From Caenorhabditis elegans (taxonomy: Eukaryota > Nematoda > Chromadorea > Rhabditida > Rhabditidae), in assembly GCF_000002985.6 (NCBI RefSeq), contig NC_003284.9, forward strand, positions 4,340,001-4,404,000: a stretch of 64,000 nucleotides of DNA, written 5' to 3'. Below are positions 1-64,000 of this stretch, piece by piece. The notes under the pieces were generated by a model, which did no database searches, had not been told where the DNA came from, and saw only the letters and a list, made by a program, of their open reading frames with translations. Every line of letters starts with the position of its first letter. Within the stretch, counting starts at the first letter, position 1. The translations under genes and the position numbers were made by a program.

Positions 1-3000
1 GCAACAATGTAAAAGTAAATATGTTGTCAAATACTATGGATCGTATTTCAAACATTCGGATCTATGGGTGAGATTGTTTAGATAAATTTTAAGATTTTAA
101 TGCTGTGCCCAAGTGGGACTAAATAAAAGAAATTGAACAAAAATTATATTCGTTTTGTGAATTAGAGTTAAAAACAGTAAAGTTCTGATTTTTCCACAGA
201 AAAAAATGTAGCTTAAAGTGGAAATAACATTCAAAAGTATTCATTCAAATGCATGCCAATTGAAATTCAAAGATTTTATTCCCTACCCCTAGTCGAAAAT
301 CAAGAAGAAAACTGGACTAACAAAAAAACTAATTTAAAGATTGTGATGGAATACTGTGGAGCTGGGTCGATCTCCGATATAATGCGTGCCAGGCGGAAAC
401 CGTTATCCGAACAAGAAATCAGTGCAGTTTTGCGCGATACTCTCAAGGGATTGCAATATTTGCATGACTTGAAGAAGATTCATAGAGATATAAAGGTTAG
501 AAACTGTTTTTTTTTGAAAAAAAAACTGTATTTTCAGGCTGGAAACATTCTACTCAATACCGATGGAATTGCAAAGCTTGCGGATTTCGGTGTCGCTGGA
601 CAGTTGACTGATACAATGGCAAAAAGAAATACAGTCATTGGAACGCCATTCTGGATGGCCCCTGAAGTTATCGAAGAAATCGGATATGACACAAAAGCTG
701 ATATATGGTCACTGGGAATAACAGCTATCGAAATGGCAGAGGGACGGCCTCCTTATTCAGATATTCATCCGATGCGAGCAATCTTCATGATTCCAACTAA
801 ACCACCACCTACGTTTAAAAAACCTGAAGAATGGTCGTCCGAGTTCAATGATTTCATAAGAAGCTGTTTAATTAAAAAGCCAGAAGAAAGAAAAACGGCA
901 CTCCGATTGTGTGAGGTACGTATGGCTTAAAAAAAAAGAAATTTCCCAATAAGATTTATCCAAAAAATATTGAAATTCTCAAATATTCGTTATATTTGTT
1001 AAAACTGTGAAAAAAGGTACATCCACCTAAAATTCAAAATTTCGACAACTTTTTTTTGTCGCAGGGACTAGAAATTAATTTTCAATCATGTAGTATTTCT
1101 TTTTTCTATTTTTTAAAGTTTCTAGTCGGTAGTCAGCTAAACTTGTGTTCTAATCGGCTGAAAATATGTCCATGTCAGCAAAAAATGCGAGAAAAGCGAT
1201 AAACTTTCACGTTTGACTACAAAATGATGTCGATAAAAGCTTGAAATCTATAAAAACAAACAATCCAAAAAACGCTAGAACTCAACATAATTCTCTACTC
1301 GGTATTCAGAGGCAACTTCCTGCCACACTTTGACAACTTATTTAGTGCCACTAAAATAAGTTGCCAAATTGCTGGCAGGAAGTTGCCGAGTTGTTGGCAG
1401 GAAGTTGCCACGTAGTGGCAGTAAGTGGGAAAAAACATCTAAATGTTGGCAGGAATGTGCAAAAGTTTGGCAGAAAGTTGCCAAAAGTTGGCAGGAAGTT
1501 GCCTTTAAATGCCGAGGAGCGTTCTTTCCCACTTGCTGCCACTACGTGGCAACTCATTTAAAAACTGCCAAGATATAGACGGGGCCAAATTTTCATATTT
1601 CCTACAACTACTCTCAACCGAAAATAGAAGATTTCTTATAATTTGACAACCCCTTCGGAGTAATTTTTTAACTTTTTACATAGAATTTTCTACTATTTTT
1701 ATACACTTTTTTGTTGTTTTCTGTCATAGTATTACTAATACTGCTGAAAAACAAATGATACACAGTTTGTGAACATTGCTCACTTCATAGATATTTTTCA
1801 GCACACATTCATCAAAAATGCACCAGGTTGCGATATTATGCAGTTGATGATCCAGGATGCTCAAGAAAAAGCTATACTAGGACAAGCACCAATGGTTGAC
1901 AAAAAATTTCATTAGAAAACGAAAATTTGATTGTTTTTTCAGGCAGCAAGCAGCGGAAATGATGCAACGTTGCTAAGCGAGGGAATGTCCACTATGATTG
2001 ACGGTGGAGAGTCTACGTTAGTTCAACACAAAGGTATTATGATAGTTTTGAATATGTAATTTGATCATATGTGTCGTGGGAAAGTGCAAAACTCACGCAC
2101 CTAATTTGCACTACTTTGTAGCTCGATATTTAGTAGTAACGTGAAGCAGGACACAGGGAGAAATTACAAAATTACCTAGTGAAATAGAACTCACAATTTC
2201 AGACAACTATGTCACTGCTCAAAGTCTTCGAAGTCAAATGGAAAGCTTGAGAATTGGTGGAGAAATTCCTAAATCGGCATATAGTTCGTTTTTTCATGAG
2301 CGTTAAATTGCATTCACCGATATAGTTCCAGGCTCGTCGAAAAATGGCAACTCACCGCGCGTTCAACCACCGGGTCACACCGCAAGCGCTTCAGACCCTT
2401 CAAAAAACCAACCGTTTGCTCAAGATGGAACCGGTCCAAACTTTCAATTGGGCACCAGCGAGAGCAGTTACAAAGATGCTAGTTATAATATGAGTTAGTT
2501 ATTTGAAAGAAAACCAATTATAAAATGATGATCTATGAGAAAAAAAAGCTAGCATAAAAAACGTTATTCAGCTCGAATGACTTTGACAAAAAAATGAAAA
2601 ATTATTCAGGCATTTTCACAAACCTAAAATTTTATTAAAATTGAAATGTCATACCCCTTATTCTAGCCATGCATGAAATGTTAGCTGATTAAGATTTTGC
2701 CTGTAAATTCTAAAAAATGAAAAATGTCACTACTAATGTTTTGTGGAAAATTTGTATTGCATAAGTTTTGAAACTTAGAAAGACATATTTTGAAATCTTG
2801 AATTGAATCACAGTTAAAAAACACCTACTCTTTCAGTGAACACGGAAGCCGAATACGAAAATAGATTTCAACGGGCAGTGGTCGATGGAGATTTCGAATT
2901 TGTAAGTGTATTTCGTAATTTTTCTAATAACGAAATAGCTGCATTTAGTTACGAAACATCACGCTAGACGAACTGATTCGAAGGAAAGAAAGTTTGGATT

Positions 3001-3512
3001 CGGAGATGGAAGAAGAAATACGAGAGTTGCAGAGAAGGTAAAATCTTTTTTTTTTAATTGGTTGAATTTGAGGAAATTTAATTCAAACACCTCAAAAAGC
3101 CGGAAATTGAGATTTTTAACAAAAAATCCTAAGCGAATTTTCTAGCTGGATTTTTTGTGAGTTTACTGATTTAAACATCTAAAGGACAGTTTTATGAATC
3201 GCGAACTACTGCTATTTATAATTTTTAAGAAATAGTGATGCTGAAATTTTGCTCAGAATTTTTTTCTTTGATGCTTAAAATTCCATTCTCAAATTTAGGA
3301 TATTTGAAGCTTTTGGCATCGAATGTTTTCAAAATGAGCCAACTTTTCTCTTTTTTTCTTACATTTTGGAGTCAAGAAAATTGATATTAAAATCCGCAAC
3401 AGTGGCAATTCACGATTAAAGTCAAATACTAAAAAAAGAACAAAATTTCAGATACAAAACAAAAAGGCAACCAATACTGGATGTTATAGAAATCAAAAAA
3501 CGACTTCAATGA
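1..3512 (+). CDS. cst-1: MST/Hippo-type STE20 kinase with SARAH domain, 5' part outside window
   Basis: Serine/threonine kinase of the MST1/2 (Hippo, GCK-II) family; family members phosphorylate NDR/LATS-type kinases and dimerise through SARAH. Exons read by splicing: 1-67 (partial), 340-495, 538-915, 1802-1894, 1943-2033, 2203-2283, 2332-2493, 2837-2901, 2949-3037, 3452-3512. All phases agree and give 413 residues in the window; roughly the first 80 are missing, judged from the usual MST length. Visible motifs are YYGSYFKHSDLW, hinge IVMEYCGAGS, catalytic HRDIK/AGN, DFG in LADFGVAGQ, activation-loop RNTVIGTPFW and APE. The last ~60 residues (EYENRF to KKRLQ) match the charged helical SARAH dimerisation domain. 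The acceptor before 340 is poor in pyrimidines. C. elegans has two near-identical paralogues, cst-1 and cst-2; I choose cst-1 from the neighbouring collagen, so the paralogue is less certain than the family. Confidence 0.95.
496..537 (+). other. 42-nt in-frame intron inside the kinase catalytic loop
   Basis: GT at 496 and AG at 537 bound a 42-base intron between codons for HRDIK and AGNILLN. Its length is a multiple of three and it has no stop codon, so retention would insert 14 residues without breaking the frame. Splicing restores the invariant kinase motif, so removal must be the main outcome. Confidence 0.85.
1300..1570. repeat. Degenerate GGCAGGAAGTTGCC repeat in the fourth intron of the kinase gene
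   Basis: The motif GGCAGGAAGTTGCC and variants (GGCAGGAATGTGC, GGCAGAAAGTTGCC, GGCAACTTCC) recur in both orientations across about 270 bases of the large intron 916-1801. Units can pair with one another, so the RNA could form stem-loops. The same TTGGCAA theme appears more loosely at about 6720-7070, 20470-20830 and 34600-34720, so it looks like a dispersed low-complexity repeat. Small ORFs inside it come from the repeat and are not genes. Confidence 0.75.
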
Positions 3513-3683
3513 CGGCTTCGATACATGCTTGTTTAATAATAATTTTTTTGTCAATCTGCAAATATATGAAACCTATTAATTAACTAGATTGTATTTTAAA
3601 TGTCATATTTATTCTAAATTTTGTTAGATCAGAAGCAAGAGCAAACTGAACTTGTTGTGTTTTGCTTAGCTTTTTCATGCTAA

Positions 3684-3689
3684 AATAAA
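3684..3689 (+). terminator. Poly(A) signal AATAAA of the kinase gene
   Basis: AATAAA lies 172 bases after the stop codon at 3510-3512, a normal nematode 3'UTR length. Confidence 0.5.
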
Positions 3690-4287
3690 TCTGGTCAATT
3701 TTAATTTTTTTGGGAAGGTTTGTTCTGAAGGCGGATATTTTATCAGTGACTAACAAGGAACAATGGGAGTGACGGATATAATTTTTCGAATAACGGAAAT
3801 AGATAAAATTTCACTTACAATTGAAAAAGCTGCAATGAGTCAGAGCGATAGATGGTTGATCTCGATGAGTCTAGTTTTTCTTATTTGTTTGCCTACCGCG
3901 GAGTTCACGTAGCGACCAATTAATATTTTTAGGTAAATTTTGCATGGCATCCTAGTAGAAACAAAAAACCACATTCTGAGTGCTTTTTGCATTACGACTG
4001 CCGTTTTGAATCGTAAGATTTATGGCTTATGACGGACGTCCTTTTAGCTTTAGTCTGTTATAATTGTCATATTGGGTCTCTGCTGCCGTTGGGAAGCAGA
4101 TATATTTCGTCAACTACTAGCCGAGAGGGCGTTTGCTTTTTTTTTTTCAAGAAGAGGCAAATATACACTTCGAGGCGAATGTTTCTCAACTGTCAGGTAA
4201 TATTTGCGAAACCGAAATATATTTAAGGAGTGAAGGAAGCGAAGATTGCCATCGAACAAAAGTTCATCCGCTATCAGCTTATCAACA

Positions 4288-5578
4288 ATGTTCGCACTTA
4301 TTCTTTCTTTGTGTCTTTTTCAAGGTAAACTATTCTTTCAGAATTATAGTATTTTCTGAAAAATGTTTCCAATTTCTGAAACAGTTTTTTTTTGATTGTT
4401 ATAAAATATTTTTAGGAACACTTTCATATGTAATTGGAGGCGGTGTACAAGCAAATCCAAGCGGATGCAACGTATGTGGTGATAGCCCTCAGTGGAGTGG
4501 ATGGACAGAATGGTCTTCCTGTTCTGCCGCTTTTGGAAGTAGGTCTTCTATTTTTTGAATTTTTGCTATAGCAGTTTTGCGAAAACCTGACACATCAATT
4601 TAAAGAAACATTCAGTTTTACTGGTCCCGCCACAATTTCAGTGATCTTTATGAAATGTAAAATTCTACAGTGCACAGAGATTCTTGGATTTGAAATAGAA
4701 TTTCCAACACCTGGAGTCACATTTCCGCTATATGTACATCTTCATAATAATAATTTCAATTTCAGCGCCAGTCCAAACTCGCACTAGACTTTGTCCATCC
4801 GGCAACTGCCAAGGAGGTTCTACAACAGAATCAAAACCATGCGTCCTTTATGATCCACAACCAACTCAACCACAATGGGGAGCTTGGGGAGGTTGGAGTA
4901 GTTGCAGGTTAGCAATATTTTGCTTTAATCTGTTTATTATTGTTTTGTTTTCTTTATTGCCAAACTGATAAGCCTAACTTTTCTTTTTGCAGTGCCACCT
5001 GCGGCGGTGGTACGATGACGAGAAGTCGTGTTTGCAATAACGGATGCTCAACCTGCCAATGTGTCGGAGCTGCTGCCGAGTCGCAAGCTTGCAATGCTCA
5101 ACCGTGCTGCACCTGGACTGCTGTGAGAACAAATTGAGTTCAACTTCTCACTTAATAACTTTTGTTTCAGTGGTCTTCCTGGTCGGCGTGCTCAGTAACC
5201 TGCGGATCTGGAGGATCAATCACCAGATCTAGGCAATGTAGCTGTGGATCGGGAGTAAGTTTAAAATTTATAAAGCTAAACGTTTTTATTCAATATAACA
5301 TTTATAACTGTTTGTTTCAGTGTACTGGAGGCTCCGTTGAACAAGAGCCATGCCCTCAACAAGCTGCTTGCCCGTGCACAACATGCAATCAACCACCACC
5401 ACCATGCAATACTTGTAATACCCAACCGGTTGTCATTGTGACTCCAGCTCCATGCACAACTTGTTACCAACCACCAGCGTGCTCAACCTGCGGGCATGCA
5501 CAACCTTTCTATGATCCATACGGAAATGGAAGAAAGAAGAGAATGATTACAGTATCTGGAAATTCGACAAGTGCTTAA
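4288..5578 (+). CDS. Secreted protein with three thrombospondin type 1 repeats
   Basis: Exons 4288-4324, 4416-4538, 4766-4907, 4993-5122, 5171-5254 and 5321-5578 join in frame to give 257 residues. The start ATG at 4288 opens a clear signal peptide (MFALILSLCLFQG, cleavage perhaps near VQA). Three TSP1 modules follow, each with the W-x-x-W-S-x-C core: WSGWTEWSSC, WGAWGGWSSCSATCGGG and WSSWSACSVTCGSGG, then six-cysteine patterns with R-x-R strands. The first module has AAF where CxxTC is usual, so it lacks one cysteine. The tail is rich in CxxC and proline (CTTCNQPPPPC and similar) and ends with a basic GRKKR stretch that could be a processing site. TSP1 modules bind matrix or receptors; no partner can be inferred here. 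Introns are short and lie between or inside modules. Confidence 0.93.
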
Positions 5579-5634
5579 CTGTATTGAAACTTGTGTACAT
5601 TTATGCAATATTTTGCACATTCCGAAGCAATATA

Positions 5635-5640
5635 AATAAA
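5635..5640 (+). terminator. Poly(A) signal AATAAA of the TSP1 gene
   Basis: AATAAA is 57 bases after the TAA at 5576-5578. Confidence 0.7.
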
Positions 5641-7817
5641 GTATTGAGCAATTATTATTTCTATCCACTACAGCAGAATCACAGAACCACTAAAAAAACA
5701 AAAAAACTAAACAATCTCAATTATCAAATTAAATATCAGCAGACGCTTCAGTGAATGCTGCCTTAAGTGCAGGTCACTACGGATCTGGGAGTCAGGTACA
5801 ACGTTCTTGATGGTGCTCCGTCCGAGCAGGGGACTTTGGTCAATAATCGCATTGCTCCTATTGAGGGTTATTTTTTGTCATTTTTGTTAGCTTAATTATT
5901 TTGTTTGGAAATCATGCCTCTCAACAGTTAGTACATTTGATAAGATCAAATCTGTGGAATGGTCTGCATTTTTAATGTGTTTCTGTTTTTGTGCTTGTCG
6001 ACTCTTGAATAAAAAATGTCCGTTTATTTTGATTTATTTGATACAAAATTCTCATGGCTTATTTGAATAGTTAAAGAACGGGCCAAAAAAATTTCAGCAG
6101 AACAATTTTGTATAACAACTTCAAATAAACTCGAAAAAATTGGGAAGTGTAAGAAGTAGGCTGCCAGACAGGTTGGGTATGGAATTACAAGCACACCACA
6201 AAGTGAGGAAATGAATTAGAGCTCTCAATCAAAATTTGTATAACTTCAAATAAAATTGGTTGAATTTCTTCTAATGTACATATAGTTTTGGTTTCATCAC
6301 CTGCATTGTGAAATCGTTTTTAAAAGTTTAGCACTGTTGGCAAAACATAAGCGATTCATATAATTTTAATTGGAAAAATAATGATAAATTCCGAAAGAGT
6401 GATAAATATCGAGAGCGTGCTCTAAAAATTGTTCAGACTATTTTTAATAAATGTATATTTAGGTCTTGACACTTTTAGAGGAAGCAAGTGGTAAATAATG
6501 TTTCAGTCTTTCCCGTAACTGATTCTGATCTATGGTAAAATTTTTTGAATAAATAAAATTATTTTTAAAAATTGTTTAATATTTCTTTTTCTTTGATTTT
6601 GCAAAAAATTAATGTTCAAAGTGGTGAATAACAATTGAATTTTTGCGCAAACGCAAATTGATTGTTTTTTCTAAACTCTAAAAATGGACAAGTAGTTAAT
6701 TCTTCAACTGGTCGTCTTAGGAATTCTTATGAATTATGAAGGCGCTTATGAATGTCTGAAACTTTGACTCGGCAATTCGCCGCAAATTATTCACCAAAAT
6801 TATTGTTAGCAACTTTAGAATTGTCAATTGCAAAAGTTGGTAAAAATTTGGTAGAAACGTTGCTAAAGTTGGGTAAAATAAACATAACAAATCAAAAACT
6901 TGCACGAAAAATTTCTAAAGTTGGCTAAACTGGGTTAAGAATTTACAAAAGTTGAGGGAGAAATTAATAAAGATAGCTTAAAGGTTGCGAGACAATAAAG
7001 TAGGTTGAAAAGTTGTTAATGTTGGCGGATAAACGGCGAAATGTTGAAAATGGCGTTTAAAATGCTATATTTGGTGTATAAGTTGCAAATAATTTTCTGA
7101 AACTTCATCGAAAAACAAAAGATATTTTAAATGCACCAGAGAAACACAAAGAAAATCAACAAATTCAGACGGAACACACTGAAATGTCGAAACTCAACTT
7201 TTGTACCGGACCTCGAAAGAATAACGCAGCCATGTTTTTTTATATATAAATATTATTACCGGGCATTGTGGTACAATTTCTATGTTTGAAACTAAAGTAT
7301 GGCAAGTGTGAAATCTTTGAAACCATTTCAACAACGCTAAAATGACCAGATATTGGTGAAAACTCAATTTGTTCTTCTTATTTCTGGACAATTTCCAGTG
7401 AACATAGTCCATCGAACACAATTTTCATGCTTAAAGAATTATATTCAAACATTGGGAAGGTTTCAAAATGCGGCAGTGCTCGAAAAGTGGCGTACACTTA
7501 GTATCCCTGCTTTCCGACTCGAAACAAAGATTTTCCTAAAGTTTTATGAAGTTGTTTTAACGGTACATGAATATTTTTTGTACTTTCTTTACAGGCCATT
7601 ACTTGTTAGACCACTTTTGAGCTTTCAATCAACAACGATTAATTTTTGTCGGAAGTTTATACAAGATTATCCGAACTTTTTAGATGAAAATAAACAATAA
7701 CGTTATGCAAAACAATGCAAAAATTAAATTTGACTGTTAATTTTTATTACTTTTTAGGAATTCGACAAAATAAATATGAGACGATAACAAACAAAAACTG
7801 ATAAACTCATACATTTC
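5641..7817. other. Gene-poor intergenic stretch
   Basis: No gene could be supported. At 5735-5875 a short GC-richer block looks exon-like (see findings). At about 6720-7070 there is a loose AAAGTTGG-type repeat. The 115-codon open frame at 7353-7700 is AT-rich and without motif; I treat it as chance. Confidence 0.6.
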
Positions 7818-8252
7818 ACAAGGGAAGGTTCTGAACTCGTTATCGGACTTCGGTACGCCACTATATACATTCGATAGAGAATGGTTACAGATGATCACTC
7901 CAAAAAATTTAGCTGCTTCAGAGCAGGTTCGACCAAGTTACGACACTTTGAAGATGCCGATAAGAAGATAAGGGTTTTTTTGAGAATTATGAACTGAAAC
8001 TCGTATGGTATGGTTTTTCCATCATTTCCAACTATTTGAAAACATTTTATATCAACTTTTAGAAAGAACAATTTTTTTGAATTTTTTGGAATTTTTAAAA
8101 AGGGGTATTTTGGCACTTTCAAAATGTCGTAACTTGTTCGAACCTGCTCTGAAGCAGCTAAATTTTTTGGAGTGATCATTTGTAACTATTCTCTATCGAA
8201 TGTATATAGTGGCGTAACGAAGTCCGATAACGAGTTCAGAGCCTTCCCTTGT
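7818..8252. mobile_element. Fold-back (long terminal inverted repeat) element
   Basis: Arms 7818-7958 and 8112-8252, 141 bases each, are reverse complements with only scattered mismatches. Both start ACAAGGGAAGG and contain the stretch GATCACTCCAAAAAATTTAG. The roughly 150-base centre has no coding frame. This is the structure of a non-autonomous MITE or fold-back transposon. I could not identify a target-site duplication with confidence. Confidence 0.85.
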
Positions 8253-9267
8253 CAGTGATTCCCACTGCCGCTTGTGGGTACTTTTTTCGATTTCGAAATT
8301 CCGATCACGTCATTTTTTTGCTGAAACCAATTTTTTCAGAGCTTCTGTGAAATAATTTTGTAACACAGAGGTCATTTTTTCAAATGTTTATTTGCGTATT
8401 TTATTGTATTTTATCAACATTTTAAAATTGAATTAGTATCCATTTTATTTTTCTATTTAATCAAAATTTGAATACTTTATTACTTGAACAGCGTTATTGA
8501 GCAATTTTAAGCTTTTCTTGTCTTTTCTTCTAGCCTGATACAAACGGTACCGTATGACCTGCAATTTATTGTTGCTGACATAACGCCAACCATAACGCCA
8601 ACATAACGCCAACCATAACGGCAACCGTTTTCGCAATCATATCGTTTCTTGGAGTTCGACTGAATGATAGAAAATTATTCCATTTTAACTTTCTTCCAAT
8701 AACTATAATTTGTATTCCCATCTAAATTGTTTCAAAAATGATTTCGAAATGTTTGCTTGGTGCTTGGTGTTATGCACAACGTCAATTTTTTAGTATTGAT
8801 AACCATTTTTATTAGAATTCCTTTATAACGCCCTTTGTTGTACAGTGCGCACGCTTGCTATAGGACTACCCTAAATTCTTGAAGTGTTGGAAAACTCAGA
8901 CGTTTTCGATAAAATCAACGTCGATTTTTGGATACAGGGTGTCATAAATCACATAATCCCAAGTTTTCATGAATTTATCGTGAAAATTGAATACACCCGA
9001 CAAACATTTCAAAAATAAGGCCGCGCGTTTGCTATATGACCTCTGAAATTTTCGAAAATTTTCTCGAGTTTTCGAGTTTTTATGGAAAATAAGTTTCAAA
9101 ACTGTGCTTAGTTACGCTTTCAATGAAAAATTGTTCAAATTTATAACTTTTCAAAAAAAAATCATATTTCGATTTTGCTAACTTTTCCCATTTTCAGACG
9201 TTTATGCCCAAAGAGAACCTCACAAACAACTTTTTTGTTTCAACTTTAATAACCTATATGAATAATA
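8253..9267. other. Intergenic, no gene seen
   Basis: AT-rich sequence with the short tandem at 8560 and a block around 8830-9110 (GCGCACGCTTGCTATAGGAC, GCGCGTTTGCTATATGACC) that looks like old dispersed repeat. No splice-supported frame. Confidence 0.5.
8560..8630. repeat. Short tandem of CATAACGCCAAC
   Basis: Three to five copies of CATAACGCCAAC or close variants stand head to tail. Nothing else is seen around them. Confidence 0.6.
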
Positions 9268-9788
9268 CCTTTGCATAGCTTCGTGATTATTCAGCTGATT
9301 TAGACAACTTAAACTCATTTTACAGCACAATTTATGCAAAGGTTTTGACCTGTTTCTAAAGAATACACCGATTTTGAGCTCATATCTGAGCTGTCAACTG
9401 ACAAATCTTTTCTACAGTTCTCAGAGCATATACCTTACACATACATAGCTAACAAAACTGTTTCAAACATACCGTCACTGAGAATAAATTGTTAAAACAT
9501 CTACAGTCGACTAATGCCGGGTTCTCAATTTTCAGTACATTCTCAAGCTTTTTGTGTTGAGTGAATTTTCGATCACAGTTGACGGTTGAGCAAATTTTTT
9601 CTTAGTGACTGCATGATTGGAACAGTTAGAAAAATGTGTCAGGTATATATACTCTAATAACTGTAAAAAAAGATTTATCAATTGACAGCTCAGATACGAG
9701 CTCATAATCAGTTTGCGCTTAAAAAACAGGTCAAGAGCTTTGCATAATTGTCCTAATACGCTGAAAATTTACGAAACTATGCAAAACC
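9268..9788. mobile_element. Second inverted-repeat element, older and more diverged
   Basis: The left arm 9268-9441 and right arm 9636-9788 are imperfect reverse complements. Shared blocks include CTTTGCATAG at the outer ends, GACCTGTTT, GAGCTCATATCTGAGCTGTC (right-arm counterpart GAGCTCGTATCTGAGCTGTC) and a CAAATCTTT/ACAGTT segment. The centre of about 190 bases has no gene. The arms carry indels, so it is older than the 7818-8252 element. Confidence 0.75.
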
Positions 9789-10497
9789 TTTTGTTTTTGT
9801 TTTTTTTTTACGTTCAAATAAATATTAAATAATAATAATAATTACAGCTACTATTCAAATCATGTGATGAAAATTGAAATGAAGAAGTTGTTCGGGAGCT
9901 TCTTATTGAGACTTAAAAATCAAGATTTTAATTTTTTTAACGTTAAAAAACAGACTAATTTCTTATCAAAAAAGTAATTGAACACTGTCTTGAAATTTAT
10001 TTTTCTATAAAAACTCAAAAAATCGAAACTTTGGTGAAATTTTTCAAAAATCTCAGGGGTCCTACAGCGAACGCGTGGTTTTTATTTTGAAATATCGGTC
10101 GTGTTCAATTTTATTTTATGAAATTACAGGTTTGTTAACACTCTGAATCCAAACATCACAATAGTTTTCCGCAAAAATATCTGAGATTTCCAATACTTCA
10201 AGAATTTAGAAGAGTCTTATGGAAAGCATGCGCAATGTATTTTTGCAAGTGTTCTTATTACTTCAGTCGTAAAAAATGCCACACAATTTTATTTGTTTAC
10301 GGATTTTCATACAGTTTTCCTTTTTAACTCTCTCAAAATTAATGTGAAAATTATGATTGTTGAATTATTACGTATATTTTTCAGCACTCTGATCGAGGAA
10401 AAGGAAAACAGCAACTAACTTTATATTTTATAATAAAGTTATATTAAAGATATATTAAGAATAAAGTTATATTAAAGTCAAAAGAAACTTTTTAAAA
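9789..10497. other. Intergenic, no gene seen
   Basis: AT-rich with poly-T and an AATAATAATAA run near 9825. It holds the putative promoter of the USP-like gene, but I see no clear core element. Confidence 0.5.
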
Positions 10498-12744
10498 ATG
10501 GAGACCACGATGAACTGCGAGAACTTGGGCAATTCTGGATACTTTTACCCCAAAGGTAATTTTTGAAAATTGTCGGTTCTGAAAACATGAAAGATTAAGT
10601 TCAGCCAAAAAAATTGTTCAGCCCAAAAAATTAATTTATTAACATTAAAAGAAACAACAAAAATACTGTATATTCACATAGACTTTTTAAAATTTAGATG
10701 TGAAATAGAAAACAAAATGCTCAATAAGTTGCTCAATTTGTTTTAATATTTCAAACAAATATGGGTAACATAGTATTAGGTCGGCAACTATGTTTTGACG
10801 TGTTTCGGCCATTCACAGGTTAAACTTTGCAAGGTTGCTTCTTAGTTGGCGTTGAGTACATACATGCCGAAAAGTCTCAGCTATTTTGGTCAATTTTTTG
10901 TTACTCCGATCTGCATAATCTATAAACAAATCTTGCTGATTCAGATATGCTCGCATCAAAAGCTGAAATTACTGCATACTAATAAGTTTCCCATATATGC
11001 TAAGCAAAACAGTAAATTGGCAAAACATGTCAAAACTTATGTGCCGACCTAATGTTCATTTTCAGAATATTCAATAACCGAAAATTGAAATCTAATTTCT
11101 ATTTAGGTATCCTGGTTAAATGTCGTCAATTTTTCATACTTCATGTATCAAGCTTGGTAAAAACTCTGAAGAACCTAAACCTAACGCTGAATGTTGTTGC
11201 AAACAAAAGTCCAAGTGCTGCTGGAGGTAAATTTGAAATATTACCACAACTTATTTCTATTAAATTGCTGTGGTTTTTTAATCCCGCCCGACATGAATGT
11301 TGTTAAATATTTATTCCAAAAAATGGATTACTAACGCAAAAAAAAAGTAACAACGTCCAGAATTTTTTTGTTGTTACAATTAAAATAGTTCAATGAGGCT
11401 AATATTCAAAAATTCACACGGACCATAATTTTATCAAAAAATTTCTAATCACAAAAATGTCACATTTCAGAAAACAAACTTGTGCAACCAGACACAGCCG
11501 CCAGACACAGTCAGACACAATATATACATGTATTGAACGATCAGTCAGTTTCAAAAATCGGCGGATTTCAATCTGAGATTCAGCCAAATGCCGAGCAACC
11601 AGGCCGATATCTTTTGTTGCAAAACCGTCCTTACAAAAACCTTTGCTGGTTAAACACCATGCTGAACGTTTTGTTTAAAAGCACAAGCTTTTCAAAAAAG
11701 TTCATCGAATGGCAAAACGATAAAAGTATTTCAAATGAACTTGGAAACATTTTTAATAAAAATACAAAATCGGCAAGTAAACTGCGCAGCATGATGGACA
11801 AAGATTTCCGAAAAGGTCCACAGGCGATTCCAAATGCCTTCCCTGCTTTTCTAAAGGTGAGCAAAAATTGATTTTGGTTAATTTCAATAATTAGAATATA
11901 GTTGATTTGCAAACATTTACGGTACGGGTGGGCAAGTTTTCTGCATTCAGCGCCTGGCAAATACATATAACCATTGTTGATTTGCAAATTTTGTAGAGCT
12001 CGGCAAATTTAAACATTCGCTGAACAAATATGTTTAATTTGTTTTTCTTTTCATAAAACATCGCAGATCATCAATACTGTCATGGCAACCTTGCCAAATT
12101 TGTCAAGCTCGCCAACGTTCATATCACTTCAAATAACTCCCTCGTTTTTCCAAAAAAAAAAGTAAATGATACATATTATAGCTATTAAGCTATTCATTTC
12201 AGAAATGAATACTAAACTGAAATTAATGTTATACTTCGTTTTTTTTTTTCAGAATCTTAATATGGACCTGCAAGAAAAGGATGTGACCTATTGTAGAAAT
12301 TGTAACACACTGTTTCATGGGAATATAATCACTAACAAATACCCACACTGTGGAAACGAAAAAATGATTGAAGGAAAGCTCTTCCAATGGAAGGAATCAA
12401 TCTTTGTTGTGACGAAAAACGTCTTCAAAGTTAAAAGACTTAACAAACGCTTCGAAGTTTACGATGCCTACTATGTGTTAGCCGCTTTTGGAGAGTTTAT
12501 AGACGGAAAAGTTTGTGGCCACTACGTTTCATGGATTCGGAAACACACTACCAATTGTAAAGAATCTCATAATGTTTACAATGATAATGACAACGACAAC
12601 TGTTTTGTTAATGATTATTTTGATTGCGTCAACGATGAAAAGCTCAACGGCTCAACAGAAAAACAACGTAATTCGAAAACGAAAATAAACATTATGCTAC
12701 TGATGAAGTTAGAAAACAGATTGAACGACGAAGACATTAAATAA
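10498..12744 (+). CDS. Divergent USP-type deubiquitinase-like protein (candidate)
   Basis: Supported exons are 11471-11856 and 12253-12744, joined in phase 0. Upstream I propose 10498-10555 (ATG at 10498, METTMNCENLGNSGYFYPK) and 11107-11226, which also fit in frame. The third exon holds NLCWLNTMLNVLF, resembling the USP Cys box (N-x-C/W-x-N plus hydrophobics). The fourth holds YCRNC and, 21 residues on, PHCG, like the USP zinc knuckle, then KVCGHYVSWIRK, like the His box G-H-Y. An acidic YNDNDNDN run follows. The spacing between Cys and His boxes (about 170 residues in this model) is short for a USP, so an exon may be missing between 11857 and 12252, or the enzyme may be degenerate. Exon 11107-11226 is also open in a second frame that looks more protein-like (see findings). 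The 5' model is weak. Confidence 0.6.
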
Positions 12745-12850
12745 TCATTTCAAGTTTTTTGATTCTCCAGTTTCCCGGTTTCGAAGGTTTAAAGATGTTA
12801 TATGTTTTGGAGTAGTGCCGTCAAAATATTTTTTCTGGCTGATTCGTTCT

Positions 12851-13050
12851 TACAGGGTGCGGCGCGATTATGGTAACACAAACCCAGATTTTTAGATAGA
12901 TTTTAATTTATCTCTGTCTTTAAACTTTTATCTTTAAATTCATCTCCGCGCTTTCACAGGCCTCCCTGAACCAGTAAAGACGGTCGACGTTGGTGCGCGA
13001 GTAGTGGCAAGAAAGGGTTTCGGGTTTCCATAATTGTGCCGCAGCCTGTA
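12851..13050. mobile_element. TA-flanked terminal-inverted-repeat element (mariner-like MITE)
   Basis: The ends CAGGGTGCGGCGCGATTATG and, on the other strand, CAGGCTGCGGCACAATTATG are inverted repeats followed by similar ACACAAACCC/AAACCCGAAACCC. Each is flanked by TA, as expected for Tc1/mariner target duplication. The element is about 200 bases with no coding frame, so it is non-autonomous. Confidence 0.7.
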
Positions 13051-13160
13051 CTTTAATTGTTTTTCTTGTTTTACAACAATTGCCTCGTATTGCATGTTTA
13101 ATTGTTATACTTGTTGATTTGTATTACATGGTGTTTTATTAAACGATTTTGTTTTGTTTA

Positions 13161-13291
13161 TTATTACCATATCATACCATATTATTACCACCATATTACC
13201 ATTACATTTCCATTACCATACCATATTATTACCATATTACCATATTACCATACCATTATTACCATATTACCATATTATTACCATTATCATA
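13161..13291. repeat. ATTACCATA-type simple repeat
   Basis: About 130 bases of imperfect TTACCATA/ATTACCAT units. The two long frames reading through it (isoleucine, tyrosine and histidine rich) are low-complexity artefacts. Confidence 0.85.
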
Positions 13292-13589
13292 CGTTTGTGG
13301 CATTTTTCATAAAAATTGTCTCATTGTATTTTGTAATCCATCCCTTATTATTCAATAATTTCCGTTTCAGTTGCGTCGTCATTATGGAAACCGCATTTAA
13401 AATCAAATTCCTTTTTCCATATCTCTAGTCTATCAAAATATCTCTTTTGACGTCACGGCGCACATTATGAAAAATCACCGATATCATAAGGGAGTGGCAA
13501 ATATTCAGCGGAATTTGCATATTCACCAGTGAATATCGGGTTTTCAAGCTGACCGCCCTTTTCAAAATTTAGAAACCCGTCTTAAAGAG

Positions 13590-13596
13590 TATATAA
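13590..13596 (+). promoter_or_regulatory. TATA box of the collagen gene
   Basis: TATATAA lies about 40 bases before the collagen ATG at 13637, leaving a very short 5'UTR, as is common for C. elegans cuticle collagens. Confidence 0.65.
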
Positions 13597-13636
13597 GGGA
13601 ATCTCCTGATTAGCAATAATCATCCATTTGGTCACA

Positions 13637-14787
13637 ATGGAAGGCAAAGAAACTGATCAGCATCGGTGAGTTTTTTTTGTTTTTTTTTTCCAAAACTGAT
13701 TTGATTTTCTTATAGCCATATGCGCGTTGTCGTTATGGCAGCATGCACAGTTGCAACAATTTCTGTTTTCTCTGCAATTCTTGTGCTCCCAGTGCTCTTC
13801 ACCTCTGTCCAGAGCCTTCAACAAGAAATTGATTTTGAAACCAATTTCTGCAAGGTTTGAAAATCTTTAAACATTTTCCAAGTTTATCGTATTTTTTTCA
13901 GATGCGCTCCCGCGATATGCTTGTAAACCTGTACCAAACTGGAGGGCAAAACCGTGTCAAGAGAGGATGGCTTTTCGGGCAATGGATCCCAGACAGTGGA
14001 GCCGGAGGAGGTGCAGGAAAAGAAGACTATGGAGCACCAGCCACCGAGCAACCATACAATGCCCCAGCTCCATCCCCATCCCATGGAGGATACGATCAAC
14101 CATCCAACAATGGATACGGACCAGTTGTCAATGCCGAGCCAGCTCCACAATGCTGCACTTGCCAGCAAGGAAATGCCGGACCACCAGGACCACCAGGAGA
14201 TGATGGACACGATGGAAAGGACGGAAACGCCGGATCTGATGCTCACAATGGAAAGGACGGTGGAGTCGCTCCATCTGACGGACTTCAAAGCGAGCCATGC
14301 ATGATCTGCCCACCAGGACCACAAGGACTTATGGGACAAGCTGGAAAGAAGGGACCAACCGGACCACGTGGATCCCCAGGACTTGCTGGAATTGACGGAA
14401 GACGTGGAGAGCCAGGTATGGTTGGACCAACTGGACTAGACGGAGAGCAGGGACCACAAGGACCTCCAGGAAAGAGAGGAGAAGATGGACGTGTCATCGA
14501 TGTAAGAATTTTATTTAAAAATTAATCGTAAATCGCATTACTTCCAGATCAACGGACCACAAGGAGCCCCAGGAGCACCAGGAGCTCAAGGACGCAAGGG
14601 AGAATCCGGACCAAAGGGACGTCGTGGAAACACTATTCCAGGACCACAAGGACCAAACGGAGATGCCGGAAGAAAGGGACGTGCAGGACACAAGGGAGAG
14701 GCAGGAGGACCAGGAGGTCTCGGATCCAAGGGACCAAATGGAGACTGCTTCCACTGCCCAACCCCAAGAACCCCACCAGGATATTAA
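13637..14787 (+). CDS. col-165: Cuticle collagen (nematode COL family)
   Basis: Exons 13637-13665, 13716-13854, 13902-14501 and 14548-14787 give 335 residues, a normal size for the family. A hydrophobic N-terminal segment (about residues 11-37) serves as signal or membrane anchor. It is followed by the conserved F-x-x-N-x-C-K-x-R-S-R-D-M block and a proprotein-convertase site RVKR (74-77). Then comes a spacer rich in Gly, Pro and Tyr. The collagen part has CCTC (140-143), a short Gly-X-Y run, PCMIC (188-192), a long Gly-X-Y run with breaks at VIDIN and NTIPG, and a CFHC terminal domain. Cysteine groups flanking the Gly-X-Y runs are the family hallmark for trimer cross-links. Codon use is strongly biased (GGA, CCA, AAG), as in highly expressed collagens. 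The product is secreted by hypodermis into the cuticle. The symbol rests on my memory of the neighbourhood. Confidence 0.93.
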
Positions 14788-16014
14788 TCTATATGTCGAT
14801 TGTTTCTCTAAGTTACTGCATATACTTATAAATATTCAACAGGAAACTACCGTATTCGAAACTATTCACAGAGAAATTGGTGTGTTATGCCAAGCAAAAC
14901 AAAAAAGCCATTCATGAACATTTTTTATTCAAAAGTACAAGGTCAAAAATTCGAAAACAGAACTTTAGACGTCAACAACTGGGCTGCTTGAAACATTTGA
15001 AGTGAAGAAACTTTGATCAATATGGTACTGACAAACAATTTCTCTCCAGGTGAATTGAATACGAAAAGTCACAGTTTCTGAAAAAACTGATATGTGCATA
15101 TAATATTTTCTAGGGAGAATTGCAAATTGACAACACTTTTTGATCGTTTTTTTTTCGAATTTTGAACATATTTTATTTAAGATTTTCACAGTTGGTTACC
15201 GAAATCAGAGTTTTTGCTTTTAAAACCAAAATGGCAGAATACGTTCTAAAAAAGGATCTAAAAAATCACGAAAAACAGCTGTGGCAGTTCAAAAATCTTG
15301 AAAAAACAATGCCTATTTTCTGCTAAATTCTCAAACTTTTCCAACTTGTCAGTGTCACACCTAATATGTTCAGGTGAAGTCCACTGGCGTGAAATTCAAA
15401 AAAAAAGTTTAGAAGTCCTAGAAATGATAAACTAAAATCCACATAAAAATGTTAAAAATGTGAGCAAAAAGTGTTGTTCGTCATTTTTTCTTACAAAACA
15501 AGTCGGCTGAAAAGGCACACCATAATCAGTGACAAATTGAACGGCTCACAGATGAACATCAGAAAGTATTTGCAAGCATACTTTGCTAATTTTTTTGCCA
15601 ACTGATTTAAGACAGAATACTGAGCTCCTGCACTTGCTCCCACTGTTTCTTGATTTGAATAGAAAAGGCTTTTATGCCAGTAATGCATCATAGAAATACT
15701 GATGAAACCGAGAAAAACTTGATAAATTTTGATTTTCAGGGAAATTAACGATACTTCTTCGAGAAGCATCTGGCTTTCAGTTAAGATGCTATTAATTGAC
15801 TTTTTTTTGAACGGAGATTTGTTTGAAAAGGAATCGAAAAATGGAGCATGGAAAGCACTCAGAGAAAGGTGCTTAAAAATGTTACCAAGGACAACATCTC
15901 AATTGTGTATCGTCTTCCTTTGAATCTTTTTTTTCGAAGAAAAGCCCCATTATCAAAATATCTCAACAGGAAATAGGAAACTAATCGATTTCCCTTGAAA
16001 CAAAAAGTCAAATA
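14788..16014. other. Intergenic, no gene seen
   Basis: AT-rich. Short open frames on both strands lack motifs and splice support. No AATAAA was found close after the collagen stop. Confidence 0.5.
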
Positions 16015-16718
16015 CACAGTCGTTCAAAAAGACATTCACATTGGAGCCTCTTTGCGGCATGAAAATTCCAAATCACTGATCACAATTGAAGAGTAATCAA
16101 GTTTAAATTTCTTTGCATGCACTTTGTCAAAACAATAGACATTCACAATGAGAGAATACGCGGAAAAGTGTTTGAAATCTAGGTTTGATCTACAAGCCGA
16201 GCTGGGCATTTGGTGTTTTTCTTTCTGTGGAAATTTCTATTTTGTGGAAAATTGTGGAAAATAGAAAAGTATAGTTCACCTAAGTGACAGTATTAATAGT
16301 TTTTGACTTCATTCATATTTGAGGAAATGAGAATATTGTACAAATTATTCTATGCAGCTGTAAACCAATGGTTCAAAATTTTAATGAAAAGAGCTTTTAA
16401 AATTTTAAATGCGTTTTTTTTTCGGAAATGCCAAGGCAGATTATGAAATACTTTCCGTGTTTTAAGATAAGAACAAATAATATTTCAAATCCGATAAAAT
16501 TTGTTTCTATATTTCTACACACGCGAAATAACTCACCAGAAAATTTAACTTTTCCCCATATTTTTCGCTCTCAAACTAAACTGTGAATTGGAGCATTGAA
16601 ATACAGTCGTTTAAAAATACATTCACATTAGAATCTCTTTGTGGTACTTTAATTGATATCACTGATCACATATGAGGAGTAACCGATTTCGCATTTCATT
16701 GCATGTATTTTCTATGGC
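16015..16718. repeat. Pair of diverged direct repeats
   Basis: About 120 bases at 16015-16150 (ACAGTCGTTCAAAAAGACAT, CACATTGGAGCCTCTTTG, ATCACTGATCACA, TTGCATGCA) recur in the same order at 16603-16718 (ACAGTCGTTTAAAAATACAT, CACATTAGAATCTCTTTG, ATCACTGATCACA, TTGCATGTA). The 450 bases between hold nothing recognisable. These are either a local duplication or two copies of one repeat family. Confidence 0.65.
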
Positions 16719-16784
16719 TATTTAACCTTTTCCCAATGTTAGAGCAGAATGAGAGTTTCCCTCCAAAAATTCCTCACCGAAATC

Positions 16785-16945
16785 CACTTGGTGCTAGACT
16801 GTCCCATCACGGTTTGATCTACAAAAAATGCGGGAATTTTTGCCCAAAAATAAGTTACGTTAGCATGTTCTTAACTATACGAATTCAGTTGAAAACTCTG
16901 CGTCTCAACTCCCACATTTTTTGTAGATCTACGTAGGAAATCTAG
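16785..16945. repeat. Palindromic dispersed element of the GATCTACAAAAAATGCGGG type
   Basis: GGTTTGATCTACAAAAAATG with CGGGAATTTTT on the left pairs with TCCCACATTTTTTGTAGATC on the right, with CTCTGCGTCTC before the right arm. I recall this as a very common C. elegans repeat. A fragment (GGTTTGATCTACAA) also lies near 16182. Confidence 0.7.
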
Positions 16946-17116
16946 ATTCTGATGAAGCATGATAAGCAACCATGTTATATATTTCGATCACAATCAAACA
17001 AAAACGATATTTTTCAGACAAAAGAAGTTTATCATGAAATAGAAAACAAAAAACCAAACAAAAAAAATCAAAGGGAATACAGAAAATTCGGGATAAGATA
17101 ACAGGTACAATTAATC

Positions 17117-17492
17117 CTACACATTGCATGCGCTGTGTCTGCTCCGTTCGATCACACCTTCTATGTACCATTTAGGCTCGGACCTGGTCTGGCAACGAGC
17201 AAAAACTGCAAAGCAGCAGCAAACGCCGACAACTGCGGCGACAAAACTGATTTGGACGTAGATATTTGCAGATAAAAGGAAGTCCGTGACAGGTGAATCG
17301 ACTGGAGGCCCAATTGTTGTTTTTGGTGGAAGGAGGTTGAGCAATTGATTGAAGGCCTGAAAATTAATTATTATTATTTAAAAATAAATTCTTAGAAAGT
17401 CATAATTCACTTACCGGTGGGTGAGGGTCAAATGTAGAGGGGCGAGCAAAGACAGTTGATAACATGAAGCAGAGAAGCAGTAGCAGACGCAT
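17117..17492 (-). CDS. Small type I membrane protein, array member A
   Basis: Unrecognised. Exons (minus) 17492-17415 and 17356-17117 join in phase 0 for 105 residues. A strong signal peptide (MRLLLLLCFMLSTVFA) is followed by a short proline-rich outer part. One membrane segment at about 58-79 carries a Cys-Cys-Cys run, and a 26-residue tail is basic at first (ARCQTRSEPKW). The first exon ends ..DPHPP, almost as in neighbour B (..ETHPP), so A and B are close paralogues. Unlike most of the array, no intron cuts the membrane segment. Confidence 0.85.
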
Positions 17493-17534
17493 CGCTCTAA
17501 TTATCGGAGAAACGTTGAATGAATGGCAAGGGGC

Positions 17535-18352
17535 AGTTTCTCTTTTTGTCGGACACCGTCCGTTATCAAAGGAACTTTTTGGGCGGGACCTGGTACGCAG
17601 CGAGATAGTAACAAGAGTACATATCTAGGCGAGGATGCAGAAGGTTAGACAAAAAAGAAAGATGGAAACTGAAACAAAAGTAATGGTTTTGTGAACGATG
17701 GCGTGTTGGCTCACATTTTCGTGTTGGATAACAAGATTCAGACATCTAAATCGACCGTTTGGAGGACATGTTAACTTTTGCATTTTCCAAACAACTTACA
17801 TTCTGGATATCGCCATAGGCTGAGTTTTGTTCAGGGGACAAGGGAAGTACTTCGTCCGGTCGAATATGTAGTTTTTGATATGAAGAAACACTACGAATAG
17901 ATCCTGTTCAGTTCGACAATCCGTCTGAAATGAAAAACACAAAATAAATTTTTGCACTGAAAGTGTCAAAGTTACACCGTACTTTTTAAGTTTCTCATTC
18001 GAATCCGGGTACCTAATTTAGAAACCGAGAAACGATCGAAAAGTGGAATCTACTAGTTTGCTTTGAAAGAAGGCTATATTTGATAAAGTAAATTGGATCT
18101 GAAATGACACGAAAAAAATATACCGTTAAGATGAACTGATTCGCTACACTCTGAACCATCTAGACTCAAAATGTCACCTCCCTATTGTCTACAAAAATAG
18201 TCAATATTTCTTTTCCTCTTCTCGAGCTCTTTTTTTTTGAGCTCAGATTTAATTTTTGGATTTTCTCGTAATTAGAATAAATGTGGACAAAATATACACG
18301 AAACAAATTAGAATTATACATTAGAATGATGAGAACAGGTAGGTAATAGAAA
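17535..18352. other. Space between array genes A and B with exon-like open pieces
   Basis: No complete gene. On the minus strand, 17924-17800 is a 125-base open block between TTTCAG and GTAAGT. Farther upstream at about 18180-18025 two more pieces join in frame (GGDILSLDGSECSESV, then DPIYFIKYSLLSK). They do not connect to each other or to A in one frame. It may be a dead array member or an unrecognised gene. Confidence 0.3.
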
Positions 18353-18746
18353 TCAATTTATATGTATGCGGTGTTCATCCAAGTGGTGTGCTTCCCAATC
18401 AAGCCGTTGCTCCAGAGTTGACATGCGATAGCTGGGGAACTCTTTTTTCCGACACTGAACGTCAAAGCAGGTCTTGATAACAATTCCTATGATGATCAGG
18501 ACTAGCAGGACGAACATGAATTGTACCAGCTTCTGTATTTCCTGTTGGGTGTATACAGCGGCGTTCGTTATGATGATTTCACTGGTGCCATTTGGATGTT
18601 GCAGGTCGAGCTGCTCGGAGAGGGACTGTTAAAAAGAAAAATAAACATTTGTTGGTCTAATCACGCTAACTAACCGGTGGGTGAGTTTCATTAAACATTT
18701 TTGAAGCCGAAGCAACACAGATCACAATGACCGCGTGGAAAAACAT
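18353..18746 (-). CDS. Small type I membrane protein, array member B
   Basis: Unrecognised. Exons 18746-18675 and 18625-18353 join in phase 0 for 114 residues. N-terminal signal peptide (MFFHAVIVICVASASK), an outer part with an N-G-T sequon, one membrane segment at about 57-74 (FMFVLLVLIIIGIVI), then a 40-residue charged tail with CRKKE directly after the membrane and many His, Glu and Asp. Exon layout and the HPP exon end match member A. Confidence 0.85.
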
Positions 18747-21700
18747 CTTTAATGTAAAAGCTTGGCATTGTAGCCTATCAAATTCACATGCCGTTTAGTT
18801 GGTGGGGCCTGTAAAGTAAAAAAAAAACGTTTCTATACTCCATCCCATTCCCTGGCATGGCACGCAAAATTGAAATTGATCGCGCGTCGTCGCTGCTGGA
18901 TTTAAATCATGGTTCATCAGATTTTTTATGTGTTGGGTTATTATAAATCTATGGGAACTACTACTTGTGTGAATCGTCAGCATTTACAAGTTTGTAGATT
19001 TTTGAGACGGGTCCCCTTTCAAATCCTACATTGTGAGATAAGATACGATAGATTTTCTTTGTTCATCCCCCTCCGCGAAATCAACTGTCTACGTGGCATT
19101 TATTCTGGAAAAAAAGAGTCTACCGAAAAGTGTTAATTGATAACACCTATTACTTTAATCTATTCAAAAATTTCCAATTCATTAGATAATGTTCAGTTTT
19201 TGCATTATCAGTAAAATATCACATTTTTTATGGCTGGAGAACAAAAAATATGAGCCTGTCAATCATTTTCATTCGTTTTCGAAATTGTATTAATTTGCAC
19301 TATCAGTTATAAATTGAGTGGAGAGCTCTACGTGTTTAACTCGAATGGGGGGCAAAGAAGGGATTTGATTCTACTGGACTTAAAAATCTAAAATAAAATG
19401 GGGAAAAGTACCAAAATGTACCAAAAAGGCTAAAAAAAACGAAAGAATAAATATTTTGTAAAAAAGTGCATGTCTTTCCCAAAAGGTTGATGGAAAGAAG
19501 TATATGGAGATTTGTGGAAAAAAGTCTGTAAAACATCTGGCATTTTAGACTTCATCATTACGAAATTAAGGTGTCTTTTTTGTCCCTGTACTCTCATTGT
19601 GCTATGAAACAAGAAATAACTGTGCTCAAACACACTATTCGGAATCTCTGCAGTGGATCCAAGCTCGGCCATCAGGTTTGTGTAGACTATAGTTTCTCTC
19701 AATGCCACAGAAATTTCAATTTAGGATGTTTGGTTACTGAGAAACTGACGACGAATTTGCAAAAATTGCTTGATTATTGAGACCTACGGAACAAAATACA
19801 AGAGACAACGGTAGTGGTCTCTAAATTTAATAGAGTACCTAATAATCGATGGAAAATTTGATTAAGGGTCTAGAACAAAGTTTTACCTTTCCTAAAAGCC
19901 TTTGGAAAAAAAATATTAAAAAAACATCGACTTGAAACAGTTCCAAAAAAATTTATTACAGAAAAATGAAGTTCTTTGGAAAACTAAACTATGTTTCTCC
20001 TCAACCCATTTGCATTACCAAAATATACAACTGCAAGTGATATCAAAACTTGTCTTGTAACAAATCGGCAGAATTTATCAATATTGGCAATGTGAGAAGC
20101 ATTTTTCATTCTTGAAATCTGAATTCATTAACTTTTTAAGCCAGTATACTCCAAAAAGTTACTTTTTTTTCGTCGATTGTTAGTTGGAAATTGTTAACGA
20201 AACGGTTGTAGAAAGTAGAATTAGTATCAGTAGCAATTGTATTTTCATTTCTATGACCATGCAGATATGAGAAAGAGGTGCTCCGTTTAGGTCGAGACAA
20301 CAACACAATTGAACATTTATTGGACCCTATAAACTGTCAATCATCTGAATGGGAATTTTCAATTTTTTTTCGTATTGGGGTTTTATACCTATGTATTAAT
20401 TTCGCGGCTTCAAGTTGCCGTTTTTTATCTTTCTCGTCCAAGTTTAGTCGGAAATTGAAAGTGTTTGGCAATTGACAACCAACACTGGTTTAAACAACTT
20501 CTACAATCGGCAGAGTTGTTGGGTTCGGCAAACTCGGCAAGTGGTAATTTCGGAAATTGGCAGTTTTGGCACATGGAAATTTTGACAGTCCGCAATTTTG
20601 ACAATTTTAACAATCGACAATATCGGAAACAATCCATTTTGACAACTTCGGTAATTTCGTCAATCAGCAACGTCGGCAACTTTTTCAACTTCGGTAATTT
20701 TGAAATTTTTTTTATTTTAACAGTCGTAAATTTTTGCAATCGACAATTTAAGACATCGAAATTTTCAGAAATTGGCAAAATTCGGCAATCGTGAATTCAA
20801 TAATTTTTGAAATCGGCAATTCCGGAAATCTGTTTTATAATGAATTATCTACATATTATTATATGAAATGTACTTAGAAAAAAGCTGCCAAGGTAAAGTG
20901 AGTGCTAAACTGTGTAGTTGGTTTTTTCTCAAAACCCCCGATTTATATCCAATACTCTTTGTGACATTCTTCATGGCCAAAACCAATTTTCTAATAAAAA
21001 CTCAACACGCGGAGCAGACGGCGGCTGTTTTGTCGGCTTCTGTGCGATTCCGACGATATTGTAAACAAACAGTATCTTCTTGCCAACTTCTGAGAACTGA
21101 CAGTACCATCTACCAACAGCTGGCTGGTCATAAACAGTACATAATATAAACATTTGCGTCAATACTGATGATATCGTTTTTTAAGGGAGGACAAGTAGTT
21201 CGGTGTGTCCTAAAAATACAATGAGAGAAACGCCCAAAATAAAGAATGAATGTTGATCTTCAGATAAAAGCTAATTTCCGACGGCTGCGACACGAAAAAG
21301 TTGGCAAAATTTAAGACTTTAGCTGACATTATATCAATTTTTTATAATTTTCAACCATCATGAAGATTTATGCAATTTCGCATTATTAAATGTGTACCTT
21401 TGATTTGAGTCGATACCTTCAAAATATTAAATATATATTAAATCACTGATCATTGCGCCAGTAGGAATAGGTTTCAATTTTCTACTTCCAATGTTTGTTC
21501 AAAAACAATCTCCAAAAAACTTTCCCAATAACTGACAGCTATATCATGTTCCATTTTTTGTTTCGTGTCACGCAGGTGCCAGAAAAGGTAAAAACAGTTT
21601 TTTTTCTCCCTGTAGAGCTAGCTCAGATTTGCATATGAAAAGAAGAGTGTTAACAATAAACTTTCAGTTTAGATATTTGAATGCTTTTTGGTAATAGTTT

Positions 21701-21926
21701 TGCAACATCATCAAAAAAATTTCAATTTTTCCTCGTGCACTAAATTTCAAAAAAAAAGAAGAAATTCCGAGCATCAAGTGACAGGAGATTTTTTTCACTT
21801 TCAGAAGTTTCTACAGGATGTGGGCAAAGTGTGACGCGGGAAAAGCAAAGATTGGATTTTGAGAATTTTTTTTTCCAAGTTTTCATTTAAAACCACAATA
21901 TCAAAAATTTATGAATATTTCTATAA
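18747..21926. other. 3.2-kb gap in the array, repeats, no gene seen
   Basis: Mostly AT-rich. A TCGGCAAT/TTCGGCAACT-type low-complexity repeat covers about 20470-20830. A GC-richer block at 20995-21130 is open in two minus frames but has no splice or motif support. I could not assemble an array-type gene here. Confidence 0.5.
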
Positions 21927-22527
21927 CTAATCTTCATCACGAAGAACCTTTCCGTTTATCTTGAATCTCACGATCGTTGGCTTCTTCGGCTCTGCCTGTA
22001 CGTTGTCTCGCCGGTGAGCACGGTTTGCATACTCGATGCGCGGATTGCGGGGTGTTACTGACAATGAGTCAAGCCAACTCATCCTGCGACGAAAATGTCG
22101 ATCGGAGACAATGAGAATGTAGAGAACTCTGAAAGAATGAATTATTCATAAGTCATAGTAAAAAGAGCTACTTTCAAAATCTCACAAGAAAAATATGACA
22201 ACTCCGAGCAACACATACATGGATTCCACTTGCGCAACTTGATTGGTGTTGTCGGTGGACTGCACGAATACGACTGGCGTCATTTCTCTAGAAACAAAAA
22301 GCGAAGTGGTATGTTGAGCTACTACACGTCTCTGTTTTGTCGTGGTTCAAGGACTTTTTTTTGGCGTGGCACATAAGATCATAAATTTACCCCCTTATTA
22401 TTTATACTCTTTCCATGACAACCAGGAGAAAAATTAAACAAAAACTGCTGCTCTACAAAGTAAAAATCAGTTTTGGTTTTTGAAAATACTATTTGAAAAA
22501 AACTTACGAAACTTCTTCATCGCTCAT
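21927..22527 (-). CDS. Small single-pass protein, KCNE-like in layout, array member C
   Basis: Unrecognised family. Exons 22527-22508 (20-base first exon MSDEEV), 22287-22186 and 22128-21927 give 107 residues. The first intron is phase 2. The second is phase 2 inside the membrane segment (TT|A, residue 41). The outer part of about 29 residues has no signal peptide. One membrane segment at 30-48 (MYVLLGVVIFFLVLYILIV) is followed by SDRHFRRRMSWL and a basic 59-residue tail. An acidic and neutral outside, one helix and a basic membrane-proximal tail are also seen in KCNE/MPS potassium-channel subunits, but that is a resemblance only. Confidence 0.82.
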
Positions 22528-22935
22528 TTTCTTATTAGTTGGTCAAACGCCGGATGAAGCCAGCCAAAGTATGTTTCTTGGAGAAAAGATAGCACACAAT
22601 GCCTCTTTTTTCCAACAAGCAAATGAATATCGTTCATTCTCCTCCGATTGCATTTATTTTTTTGAACCCTGCGTCTCCTTTATCGAGACACATGAGAAGA
22701 GAGACCGTTCTTGTCTGGTAAGCGTGTTCTTTTTTTTTCAAATTCCTTTCTTTGAAGGCTCTGATATAGTGGAGTTTATTGATATAAATGCAAAGTTAAG
22801 CGGAATTGGGGAACAAATAGGGAAATTGAATAACGTCCTGGGAGCTGAAGTTGTGATAAAAACTGAATGTCAAATACTTGTACAATGAAGGTTTTAAAAT
22901 CAAACTTGAACACACAGAATCAATCAATTATTAGT
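22528..22935. other. Between members C and D, no gene supported
   Basis: A plus-strand frame of 131 codons (22493-22888) runs here but overlaps member C's first exon and has no motif; it is probably chance. Confidence 0.5.
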
Positions 22936-23387
22936 TCAGAGGGGCTCGGTAACTGTGTCCAAAAAGAAGCGAATGTAAAGTGGAAGACCATCCTTGCTCG
23001 GAATGATGGCAAAACGGTGAATCTGCCCATTTTCCATGACGTCGATGTATCCCAATTGCGCATTTTCCAATTCGTGACGGTTTTTCACATTGATGACAAT
23101 TTCCTGCTCATCACGATGAGCTGCTTTGTAGAGAATGATGGTAGCGATGAAGGAACTGAAATTGATTTTTTATGGTTATAATCAATTGCGCACAAAAAAG
23201 TTCAAACTTACATCATCAAGAAAAGTGCCCAGTAGTTTGAGAAATTTGAGCACCAAATGTCGGCGAGAATCAGGTAGGCGTCGGTTTCAAAGAAGGTCAT
23301 GTTGAAAAACGGAGTGACGGAATCGCAACTGATGCTGTAGGCGGAGCTCTCATTAATTGAGTAGGTTCTCGAATGTTTGGACCACAT
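22936..23387 (-). CDS. Small single-pass membrane protein, array member D
   Basis: Unrecognised. Exons 23387-23212 and 23155-22936 give 131 residues from ATG 23387. An outer part of about 50 residues has N-glycosylation sequons (NES, NMT, NFS) and cysteines. One membrane segment (about 53-68) is cut by a phase-2 intron (AT|T, residue 59). A 60-residue hydrophilic tail follows. The frame stays open upstream of this ATG after an AACAG acceptor-like site and includes a hydrophobic stretch (FFLCVILL) that could be a signal peptide, but no ATG is present there, so the true start may differ. Confidence 0.78.
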
Positions 23388-23606
23388 TGGCAGAGAGTTG
23401 ATAGGGAGGGGGAGACCGTTTGAAGGAGACTGTTTTAATAGGATGACGCATAGAAAAAATGTTCCACTATTTTAATGATTACATTGCTAGAAAAAAAAGA
23501 AAAACAAATACAATAAACCATTATTAGTATTTTATGAAACTTTCAAATCAATAAAGCGGCGCAACTGAGCAAATCGGTTAGAAAATCGAAGTACTAAAAA
23601 TTATAA

Positions 23607-24893
23607 TTATACATCAATCTCCTGAGAGCCTTCCCGCACAATACTCAACTGTTTTCCATAGGCATATCTCGGAAAGAAGATCACTTTTGAAGTGTCGATT
23701 TGAGTCGTCGGAATGTCAATGACTGCGATGGAATCCAACCCATTTCCTACCACCATATCAATATTCCGCAACTTTTCTGTAGTTGCTCGCCGGACATAGC
23801 TGCTATTGATGTTGCTCAGGAACACGAACAGGATTCTGAAAAGGTAATAATTTAGATCGCCGTAATTTAAGGAACAACCTACATCATGACCACGAAAAAA
23901 ATAATGATGTGAGCAACGAAATTTCGTTGCGGCGATTTCTGGGATCCAGAAAATGCGGCTGCGGGCAGCAGAAGGGACTCAAGTACAAGCTGCTTGTCGG
24001 CAATGTTTTGGGCATTTTGCGTTGTATTTGGTAGATTTGTGGTTGGTTCATTTGTGGTAGGTGATGGCACAACAGCTGAAAACGGTATTGAACTGGTTGT
24101 AGAAGGTTCTGCGTAGAAATCGAATGGATTCTCTTCTTCAATTTCGTGGAGCAGATTTGCTGGTGATCCGTCGTGGTCCTTTGTGAACATTGAGTTATCC
24201 GCAACGTACAACTGGAAAATGTTGATAGATTAATAAGGTTATACATTGTTATGGACCATATGCGTGTGCTCAAAAACTAGTTTTCTGGGATGCTCCTGTC
24301 ATCGAAACGTGATTAGTTCTAAGTTTGAAAAAAGTTTTTCAAATTACCGTAATTATGATCAGTTGCTCAAACGCGTGGTTCTTGAAGATAGAGTAGCGCA
24401 AGGAGGGTAATTGTTCAATCCACTCCTATGATACCAAAATGACAAAATTAACTTCTCAAAAAATTTTTGAAATTTTTTACGAAACTTTTTTGTAGAGAGT
24501 CAAATACTGGCAATAATTGAGTTTTTGCTACTTTTTGAGAAGTATGTTCAAATCTCTACAGTGAAAGGAAGATTAATATTTTAAACATACATAAGTTTCA
24601 TGAGAACATACATAAGAACATAAAATTCGGAGGAATTTTTTCATTTTTGGTCGATAACTTCCAAAATGTAGCCAAACCTGACTGATTACCACTTTTTTGA
24701 AACAAATAAAAAGTTTCAAAAATTTTTTGAAAACTTTTACCACGATGTTCAGTCATTTTATCACCATAGAAGCGGTTTCTAACATTTTTTCCAACTGTTG
24801 CTACTATTACCTTACCGTAAAGAGGTCCTTATTCAAACAATTCGTCGGTAACGTCATCGCGTATAGCATGATCAATAAAATGAAGATTTTCAT
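23607..24893 (-). CDS. Type I membrane protein with Thr/Pro-rich outer domain, array member E
   Basis: Unrecognised; the largest array member, 237 residues. Exons 24893-24816 (signal peptide MKIFILLIMLYAMTLP), 24425-24348, 24211-23883 and 23835-23607. The first two introns are phase 0; the last is phase 2 inside the membrane segment (AT|A, residue 162). The outer part is acidic, then Thr/Ser/Pro/Asn-rich (about 88-116, PSPTTNEPTTNLPNTT), like O-glycosylated stalks. The membrane segment is about 150-168; the tail is about 69 residues. Exon 24425-24348 rests on phase fit and an ATAG acceptor, so it is the weakest part. Confidence 0.8.
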
Positions 24894-25549
24894 CACCTCC
24901 TGCTGACCATGAAATTGGGGTCGAATGCTCTAAATCTTCAGTGAGAAAAGGTTCTGTAAAAGTGCGCTGTTTTTAATGGAAACATTGATAGAAAATTTCC
25001 CCGAAATACGACAGATGTAGGAATGTAGTGGAAATAGTATATGAAGTTTCAGAAGAAAACAGTCAGATTGAAAACATCTGTTGTCACCGACCCTCGTGAG
25101 ATTTGTTATCGTCAGACTCAAAAAATAATTCGCCCACCGAAAAGTGTTTTTGGTGTTAAATACAAGTAAGCTTTTAGACTTTGCTCATCGTAAAAACTAT
25201 GAAACAGAAAAAAAGTCGGGGACTTCCAACGGAAAATTTGAGCGCAATGTTTATCTTCCTCGTGACATTCAAGGTTGCTGAAGAGAGAAATGTTCAGTTG
25301 AGATGGAATTCAAACGGTTTACTGAGAGGCTTTTATACTTTAAAATCAAAAATTTTTTGAAAATAAAATCATCAACTGGTTTGGTTTTCGAAGTGAGCAA
25401 TCAAGACACCCATGTGTCAGAAAAGGCAGAGAGGGACAAAGGAGCACGTTTAGAAAACATTAGAAAAAAAAAAGGAAAACTTGAAAAATAACTACTAGAA
25501 CAACGAAAAATACGGGAAACTTCAAACCAATACAAAAAAAACAAATAAT
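24894..25549. other. Intergenic, no gene seen
   Basis: Promoter side of member E and 3' side of member F. No supported frame. Confidence 0.5.
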
Positions 25550-26318
25550 TCAAATAATCATATCAAGGTCCACAGAGATGGTTTCACTTTTGATGCTTTC
25601 GTTGTCTTCCTTTCCGTATGCTTTTGCGTAGGCGTTTCTCGAACTGCACGGGTCAGCGAGGAAGTCCGAGAAGTAGTTCCTAAGACGGATGAGAAGCTTG
25701 CTTTCTTTCTTCATTCTACGGACCTCTTTGATAAGGCGGCTGGTGAAGAGGTACATCAGGATTGTCAATCTAAAAATTTAGAACTTTGAGTTTCAATATG
25801 TTGAACGGGGTTTGTAGGCGTAAGATTCTGGGTTGCCTAGTGAAGTTTCTAGTGAAGCACAAGTCTCAGTGTTTGGAGGAAACTTTCTTGTTGGCAGATA
25901 GTTGTAAGGTCAGCTTACACCGACAACAAATTATCAAACTGGGACAGAAAGTTTTCACAATTACACAGAAAGTTATCAAACGTCGGCAGGAAAAATTTGT
26001 AAAACACACTACTGGTATGCTCTAAAACAAAAAAAAACTTACACAATTCCGCAAAGCGATGCCCAGAAGAGAAATCCCGTTTCTTGCCACCAAGCGAAAC
26101 AATCGTAAGTAGCACCAACTTCTTCGATAGACACATCCAACGTTGCAGTGTCTGTAGACTTTTCCGTAATGCTGCTGGTATTTCCGGCCTGAAAAAAAAA
26201 TCAATTTTTAAATCTGATAAACATATTTGAAGTTTACCTCAATTTGGTCTGTTTTCACAAAGAGTCCACAATTAATCAACATCAGGATACATATGATCCC
26301 GGCAGTCGCTAACTTCAT
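25550..26318 (-). CDS. Type I membrane protein, array member F
   Basis: Unrecognised, 148 residues. Exons 26318-26238 (signal peptide MKLATAGIICILMLINCG), 26188-26043 and 25769-25550. The first intron is phase 0; the second is phase 2 within the membrane segment (GT|A, residue 76). The Thr/Ser-rich outer part of about 40 residues has an NTS sequon. The membrane segment (about 66-84, FLFWASLCGIVLTILMYLF) is followed by a very basic stretch (IKEVRRMKKESK) and an acidic Ser-rich end. A loose repeat (GACAGAAAGTTTTCACAATT and similar) lies in the second intron. Confidence 0.85.
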
Positions 26319-27167
26319 GATGAGCCTGAAACAAGAAAACAATTAAATCTATAGTGGAAGCAACACAATGTGATAATGAGAACTGGGAAATGGTACATGA
26401 GTCGAGAAGGAGGGACGAAGAAACTTATGTGCAGCGGATCTCTGTGTTTCTGTGCGCCTCTTTGACTGTATTCATCACTCCGTTTATTGCCCAGATATTC
26501 GTCACTCGCTGCTCATCACGGGGCAATGCACAGATTGAGTAGATGGAAGAAAATTGGCAGATGCTATATGCGCACAAAAAAATGTTGGAAAGGGAACATG
26601 AAAAAGTGGTGAAGAGGGCAAGGGGGATTGGAGGCGAAGAGCAAATACTGTGTAAAAAACACATCAAAAACATAAACCTCTATTCTTAATTGATTGAGAG
26701 ACTTGCAAGTATGTACTGGCCGAGCCAATAATCTATGAGTGCATAGATTCAAACTCAGTAAACAATTACAATTTGAATTTGCATGAGTCGCTGCTCAGTG
26801 TGATACGGAGCCATTGAATTCTCTGAGCAGCGACGCTTTTAAAACAAAATAATTCGAGTTTGTTGATATATAGAGAATGTTTTTGTAATGTCTGGAAATA
26901 ATTCTATAACTGGATACTACACAACAGTACGAAAAAAAGGGACACATGACAAAAACCTATTGATCTAATTTTCGTATATATTGCAAATTGGGGCTAAATG
27001 GAATCATTTTGAAATTGCCAATTTATTCAGTAATAACTTTATACATATAAAAATTAAACACAAACTTATGTTCTCTCTAGGTTTCAATGATAATTATGAC
27101 AATTTATTGAAATGTGTGGTATGATTATGCGGGTTATAGCAATTGGGAAAATAATACAATAAGACAC
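26319..27167. other. Intergenic, no gene seen
   Basis: Contains an imperfect inverted repeat around 26790-26840 (GAGTCGCTGCTCAG against CTGAGCAGCGACGC). Otherwise AT-rich and without supported frames. Confidence 0.5.
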
Positions 27168-27512
27168 TTAAACGCGTGAATTGTTGATAGGAGCTCGTGA
27201 CAGCAATGGTAGTCTTCCTGGTAATGGGTCGTTAGTTGTTCCAAGTGATGCTAGGGGTATAGACCCTTGAGCGTTCTCAGCGTCCTCATCTCCTTCCAGC
27301 TCTGGCCGGCAGCAACTTCCTCTCCGTCCACAGCAACCGTACTTTTGCATGATGTAGTCTACCAAAAAACCAATGCTGGAAATTCAAAAATGTTCATTTT
27401 GTTTTTTAAAAGACTCCTGAAAACTTTGTTCTCACCTGAGACACGAGAGGACAACAACCAAAAAAATGAGCATCGGCGGAACATGATATTTGATTGTTTG
27501 AGCTGTTTCCAT
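27168..27512 (-). CDS. Small membrane protein with Cys-rich tail, array member G
   Basis: Unrecognised, 94 residues. Exons 27512-27436 and 27375-27168; the intron is phase 2 inside the membrane segment (AG|C, residue 26). The ATG directly follows a TTGTCAG acceptor-like site, which may be the trans-splice site. The outer part is only about 12 residues (METAQTIKYHVP), the membrane segment about 13-31. The tail begins with a cysteine cluster (YGCCGRRGSCCR), which could be palmitoylated, then an acidic run and a Pro/Leu-rich end. Confidence 0.83.
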
Positions 27513-27750
27513 CTGACAAATAATTCGGAATGTTGAACAAAAAATGAAACTTATAAATATGAGACAAGGATTAACAACCTTGTGGGATATAGTAATAGAA
27601 GATAAATCGGTAATAATTTAAATACGTTTATTGGTGTAAAAAAGTAATGGGCAATCGGTAGGGTGTATCAGGAAACATCTATGATTAGCAGTACAATTTC
27701 TGAAATTAATTCCCATTAAAAAATTTGAAAAAAATAGATGACAGCAACCT

Positions 27751-27959
27751 CTAAATGGTAGCTTCAACTCGGATGACTGTGGTTCGAGCAATGTGTTTAT
27801 GCATGTTTTGAAACACCTCGGCAATGAAGTACCAAATTCTAAAATTTTGGATAAAATTGAATTATTTTTTGAAAGTGGAATAAGAAATTACATGACCACC
27901 GCCGAAGTCAAACCGATAACTATCAAAAATCCAATGGTCACTAAATTCTGGACGTCCAT
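27751..27959 (-). CDS. Micro-protein of 51 residues, array member H
   Basis: Unrecognised. Exons 27959-27892 and 27838-27751 with a phase-2 intron inside the membrane segment (AT|A, residue 23). The protein is almost only a membrane helix (about 5-30) plus a 21-residue basic tail (MHKHIARTTVIRVEATI). The frame is open upstream of the ATG to an ATTCAG site, so a longer N-terminus with an NFT sequon is possible. Confidence 0.65.
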
Positions 27960-28542
27960 GGTAAAGTTTGAGTTGTATAAAAATGAGGTATCTGAATCTT
28001 GAAATGAGATGTGTGCGATATATTTTTCAATCGCCGATAATGAGAATTGAAATGTTTTATAAAAGCGTGTACATGTATGCATTTTAGACCAGAATTTTTA
28101 CTCCTCACACAGAAAAAAAATGTCTGACGAAATAATTAACACATGAATTACGTCAAGGTTAAATTTTACAATCATAAATATGGTTTAAGAAAAGTTTAAG
28201 AATTCCAGTAATCCGAAATTTGGGCAATTTCAGCCAGTTCCAAAATTGCTCACTGCAGCAAATTCAAAAACCAGCAATTGCTCAACTTACCAATTACCGC
28301 ACACCTCTGATCAAACCAAAATAATAGTTATGGTTTGGCAACCTAACAATACCAAAATATTAACCAAAACGGAAGGGCACGCTAAAATTTATCCACAAAA
28401 AAGTTATTCGAGAGCTACTAAAAAGAAATAGTCTATACTACTGTATTTCAATTTTATCGTTGTTACAAATTATGAATACATATGGTGCATGTTGATCGTC
28501 TGTAATAAAATTTTGAAAAAATTTACGAACATTTTTCTTACT

Positions 28543-28850
28543 TTAAATAGGAAGAAGTGGAACAGTGTCTATGATCACTTTGTTGGCAGCATATACTTCC
28601 AGCCCATGCATTTGCTCCAGTTGCTCCACGTCAAGAGATACAAATCCTTGTGGACGACTTGGCTCCTCTTCATCCTCAAATCTTTCGAAAAAACGGGGCT
28701 GTGGGAAGAACCATTCTCTGATGAGAGTTATGAATAGGATGATGCTATAATTTCCATAACTATTTAAAAATAATTTCAGATCATCGTCACTTACAAAAAT
28801 ATTGACCAAATTAGGAGCAAGATGAGATAGATGCATTTGATGATGTCCAT
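28543..28850 (-). CDS. Small membrane protein, array member I
   Basis: Unrecognised, 85 residues. Exons 28850-28795 and 28744-28543; phase-2 intron inside the membrane segment (TT|C, residue 19), with acceptor TTATAG. The membrane segment starts almost at the N-terminus (about 3-27). The tail has REWFFPQPRFFERFEDEEEP, then a hydrophilic stretch and a proline/leucine end. The neighbouring array genes supported the exon choice. Confidence 0.78.
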
Positions 28851-29619
28851 GTTGAAACAAGTCATGCAGGTTTGCGAAATAGTAATTGAAACTAACAAAA
28901 AGTTAAGAAGGATAATTAATTAAATATACAGGTATACTTATTGGTTTCAACCAAAATCGATATGAAAAATTGTTCAGAAATTGACATATGTAACATCAAC
29001 ATTCATTAACAAAAAAAGGAGATCAATAATTAATCTGTGCAGTGCTAACAATGACAAATGTCTACAATAGTATTGCATTCAGACCTGAAAAATATATGCT
29101 CTCAGTTTTGAAAAAAATATATGTTTCCCCGAAATTTCCTGCCTTTCTACTTATTTTCTCACTGACAATGAACATGTTCAAAAATAAGGAAAAAATCCTT
29201 AATAAATTTTATAAAAGTTTAGAGAAACGACTTAAAAATACGAAGAAATTTAAAATAAAATTGCAAACTAATTCTTAAATCATTAACAAAAGTTTTGAAA
29301 GTTTTTTTTAGTACTGGCATTTTAAGTTTTAAAAATAATGAACCCAACTTTACTGTACTTTTGTCATTTACGATCCATTCTTTAAAATTTTAAGAGATTA
29401 ATTTATGGATCCTTTTGATTGCAAATCAAAATGTATCTCGGCATACTCTTTAAAATTTTTTCAAACTTACTTCCCTACATTGCAATATAAACTTTGTTAT
29501 ACAAAAAGTTATAATTAGGAAATTAAAAGTTTTGTACGTTTGCAAAAGTATTTGCCGTACATCCCTACCGTACCCAAAAAAAAAATAATACTTACTTTTA
29601 ATAATTTTGTCACAAGATT
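28851..29619. other. Intergenic, no gene seen
   Basis: Very AT-rich; a plus-strand Lys-rich frame at 29042-29278 is low complexity and not supported. Confidence 0.5.
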
Positions 29620-30039
29620 TCAAATCATTTTAATCATCTCCTCACAGAATTCATTTCTTTCATATGAGCGCTCCACAACAAAAACTCGTGACTGTATGCC
29701 TTCACGTTGTCGGGCTTTTTGTATTGACTTGATTGCAGTTCCCGCAAAACATACTGCCCATGCGACATCAGCAATATAGCACGCGCTGAAAAATTCAATT
29801 GTTCATTGCAAAACGTTGAATATTATTTAATTACACAATCACTCCCCAGACTAGAGCCAGGCAAACCAGCAGCAGAACAACGAGTGGCGGAATGGTGCTC
29901 TCAATGATAAAATAAATTCTGAAGTTTTTTTTTTGAGCTATTTGAACAATGAGCACAATTAATTACGTAATCTCTGGGTTTAAAACCACTTTTCAAATTT
30001 ACAAATCACAATATAACACTTATTTTTATTGCTATGCAT
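29620..30039 (-). CDS. Small membrane protein with uncertain start, array member J
   Basis: Unrecognised. Two sound exons, 29918-29835 and 29785-29620, carry a membrane segment (STIPPLVVLLLVCLALVWGV) cut by a phase-2 intron (GT|C) and a tail of about 50 residues rich in Arg, Glu and Ser. No ATG occurs in the first of these or just before it. A 20-base exon 30039-30020 (MHSNKN, donor AA|GTGTTA) would join in frame and give 89 residues, but it overlaps the stop of member K on the same strand. The outer sequence IESTIPPLVV resembles member G. Either the start is unusual or the gene has lost it. Confidence 0.6.
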
Positions 30040-30277
30040 CATTCAAATTTTTCTCAGCTGTATAATAACTTTTAACAACATTGATTTTGTTCAATTCTTC
30101 TTTTTCGAGATTAGAGTGTGACGGTGAGCTCATTCTTGCTCCGAACACTGCACAGACTCTGAAAATTTATGTTGAACTGTGGAAGACCAGAATTGAAGCT
30201 TACAACGACATGCAAACGGCCAATGCAATCACAAATACCAAATAACTCAATGCAGCCAAAACACCAGGAAGAAGCAT
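30032..30277 (-). CDS. Small membrane protein, array member K
   Basis: Unrecognised, 66 residues. Exons 30277-30204 and 30158-30032; phase-2 intron inside the membrane segment (TT|A, residue 25). The protein starts with an almost uninterrupted hydrophobic stretch (about 2-32). A Ser-rich turn (GARMSSPSHSN) and a charged 20-residue end follow. Its stop codon region overlaps the proposed first exon of member J. Confidence 0.8.
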
Positions 30278-30495
30278 ATTGTGTATATAATTGGAAGTTA
30301 ATGTAAAATGAATAAACATTCAACAAGCATAAGAAAAAAAAAGATTTAACCGGAGTTCTACCGTTTTAAAAGTAACGAAATTACACAGAAAATTCTCACA
30401 AAATTGTTTTTTTCATTCATACAAATAAAACGTCTTGAACGCTGAAATTATATTATTAAACTATGTTTTTACAGTTTTACAATCTTAATACCTGT

Positions 30496-30854
30496 TCATA
30501 AATTGATAGTCTGATCAAACTCATCACTCTCGTACCCGAGTATCGGTGTTTCGTTCTCACTGGTCATGTCAACATCGCTTTCTGTGGGATCAATTTTAAT
30601 AACAACTTGGCAACGGTTAACAGGAGCTGCGATTGGGGTCCTTGGTGGAATAGTGTTCACAATACGCCGGAGCTCTTCTGGAGGCAATGGGCAGAAAAAT
30701 CCGTCGGCCCTCTCGATGAGCATGCAGATGCTGGAAATAAAAATTGACTCAAGAGTTTTTAAAGAAAAATCAAATCTTACCACACCGCTAGTGCGCATAC
30801 TAAAATAACCACGAAGGCAAACTGGATGGCTGGGTTTTTGAAAAATGGGAGCAT
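30496..30854 (-). CDS. Small membrane protein with acidic tail, array member L
   Basis: Unrecognised, 102 residues. Exons 30854-30781 and 30730-30496; phase-2 intron inside the membrane segment (TG|C, residue 25). Outer part about 11 residues, membrane segment about 12-29, then a tail of about 70 residues: Pro-rich (PRTPIAAPV), then acidic with many Ser/Thr (DPTESDVDMTSENE), possible casein-kinase-type sites. Confidence 0.84.
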
Positions 30855-31035
30855 CTGTGAAGAATATTGAAGATTAATAAAATAGAAAATACTTTTTAAA
30901 AAATGTACTGGAGTATGGTAAAATACCACTTCAAAAAAATCCATTAAAATTTAAAAAAAATCACTCGTCAATATAAACGAATCATGCAAATGAAGAAAAA
31001 AACCATAAAGCTACATTAAAAATACAAAAAAATTA

Positions 31036-31513
31036 TCAGTAATGTTGAAGAGAAGTATCGACAAAGTCAAGTGAATTGATCTCCACATCATCAATGACTC
31101 TTTGACGATTGGCAACATTATTCTTGCATCCGGTAATGTCGCAGTGGTAGTACTCATCAAATATGACCAACATGCTGAAAATCGAAATATCTGGACAACA
31201 GTACACCGTGCCGAGCATGTAACGGGCAACAAAAAAAACGAAAACGGGCGACAATTGGCGATTATTGAAAAGTTGTGGGCAGGAGCAGAGGCTCATGGGG
31301 ATCTGGACCGCCCGATGTTGCCCGTTTTTGCCCACTTTAATAGTATTCCAGGTCTTACTACGGTGGTAGAGTAATATTCTATTTTGTTCGCCTATACTCA
31401 AATAAATACGGTTTTTAATTACTTTCCCAAAAAATTCCAAAAACTTACATTATTACCCCCACCACTAAGAACAGTGCAAGAAACGCCAAAAGCAGAATGT
31501 GTGCAGACTTCAT
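31036..31513 (-). CDS. Small membrane protein, array member M
   Basis: Unrecognised, 67 residues. Exons 31513-31449 and 31174-31036; phase-2 intron inside the membrane segment (AT|C, residue 22). The N-terminus is hydrophobic (about 3-28, HILLLAFLALFLVVGVI), followed by CDITGCKNN and an acidic tail. The 274-base intron is longer than in the other members and holds a fold-back sequence (GGGCAAC near 31230 against GTTGCCCG near 31320), probably a repeat insertion. Confidence 0.8.
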
Positions 31514-31795
31514 CTCTGAAATTACAAATTTATTAAATAAAGGTTCTAGGTACAAAAACAAACAAGGAAACAAAAAATTAAAAGACAGTAAAACATCTGA
31601 ATAACTAAAAAAAAACAAAAGAAAAATACAAATTCTGAAGACGTTAACTATCTGTTAACTGTTAACTGATGTAGCTATTCTGCAAGTAGAAAATATTATT
31701 AAATCAATACTAAAAAAAGAGATAAAACTTACAACCAATTTTGAAAAAAAAAGCAGTCCTAAATTACAAATCCCAAAAAAGCTGCACATCGCAAT

Positions 31796-32088
31796 TTATA
31801 CTCTGATTTCAAAAGTTTTGTGAGGTCCAATCTGTTGCTCGGAAATCCCGACTCGCCCGCTTTTGGTCCCGTGGTTTCGCTTGACGTCTTCTTCATTCAA
31901 TTTTTTAGCTTCACTGAAGTAATCCATTGGTTTTGCCACACAGTGCAGGTAGATTTCACAGGCGATGAAAATGCTACAAGTCACAAAATGTTTTAAAAAA
32001 AAATTGAGCACACAATATCAACTCACACAAAGAAGAACAAGAAGAGGCTGAGAAAAATGAGCATATTGATAGCACTAAGTTCAAGCAT
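31796..32088 (-). CDS. Small membrane protein, array member N
   Basis: Unrecognised, 79 residues. Exons 32088-32027 and 31973-31796; phase-2 intron inside the membrane segment (GT|C, residue 21). Membrane segment about 9-26 with a phenylalanine run; tail of about 50 residues rich in Lys and Glu (EAKKLNEEDVKRNHGTKSGR). Confidence 0.82.
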
Positions 32089-32935
32089 TATACCCTAAAC
32101 TTTTATAATTAAGGTTAAAATTGGTGAATAATACAAGATAAAACTGGACAGCAAACCGATTAATCAATACAGTGCAATTAAACAGACAGGCAAAACATTT
32201 ATTCCTAGATATGAGTATCATACGGTAAGAAGTAGTACATATATGATATTAAAGGAGGAGTAAGGGATCAAACTTCTTTTCTTAGAACTTGCCAAATTGT
32301 CGTTGAACTTGTTGCCCTAAATGACAAAAAAAAACAGTATTTAAAAAAACAAAAATTAAAAAAATATTTTTATTCAAATTTGCAAAAAAAAAAGTTAGAT
32401 TAGGTCTTTCCGCTGTTCGGAAAACTGGATAGTCTGTTTTTAATACTTTTCGATTTGGCTTACAACATTTTCAAACAAATTACAAAAAAAAAACAAATAA
32501 AAATTCTGATAAAAAACATTTGAAAATTGTTGCAAAATTTAACAAAAAAAAAGCCTCTAGAATCCTAGAAATAATACATTTTTTATAATTTTTAGGGAGT
32601 TTCATAATAAGAGAGTTCTAAAAAAATTGTATGCTGAATAACTATTGATTACCTATCAATTAAAGTTGAATTTACAAAATAAGTTTGAACAATTACTTAT
32701 GAATTGGTAACATTTTTTGAAGACGAATTTCAGGTTATATTCAAAATTGCGAACTGGCATATGAAAGTTTTATGAGAAGTTTCGTTCTAAAATTCAATGA
32801 TTTTCAGTCCATCAAAGGTAAAAGTTTTGATCCCTTTCTCCTCTTTCGATGTTGCAGAAGATCAGGTGAAGTGAACTGCATGAAAACATGAAAAAGATGT
32901 AATCAAGACATAAAAGTGCAAAACTTACCATTTCA
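32089..32935. other. Intergenic, no gene seen
   Basis: Very AT-rich with many poly-A runs; no supported frame. The donor-like GTAAG at about 32928 (minus) just after member O's stop could be a 3'UTR intron. Confidence 0.5.
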
Positions 32936-33211
32936 TTATGGGTAGTTACTATCTCGACGCGTCGACAGCAAAACGGCTGTATCGTTTTCCGAGTTGAAAC
33001 GGGCCGCAACTCTGGCAGCCCTCGAATATCGGCGTCGTTGAACACACGGCTCTACGAGAATTATGAACACGCATCCACTGAAATTTATTTCAAATGTTAA
33101 TCTAATTAACGTCTCTTACCATGCTGCAACGGCTAGCAAAACTCCAAATACCACAGCGAACCATAGGAAAATATTGGCTATTGGGAGTGTCGGGTGCATA
33201 AAGGTATTCAT
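32936..33211 (-). CDS. Small membrane protein with Arg-rich tail, array member O
   Basis: Unrecognised, 77 residues. Exons 33211-33120 and 33077-32936; phase-2 intron inside the membrane segment (TG|T, residue 31). Outer part about 12 residues, long membrane segment about 13-40, then an Arg-rich tail (CVQRRRYSRAARVAARF) and a hydrophilic end (STRRDSNYP). Confidence 0.84.
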
Positions 33212-33599
33212 CTTTAAAGTTTTGTAAGGTCAAATCAAATTTGCTAACAGGAAAAAATAATAAAGTTCGGGGAATAACCGATTACTGAAACAATATATTA
33301 CATAACAAATTTTAAATCATGTTATTTTCATTTTAGAAAACGCAGAAAAAGGGAAAGAAAAAGAAAAAGCTCGTGGACTGACGTGGCAATTCAACAAACG
33401 ACTGCTCACATTAAGTGCATAGCTTTCTTATTTTTTAAACAGAACAGCATGAAAAACAGTATAAATAAAGTTAAGTTTAAAGTTTAATAAAAAATTAAAA
33501 TTTTGCGAGCATTGGATGTTTAAGAAATTGAATTCCAATCTGAAAAAGACGGAGGTTTTGAGTTGAGACCTCTATACCTATACAGCTACGTTTCTAATC

Positions 33600-34003
33600 A
33601 GAAGATACAAAATTTCTCACCTCGAGGCATTGAATTTGTGTGCTTCACATTATAATTGCCGCACGTGTATAAAATATTGCAGCCAGAAGAGTCAGAAACG
33701 TTATGGTACTTAGGAAGAGGAACAATCGCAATTGAAAAATTATGATGAACGTTGGAATAAGCTTGTAGAAAAGATAAATCGACACCGGAACACAGCTAAA
33801 AGTTGAATTTACATTGAAGGTGGCTGAAATTAAATAAAAATTGACAAACTTTATCAAAATTGACAATCCATATGCTCGCAAAGAATGCTTCGGAGGAAGT
33901 CGCCCAATGACCGGTATTTCAGTGAAAAATATGTAGATCAGCTCTCTAATTGAATTGTGATGCACACCAACACGATTCCAGTTATTACAGGAAATGCTGA
34001 ATA
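33600..34003 (-). pseudogene. Unresolved array-type remnant
   Basis: Several readings are open but none makes a convincing gene. After TATTCAG at about 33997, one frame gives a membrane-like piece (FPVITGIVLVCITIQLES), then TGA, then a tail-like piece (LKYRSLGDFLRSILCEHMD). Another frame runs open as 33965-33645 with a hydrophobic end. A third is open after TTTTAG at about 33797 (KYHNVSDSSGCNILYTC). A decayed array member, or one gene whose splicing I could not solve, is likely. Confidence 0.35.
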
Positions 34004-34307
34004 AAACAAGATGTAGTCATATTTGGTTTCCTTTTTTGGAAACCGGCAACTTCAGCAATCGTTGGTTTAAAAAAATTTTCGGCGTTCTGCAATTTCAGCA
34101 GTTTCCAAAACTGCAAGTGCCGCGCGCCGCTATTTGGAATCCTTGGGACGAAACAGTCCGGAAAAATCTAGCGTTGAGGTTACAATAAAAACTGCAAAAT
34201 TCTGCAAAACTGATCATTTTTTGGCGTCCGAGACCAGAATTCGGGCTTTGCAAGTTTTAATATAGTGCGACCAAAATATTGATTTTAAAAAACTATCACA
34301 TTACTTT

Positions 34308-34852
34308 TCAAAAAAGTATATCCATTGACAGCTCAGCACTGTTCCGCCAAGAATGTAAAAATATATGAAGAGATCTGCAAAAGCGCTTGGTTTTCGATTA
34401 GAGATCAGGATTTAACTTTTTACAATAACATTATCACAATAATTACTGTTAGCAACCCAAACATTATAACTTGATCAAGTTCGCATTCGTCAATTGGGTA
34501 AGTAGATATCTAAATTAAGCTCATATTTGAAAAAATTCAAACAATCTGTAAACTTCTGATACCTATAATATTTTAAGTCAAAAATTTATAAAAGCTGTAA
34601 GATGGCTTCAAAAAAGTTTAGAGAGCTGAAAAATTATGTGAGTGGATAAGTTGCGAAACGATAAAGTTGGTGCTTAAGTTTCTAAAGTTGGTGTATAAAT
34701 TGCAACGAATTTCCGTGTTTCTTCACAACAAAAACAAAGTTTAGTACCTGAAAATTTTCCTGCTTCCAGTGATTTTGTTGGTCAGGAACTTTTGAGAAAC
34801 ATCTTTGAGCAAAAATTAAAACAATGAAAATTAATTCAAGTGTTGAATTCAT
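34308..34852 (-). CDS. Type I membrane protein, array member Q
   Basis: Unrecognised, 85 residues. Exons 34852-34748 (signal peptide MNSTLELIFIVLIFAQRCFS), 34509-34424 and 34374-34308. The first intron is phase 0; the second is phase 2 inside the membrane segment (TT|A, residue 64), as in members E and F. The outer part is about 30 residues; the membrane segment is about 52-68 (FGLLTVIIVIMLLSL). The tail is only about 16 residues. The first intron contains AAAGTTGG-type repeat. Confidence 0.8.
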
Positions 34853-36607
34853 ATTTTTTAATAGAAATTGCTGGTTCTGAATGAAGTTAATTGAAACAGG
34901 AAATATTGAGCGATAGTTAGAACAAATTTTAAGAAAAAAGGCATTGATTATATAAAATTTCTGATTCTCGTCCGACTTGGTACTTTTTAACCAGTTTTTT
35001 CATAAGTTTAAAATCTTAAAACCTATGAAAATTGGTGAAATAGTGAGAAAAGATACATTCAAATTTCAAAAGCAATCTTCAGATTTTTACAGTTTTCGAT
35101 ATTGTCTAAGTTTTAAAATCCAACTGCATTTGCACTTTTTTGCAATGTTTTCTGGAGAGTACATAACTTTTCGTAGATAATAAAGAGAAGCTTCCGGTCA
35201 CAAAAATCAAAAAAAAAAGCATTGTTCAAGTTATTCGCCTTAACATTTTATTTTTCAAGCTACTATTAAAATATTTAGGAGCATTAAACCTTAAAACAAA
35301 AACGACTGAAATGGACGCCTAAAAAATGTATTTGTGAGATTTGGGCGGAGCTAATAACATGTGAATAGGATAGATTTCTCTACGTATTTCTCGAGACAAG
35401 CAAGAAAACGGTTGAAAATGTATCTCCTATCACATTCTTATTAGTAAGTGTATTTTTGCAAAAGTACAGTACTCAACTTGAAAAAAAATCATAAAAACAT
35501 TTAGCAAACGAATGAAAAAAAATGAGAGAATGCTTTTATCCGAGAGTGCTTTCAAACGTCATACCAAAAAATGTTCTACTCCTTAAATGGTCTGTAATTG
35601 GAGTTGAATAAAATGAGCGTAAAACTAATGGTTTTAAATCGGGCACACACACACACATACACAACATTTTTTGCGTTTTTCTGTTTTTGAATGTGAATAC
35701 AACGGAAATGTGTTTTCAAAGAACAGTTGGATACGGTGGTGTCCAAGGATATTGCAGCAACCTTTGACGGCAACCAGTAGATGGGGAACAAAGCAAAAGA
35801 TGGAATAGTCGTAAATTTTGTGGTGACGTTCAAATTGGTTCAGTGCTCAATTTCAATGTTCTTTTTTGAGCTTTTAGTGTCTGCTTCATTTGGAAATTTG
35901 GAAAGAAACCAGAACAAAAATTAGAAGACTGTTTAAACTGAATTATATTATCTGAATGATTATTAATTACATTACGTTTTCTTTTCTTGTTCATTTACCA
36001 TGATAGTACTTTTAAATAATCCAAATAGTACCAGTAGTTTAAAACGTTAGGGTGTCTAAATTGACAAGTTTCACAAGATTCACTAACAAAAGTGTTCTAC
36101 TATTTTAACTTTTCAATCGTGTTTCAAATATTTGTATTTAAATATTATACAAAGATACAAATCTGCAGCAATGCTCATAGTTTTACCAAATAAGTTCACT
36201 TTGGCACGCTACCAAAATTTGGCAGCTTATCCATGTTTCTTATTTGTTTTATGTTCACTGTTATTGGAACGTACAAATTGAATATCGATTTCAATAGTGA
36301 AACCACCTCTAGGGTGCCTAAATGACAAAATGCCGACCGGACGGTTCTAATTGTAAGTCTTAAAATTCAAGAGAGCAAATATTTCGCAGCGTCATTTGAA
36401 AACTATATAAATACAAAAAAGCTCATCACAGCGGGATACTAACTACGATCGTACCTACAATTTATCAGTTTTTGTCTGACGTAAAAGATACGGTAGATAT
36501 GAAATTTCAGATTTGACATTATTTTTGTACAATTTTTATATGTCAAAACTCATGCCTTGTATATATGAAAAGAAAAATATAAATAACGAGAAATATGAAA
36601 ATGCAAT
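34853..36607. other. Intergenic between members Q and S
   Basis: No complete gene. At 35576-35840 (minus) a GC-richer block is open in more than one frame and next to a CA-dinucleotide run (35642-35660). It could be another damaged array member. The rest is AT-rich. Confidence 0.45.
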
Positions 36608-36901
36608 CTACTCCTGGTTTCGCTGACGTGGACGATATGCAACTCGTCGGTATCTTCTCACGTCGTCAACTTCTTGAACGGCATTTTCGTGTTCAATTGG
36701 ATCGTTTCTTTGTTGATCATGTAAGCGAATTGTTGCAAAGAAGCTACAAATAAGTAGTCAATAAAAACAAGTAATAACTATCTCAACTTACATTATAAAG
36801 GTAAATACTTTCAGAAGCCAGGAAAATATGGCAAAAAATCGTCGAAATAAATCATCTTCTCGAAATGCTGAACACATATACACTGATTCAGGTTGATTCA
36901 T
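36608..36901 (-). CDS. Small membrane protein, array member S (upstream edge of array)
   Basis: Unrecognised, 81 residues. Exons 36901-36792 and 36743-36608; phase-2 intron inside the membrane segment (AT|C, residue 37). A hydrophilic 20-residue start (MNQPESVYMCSAFREDD) precedes the membrane segment (about 21-42). The tail is acidic, then strongly basic (RRYRRVAYRPRQRNQ). It is the last member I could find before lst-2. Confidence 0.83.
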
Positions 36902-38636
36902 TGAGTCTTGACAGTGAAATTTATTTCAGAAAAAATCCAAAATAAAAACTTTAAAAGAAGAACGATCTGAACACGTCGACAAGCACTACGACAAGCTTTT
37001 TTGAAGCAAGACAAATGGCTCTTTGCGTCTCTAAGAAATTTTTGAAAAATTACGGACGTTGTTCACCCATGTCTGAGAGTAATGAGTTTGCGAGATTGCC
37101 TACAGTAGGTCAAATCTATCACTGTCAATCTGGGATAGCGGCGTTATGTTATCTTACAGCAGGAAATTAAATTTTTCTGTCTTGCATAAAATGAGTTATG
37201 CAGCGTCAATCTATGGTTGGGAAAATATTTTGACGGCTGGAATGATGCAGGGACGCGCAAGTTATTCATCTCAAAATTTTTGGAACTAAAAAAAGTAAAT
37301 TAAAAGTTTGGTTTCCGAGCCACTGAAGCAGTATTTTTTTTTTTGGTTTTTTATGAGACGTGTCATTCTTAGTTTTCATACTTGGGGTGTGCGGCAAATT
37401 TGCCAAATTTGCTGGACAAATTTTGATAATTGCCGCACACATTTCAAATCTTTTATAAAAATTTTGCCCAAACTAATGATTTTGAACTGAAACTTAAGTG
37501 CAAGAAAACATATAATCGTGTTTTGTTCACGTTTTATTTAAGAACTTCACATGCTTTAGGCGTTAGGCAAAAATCGAACGCCTTGATGTTTTCTTCATTC
37601 CACACATTGTTATTGAAGTACTTTACCTCATGATCCCATGTTTCGAGCCAATATTGTTTACTACAAATGATGTTTCAGGTATTGTGGTATGTATATTTTT
37701 GTCAGTCTTTATTACCTACGAAAAAACTTCTCCCTACGCTCAAAGTGTGCCATTTTCCAATTTTGAGAAAGTCATTTCCAGAGCAGCTTAAATTCATTAT
37801 ATGGCATTGGCTGAGTATTTTCATTTGTATCAGTCACAACGACTGAGATAAATGTAAGTATTGCAGTATTTGTGAAGCCTATTGTGAAGAACAAAATTAG
37901 CTCAAACGATAGATTTTCATGCATTGCTTCAGCATTACGCTCAACTACTTGATTGTGAGTGTTCCTTTCTGGAACTAATTGGCTTCAATTATCAACTACA
38001 AATATTCAATTCTTAATCATTTATCAAACACAATAGTTTATTCAAAATGATTCACAATAAAACCGTTTTCTGTAAACATAGTCAAATCACTCAATAACGA
38101 TTGACCAAAGACTAATGACGTAAAGTTCATAAAACAAAGGACCGGCAATATGCTCAAGAATTAACATAGGTGTGAGCACTTTTGAGTGAAATAAGCGTGT
38201 GAACTTGTTATTTTCTATCACAGACTAGTCACTTGAAGATAAATTTAAAAATACATAAGGACAGAATATAATTCAAGGCTATTGTATATTATAAAACAAA
38301 GATGGTTGATGGGATTAAGGGTATGTGTGAGGAACGAGCGACCGGTTGAATAGATGATGAATGTGGTGGGATTGATGGAGCAAATTACAAGAAAATTGGT
38401 CTTGACGTGTTAAAAGTGAGAGGTTGGATTGGGGGGAAGACACAACGGGCTGAAAACTTTTGACCGGGAAATTGTTTCAATTTGAATTGATTGAAAGGAA
38501 AAAAACATACTTGAAAAAAAAATTAAATTCAAAACCAAATAATTTCTAGAAAATACTAAACAAGAATCAATGAAGCAATAGTATACAATGAGATAAGTTA
38601 GTTAAGTTTAAAATTTTAAAAAAAGAGAGGTTATGG
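36902..38636. other. Intergenic, no gene seen
   Basis: AT-rich. Near 37388-37440 GTGCGGCAAATTTGCCAAATTTG and TGCCGCACAC form an inverted repeat. No supported frame. Confidence 0.5.
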
Positions 38637-41600
38637 TTATGAGGAGGCTGACGCAGTTTGAGCCGACTGCTGCTCAGTCACAGATGGCACTGTAGCTCCG
38701 TTTTCATTGACCTGGCTCATGGGCTCGTTGCATCCAAACGAGTTTAACCGGTGTACGTAGCACAAGTTGCAGACACGAACCTGAAAAAGTATTGTTTACA
38801 TGAGAACTAATGCATGAAAAAGTTTTCGGATAAAAAAAAAAATTTCAGAATGTAACCTTTGAAAATTCATTTTTGAGAGGGGGTTAGTTACAGTCTGATA
38901 TAAAAAGTATTAGTACTTGTAACAGACGTGCCCAAAAATGTTTAACAACTTTTAAAAATTATGGTTTTCTAGGCCTAACATACAGTCTGATCCCTTTTGA
39001 TAAAATTATCCTTTAAAATGGAATTAAATGGAAATTATATGTTTGGGTACGTGTACCACATAAGGACCAAAAATTACTATTTAATTTTCAAACAGGGTGT
39101 CTAAAACTTCAGCTCACCTTTCTATCATATCCGTGTTCTGGAATGCTGATCGTGTTGCACGAGCACTTGTGGCAAAAAATGCGTCCACAGTTTCGACAGT
39201 GGTGTCGTCGCCTAACAAAGTTGAATGGCATTGAGCAGGCGGTGCACTGCTCGCAGTCTTCATCCGGAACCCAACGGACACCTGGATAAACTAATCAATA
39301 AATAGTTGTGAGCACCCAGTTAAATGGAAGATGAGAGTTGTTAGGTTTAAATAAAGTAGGGGATGGGTTCTAACATGGCTACACAAGCAGTTTACTACTC
39401 ACCCATGAATGCGGGAAGTGGTAGCGTTTCCTGGGCCTCAACGCCAGTTTCTTCTCCTTCAGTCTGAGAATTCGCCACTTGCGCGTTGACCTGAACATGA
39501 TATTGATAAAGGATAAACAATTCGAAAACTTCTCACCACCTCGTAGACCGGAATGATTTCTGATGGCTGAAGAATCAGCTTCAACACTTTTCGAATTTCG
39601 CTCGAATAGTTGGTCTGAAGCTGATCGGCAACACCGGCGATGCACACAAATAGTCGATGAACAAGATCTTCGGATGAACGGAAGCGTGAGCGCAAGTTTT
39701 TCGGATCAATTTGAGATCTGAAAAAAAAACTAAAGTTCATAAGAATAAAAGTAAACGCTAGTAGGCGATAGAAACGAAAATGAAAAAAAAAAAGAAATAC
39801 TGATCGCGTTTGACGACTTGACACTCAATATGTTGTTTATTTCCCCCGTCTCGTCCCCATCTCTCACTTTTCGCCAGATATATCGCTGCAACAATAAATT
39901 ACCTGGGATCGGTTTGCATCGGAATGATCGTTTTCACGCTTTTATCAAATTTCTTCTGTTCTAATAATCTTGACGATTTACACTTTTTTGTTTCTACTTG
40001 TAGAACATCAGAAGCCTGCACGTCATCGGTAATTTCATCATCACTTTCGTTTCTAGTCTCATCGATATGAGTGTCTACTTCGCTTTCCGACGATTCTTCC
40101 ATGTCAACATTGTCAGGTTCTTCGATGGTTTCAGGAGATTCGGTGACTTCATTCGACGAGTTCGAGTTTGTTCCGATCGCTTCATCGTCTCCTTCTTCAT
40201 TCTCAATTTGGCTTACATTTTCTTCACTTCCAGAATGTGGGCTTGCCAGTGCGGATGAGGCCAGGGAGGTAGTCTCACTAGAACTGTCTTGCACTGAAGA
40301 ATCCAAAGAACTCGTACTATCAGATGGCATATCGCACATCCATACTCTTTGGTTGTTCTTTGCCTTCTCCTCATCGGTAGCATTTGTTCGAAAATCGCTC
40401 ATGGTGAGCGTGCTGGACGTGTCCTCCGGAACAGCTGACTCTCCTTTACAAAGAACGGTTTCCAGTTTTGTCAGCTCTGTTGGTGTCAAAATTCTCAACA
40501 AATTGCGGATTTTCACAAGAAGCGAGTAGAATGGTCTGAACATTTCGGACAAATTCTCTGCGGGAACGTCAACGTTGAGCGCGCCATTTGAATAAACTAG
40601 GAGACCCCATACAATTCCAAGTCTTGGAATCGCAATCATTACTGATGGGTCGCAATAGTCGATAAGATCCTGAGTGATAAGATCCTTGACCAACGCTAAA
40701 GATAGCACTTCTGAGAAGAGAACAGCCACATCAAGTTGCGAATCATGTTCTTTCACCGATTTCACAGGAACCATTGCTGACACGTACTGGTACTCAAACT
40801 CTGCGAATAGTTTATCAAACTTCAGCAAATTTTCTTTTATCACTGGGTTGTAGGCAGATGGGTCGCGTAGTGATTGATTCTGAAAAAAGAAATCGGTTGT
40901 TTGAAGATTGATGACTGACAATGTATCTCACTTTGAGTAAGTCTCTCAAAAAATCCAATTGTTTTGTGACATCCTTTGCCAACGGTCGAATTAAATCAGA
41001 CTCTGTCTCATGGTCAATAATGTTGGAACCAGCGGAAAGACACTGAAATAATGTAAAGTTTTGGATTGTATTAATCATTTTCCTTACAAGGAAAAGTTTA
41101 CGCTCACGGTTACACTTCCAAATGAAACCGATGTCATTCAAAAAGAGACTTTCCAACTAAGTAACTACAAAAAATTAATTGGCAGAAGAGCATTTCGGAC
41201 AAGAAATAGCCGGTCTGACATTCTTCCATTCATTTTTTCAATACATTAGAGTCTAAAATTTTTTAAGCCATTCTGCCTTCAAACTACTGAAAAAGTACAC
41301 GGAAAATTTGAGAGTCGAGTTCCGCTGCTAAAATTTTTGTGGTGACCTATGTAATCTGAACATAAGTTTTCAAAAGACATACTTTTCTTTTAGAAATCTG
41401 ATTTTTTTTAATTTGATTTTTATTTCCGTGTCAGCACAATGTTACCGATCTTCAGGGGTAATATGTGCCAAAAAGTTTAAACTTTGACTGACTGTGACTT
41501 CCTTGTTGTTTCATCAAGACCCCCTCTCTACCCGTGTCTGGTACGCTCAACTACATTGAAAAACAAAATACCTCGGCGCCAAACCACAGTTGTCCTGGCA

Positions 41601-43358
41601 ATGTGTCGTGCAGAATCTCATCGGGAAACTTGACGCGAAAGTCTCGACATGCTCGATCTTGCTCCCGTGGGTACAAATGTATCAGCATTTCAGCTGAAAA
41701 AAAAACCAAAAGTTCACTCTACCACTACTCGAAAAAAGGCGCCCAGTCGCGGTGGCTCCTCTCCTTCGGTGACGCTTAGTGGTCAAAAATCTTGAGACGT
41801 TGACAAATATTTATGTTCACTTCTTTTCAATATCTCTCTAGACATTTTTTTCCGTCAATTCTCTAAATAAACGCATCTCGAAATACTCGCACTTTGAGTC
41901 AGTTTATTCATTAACAACTCGGAAGCCTTCCTATTAAAGTGTGCAAAAGTGCATCAAAAAAGTGCAATTTCTGAGAGCCAAGGAGGAAATGGCCTTCTTA
42001 GTGCACTTTAATTTGTCGCACAATTATGCTAACTCACTAATGATATGTAAAACTCGATCTTGAGCCACCCGGAGCCTAGTGACCAGTGCATTGCATCTAT
42101 CGGGATCACGTCTGCCGTCAAACGAGTCGAGTTCGCTTGCTGAAAATGGAAATCATCAATTCCAAACTGCTCAATTTATGAAATATCATTTTAAAATTTC
42201 TAATTAAAATTTTTTTGAAATTTTATTTCGATTCAAATTTTGAGTTGGGAAAATTATGTTTCCATGCTTCGTTTTAAAAGTCGTAGATCAAAAAATAAAT
42301 TATTTCAGTTTTCTGTTTTAATTGTGTTAAAAATATTCATATTCCATATTTGGCATCCTATCAATAGATTTCAATCATTTCTCCCACAGGCCGTACTTCA
42401 CCTTTAAATATCAAGTGGCTTTTCGTTTTGTCTCAAAAACAACTTGTTTGTGTGAGTAAGTAGGTGAGTGTGGAACTGTGGAACTTTGCTTGCATTTCTA
42501 TTTGTCACCTACCAGTGCTAATAACCATTATCAAAGACCAATACCTTCATTGTGTTTACTCCTAGTGTTTTTGCTAATTGCTTCAAAGACTTTCTAAGAA
42601 GTAAAACTAAGAAGAAGAAGACTTTCAAAAATCCTCAAAAACTCAAAAATCTTCATCAATAACAAAACAGAATTTTTAATCTGATATTATTGACTCACAG
42701 TAAACTATACTATTGCCAACAAAAATTAGCTGCCTTAAAATTATTGGCTTCAATTGTATATTGGAGCCCCCTCCCTCCCCTTATTGAGCAAATACGGAAT
42801 TCACGAAATTCAGGCTGTTCTCGGTGCATTGTTCGCTAGACGCACTCATTTTTGAAAAGAAAATAGGAATTTTCCATAAGAGCGTTTTTGACGTCACGAA
42901 AAAAAATTGTGAACTGCGGTCAGTGGGGAGATAATGAAAACCTATTTTTATAATTCTAAAATGGCAAGAAATCTAAATCACTGCCGCATGTTCGAACCCC
43001 TTCAATGTTGAAAAATGAATATTTTAAAAAATAATTAAATCACACAAAAATAAAATAAGAAAATATGTTTTTGACCGACGACTTAAAAAAAAGATATTTC
43101 CAAAAATATTTAATCATTTCACCATTGATCGTAGCCCGCCTTTAATGAATTCAAATTTGAAACAGAATAGGAAAACAACACGTAATTGATGAGAAACGAT
43201 TAAAAACAGTTGGGCAGGTTGTGGGTTTGAGAAAAAAAATTCAAATTTCGAAACAACTTACCAATATCATTCAACGCTGAATCAGCATAGTAGAATCGTG
43301 CAAGTGGCATCCAATCGTCTGGACGAGGTTTATTCCAAATTTTCCGGAAAGACTGCAT
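38637..43358 (-). CDS. lst-2: LST-2, FYVE-domain negative regulator of EGFR signalling
   Basis: Nine exons (minus): 43358-43262, 42139-42038, 41693-41572, 41042-40932, 40879-39903, 39717-39537, 39490-39403, 39281-39118, 38780-38637; phases agree and give 661 residues. The start is [16 protein letters not shown]. The N-terminal half is the conserved LST2/ZFYVE28 region (with [14 protein letters not shown] and [13 protein letters not shown]). The middle of the large exon is a long acidic Ser-rich stretch, probably disordered and modified. The C-terminal FYVE zinc finger (about 563-625) shows W-x-x-D (WVPDED), CxxC, the PI3P-binding [10 protein letters not shown], and the remaining CxxC pairs ending CNLC. 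Known role: binds PI3P on early endosomes and promotes EGFR degradation; in worms it is a lateral-signalling target downstream of LIN-12 that opposes LET-23 signalling. Confidence 0.97.
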
Positions 43359-43679
43359 TACAATATCTGAAGTTTATTGAAATGTAAATTATAATTTCTG
43401 GTTTCCAAAAACACCAAAAAAAAATGCGGAAGAACGAAAATTGAGAAAGGAAAAAGAGAAACGAGGAACCAAACAAAGAAATTTGAAAAATTTTACAGGG
43501 GTATACTTTATACACACGTCATGCGAAGAAAATTGAAAATTGCAGCTTGGAAAGAAGAAGAGCTACTAGAAGAGAACATTTCAAGAATCAAAAGACAAAA
43601 TTGGTCGTGGTGAAAAAGGTTTATCAGCCTATCTGGACAGCAAACATGATAAGACATGGAGCGGGAGGAGTAGTAAGGT

Positions 43680-43762
43680 GGGGGGGGGGGGGGGGGGGGA
43701 GCGAGATGGCTTTTCTGTGCATAGTGGAGGTGGTGGTGGTGAAGAGGGGGGGGGGGGGGGGG
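43680..43762. repeat. Two poly-G tracts upstream of lst-2
   Basis: A run of 20 G at 43680-43699 and one of 17 G at 43746-43762, joined by a GGT-rich segment. On the lst-2 sense strand these are C tracts. Such monoguanine runs can form G-quadruplexes and in C. elegans are known to delete when the FANCJ helicase DOG-1 is lost. Confidence 0.9.
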
Positions 43763-45265
43763 CTTTTCATTTCTTCTTATTTTTCCCGTTCTGAATTTCG
43801 AAATTAAGATGGGGGAAAAGAGAAAGCGACAATATAACGGAAATGGGAAAAACATCCCTAGCACTAGCACACTCACCGCCACAAAGATAGACATCTCATT
43901 GAAATTGGAATTCTGGATGCGTAGATGAGCATTTTCCTCTTTGCGTTTTTTTTCTCATTCTACACAGCAATCATTTTTCTCCATGCTGCGAGTGCTCAAA
44001 AATAAAAATAAAAATGAACCCAGCGGAAATCGGTGCCCGCTCCTTTCTCTCTCTCTCACTCATTTGCGCAATTGGAAGACCAAGGCACTTGGGGGGTGCC
44101 CCCACCGGTTCAGTAACCTTCGCTGCGGCTGGTTTGGCAGTTATCACAAAAACTGGCCTGGGGGAGAAGGGTCTAAAAGTAAGTGTGTGTGTCTGTTTGC
44201 TTTTAACATTGAAATAAAGGAAAAATGATTGAGAAATAGACAAAAACCTCGGTGGAAGTGTACTGGGACTTCTATTTCAATATATATGTACCCAGTACGC
44301 CAATCGGAAGTTAATTCTGGCCTTTTTACGAATGTCTAGCAGAGCATGTTTTTAAGACTAGGGTAAGAAAGTAAAAGTGCAAAAAATCCAAAAAAAAAAA
44401 GCTTTTTTGACTTGCAAATTTTGACGGAGGCATGCTTTTGAACCATGTAGTTCAAGATCAGAAATCTTTATTTTTTTGGAAATCTCTTCAGAAAAAAAGA
44501 CAAAATACATATATAATAGTCCTAAATGACTGGATATTTTAATATAACACTCCGAAAAATTTTAACATTTTTTTAAAAATTTCAGTCAAAATTTTGGAAA
44601 ATTGCCAAGTTTTCCAAAAATGTGGACTTTTTGAGTAATTTCGGGAATCGCTGCAGTTTGAACTTCTAGAATAAACCAATAATAAAAGTAACTAAAACCC
44701 AATTAAGATATGAAACTGGTAGAAAAAACATTTGGCCGACTTTCAGAATTATGATCGAAAAACTGAGTTTTCACAACTTTTGGATGGGACTAGAAGTGAA
44801 AGATTTTAAAATGTTTTTGAAAAGCTTTACAACGACATTTGTTCTTTAAAACAATGCACTCGCTAAAGATTCGTAATTCAACCATAACCCGATCTCAGTT
44901 GCCTATTAATTTCAATAAATACATTTGGAAATCTTATCGAATATCCGTTTTAATTTTTGAATCCTCAAATTATTGCAAGAAGAAAATCGAAAAATTCAGC
45001 ACAGTAGATTATCAAAAAATAAAAGTATAAAGACTGAGAAGAAAAACGTATTAAAAAAAAGAAGGAAGAGCCGAAGGTCATTGTTAACTCGTTTCGCGTC
45101 ATTAGTGACTGCTGGAGTGTGTGTGAATGAGAGTGTAAATGAAAAAGGGGGTAGTGTTGGTTAAAGAAGCAGGAGGCGCCGGCATGCAGAAATCCAAGAC
45201 AAAAACGTTAATTTTTTCAAATCAAAAAGAGGAACGAAGCCATTTTCTCGACGAAAATGCAATCC

Positions 45266-45281
45266 GGGGGGGGGGGGGGGG
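45266..45281. repeat. Poly-G tract (16 G)
   Basis: Sixteen consecutive G, flanked by a purine-rich stretch (GAAAGAGATGGAGGGAGAGA). Same class as the tracts at 43680. Confidence 0.9.
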
Positions 45282-48200
45282 AGTCGGAAAGAGATGGAGG
45301 GAGAGAGGACAAAGCAAGCAAACATCCAAAGACAGCAAAAAACCGAGAAAAGAGAGCAAGGCAGCAGCTAGTGAGCCTCCAAAACAGGATCGTTGACCAA
45401 ATGAGGCTCATTTATGACATAAAAAGAAGAAGAGGGCGTGATAACAGCAACCGGAGAGAAGGAGTGTGATGAGACTAGGCAGGGGACATTGCTGGTGCAC
45501 ATTAGGTTATTAAAATCGGAAGTAGAAGGGTTCGTACATGACCAAATATCATTTTAAAAAAACGTTTCAAAAATTTTTGGAAAACTGTTTATTTTAAGTC
45601 AAAAAGCAGGTTAGATCTCACACATTCTTTTAAAAATGTTTAAAATGGTCACATTTTAACATTGTATATAGGGTATCAAACATGCAAAACCGCTTTAGAT
45701 TTCTGGAAAATTGATGCAATCTGCTCTATTACCACTTTTTGACTCGGAATCAAACTTTTGCACAATTTTTTAGAAGCTGTATAGAAATGGTGTTTAGTTA
45801 TATAAAAATACTTTTTTTGAAAAAAAAATAAAGATATTTCTAAACTGGATAAGTAGACTCTACAAGAGCGAAAATGCGGAAATATGCAAAAAGAACAAAA
45901 AAGCAGCCCACAGACTTTTGTGCATAGTGGCGTGCTGGTAGCCATAGTTACAAAATTGACTAAAAATACAATTTGCAAAAAGGAAAAAAAATCTCAATAC
46001 CAGTAATGAATCCAGATGACAAAGTGGCAACCGTAGTACGAAAATGTTAGACCGGGTGACGTCAAACTTGGGAGGGCTTTGGTCTTGTTTACCGAAGGTA
46101 CCCCCCCCGAACAAAAGGTTGGCACATTTTGAGACACCCCGGGGGCATAGTGGAACCTGGTACTGAAATGAGAACGGATAGCTGCCGCTGTGGCTGGTTG
46201 GTTGGCTGGCTGGAAAAATAACAATGGATAATAAGAACACTGGTGGATGAGGGGAGAAAATTGGTTCTGGATCGAGTGTGAACTTTGTCAAGTACAATTG
46301 GATTCAGACGGATCACAATGAAAAAGTGTGACGCATGCTAAAATGAAAAAGGACACAAGGACTTTCTGAATTTCAGATGGGAACCAGTGTGTTCGGAGAA
46401 TGTTCTCTGGAGACCTAATTTCTCGTTTTTTTTTATACTCTTGTTTTTACTAGATAGAAAAATATGGAAAAATGTCGAGTCGAGTCAAATGGTGAGAGTT
46501 AAAGAACAGAAAACAAAAACAGACATGTTTTGAAATGTTTTTCTTTAGTTTTTTCTCTTTTTTTTTCGCGATGAATTTAAGGGCACCACATATTGTTTTT
46601 CAATCAGATAATGAAGTTTTTACCTTGGCATACGAATTTATCACACGAGGAGGGTCAGTCTGGTTTTTTGTTCAATCGTGATTTTCGATAATACACATAC
46701 GAAAAGACCAAATTGAGAGGAGTCATGTGACTAGGAATGAATGGGAAAAATAGGAGCGAAAAAACTGATCAGCAGAATTTGAACTTTTCATATTTTTCCA
46801 TATTGAAAAGTAGGAAAAAATGAGTGTTTTCCAACCATCTAAACAATGTAAATATTTTTCTGGAAAGTCACCTAACGATGGGAAAACAGAATTCAATTCG
46901 GAAAAAAAAGAGTTCATGAGAATTTTGTCATATTACCTATGAGAAAAATTCAAAACTATATCAGACGTTTTAATTTACGCAACGTTTTGAAAATTGACAA
47001 AAGTGGAAAACGTAGTGTTTTTTTTTAATTTTAAAGCATTTTTGGAGACTTGAGCATAATTTTTTAAAAGTATTTTCCGTGAGAATTAAAAAAAAATTAC
47101 TTTTATTATTACTTATTAATCTAGGTCTAACAGTATAATCGAAACACTCTCGAAATTTCCAATTTTGAAAACTTTTCAGCAAAAGTGGTGGCCAATTTCC
47201 AAAAATTAAAAAAAATTGATATTTGGAAAATTTGGAACATATTCAAATACAAATAACTAAACGGTAATTACAGTAAAAATTTAGTAGGAAATGCATTTTA
47301 AGAGTGATTAAAAACATTTCAATTTTTTAAAGTTTGACTATAGGATCTGAACATATTATCACTGACCGTACTTCAGTTTCAAAAAAAAAACCCAGAGCAT
47401 AAAAATACTAACAAAAAAATCAAATTATTGATTTATTTTGTTGTGAATTACAAATTTACAAGCAACAAAAAAATGAGAAATGGTATTGGTTACGACACAC
47501 TTTGAAATTTCAAGCCTCTAATTTAACAAACTTGTTTCAAAACTTTTACAGCGACGTTTTGTATGCTGAAATTACACAGAAAGAAGAACCAGGTTAAAGA
47601 TTCAGTGATCATTCAGAAAATGTATCAACAAGTCACAAATCAGGGGCAAACGAACGTGATAGTCATGAGAATGAGTAACCAAAAAATTGGGGAAATAGGC
47701 GGAAGGCCATTAATGGCCGGGGCCTCCAAGTACAGTCAGTCGAAACGACTAACTAACTAAAAATCTGGCGCCCATTTAGCCATTTTAGTCATTTGGGCTG
47801 TCAACTCGATTATGCAAAAGCCGGTTCTCACTGGTAGAAAGAAAGAGAGAGAGAAAGACCGAAAAGACTGACGAATTGAGAGAATGACGGAGAAAGAGGG
47901 TTTATACTTGACAAAGGATGCATATATATATATATTAATATCAGTTTGTTTCATGTCAAATGCGAAATTGACGCAAGTCGGCTTTTTTCTCATTCAGGGA
48001 GGAATCTATGGTTTTTGGGCTGTACATATAATACGATAATCGTTCGCTCTATTTATCTCATAGATTTTGTTCTGCGTTGTTTCTACGTATATATCAGTAA
48101 CTTTTTATATAAAATTTTACAAATTGAATGTCGTATTTTCTTCACTTTCAAATGTTATAACTTGAGTTATTTGAAAGATTCAGTTTTATAATCAGCAGCA

Positions 48201-48944
48201 GTGTTTTTCGTAGTTTTTCCACAAAAAAAAAACAGTGACAAACACCAAAAAATTTACATAAAAAATGCTATTCATTAAATAAACCAATTTCGAGTAAAAA
48301 AGTAATACACTTACAAACTTATATGTACGTCTTCAGACTTACACTCAGTACTCTACAGAATCAAACTAGAAGTATTTGAAGTATCTCACGTGAAAATGAA
48401 AATGAACAAAAAATGTAGGCGAAGTGTGTGTGTGTGTGTGTGGCAAGAGGGCTGGAAATGGAGGAGAACGGAAAAGGTAGTGAACGACGACGAAAGGAGT
48501 GTGACTAATAACCTGTATAGGCATGACTACGGGGGTCGAGAATATCTTAGGCCACGATTGAAAAAAGATCAAAGATATCTTCAAATGATGATTTATCAAA
48601 TCTTCTTTTTTGTTGTTTCGGCTATTTGGGTCATTGCGTGTTTTTCAATATTTGCCTTTTTATCTATCTCTAACATATCAAAAATTTCATTATTTTTGAA
48701 GAAATTTCATTATTCACATTTTTGAAAATAGATGCGAAAAAAGTGGGTCAACAACATTTTAAGTGGAAGCAGTTTGATAAGTTTCTATTGATTTCATAAT
48801 TATAAATTTAGCACGTTCAATTTTGCGAGGTTATAGCTATAACGGTGACAAATCGATATTTTAAATTTCGGAAGAAGGGAAATCAGAAAAATTAATTCAA
48901 AAGCTATGCAACAATCAAACAATTTCAAAAAAGCATGAGATATA

Positions 48945-49115
48945 ATGTGCGAGAGAGGAGTAGAGAAAGAGAGAACGAGACAGAGACACCCAAAGAAATA
49001 CAAGCGGGAAGCGGTGTCGCGTCAGAGAGACGAGGCAAGAGGTACCCGCCGTCTGCCCGTCTATGTCGTCTCTTCTCACTCTCTGCTCTCTCTGCACTCT
49101 CTTCGTCTATCCACA
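48945..49115 (+). promoter_or_regulatory. GA-rich then CT-rich promoter-like region of dpy-23
   Basis: GAGAGAGGAGTAGAGAAAGA at the left is followed within about 100 bases by TCTCTTCTCACTCTCTGCTC, so the two can base-pair. CT-rich runs just upstream of start sites are common in ubiquitously expressed worm genes. The ATG of dpy-23 is 260 bases downstream, behind a probable 5'UTR intron ending TTTCAG at 49363. Confidence 0.4.
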
Positions 49116-49375
49116 AACATATGACGAAACAACCCCCGGCGAATGAAGGATGAGGAGGACTGCGACGCGACCGCACCGCGCGACTCTTTTGAAGGGCGCT
49201 CTATCGGACCAGTTTTGGTCCGTCGATTTTGCTGAACTTGGTCAACTAAAGGAAACCGATTGGTTTTTTGTCTTGTTTTTTTCTTTGGTTTTCATTGCAT
49301 TTTTCACATTTTCTAACATTTTTTCTGTTGAAAAGAGTGATTATCTCATTAAAATACATTTCAGCAAACTCGGGG

Positions 49376-53166
<3,791 letters not shown>

Positions 53167-53780
53167 AACTTCACCCAACCCTTTCTATCTTCATTTGCTC
53201 CCCAGCCGTCAAGCTTGAACATTTGCTCATTCTCGGTTCCAAGTGTTAAATATTATTTATTTGCTTCATACAATTTTTAATTTTTTGTAATATTTTTGTA
53301 TTATTTTCCAAATTTCATAATGTAGAGTCATCGCAGCATTACAGTACTGTAAGAGTTGTTTTCAATTTATAAGAACTATTAGATCTTTAGACGTCTCGAT
53401 AAGCATTTTCGCATGCTTATAATTCCATGCATTTTCCGTGCCAAAATTCAAAAACCCCCGCCCCACCCCGTTCCATCTTTATTTATTGTCAGTGTAAAAT
53501 TTCAAAATTTCTGGAATCTTTTTCCATCATAAAATTCACTTCAAAACGTCTTCTGAACCCCGTTGGAGCAATAACATTTTTAAAATATTTTTTTCATTTA
53601 CCTTTTCTTCATAATTCATCATAATTTATTGTAACGGCTTAATTTGATATATTGTTCTTTCTACATTCCATTTTTTGTCTCTCTCTCAAAAATTTTCAAA
53701 TTTCTATTGTTCATTTCTCATTTCTAGGTCCGCAATTCAATAAGTTTGTAATTCAAATGAATAGCATAATATTTATTTTA

Positions 53781-53786
53781 AATAAA
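53781..53786 (+). terminator. Possible poly(A) signal of dpy-23
   Basis: AATAAA is about 615 bases after the TAG at 53164-53166. No nearer canonical hexamer was noticed, but variants such as AATGAA are common in worms, so use is uncertain. Confidence 0.4.
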
Positions 53787-55164
53787 AGTTTTTTTTATTA
53801 ATAGTTCAAGATATGAGTCCCCCGAATCCATGTTCTAAACTTGGTATAAAACTTTAGTTTTTTTTCTACACACATTTTAAAACAGGTTTTAAGTTTTCAA
53901 TCACGACATGGGTTCAAGTTTCTGATTTGATTCAAATGAAAAAGTGCAGTGTCAACATTTGATTCATCATAATAATTCAAGTTTTTGATGCAATAACTTG
54001 GCAATTTTACTTTTTTTTTAATCATCTAAAAATTATTTTAGCAACCTTGAGAGCATCACAATTTTCCAACTCGATAACTTTCCATATGACACGTTTTCGA
54101 AAAAACTAGAAAACTTGCATAATATTAAGCAAATGAAGCAAAGAGTTGAGAGACAAGAGTCTACAGCAGTCGATTTTAACAATAAAATTATCAAGAACTA
54201 ATTTAAAAACTGATTCACGTTTTACGTCAATTGTTTTTTGTTTTTTTAAAATGGTTTTATATGATTTTGCATATTTGAATAAGTGATAAGATTATTAGTA
54301 AATATTTAGAGATGATGGTAATCAGGTACGGGCTTAGGTCCAAATAGAGATCTGTACGAAAGTAGTCCGAACAAAAATATCAAATTGGTTTCTTCATGAT
54401 TTTCGAAAGTATTATGTTTCTTAAAAAGAAATCTTAAAAAACTCACTTTTAAAGATTTTACAGTTACCTTCGGGTCATCTCTCGATGAGCCATCCAAAAT
54501 TTGGTAGTGGGGAGCAGTGATCTACTTGGATAACTATATACATCTAAACTGGTATATGGTACAAGAAGTGCAATCATCACTGAAGGTTCGCTCCATCCAC
54601 TTCATAAGTCGTAAAACGATCTGGCTAAGAAACAGCCGCCTTCAAAAACTGCTTGTGGGAGCGCGGATATATGCAAAACGTGCAGCCGACGAGTTTCGAG
54701 GTCAGCGTTCACCACTATGCTTGCACGCAAACGCAGTCAGCGCACGACTATTCGGTTCAGTTACCCAGTTTGAGGTGAATATTGAGACTGGCGGGAAGAA
54801 ACTCTACTTTTTTATCAGATCTTGAAGATATCCACATGGGGAGACAAAAAAGCGAAAAATTTTGAAAATTGGGCCAGTCACTTTCGGGTCCGGACCGTTT
54901 AAAAATGTGAAGTTGATCATAAGCGGTGTTGAAAAACGGGAGTTTCTGATTTCGAAATTTTACTTCCGAAAAAAAGTTTCCTTTTTTTTAATCTGAAACA
55001 AAAACTAAGTTTAAGTTTAATAAGTTCCGATTTTAGCAGAAAAACACATTTTTATTGTTTAATTGCTTTCAGAGTGTTTTTGTTTCTGTAACCAATTGAA
55101 TTGTTGTTACTTACTTGATAACTTACAAAATTAGTGAAGAACTTGCTGAATCAACAACAAAATC

Positions 55165-55345
55165 TAAAACTGATAAAGTTAGCCGAATTAGCCGAATTTC
55201 AGCCGACCGGCTAACTCGGCTAATATTAGCCGAATTAGCCGTTAGCCGAAACTTTTAAAACACGGCTTCAGCTGAATTAGCCGTTATCCGAAATTTTTGA
55301 AAATCGGCTTAAGCCGAATTAGCCGTTAGCCGAAAAAAACAATTA
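55165..55345. repeat. AGCCGAATT/TTAGCCG repeat cluster
   Basis: About 15 copies of TTAGCCG, AGCCGAATTAGCCG and the inverse CGGCTAA within 180 bases. Both orientations occur, so local hairpins are possible. Not coding. Confidence 0.8.
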
Positions 55346-58009
55346 GCCGCCCACCCCTGGCCTGCACCTCTATGCTTTGCACGCAAACGCACAGAAAAGT
55401 GAACTTTTAGGCATCACTTTTTGAGCGCAATTTAAGATAAAATCTAAACAATTATTTATAGACACAATTACAATGTTTTCAAAATTTTTCATTTGTTTTT
55501 TAATGTGTTCAGCAGTCTTGTTTCAAAATATCAGTTTTTCAGAATTTACACGCATTATTATACCCTGCATCAACAAGCCGCAATGCAGCAGTGCGTGCGT
55601 ACAAAAGGAGACAAGCGCAGGGAGAACTGGTGGGAGGATGGACGGGAGGAGAAAGATGGAGAACATGTGGCTGCGGGTAATTGGGCAGGGGAAAGAAGAA
55701 TACAATTTTTTACAAACTTTCCATTATCATAATCAGTGAAAAAATGGATGGAAAGTGTTTCAAATTTGAATTTCTTAGCATGTTTTAAATTTCAAGAACG
55801 TCATATATTAAAAACTGGAAATGGTAATTACAGTATATGTGCGTACAAGCAATTGACGTAGTCTTTTTAAAATTTAAATTGTTTTATAGCTATTAGTGCC
55901 TGATTTTGAGCACTATTTTTTTTAATCAAAAAAATAATTTTAAAGCAACAAACTTGACAAATTTTGATAAAATCTTAAACTTCTCAAAAACTAAATAAGT
56001 CAAGTATTTGAAATTTTATATAAAAATTTTTATTAAATTTTCATAGTTTCTTTTCGATAGGTTAAAGTGTTTTTCCTCAAAATTAAAAATTTAAATTTCA
56101 TCGTAAAATTCTAAAACATTATTCAGGAGCCAATTCAGAAGCGAAACAAAGTATCGAAAATTAAAACTGCTGGTATTATTTGAATTTTTCTTCCTACCAT
56201 TGCTTCTACAATCACCGAAAGTAGTATTGCAAGCAACACTGATATGGAACATCTGGTAAATGAATACAGTGGGAAATTCCTTCTTATTTTAATCGAAAAA
56301 AGGATAACCCTGCCATGCAGACTAGACAACAATGTTGTTTTTCAATTAGCCTCCTTATTTGAAACGTTCTCGAAATGAACTTTTTGTTTTTTGCCATAAC
56401 AGCCAAAAGTTAAAAGTGGAAAGAGAAATTTTTGAAACTATTCAGAAGTTAATAAAATAATAGTAAAACTTGTTGAAATTTTTTCGAGGTTTTGCTATAA
56501 GCCATCAAAAATCTTTGAAATCTCACTATTCTCATATCATAATTTTGTAAGCTGGAATTTTTTCTACAATTGTTATACTCTAATAAAATTGTAACACATA
56601 ATATGCTATTGAACAGTACGTATTGAATTGCAAATCTTCAGCAAATCTTGAAATTTGAAAAGAAAATTATGCAATTTATCACTTCTTTGACTGAAAATTT
56701 TGGAAGATCTAAAAACATTTTCGAGTTTCTTATGATTTTCGGCCAATTTTATGCTTACTTAAATCAATGAAGCCTTTAATTTATCAACTTAACAATGGGT
56801 AGACGCAATCAAAAAATGTTCAGTTTTTTGGCACATTATTGAGTTTTAAATTTTTGAAACAAAAAACTCAAAAAATCAGCGAGTCTTGTACTGTAGTAAA
56901 GGATTTTTGAGAAAAAAATATAAATTTTTTCACTCCCAACACATAAATATTAGAAATTTTTGATATTTCATTCAGAGGGTTGGAATTTTTTATAAATTTA
57001 AATTTTAAAATTTTCGATATTTCAGATTTTCGGCAATTAGTGAGCTTCAACATTTTCCCTATTTCAAATTTTTAGCGTATAATTTTACATTTCCGGTATC
57101 ACCAAAAATTCTGATTCCCAAACGAGTATTGCCACCCGTCCCTGATTCAAACCGGTCAGCAGCTCAAGTTTCAGAGTCTCAACTTCAAAATCATACCACG
57201 AACCTCATAGATTAGAGTTCAAATTATGAAAAACTTGATAAACGGGATGTTCTGAAACTGACACGAAACATGTGCACCTGCAACTCGCAAGCGTTGGTTT
57301 TTTTCCCATCTTTCCCCGGTTTGGATTTTTGCTACGAAATTCAATTGCAAAATGGACCTGATTTGAACCGAGATAGAGCTAATCAATTTAGGAAAATGCA
57401 AAGAAAAAATACGACGAGTGAAAATTAGTCGTCTTTCTTGTCATTGGAAGAAAAAAGAAGAAAAAAAAAGAAAAACTTAATTAAAGCGCTCTACAAACTA
57501 TCCATCTTTTCAACTTCCACAATTTCTACGTATAGTGTTTCTCTATGATATATTGTGATAAAAAGACAATAGTTTCTTGTGACCAAAGTGCTGGGAAGAA
57601 TTTATGAAACGTCCATTTTTATGATTGAGTGGATCTTGAGTAGGTGCTCTCAACGAGTTCCTCAACGTTTCAAGTAGCGGGTTTGATCAATTTTCGCTTT
57701 TCATTGGAAAGAAAAGAAAAGTACCACTCGACCACACAATAAGCCATTTTTGTCCGCTTGAAAGATTCCAGACGTTTTTTCTTTCGTTCGTCGTTTTCAC
57801 TGCCGCCGGACTTTTCCTGATGAGGGTCCGTTCGTGCTTAAGCTGTTTTGCGACCCCCACCACATCTCACAGCTTGCTCATTTAAAGAAAATGACTAGAA
57901 GCTGAATCCTATATCCAGAGTTCTAGAGTGGATATAAACCACTCCATTTTTTCGTAGGATTTTTATTGTATGTTTTATAGCAGTAAGCATTTTATAATCA
58001 AGGTGCACA

Positions 58010-58027
58010 CCCCCCCCCCCCCCCCCC
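58010..58027. repeat. Poly-C tract (18 C)
   Basis: Eighteen C in a row after GTGCACA. Equivalent to a G tract on the minus strand. Confidence 0.9.
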
Positions 58028-61000
58028 TTTTGATTATTTGTTTTTCATATTTTTGGTTTTAGGCACTCCGACAAGTGGTTGGGGTTATGCTAAAAATATC
58101 ACTTTTTAAAATTTTAAAATTTATAGTTTATGTTGTCACTCACAATTTTGGAAATGAAGAAAATAATTTTTTTGCTAGGAGTTTTATATTTAAATTACGC
58201 TTGTATTGACTGGATTTGAAAATGTTTAGGATTAAATGTTCATAATGGCTTAAAGTTTTTTTTTTGACAAGAACTTTGTCGGGATATATTGAAAATGTTG
58301 AAATTTTCGATTATGGAGTGTTTATGATAAGAATTATAATATTTGGTTTAGACAAATATGGAACGAAGTCCCCAAATTGTTATTGGTTAGTGTTACTGCT
58401 TTAAAAATTAGACAAACTGAAAATTTCAATTTCACCTGCCAAAAAGAACCTGTAACAAAAACACGTATCTTTTTAACAACTACGTCACCAATGAAATCCT
58501 TAATTTTGTCGAAGCTTTTGATGTATGTGGACTATTCTTGTTTAGAAATGATATTGTCAAATTTGATTAAACGCTTTTTTGTCTATAAACGAAAAATCAC
58601 AAAAATTTCTCAAAAGTCTTATATAAAACTCAAGGTGCAGAAAATCAATCTTTGCAACATTCTTATTTCAATTAGTCGCAAAAGTTAGTTTTAAAAAATT
58701 TTAGTCGTGTATTCCCCTTGTACAATTGAATAATAAAATTCTCGAGTTTTTATGTATTTTCTCAGATACTTTGACAAAATATCGATTTTTTTTGTAAATG
58801 CGTTGGGCTTTTCAAAAAAACAAGAAACTGGTTTTGTATACAACACTAATGAAAAGTTACGGTAGTCGACAAACCTAATATCTTATTTTTACTGAGTCAA
58901 AACAACTATGCATAATTTGATTAAATATTAAAAAAAAACATTGATTGCTACATAATAAAAAAGCAAGATTTAATTGTATTATTTTCCTTTGGCTGCTCTA
59001 CACAAAAAAAAGACCAAAAACCAGTTTACTTTATTATACTGTCGTGATAAGATAATATCAGTAACATTTTTGAAAAAAATTGTTATTTAGACATACATTG
59101 AACTTTAACACGAGTGCAAAATACACCACTGCCATTATAGAACTTTTTGGTTAATATCCTTTTGAACTTTGCATTTGTTTGTGTAATTTTGTGAAACTTT
59201 GACCTCAAACTACATGAGATCTAAAATAAACAACATTTAAGTTCTAATCCCCTTTTAAGTAAACTACTTCTTGTTCAAAGTGACCGCTTCCTTCTTTTTC
59301 TTTGTATTTATTCATTTTTCAATGACACTAATTGCTCTTAAAACACGTTTGCAACATCTGCGTTTTTTTCAGCAAGGAAGGAATTGCCCTTATTATCAAG
59401 AGCTCAGCATATTCAATTTTTCGTACCGCATACGTTTTGCAGTTTATCTCACCTGCTTTCGTTATTGTGGCTTGCTTATCCGGTTACAATCAAAAATTTC
59501 AATCAAATTTCCGGTGTTATGTCTGACACTTTACCCTAGCACATTCAAGATCAAACCCTCTTTTGGAAAATTAGTTATATTTCTATTTTTTTTTTTTTTC
59601 AAAAAAGAAATTGTTTTAAACCATAGAAACATCGTTCAAACGACCAATAATCTAGAATGTTTCATGATGGATTGGTAAGATGAACTTATCGAATGAGCAT
59701 TCTGTCTCTAGCTGAAAAGAAGAAGCAGTCATATGCAACTGGTTATCTTCATGACGTACTCAGTTCATTTCTCTTTTCGAACATTCTTTAAACTAATACT
59801 TTTAATGAGACAACAATTGTTTAGAATGTAAAGTTTTGAAAAATGTGGTGCACAGTTGAATTTTTTTTTCGAAAACCAATCCAAATACTTGATCAAACCC
59901 ACTATAAAAACGTTTTCTGCAAAAAATACCAAAATTAGAGGTTTGACTGATATGCGTGGTCCAACATCTAGGTCAACCATTCTGTTGCACGAAACTCGGT
60001 AGTTGTCGGACCATACGTATTAGTTACTGACGCATTTTTTTCCAGAATTTCTTAGGCCTCTCAAAATGAGCTTCATTTCCAGAAATTCTGAATTTCCAGT
60101 ATGTGATGGTTAAGAATAATTTTATGTAGATAGTACGTCTTGCAGGATAGATTCAAATTTATTTCAGAAACTAAAAAAAAAGGAATTTTATTGGTTTAAC
60201 ACGTCTTTTTTTGTAATTAAATTTCTAGAAAATTGCCAAAAAAAAATCATGTGTCCTATAATATTCAATGTTGATTAAATTTCTGAAATGAATTAGAACC
60301 TCGTCTAGAAGATGTACCATGAAAATTAAAAATTTCTTGAGGTTTCTAAGAACAAAAAACCCCCATTCCTTCTCCAGCCAGGTCGGACAATAATTAATTT
60401 TGGGAAAAATGTAATAGTTGTTTTCCAACAATTTGTAATTTATAGTCATTGTCACATATTGATCTTGTAACATCATAGCTTTAGAATCCCAAATTGCACT
60501 TTTAACAATTTCTATTTAGTTTGAACTTCAAACTCATGTCAACATGAGACAATGTTTCTTGAGAAAATACAATTGAATTCAATTTCCCGTTTCTAAACTC
60601 GTTTATTTTGATGACTCTTGTCTTGTAGTCAAAAACAAAATGAAAACTGGATCCAATTTTTGTCTAATAATCTGCACCCCGAGTCAGGAGTTTGTTTCCT
60701 GTCAAATTCAAGATTTTTTCATGGCTTCTGGCGACCAGAAAATGACGATTACCCCTTCCCTTCGCATTTTTTACTCACCGAACCATAAAAGGTGAAAGAA
60801 TGATCCGCGCGTAAAAAAGGACACTTGACACGTGAGATCCTGTTACAAATGTGGCTATTGAAACCCACCTGGAGTACTCGGTATTTTGTCGTATTTAAAA
60901 TTCAATAGTGTTTTGAAAAATATGAGAGCAAAAGTTCATTATTGTAAATGGTTGGTTTGATTCTGTAGTTATAATTTGCCAGTTTTAAGAATTATGTGCT

Positions 61001-63214
61001 TATCGAAGTAGAACTTTGTTCAATTTCTAGAACGCGTTTATTTTGTTTAAAATAAAAAGTCTCACTTGAAAAGTGCAAAAATACTCGTTAGTTCCGCTAC
61101 AACAAATAGATAATTTTGTATTCTGAAGTGACATATTAAAAACCTAAAAGATATCAAATGTGTACCATAATTTGACAGAGTATGAATAATTTTTGGCACA
61201 TTTCCAAAAAGCGTATTATTATTGAATTAAGATCTTCTAGCCAGTACCAACACCAACCAATAAACGAGATAATATAACATCACATGTTTCTTCTACTTTT
61301 AATCCATTGATTGGCTTAGGGTGGTGCAAAGCGAATGAATTTGACAGAATTAAAAGACTAGAATACACTTGCAGCATGTTTCGGGTGTTTCAATGTACTT
61401 TAAAAAACCAAAATTCATTTAATTTTCTATCAACAAACAGAGCTCTAGACACAGGGTTCTTTTTTCGACCCACTTTTAGTTTTTTTTTTGAACTAAGGAA
61501 AAAAATTCTGTTTTTTATCTTTCCAGTTGTTTAAGTAGGTACTTCGCCAGAAGAGGCGAGATTCGTTAGTAGTTTTAGGAAGGAAAAAGAAAAAAACACA
61601 GTGGAAAGTCTTAACTATTTTGAGAACGGTTTTTATAAAGGTTCAGAATTCAACTTTTGTTAAAGGTGGAGTGCGGCCACTAGAAAAATAAACTATTATT
61701 ATAATGCTAAAATAACTGAATGAATATAACACTTTTCAAAACAAAATTGAAAATGATACATTTCGAGTCAAAATTTGTGAAAACTTAGTTTTACCAATTT
61801 TTTGGAAGTCGACGATCGAAAAAAAAATTCCAGGAAATTAAGTTTAAAAAGTATATGTTTTATTTGTATTTGAAGTTTTGAAAATTGAGTTTTGACCTCT
61901 CAGTGACTATAAAAAAACCATTATATAACAAAATTGTAGTGATTTTTCCACTACCCGTATTCCACCTCCAAACTACCGAACGCCTGGAGATATTAGATTT
62001 TTTTCAAAATTTCCGATCAAGAGAAAAGTTCCATATTCAATTTGTAAAAAATCTGCAAAAAATTGGGTAAACGAGCAGAAACCTTGTTCCAAAACCAGAA
62101 GGTTTTTTTTAAATCTATAACCACATGGATACACAATTTTGAATTTAGAATTATTCACACAAATTTTCACCTTTTTGGAACTTCATTTTTCAAGAACAAG
62201 TTTTCAGATTTGATCCTAGGAATCTCGTTTTCCATCTCTTTTCAACTCTTTTATATTTGTTGTTCAAAAAAACTCGGCATTGAATACTCAATATTTTGAA
62301 CTTTAAAAAATGTTTAAAACTTTTCCATTTCAAAAATCTTCAGTTGCTCAGTTGATATATTCTAGGAGTTTAAGCTTTGATCACAATGCTTAATTTTTCA
62401 TGCTCAGCTACCACAATCGGAAGTTGTTGCCAGTTGTTTTTAAGACTTTTAATTCCTGTTTAACAAACAACATCATCATAAAAATGTTCTTCATTTAGTA
62501 AATTTCTTTGAGCCTTAGCTTAAAAAGCTAATCAGTTTCAACCAAATTCCGTAAATCACTACACTTTTTCATAGTCTAAAGGTCACTTGCTCTTTCATAT
62601 CTTTCTTAATTTCATCCACTTTTGGTCCAGGTTCTCTCCATTTGTCTGCTTTAAAACCTTGAAAACCACCGAAAGCATCGCCTAGTCTTGGCAAGTTTTT
62701 CTGCCCGCTGGCTCCTTCCTAAACCACGCCTACCAGCTGCCGGCTCAGTGTTGCTCGCACAGCACTTTTGGCAAAACCGAGGCACACGCCGGCTTGTGAA
62801 CATGTTTTCATGATTTCTTATCATTTACTGTAAAATCCCAAAAAATTCTAAACGCCTGTCAGACAATTTTTTTGACAAACAAGTATTGTGTAACATAGTA
62901 CAGCTCATTTCAAAATGCATTAACCTTTCCACCCCCGGCTCCACCTCCTCAAACTTCACAAAATTTGGTCTAATCCCCACTTTTTGTTCCAAAACGTTTC
63001 TCGTCTCCTTCAATATTAATATCCACTTCTTTATCATTTTTCTTTTTTTCCTTTTGTTCCGAGAGATTAGCCAGAACGCTATTCCAATCCATCATTCCAA
63101 ATGTTGCACATACTGCACTTTACCTTTTCGCAGCTTCTTGACAGATCTATTGCTTTTCAGATTTTAAAATATTCAACCTTTTGACGGCTAACCTGTCTGA
63201 AATCGCATTTGACG

Positions 63215-63282
63215 ATGGAAAGCGACTCATCAAACTACACACTGTGTGATGACACGTCGCAAGTTCGGATTGCGTTTTTCAG
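63215..63282 (+). CDS. Candidate first coding exon of a gene leaving the window
   Basis: ATG at 63215 opens 22 codons plus two bases (MESDSSNYTLCDDTSQVRIAFF, phase 2) and ends at a good GTGAGA donor (63283). The next exon must lie beyond 64000, since I found none in frame downstream. The N-Y-T sequon and lone cysteine would suit the outer N-terminus of a rhodopsin-type receptor, but this is only a guess from 22 residues. Local GC content is higher than the surroundings. Confidence 0.45.
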
Positions 63283-64000
63283 GTGAGACGTTTGAAAAAA
63301 AAAACTCTTGCACTTGTACTTAACAAAACTTTAGTTTTCACTTTTTTCTGTTTTATGCGTGCAAAAAAAACCACATCACGCGTTAAGTTTATGTAGAAGC
63401 CGATCAACTCGCTTGATAACTTTTTCCTTTTGGTTTCATATTTGGTCGTGTCCGGCGGGAGGGGAAGAAATGAACCCTCAACTAATCCATCGAAACATCC
63501 GGGGTGGCCGGCGGCAGTGAAAGATATCGTCCCAAAAGGAGCGCGAGAAATTAGTTATCCTTTGTTTGGACGCCGTCCTCGTCGCCAGAAATGCCCATAC
63601 GTGTTGACGAAAATTTATGGGAGATGAATGGAGATACGCGGAGTCAGGGTGTCTCTTTTTGAATTCAAGAATCTGGAAATTTGAAAATGAACTCTTCCTG
63701 GTTGCGCGCGGTCTCACGGTCTCACGGTCTCAACTTTTGTCCATTGTTGTTACAAGACGTGTAGCCCACCGGAGAGAGTTTAATTATATGCAAATGCGAA
63801 GTGCACCATCAAATAAAGAATTCGGTCATTCAAAGGAGGGGCGCATTGGCGAAAAAAACGGAGAGGAAATGTTTTGTGCATCCTTTCCGATGGGATCAAT
63901 GAGCGAAAGGCTTGGGGGCTCGGGCGAAGACAAGCCTATTTGCAACATTTAGATGGAATAAGAAGGAGAAGAAAGCACAACTGAATTACACTCCTTCCGA
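63283..64000. other. Probable first intron of the 63215 gene
   Basis: GC-richer than the preceding kilobases, with CGGCGGGAGGGG and a CTCACGGTCTCACGGTCTCA direct repeat near 63711-63732. Open frames here lack acceptor sites in the right phase. Confidence 0.4.

Follow-up and report, generated by a model that had tools for sequence, protein, structure and literature searches.

About 16 neighbouring genes for tiny one-helix membrane proteins occupy the minus strand between positions 17117 and 36901 of the window, the 64,000-nucleotide stretch of DNA analyzed here. The genes C to O and S very likely arose by tandem duplication from a single ancestral gene encoding a short single-helix protein, so long ago that nothing beyond the exon layout and faint residue patterns is left. 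They are regarded as one family because the phase and place of an intron in the membrane segment are constant and because a residue pattern anchored at this intron recurs in five of the 14 models. All 17 models (A–O, Q and S) were rebuilt from the sequence, which bore out the strand and the interval given in the preliminary description. The models are the following:

A: 17492-17415 and 17356-17117, minus strand; 105 aa; signal-peptide-like exon ending in phase 0, uninterrupted membrane segment; similar to B.
B: 18746-18675 and 18625-18353, minus strand; 114 aa; layout as in A.
C: 22527-22508, 22287-22186 and 22128-21927, minus strand; 107 aa; phase-2 membrane intron and an earlier phase-2 intron.
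D: 23387-23212 and 23155-22936, minus strand; 131 aa; phase-2 membrane intron; three N-glycosylation sequons N-terminal of the segment.
E: 24893-24816, 24425-24348, 24211-23883 and 23835-23607, minus strand; 237 aa; signal exon, Ser/Thr/Pro-rich stretch, phase-2 membrane intron.
F: 26318-26238, 26188-26043 and 25769-25550, minus strand; 148 aa; signal exon ending in phase 0, phase-2 membrane intron.
G: 27512-27436 and 27375-27168, minus strand; 94 aa; D at +6 and a Cys pair at +14/+15 from the intron.
H: 27959-27892 and 27838-27751, minus strand; 51 aa; phase-2 membrane intron.
I: 28850-28795 and 28744-28543, minus strand; 85 aa; phase-2 membrane intron, weak acceptor (-1.9).
J: 29917-29835 and 29785-29620, minus strand; 82 codons; phase-2 membrane intron, no ATG.
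K: 30277-30204 and 30158-30032, minus strand; 66 aa; phase-2 membrane intron.
L: 30854-30781 and 30730-30496, minus strand; 102 aa; E at +6 and Cys at +13 from the intron.
M: 31513-31449 and 31174-31036, minus strand; 67 aa; D at +6 and Cys at +11 from the intron.
N: 32088-32027 and 31973-31796, minus strand; 79 aa; E at +6 and Cys at +11 from the intron, weak acceptor (-2.8).
O: 33211-33120 and 33077-32936, minus strand; 77 aa; Cys at +11 from the intron.
Q: signal-like exon 34852-34748 and hydrophobic exon 34509-34424, minus strand; no credible 3′ part.
S: 36901-36792 and 36743-36608, minus strand; 81 aa; phase-2 membrane intron.

Thirteen models (C, D, E, F, G, H, I, K, L, M, N, O and S) are complete open reading frames of 51–237 aa with a GT-AG phase-2 intron inside the hydrophobic segment. 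J carries the same intron, and its modelled first exon, in which no ATG was found, starts one base past a possible acceptor. The preliminary description had counted 15 of 17 models with such an intron. The number is 14 and not 15, since Q has no credible second half: its first donor is poor (d -2.4), its codon usage falls in the 2nd percentile of non-genic ORFs, and no acceptor yields a convincing tail. Q is a possible relic. Signal-peptide-like first exons ending in phase 0 were likewise found in A, B, E and F as described. The membrane segment of A and B is uninterrupted, and their sole intron lies upstream in phase 0, preceded in both by a first exon ending in HPP. Further evidence would be needed before A and B are counted with the intron-bearing family. 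The earlier idea of one family with a kept gene structure is supported for C–O and S. The second exon of E has a weak acceptor (-3.0) and is absent from the ab initio model, and F was joined to G in the ab initio prediction. The gap separating B from C contains an open, signal-peptide-like piece near 20.3 kb.

The intron-bearing models look coding. With the first 12 codons dropped, the last exons of all 14 reach the 97th percentile or higher when ranked among 758 non-genic open segments; the corresponding percentiles are 0.88 for A, 0.79 for B and 0.02 for Q. Of the three frames, the annotated one scores best in 11 of the 14 (not in C, H and N), and it does not do so in A, B and Q. Exons have a mean GC content of 0.425, versus 0.277 for introns and 0.303 for the stretches between members. 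The coding scores and this GC difference together indicate that the intron-bearing models are real genes.

The intron has the same phase and the same place in the membrane segment in 14 of 14 hand models. An ab initio gene predictor without phase preference placed 10 of 10 membrane-interrupting introns in phase 2, one of which, at 27202, is a fusion artefact, versus 15 of 63 other introns. The predictor exactly reproduced the membrane intron in nine of the 14 models (C, D, E, F, G, J, L, M and O) and missed those of H, I, K, N and S; the intron of I was read through as an open frame from a different ATG. Its output across the array also included spurious genes on the plus strand.

A pattern scan of the minus strand of the array (hydrophobicity cut 2.0) revealed 4, 2 and 16 donors in phases 0, 1 and 2, respectively, versus means of 0.8, 0.65 and 0.6 in 20 dinucleotide shuffles, where the phase-2 maximum was 2. 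The plus strand of the array gave no donors in the same scan. Thirteen of the 16 phase-2 donors are model donors and three are not. For H, I and N the scan found the donor and preferred another acceptor, and D, with a hydrophobicity of 1.92, lies just below the cut. The thresholds were relaxed after looking, since two stricter scans of the whole window had come first. One gave a single donor; the other gave two plus-strand and nine minus-strand donors, seven of the latter in phase 2 and six of these seven in the array. Lowering the cut to 1.7 yielded 11 donors on the minus strand outside the array, eight in phase 2 and none gene-like by eye, and three on the plus strand of the array, the shuffle comparison applying to the 2.0 cut only. 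The shared phase-2 membrane intron exceeds chance.

Beyond the intron, little likeness is left. The pairwise comparison (200 segment shuffles per pair) gave 3 of 136 pairs with p<0.01 and 5 of 136 with p<0.05, the latter being no more than expected by chance, and D–M is the only one of the three best pairs inside C–S. No DNA self-match was found in 17001-37000 at E 1e-3 (best 0.008). This agrees with the earlier statement that the proteins are nearly unrelated outside the membrane region. A masked tblastn search for extra members in the window gave a best E of 0.070. The similarity of A and L (p<0.01; best blastp E 0.008) was taken as chance, as it pairs the signal peptide and ectodomain of A with the membrane segment and tail of L.

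A residue pattern is tied to the intron. An acidic residue ([DE]) at +6 combined with a Cys at +11 to +14 is present in five of the 14 models (G, J, L, M and N) and in 0 of 20,000 shuffles, or 0 of 3,000 with the offsets left free, the residue classes having been picked after looking. Against shuffles, Cys alone gives p 0.0014 and the acidic residue at +6 alone p 0.027. In-register alignment of positions 0 to +9 after the intron beats shuffles (p 0.0055) and is marginal against shifted copies (p 0.05); for 0 to +18 the comparison with shifted copies gives p 0.0155. No register was detected in the helix half before the intron (shift p 0.47), nor at +6 to +18 by sum-of-pairs against shifted copies (p 0.24 for all 14, p 0.48 for G, H and J–O). 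A common cytosolic tail motif was rejected: the best one, of width 7, had an LLR of 69.67 versus a mean of 70.47 in 12 shuffles.

Each of the 17 models has one membrane-like hydrophobic segment. In seven complete members (G, H, I, K, L, M and N) it is preceded by 7–12 residues. Flanking charges in the 14 models favour a cytosolic C-terminus in seven, the reverse in four (K, L, M and S) and neither in three (E, I and N). Across the members, sequons occur on both sides of the segment, and those N-terminal of it are in B, D, E and F. The last residue is V, I or L in 10 of 16 proteins, a feature noticed post hoc and set against an assumed background of 0.22. Membrane proteins bound by PDZ domains often end in one of these residues.

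The proteins were compared with profile and structure databases. The Pfam-A hmmscan covered all 17 (J without a start, Q partial) and gave no family at cut-off, with no potassium-channel accessory family among the matches at E up to 1. The PDB searches covered A, B and F and gave weak matches only (best E 0.087, 1.6 and 0.27, respectively) to proteins taken as unrelated. The juxtamembrane stretch of A bears what we take to be a faint likeness to KCNE, unsupported by the PDB search of A. KCNE membership was rejected for all 17 proteins, as there was no Pfam match at cut-off. A match of F to YVC1_C, a calcium channel C-terminal family, was set aside (12.3 bits versus a cut-off of 27). NCBIfam searches of D, E and F gave nothing at cut-off, and Rfam (gathering threshold) and tRNA scans of the window were empty.

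All members have the membrane helix in common, and since it is the sole shared part, small accessory subunits appear the most likely role. By analogy, the proteins might act as KCNE/MPS subunits do, which we consider possible but somewhat doubtful. The KCNE/MiRP proteins, including nematode MPS-1 to MPS-4, are also small proteins with a single membrane helix. However, MPS-1 has 256 residues and most array members have fewer than 110, and the array proteins do not match the family profile at the Pfam cut-off. As described in PMC4210162, MPS-1 has its N-terminus outside, its C-terminus inside and a flexible tail. The helix of an array protein may pack against a partner with several membrane passes, for instance a channel, transporter or receptor, and trafficking or regulation may be set by the variable tail. 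Copies may have specialised onto different partners or cells, and some, such as Q and perhaps J, may be decaying. As a whole, an old tandem family of KCNE/MPS-like accessory subunits with specialised and partly decaying copies is an explanation that we propose tentatively. We count toward the accessory role the single hydrophobic segment, the lack of a Pfam family, the C-inside charges in seven of 14 and the V, I or L ends in 10 of 16. Counted against the explanation as a whole are the missing match at cut-off to KCNE or any other family, the weak PDB matches of A, B and F, the mixed topology, the lack of register before the intron and, by sum-of-pairs, at +6 to +18, the sequons on both sides, the lack of a shared tail motif, the dissimilarity of most pairs, the five of 14 membrane introns missed ab initio and the reading through of I.

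The preliminary description had proposed a fast-evolving recognition or conflict family, such as gamete, immune or self-recognition receptors. The great divergence of the paralogs, their tandem layout, the Ser/Thr/Pro-rich ectodomain of E and the sequons N-terminal of the segment in B, D, E and F would suit such a role. However, the seven members with 7–12 residues before the membrane window would have almost no ectodomain for recognition if the N-terminus is outside; in the reversed topology, tails of 22–72 residues would be outside. Moreover, fast evolution would have to be read here from paralogs of one genome, and a large distance between paralogs can equally mean old duplications. We regard this explanation as unlikely.

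It is less probable still that K, L, M and N are signal-anchored or signal-cleaved precursors of secreted or tethered peptides, with the C-terminal part outside. Such precursors would account for the short N-termini, the acidic residue right after the hydrophobic core and the tail Cys in L, M and N, and an N flank less negative than the C flank in K, L and M, with a tie in N. However, the uncharged cores of K–N span 23–32 residues, longer than the core of a usual signal peptide, and the Cys are few and form no repeating framework. Largely neutral birth and death, in which old duplicates of little function drift and leave relics in the gaps, is improbable to a similar degree: the missing start of J, the missing end of Q and the piece near 20.3 kb speak for it, but the codon usage of all 14 last exons and the 13 intact reading frames argue against it. 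That the array consists of unrelated small genes, partly mis-modelled or with independently gained introns agreeing by accident, is highly improbable in view of the phase bias and the intron-anchored residues, despite the mostly undetectable pairwise similarity, the weak acceptors of I and N, the other acceptors preferred in H, I and N and the reading through of I.

The flanks of the window match in kind the F14H12–R160 stretch of C. elegans chromosome X, with a TSP1 gene and a FYVE gene. From domain content, we tentatively take the flanking genes to be cst, col-165, lst-2 and dpy-23. In the literature, F14H12.3 is listed as a thrombospondin type I gene, R160.7 as a FYVE gene, and cst-1/2 correspond to F14H12.4 and C24A8.4 at X:4.33-4.34 Mb. 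Among the open-access matches listed, F14H12.6,.7 and.8 are not mentioned, R160.4 occurs in a Ginkgo paper only, and the papers that mention R160.10 are all unrelated; no open-access paper was found for R160.2,.3,.5,.6 and.8 with "elegans". The titles of the matches listed held nothing to the point on such an array. Other nematode tandem families of small proteins, e.g. the major sperm proteins and the male secreted short proteins, also form clusters of short genes, a likeness by description only.

A rather doubtful further reading is that the old tandem family of C–O and S represents an unrecognised nematode single-helix family whose kinship is visible mainly by a phase-2 intron locked in the helix and which provides combinatorial accessory subunits for membrane channels or receptors. 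Families of this kind are missed by sequence-based homology searches. Gene structure indicates kinship where most pairwise scores are at chance level, which suggests a general route to hidden microprotein families. If the C. elegans counterparts are conserved, they would be little-studied X-linked genes for small membrane proteins beside well-studied ones, and directly testable.

All 17 gene models proposed for the array of tiny single-pass membrane proteins (lettered A to O, Q and S) were rebuilt by hand on the minus strand. The preliminary description placed a phase-2 intron inside the hydrophobic segment, here called the membrane intron, in 15 of them (C to O, Q and S). This was confirmed in 13 complete models (C, D, E, F, G, H, I, K, L, M, N, O and S) and in J, which has the exon pair of the complete members and no ATG; its first exon starts 1 base past a possible acceptor and 114 bases past the stop of K. 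The claim fails for Q, which consists of a signal-like exon and a hydrophobic exon without a good donor or convincing continuation, and whose codons have a non-coding appearance. Of the signal-peptide exons ending in phase 0 that were ascribed to A, B, E, F and Q, those of A and B are signal-like exons closing in phase 0 after HPP; the membrane exon of both is uninterrupted.

A self-written ab initio predictor, which has no phase preference but uses nematode codon and splice tables, called ten introns cutting a hydrophobic stretch. All ten are on the minus strand and in phase 2. One of them (27202) is the product of a G–F fusion; for the other nine the match with a modelled membrane intron is exact (C, D, E, F, G, J, L, M and O). 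The predictor missed the membrane introns of H, I, K, N and S, and read through that of I as open frame. The remaining 63 ab initio introns, spurious and fused models included, fall into phases 0, 1 and 2 in numbers of 29, 19 and 15, respectively. Phase 2 is a minority class, since according to a preprint (PMC11230420) phase 0 makes up more than half of the introns in every nematode compared there.

The thresholds of the pattern scan were loosened after two stricter scans. The first of these gave one match; the second, covering the whole window, gave nine minus-strand donors, seven in phase 2 and six of these seven in the array, and two plus-strand donors. In the array, the relaxed scan found donors on the minus strand only: 16 in phase 2, four in phase 0 and two in phase 1. 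The 16 compare with a mean of 0.6 and a maximum of 2 phase-2 donors in 20 shuffles. A looser splice sum gave 18 phase-2 donors versus a shuffle mean of 1.4 (maximum 4). With a lower hydrophobicity cut, run without shuffles, 11 minus-strand donors were found outside the array, eight of them in phase 2 and several with a common acceptor.

Codon scores of the last exons, with the first 12 codons left off, were ranked against 758 open segments of non-genic DNA. All 14 intron-bearing models (C to O and S) lie at or above the 97th percentile, and the modelled frame is the best of three in 11 of them. The percentiles of A, B and Q are 0.88, 0.79 and 0.02, and none of their modelled frames is the best of three. 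Mean GC is 0.425 in exons, as compared with 0.277 for introns and 0.303 for the DNA separating the members. The intergenic gaps of N, M, L, K and J measure 114-282 bases (window 32088-29620, minus strand), and the ATG lies directly behind an AG potentially usable for trans-splicing in G and L (0 bases), M (2) and F (7). The short gaps and the acceptor-like AGs where L and M begin are compatible with an operon with trans-splicing.

Between members, the 3 kb B–C gap contains a signal-peptide-like open stretch, MKIQLLLILILLSTTVSLTISN followed by a stop (20326-20183, minus strand), possibly the relic of a further member, and dense degenerate GCCGATT/TTGCCGA-like words (20860-20400, minus strand), a type common in nematode non-coding DNA. 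Downstream of Q, an open stretch of 123 codons with many hydrophobic residues (34016-33648, minus strand) is perhaps a decayed member.

The array is flanked in the window by the following genes, which we take, in part from their domain content, to be cst, col-165, lst-2 and dpy-23.

Flanking genes in the window
253-5578, plus strand: protein kinase then TSP1 gene, fused in one ab initio model
13637-14787, plus strand: cuticle collagen
43358-38637, minus strand: FYVE protein
49376-53166, plus strand: AP-2 mu-like adaptor subunit

In the first of these, the predictor joined a kinase domain to TSP1 domains; the kinase gene adjoins an F14H12.3-like TSP1 gene. A tandem repeat of 2.6 copies of a 42-base unit with AGCCGAATTAGCCG-type words lies at 55228-55335. 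Two papers class F14H12.3 under thrombospondin type I and R160.7 under FYVE zinc finger; in others, cst-1/2 correspond to F14H12.4 and C24A8.4 and are located at X:4.33-4.34 Mb in C. elegans. By its flanking genes, then, the window resembles the X chromosome of Caenorhabditis in this region.

The members had been called nearly unrelated outside the membrane region, and full-length local alignment against segment-wise shuffles agrees: three of the 136 pairs (D–M, A–B and A–L) reach p<0.01 and five p<0.05, with a median z of about zero. DNA self-comparison of 17001-37000 gave no match reaching E 1e-3. Anchoring at the membrane intron gave a mixed picture. In-register alignment of the nine residues that follow the intron beats within-window shuffles (p 0.0055) and, marginally, shifted copies (p 0.05); the stretch from 0 to +18 (residues counted after the intron) also exceeds shifted copies (p 0.0155). 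No register was detected in the residues before the intron (p 0.47), or from +6 to +18 versus shifted copies, either in all 14 models (p 0.24) or in G, H and J to O (p 0.48). G, J, L, M and N carry an acidic residue at +6 and then a Cys at +11 to +14, a count equalled in 0 of 20,000 tail shuffles and 0 of 3,000 with free offsets, for residue classes picked after the alignment was viewed. From the alignment, intron-anchored and residue-pattern results taken together, we read the tandem duplication as old, the gene structure having outlived the sequence likeness.

The flanking charges lean towards an inside C-terminus for C, D, F, G, H, J and O and towards the opposite orientation for K, L, M and S, with a tie for E, I and N. 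Sequons stand ahead of the membrane segment in B (two), D (three), E, F and Q (one each, that of Q near its start) and follow it once each in E, F, G and O. The final residue is V, I or L in 10 of 16 proteins (J counted, Q omitted; binomial p 5.6e-4, a post hoc test with an assumed background of 0.22). Pfam gave no family at cut-off for any of the 17 proteins, and membership in KCNE itself is unsupported. Since the helix alone is common to the members and the N-terminal parts are very short in the middle block, our first choice is a role as accessory subunits of the KCNE/MPS kind, the small single-helix partners of potassium channels. We propose it tentatively, as possible rather than probable, and rank a recognition family, secreted peptides and neutral drift below it.
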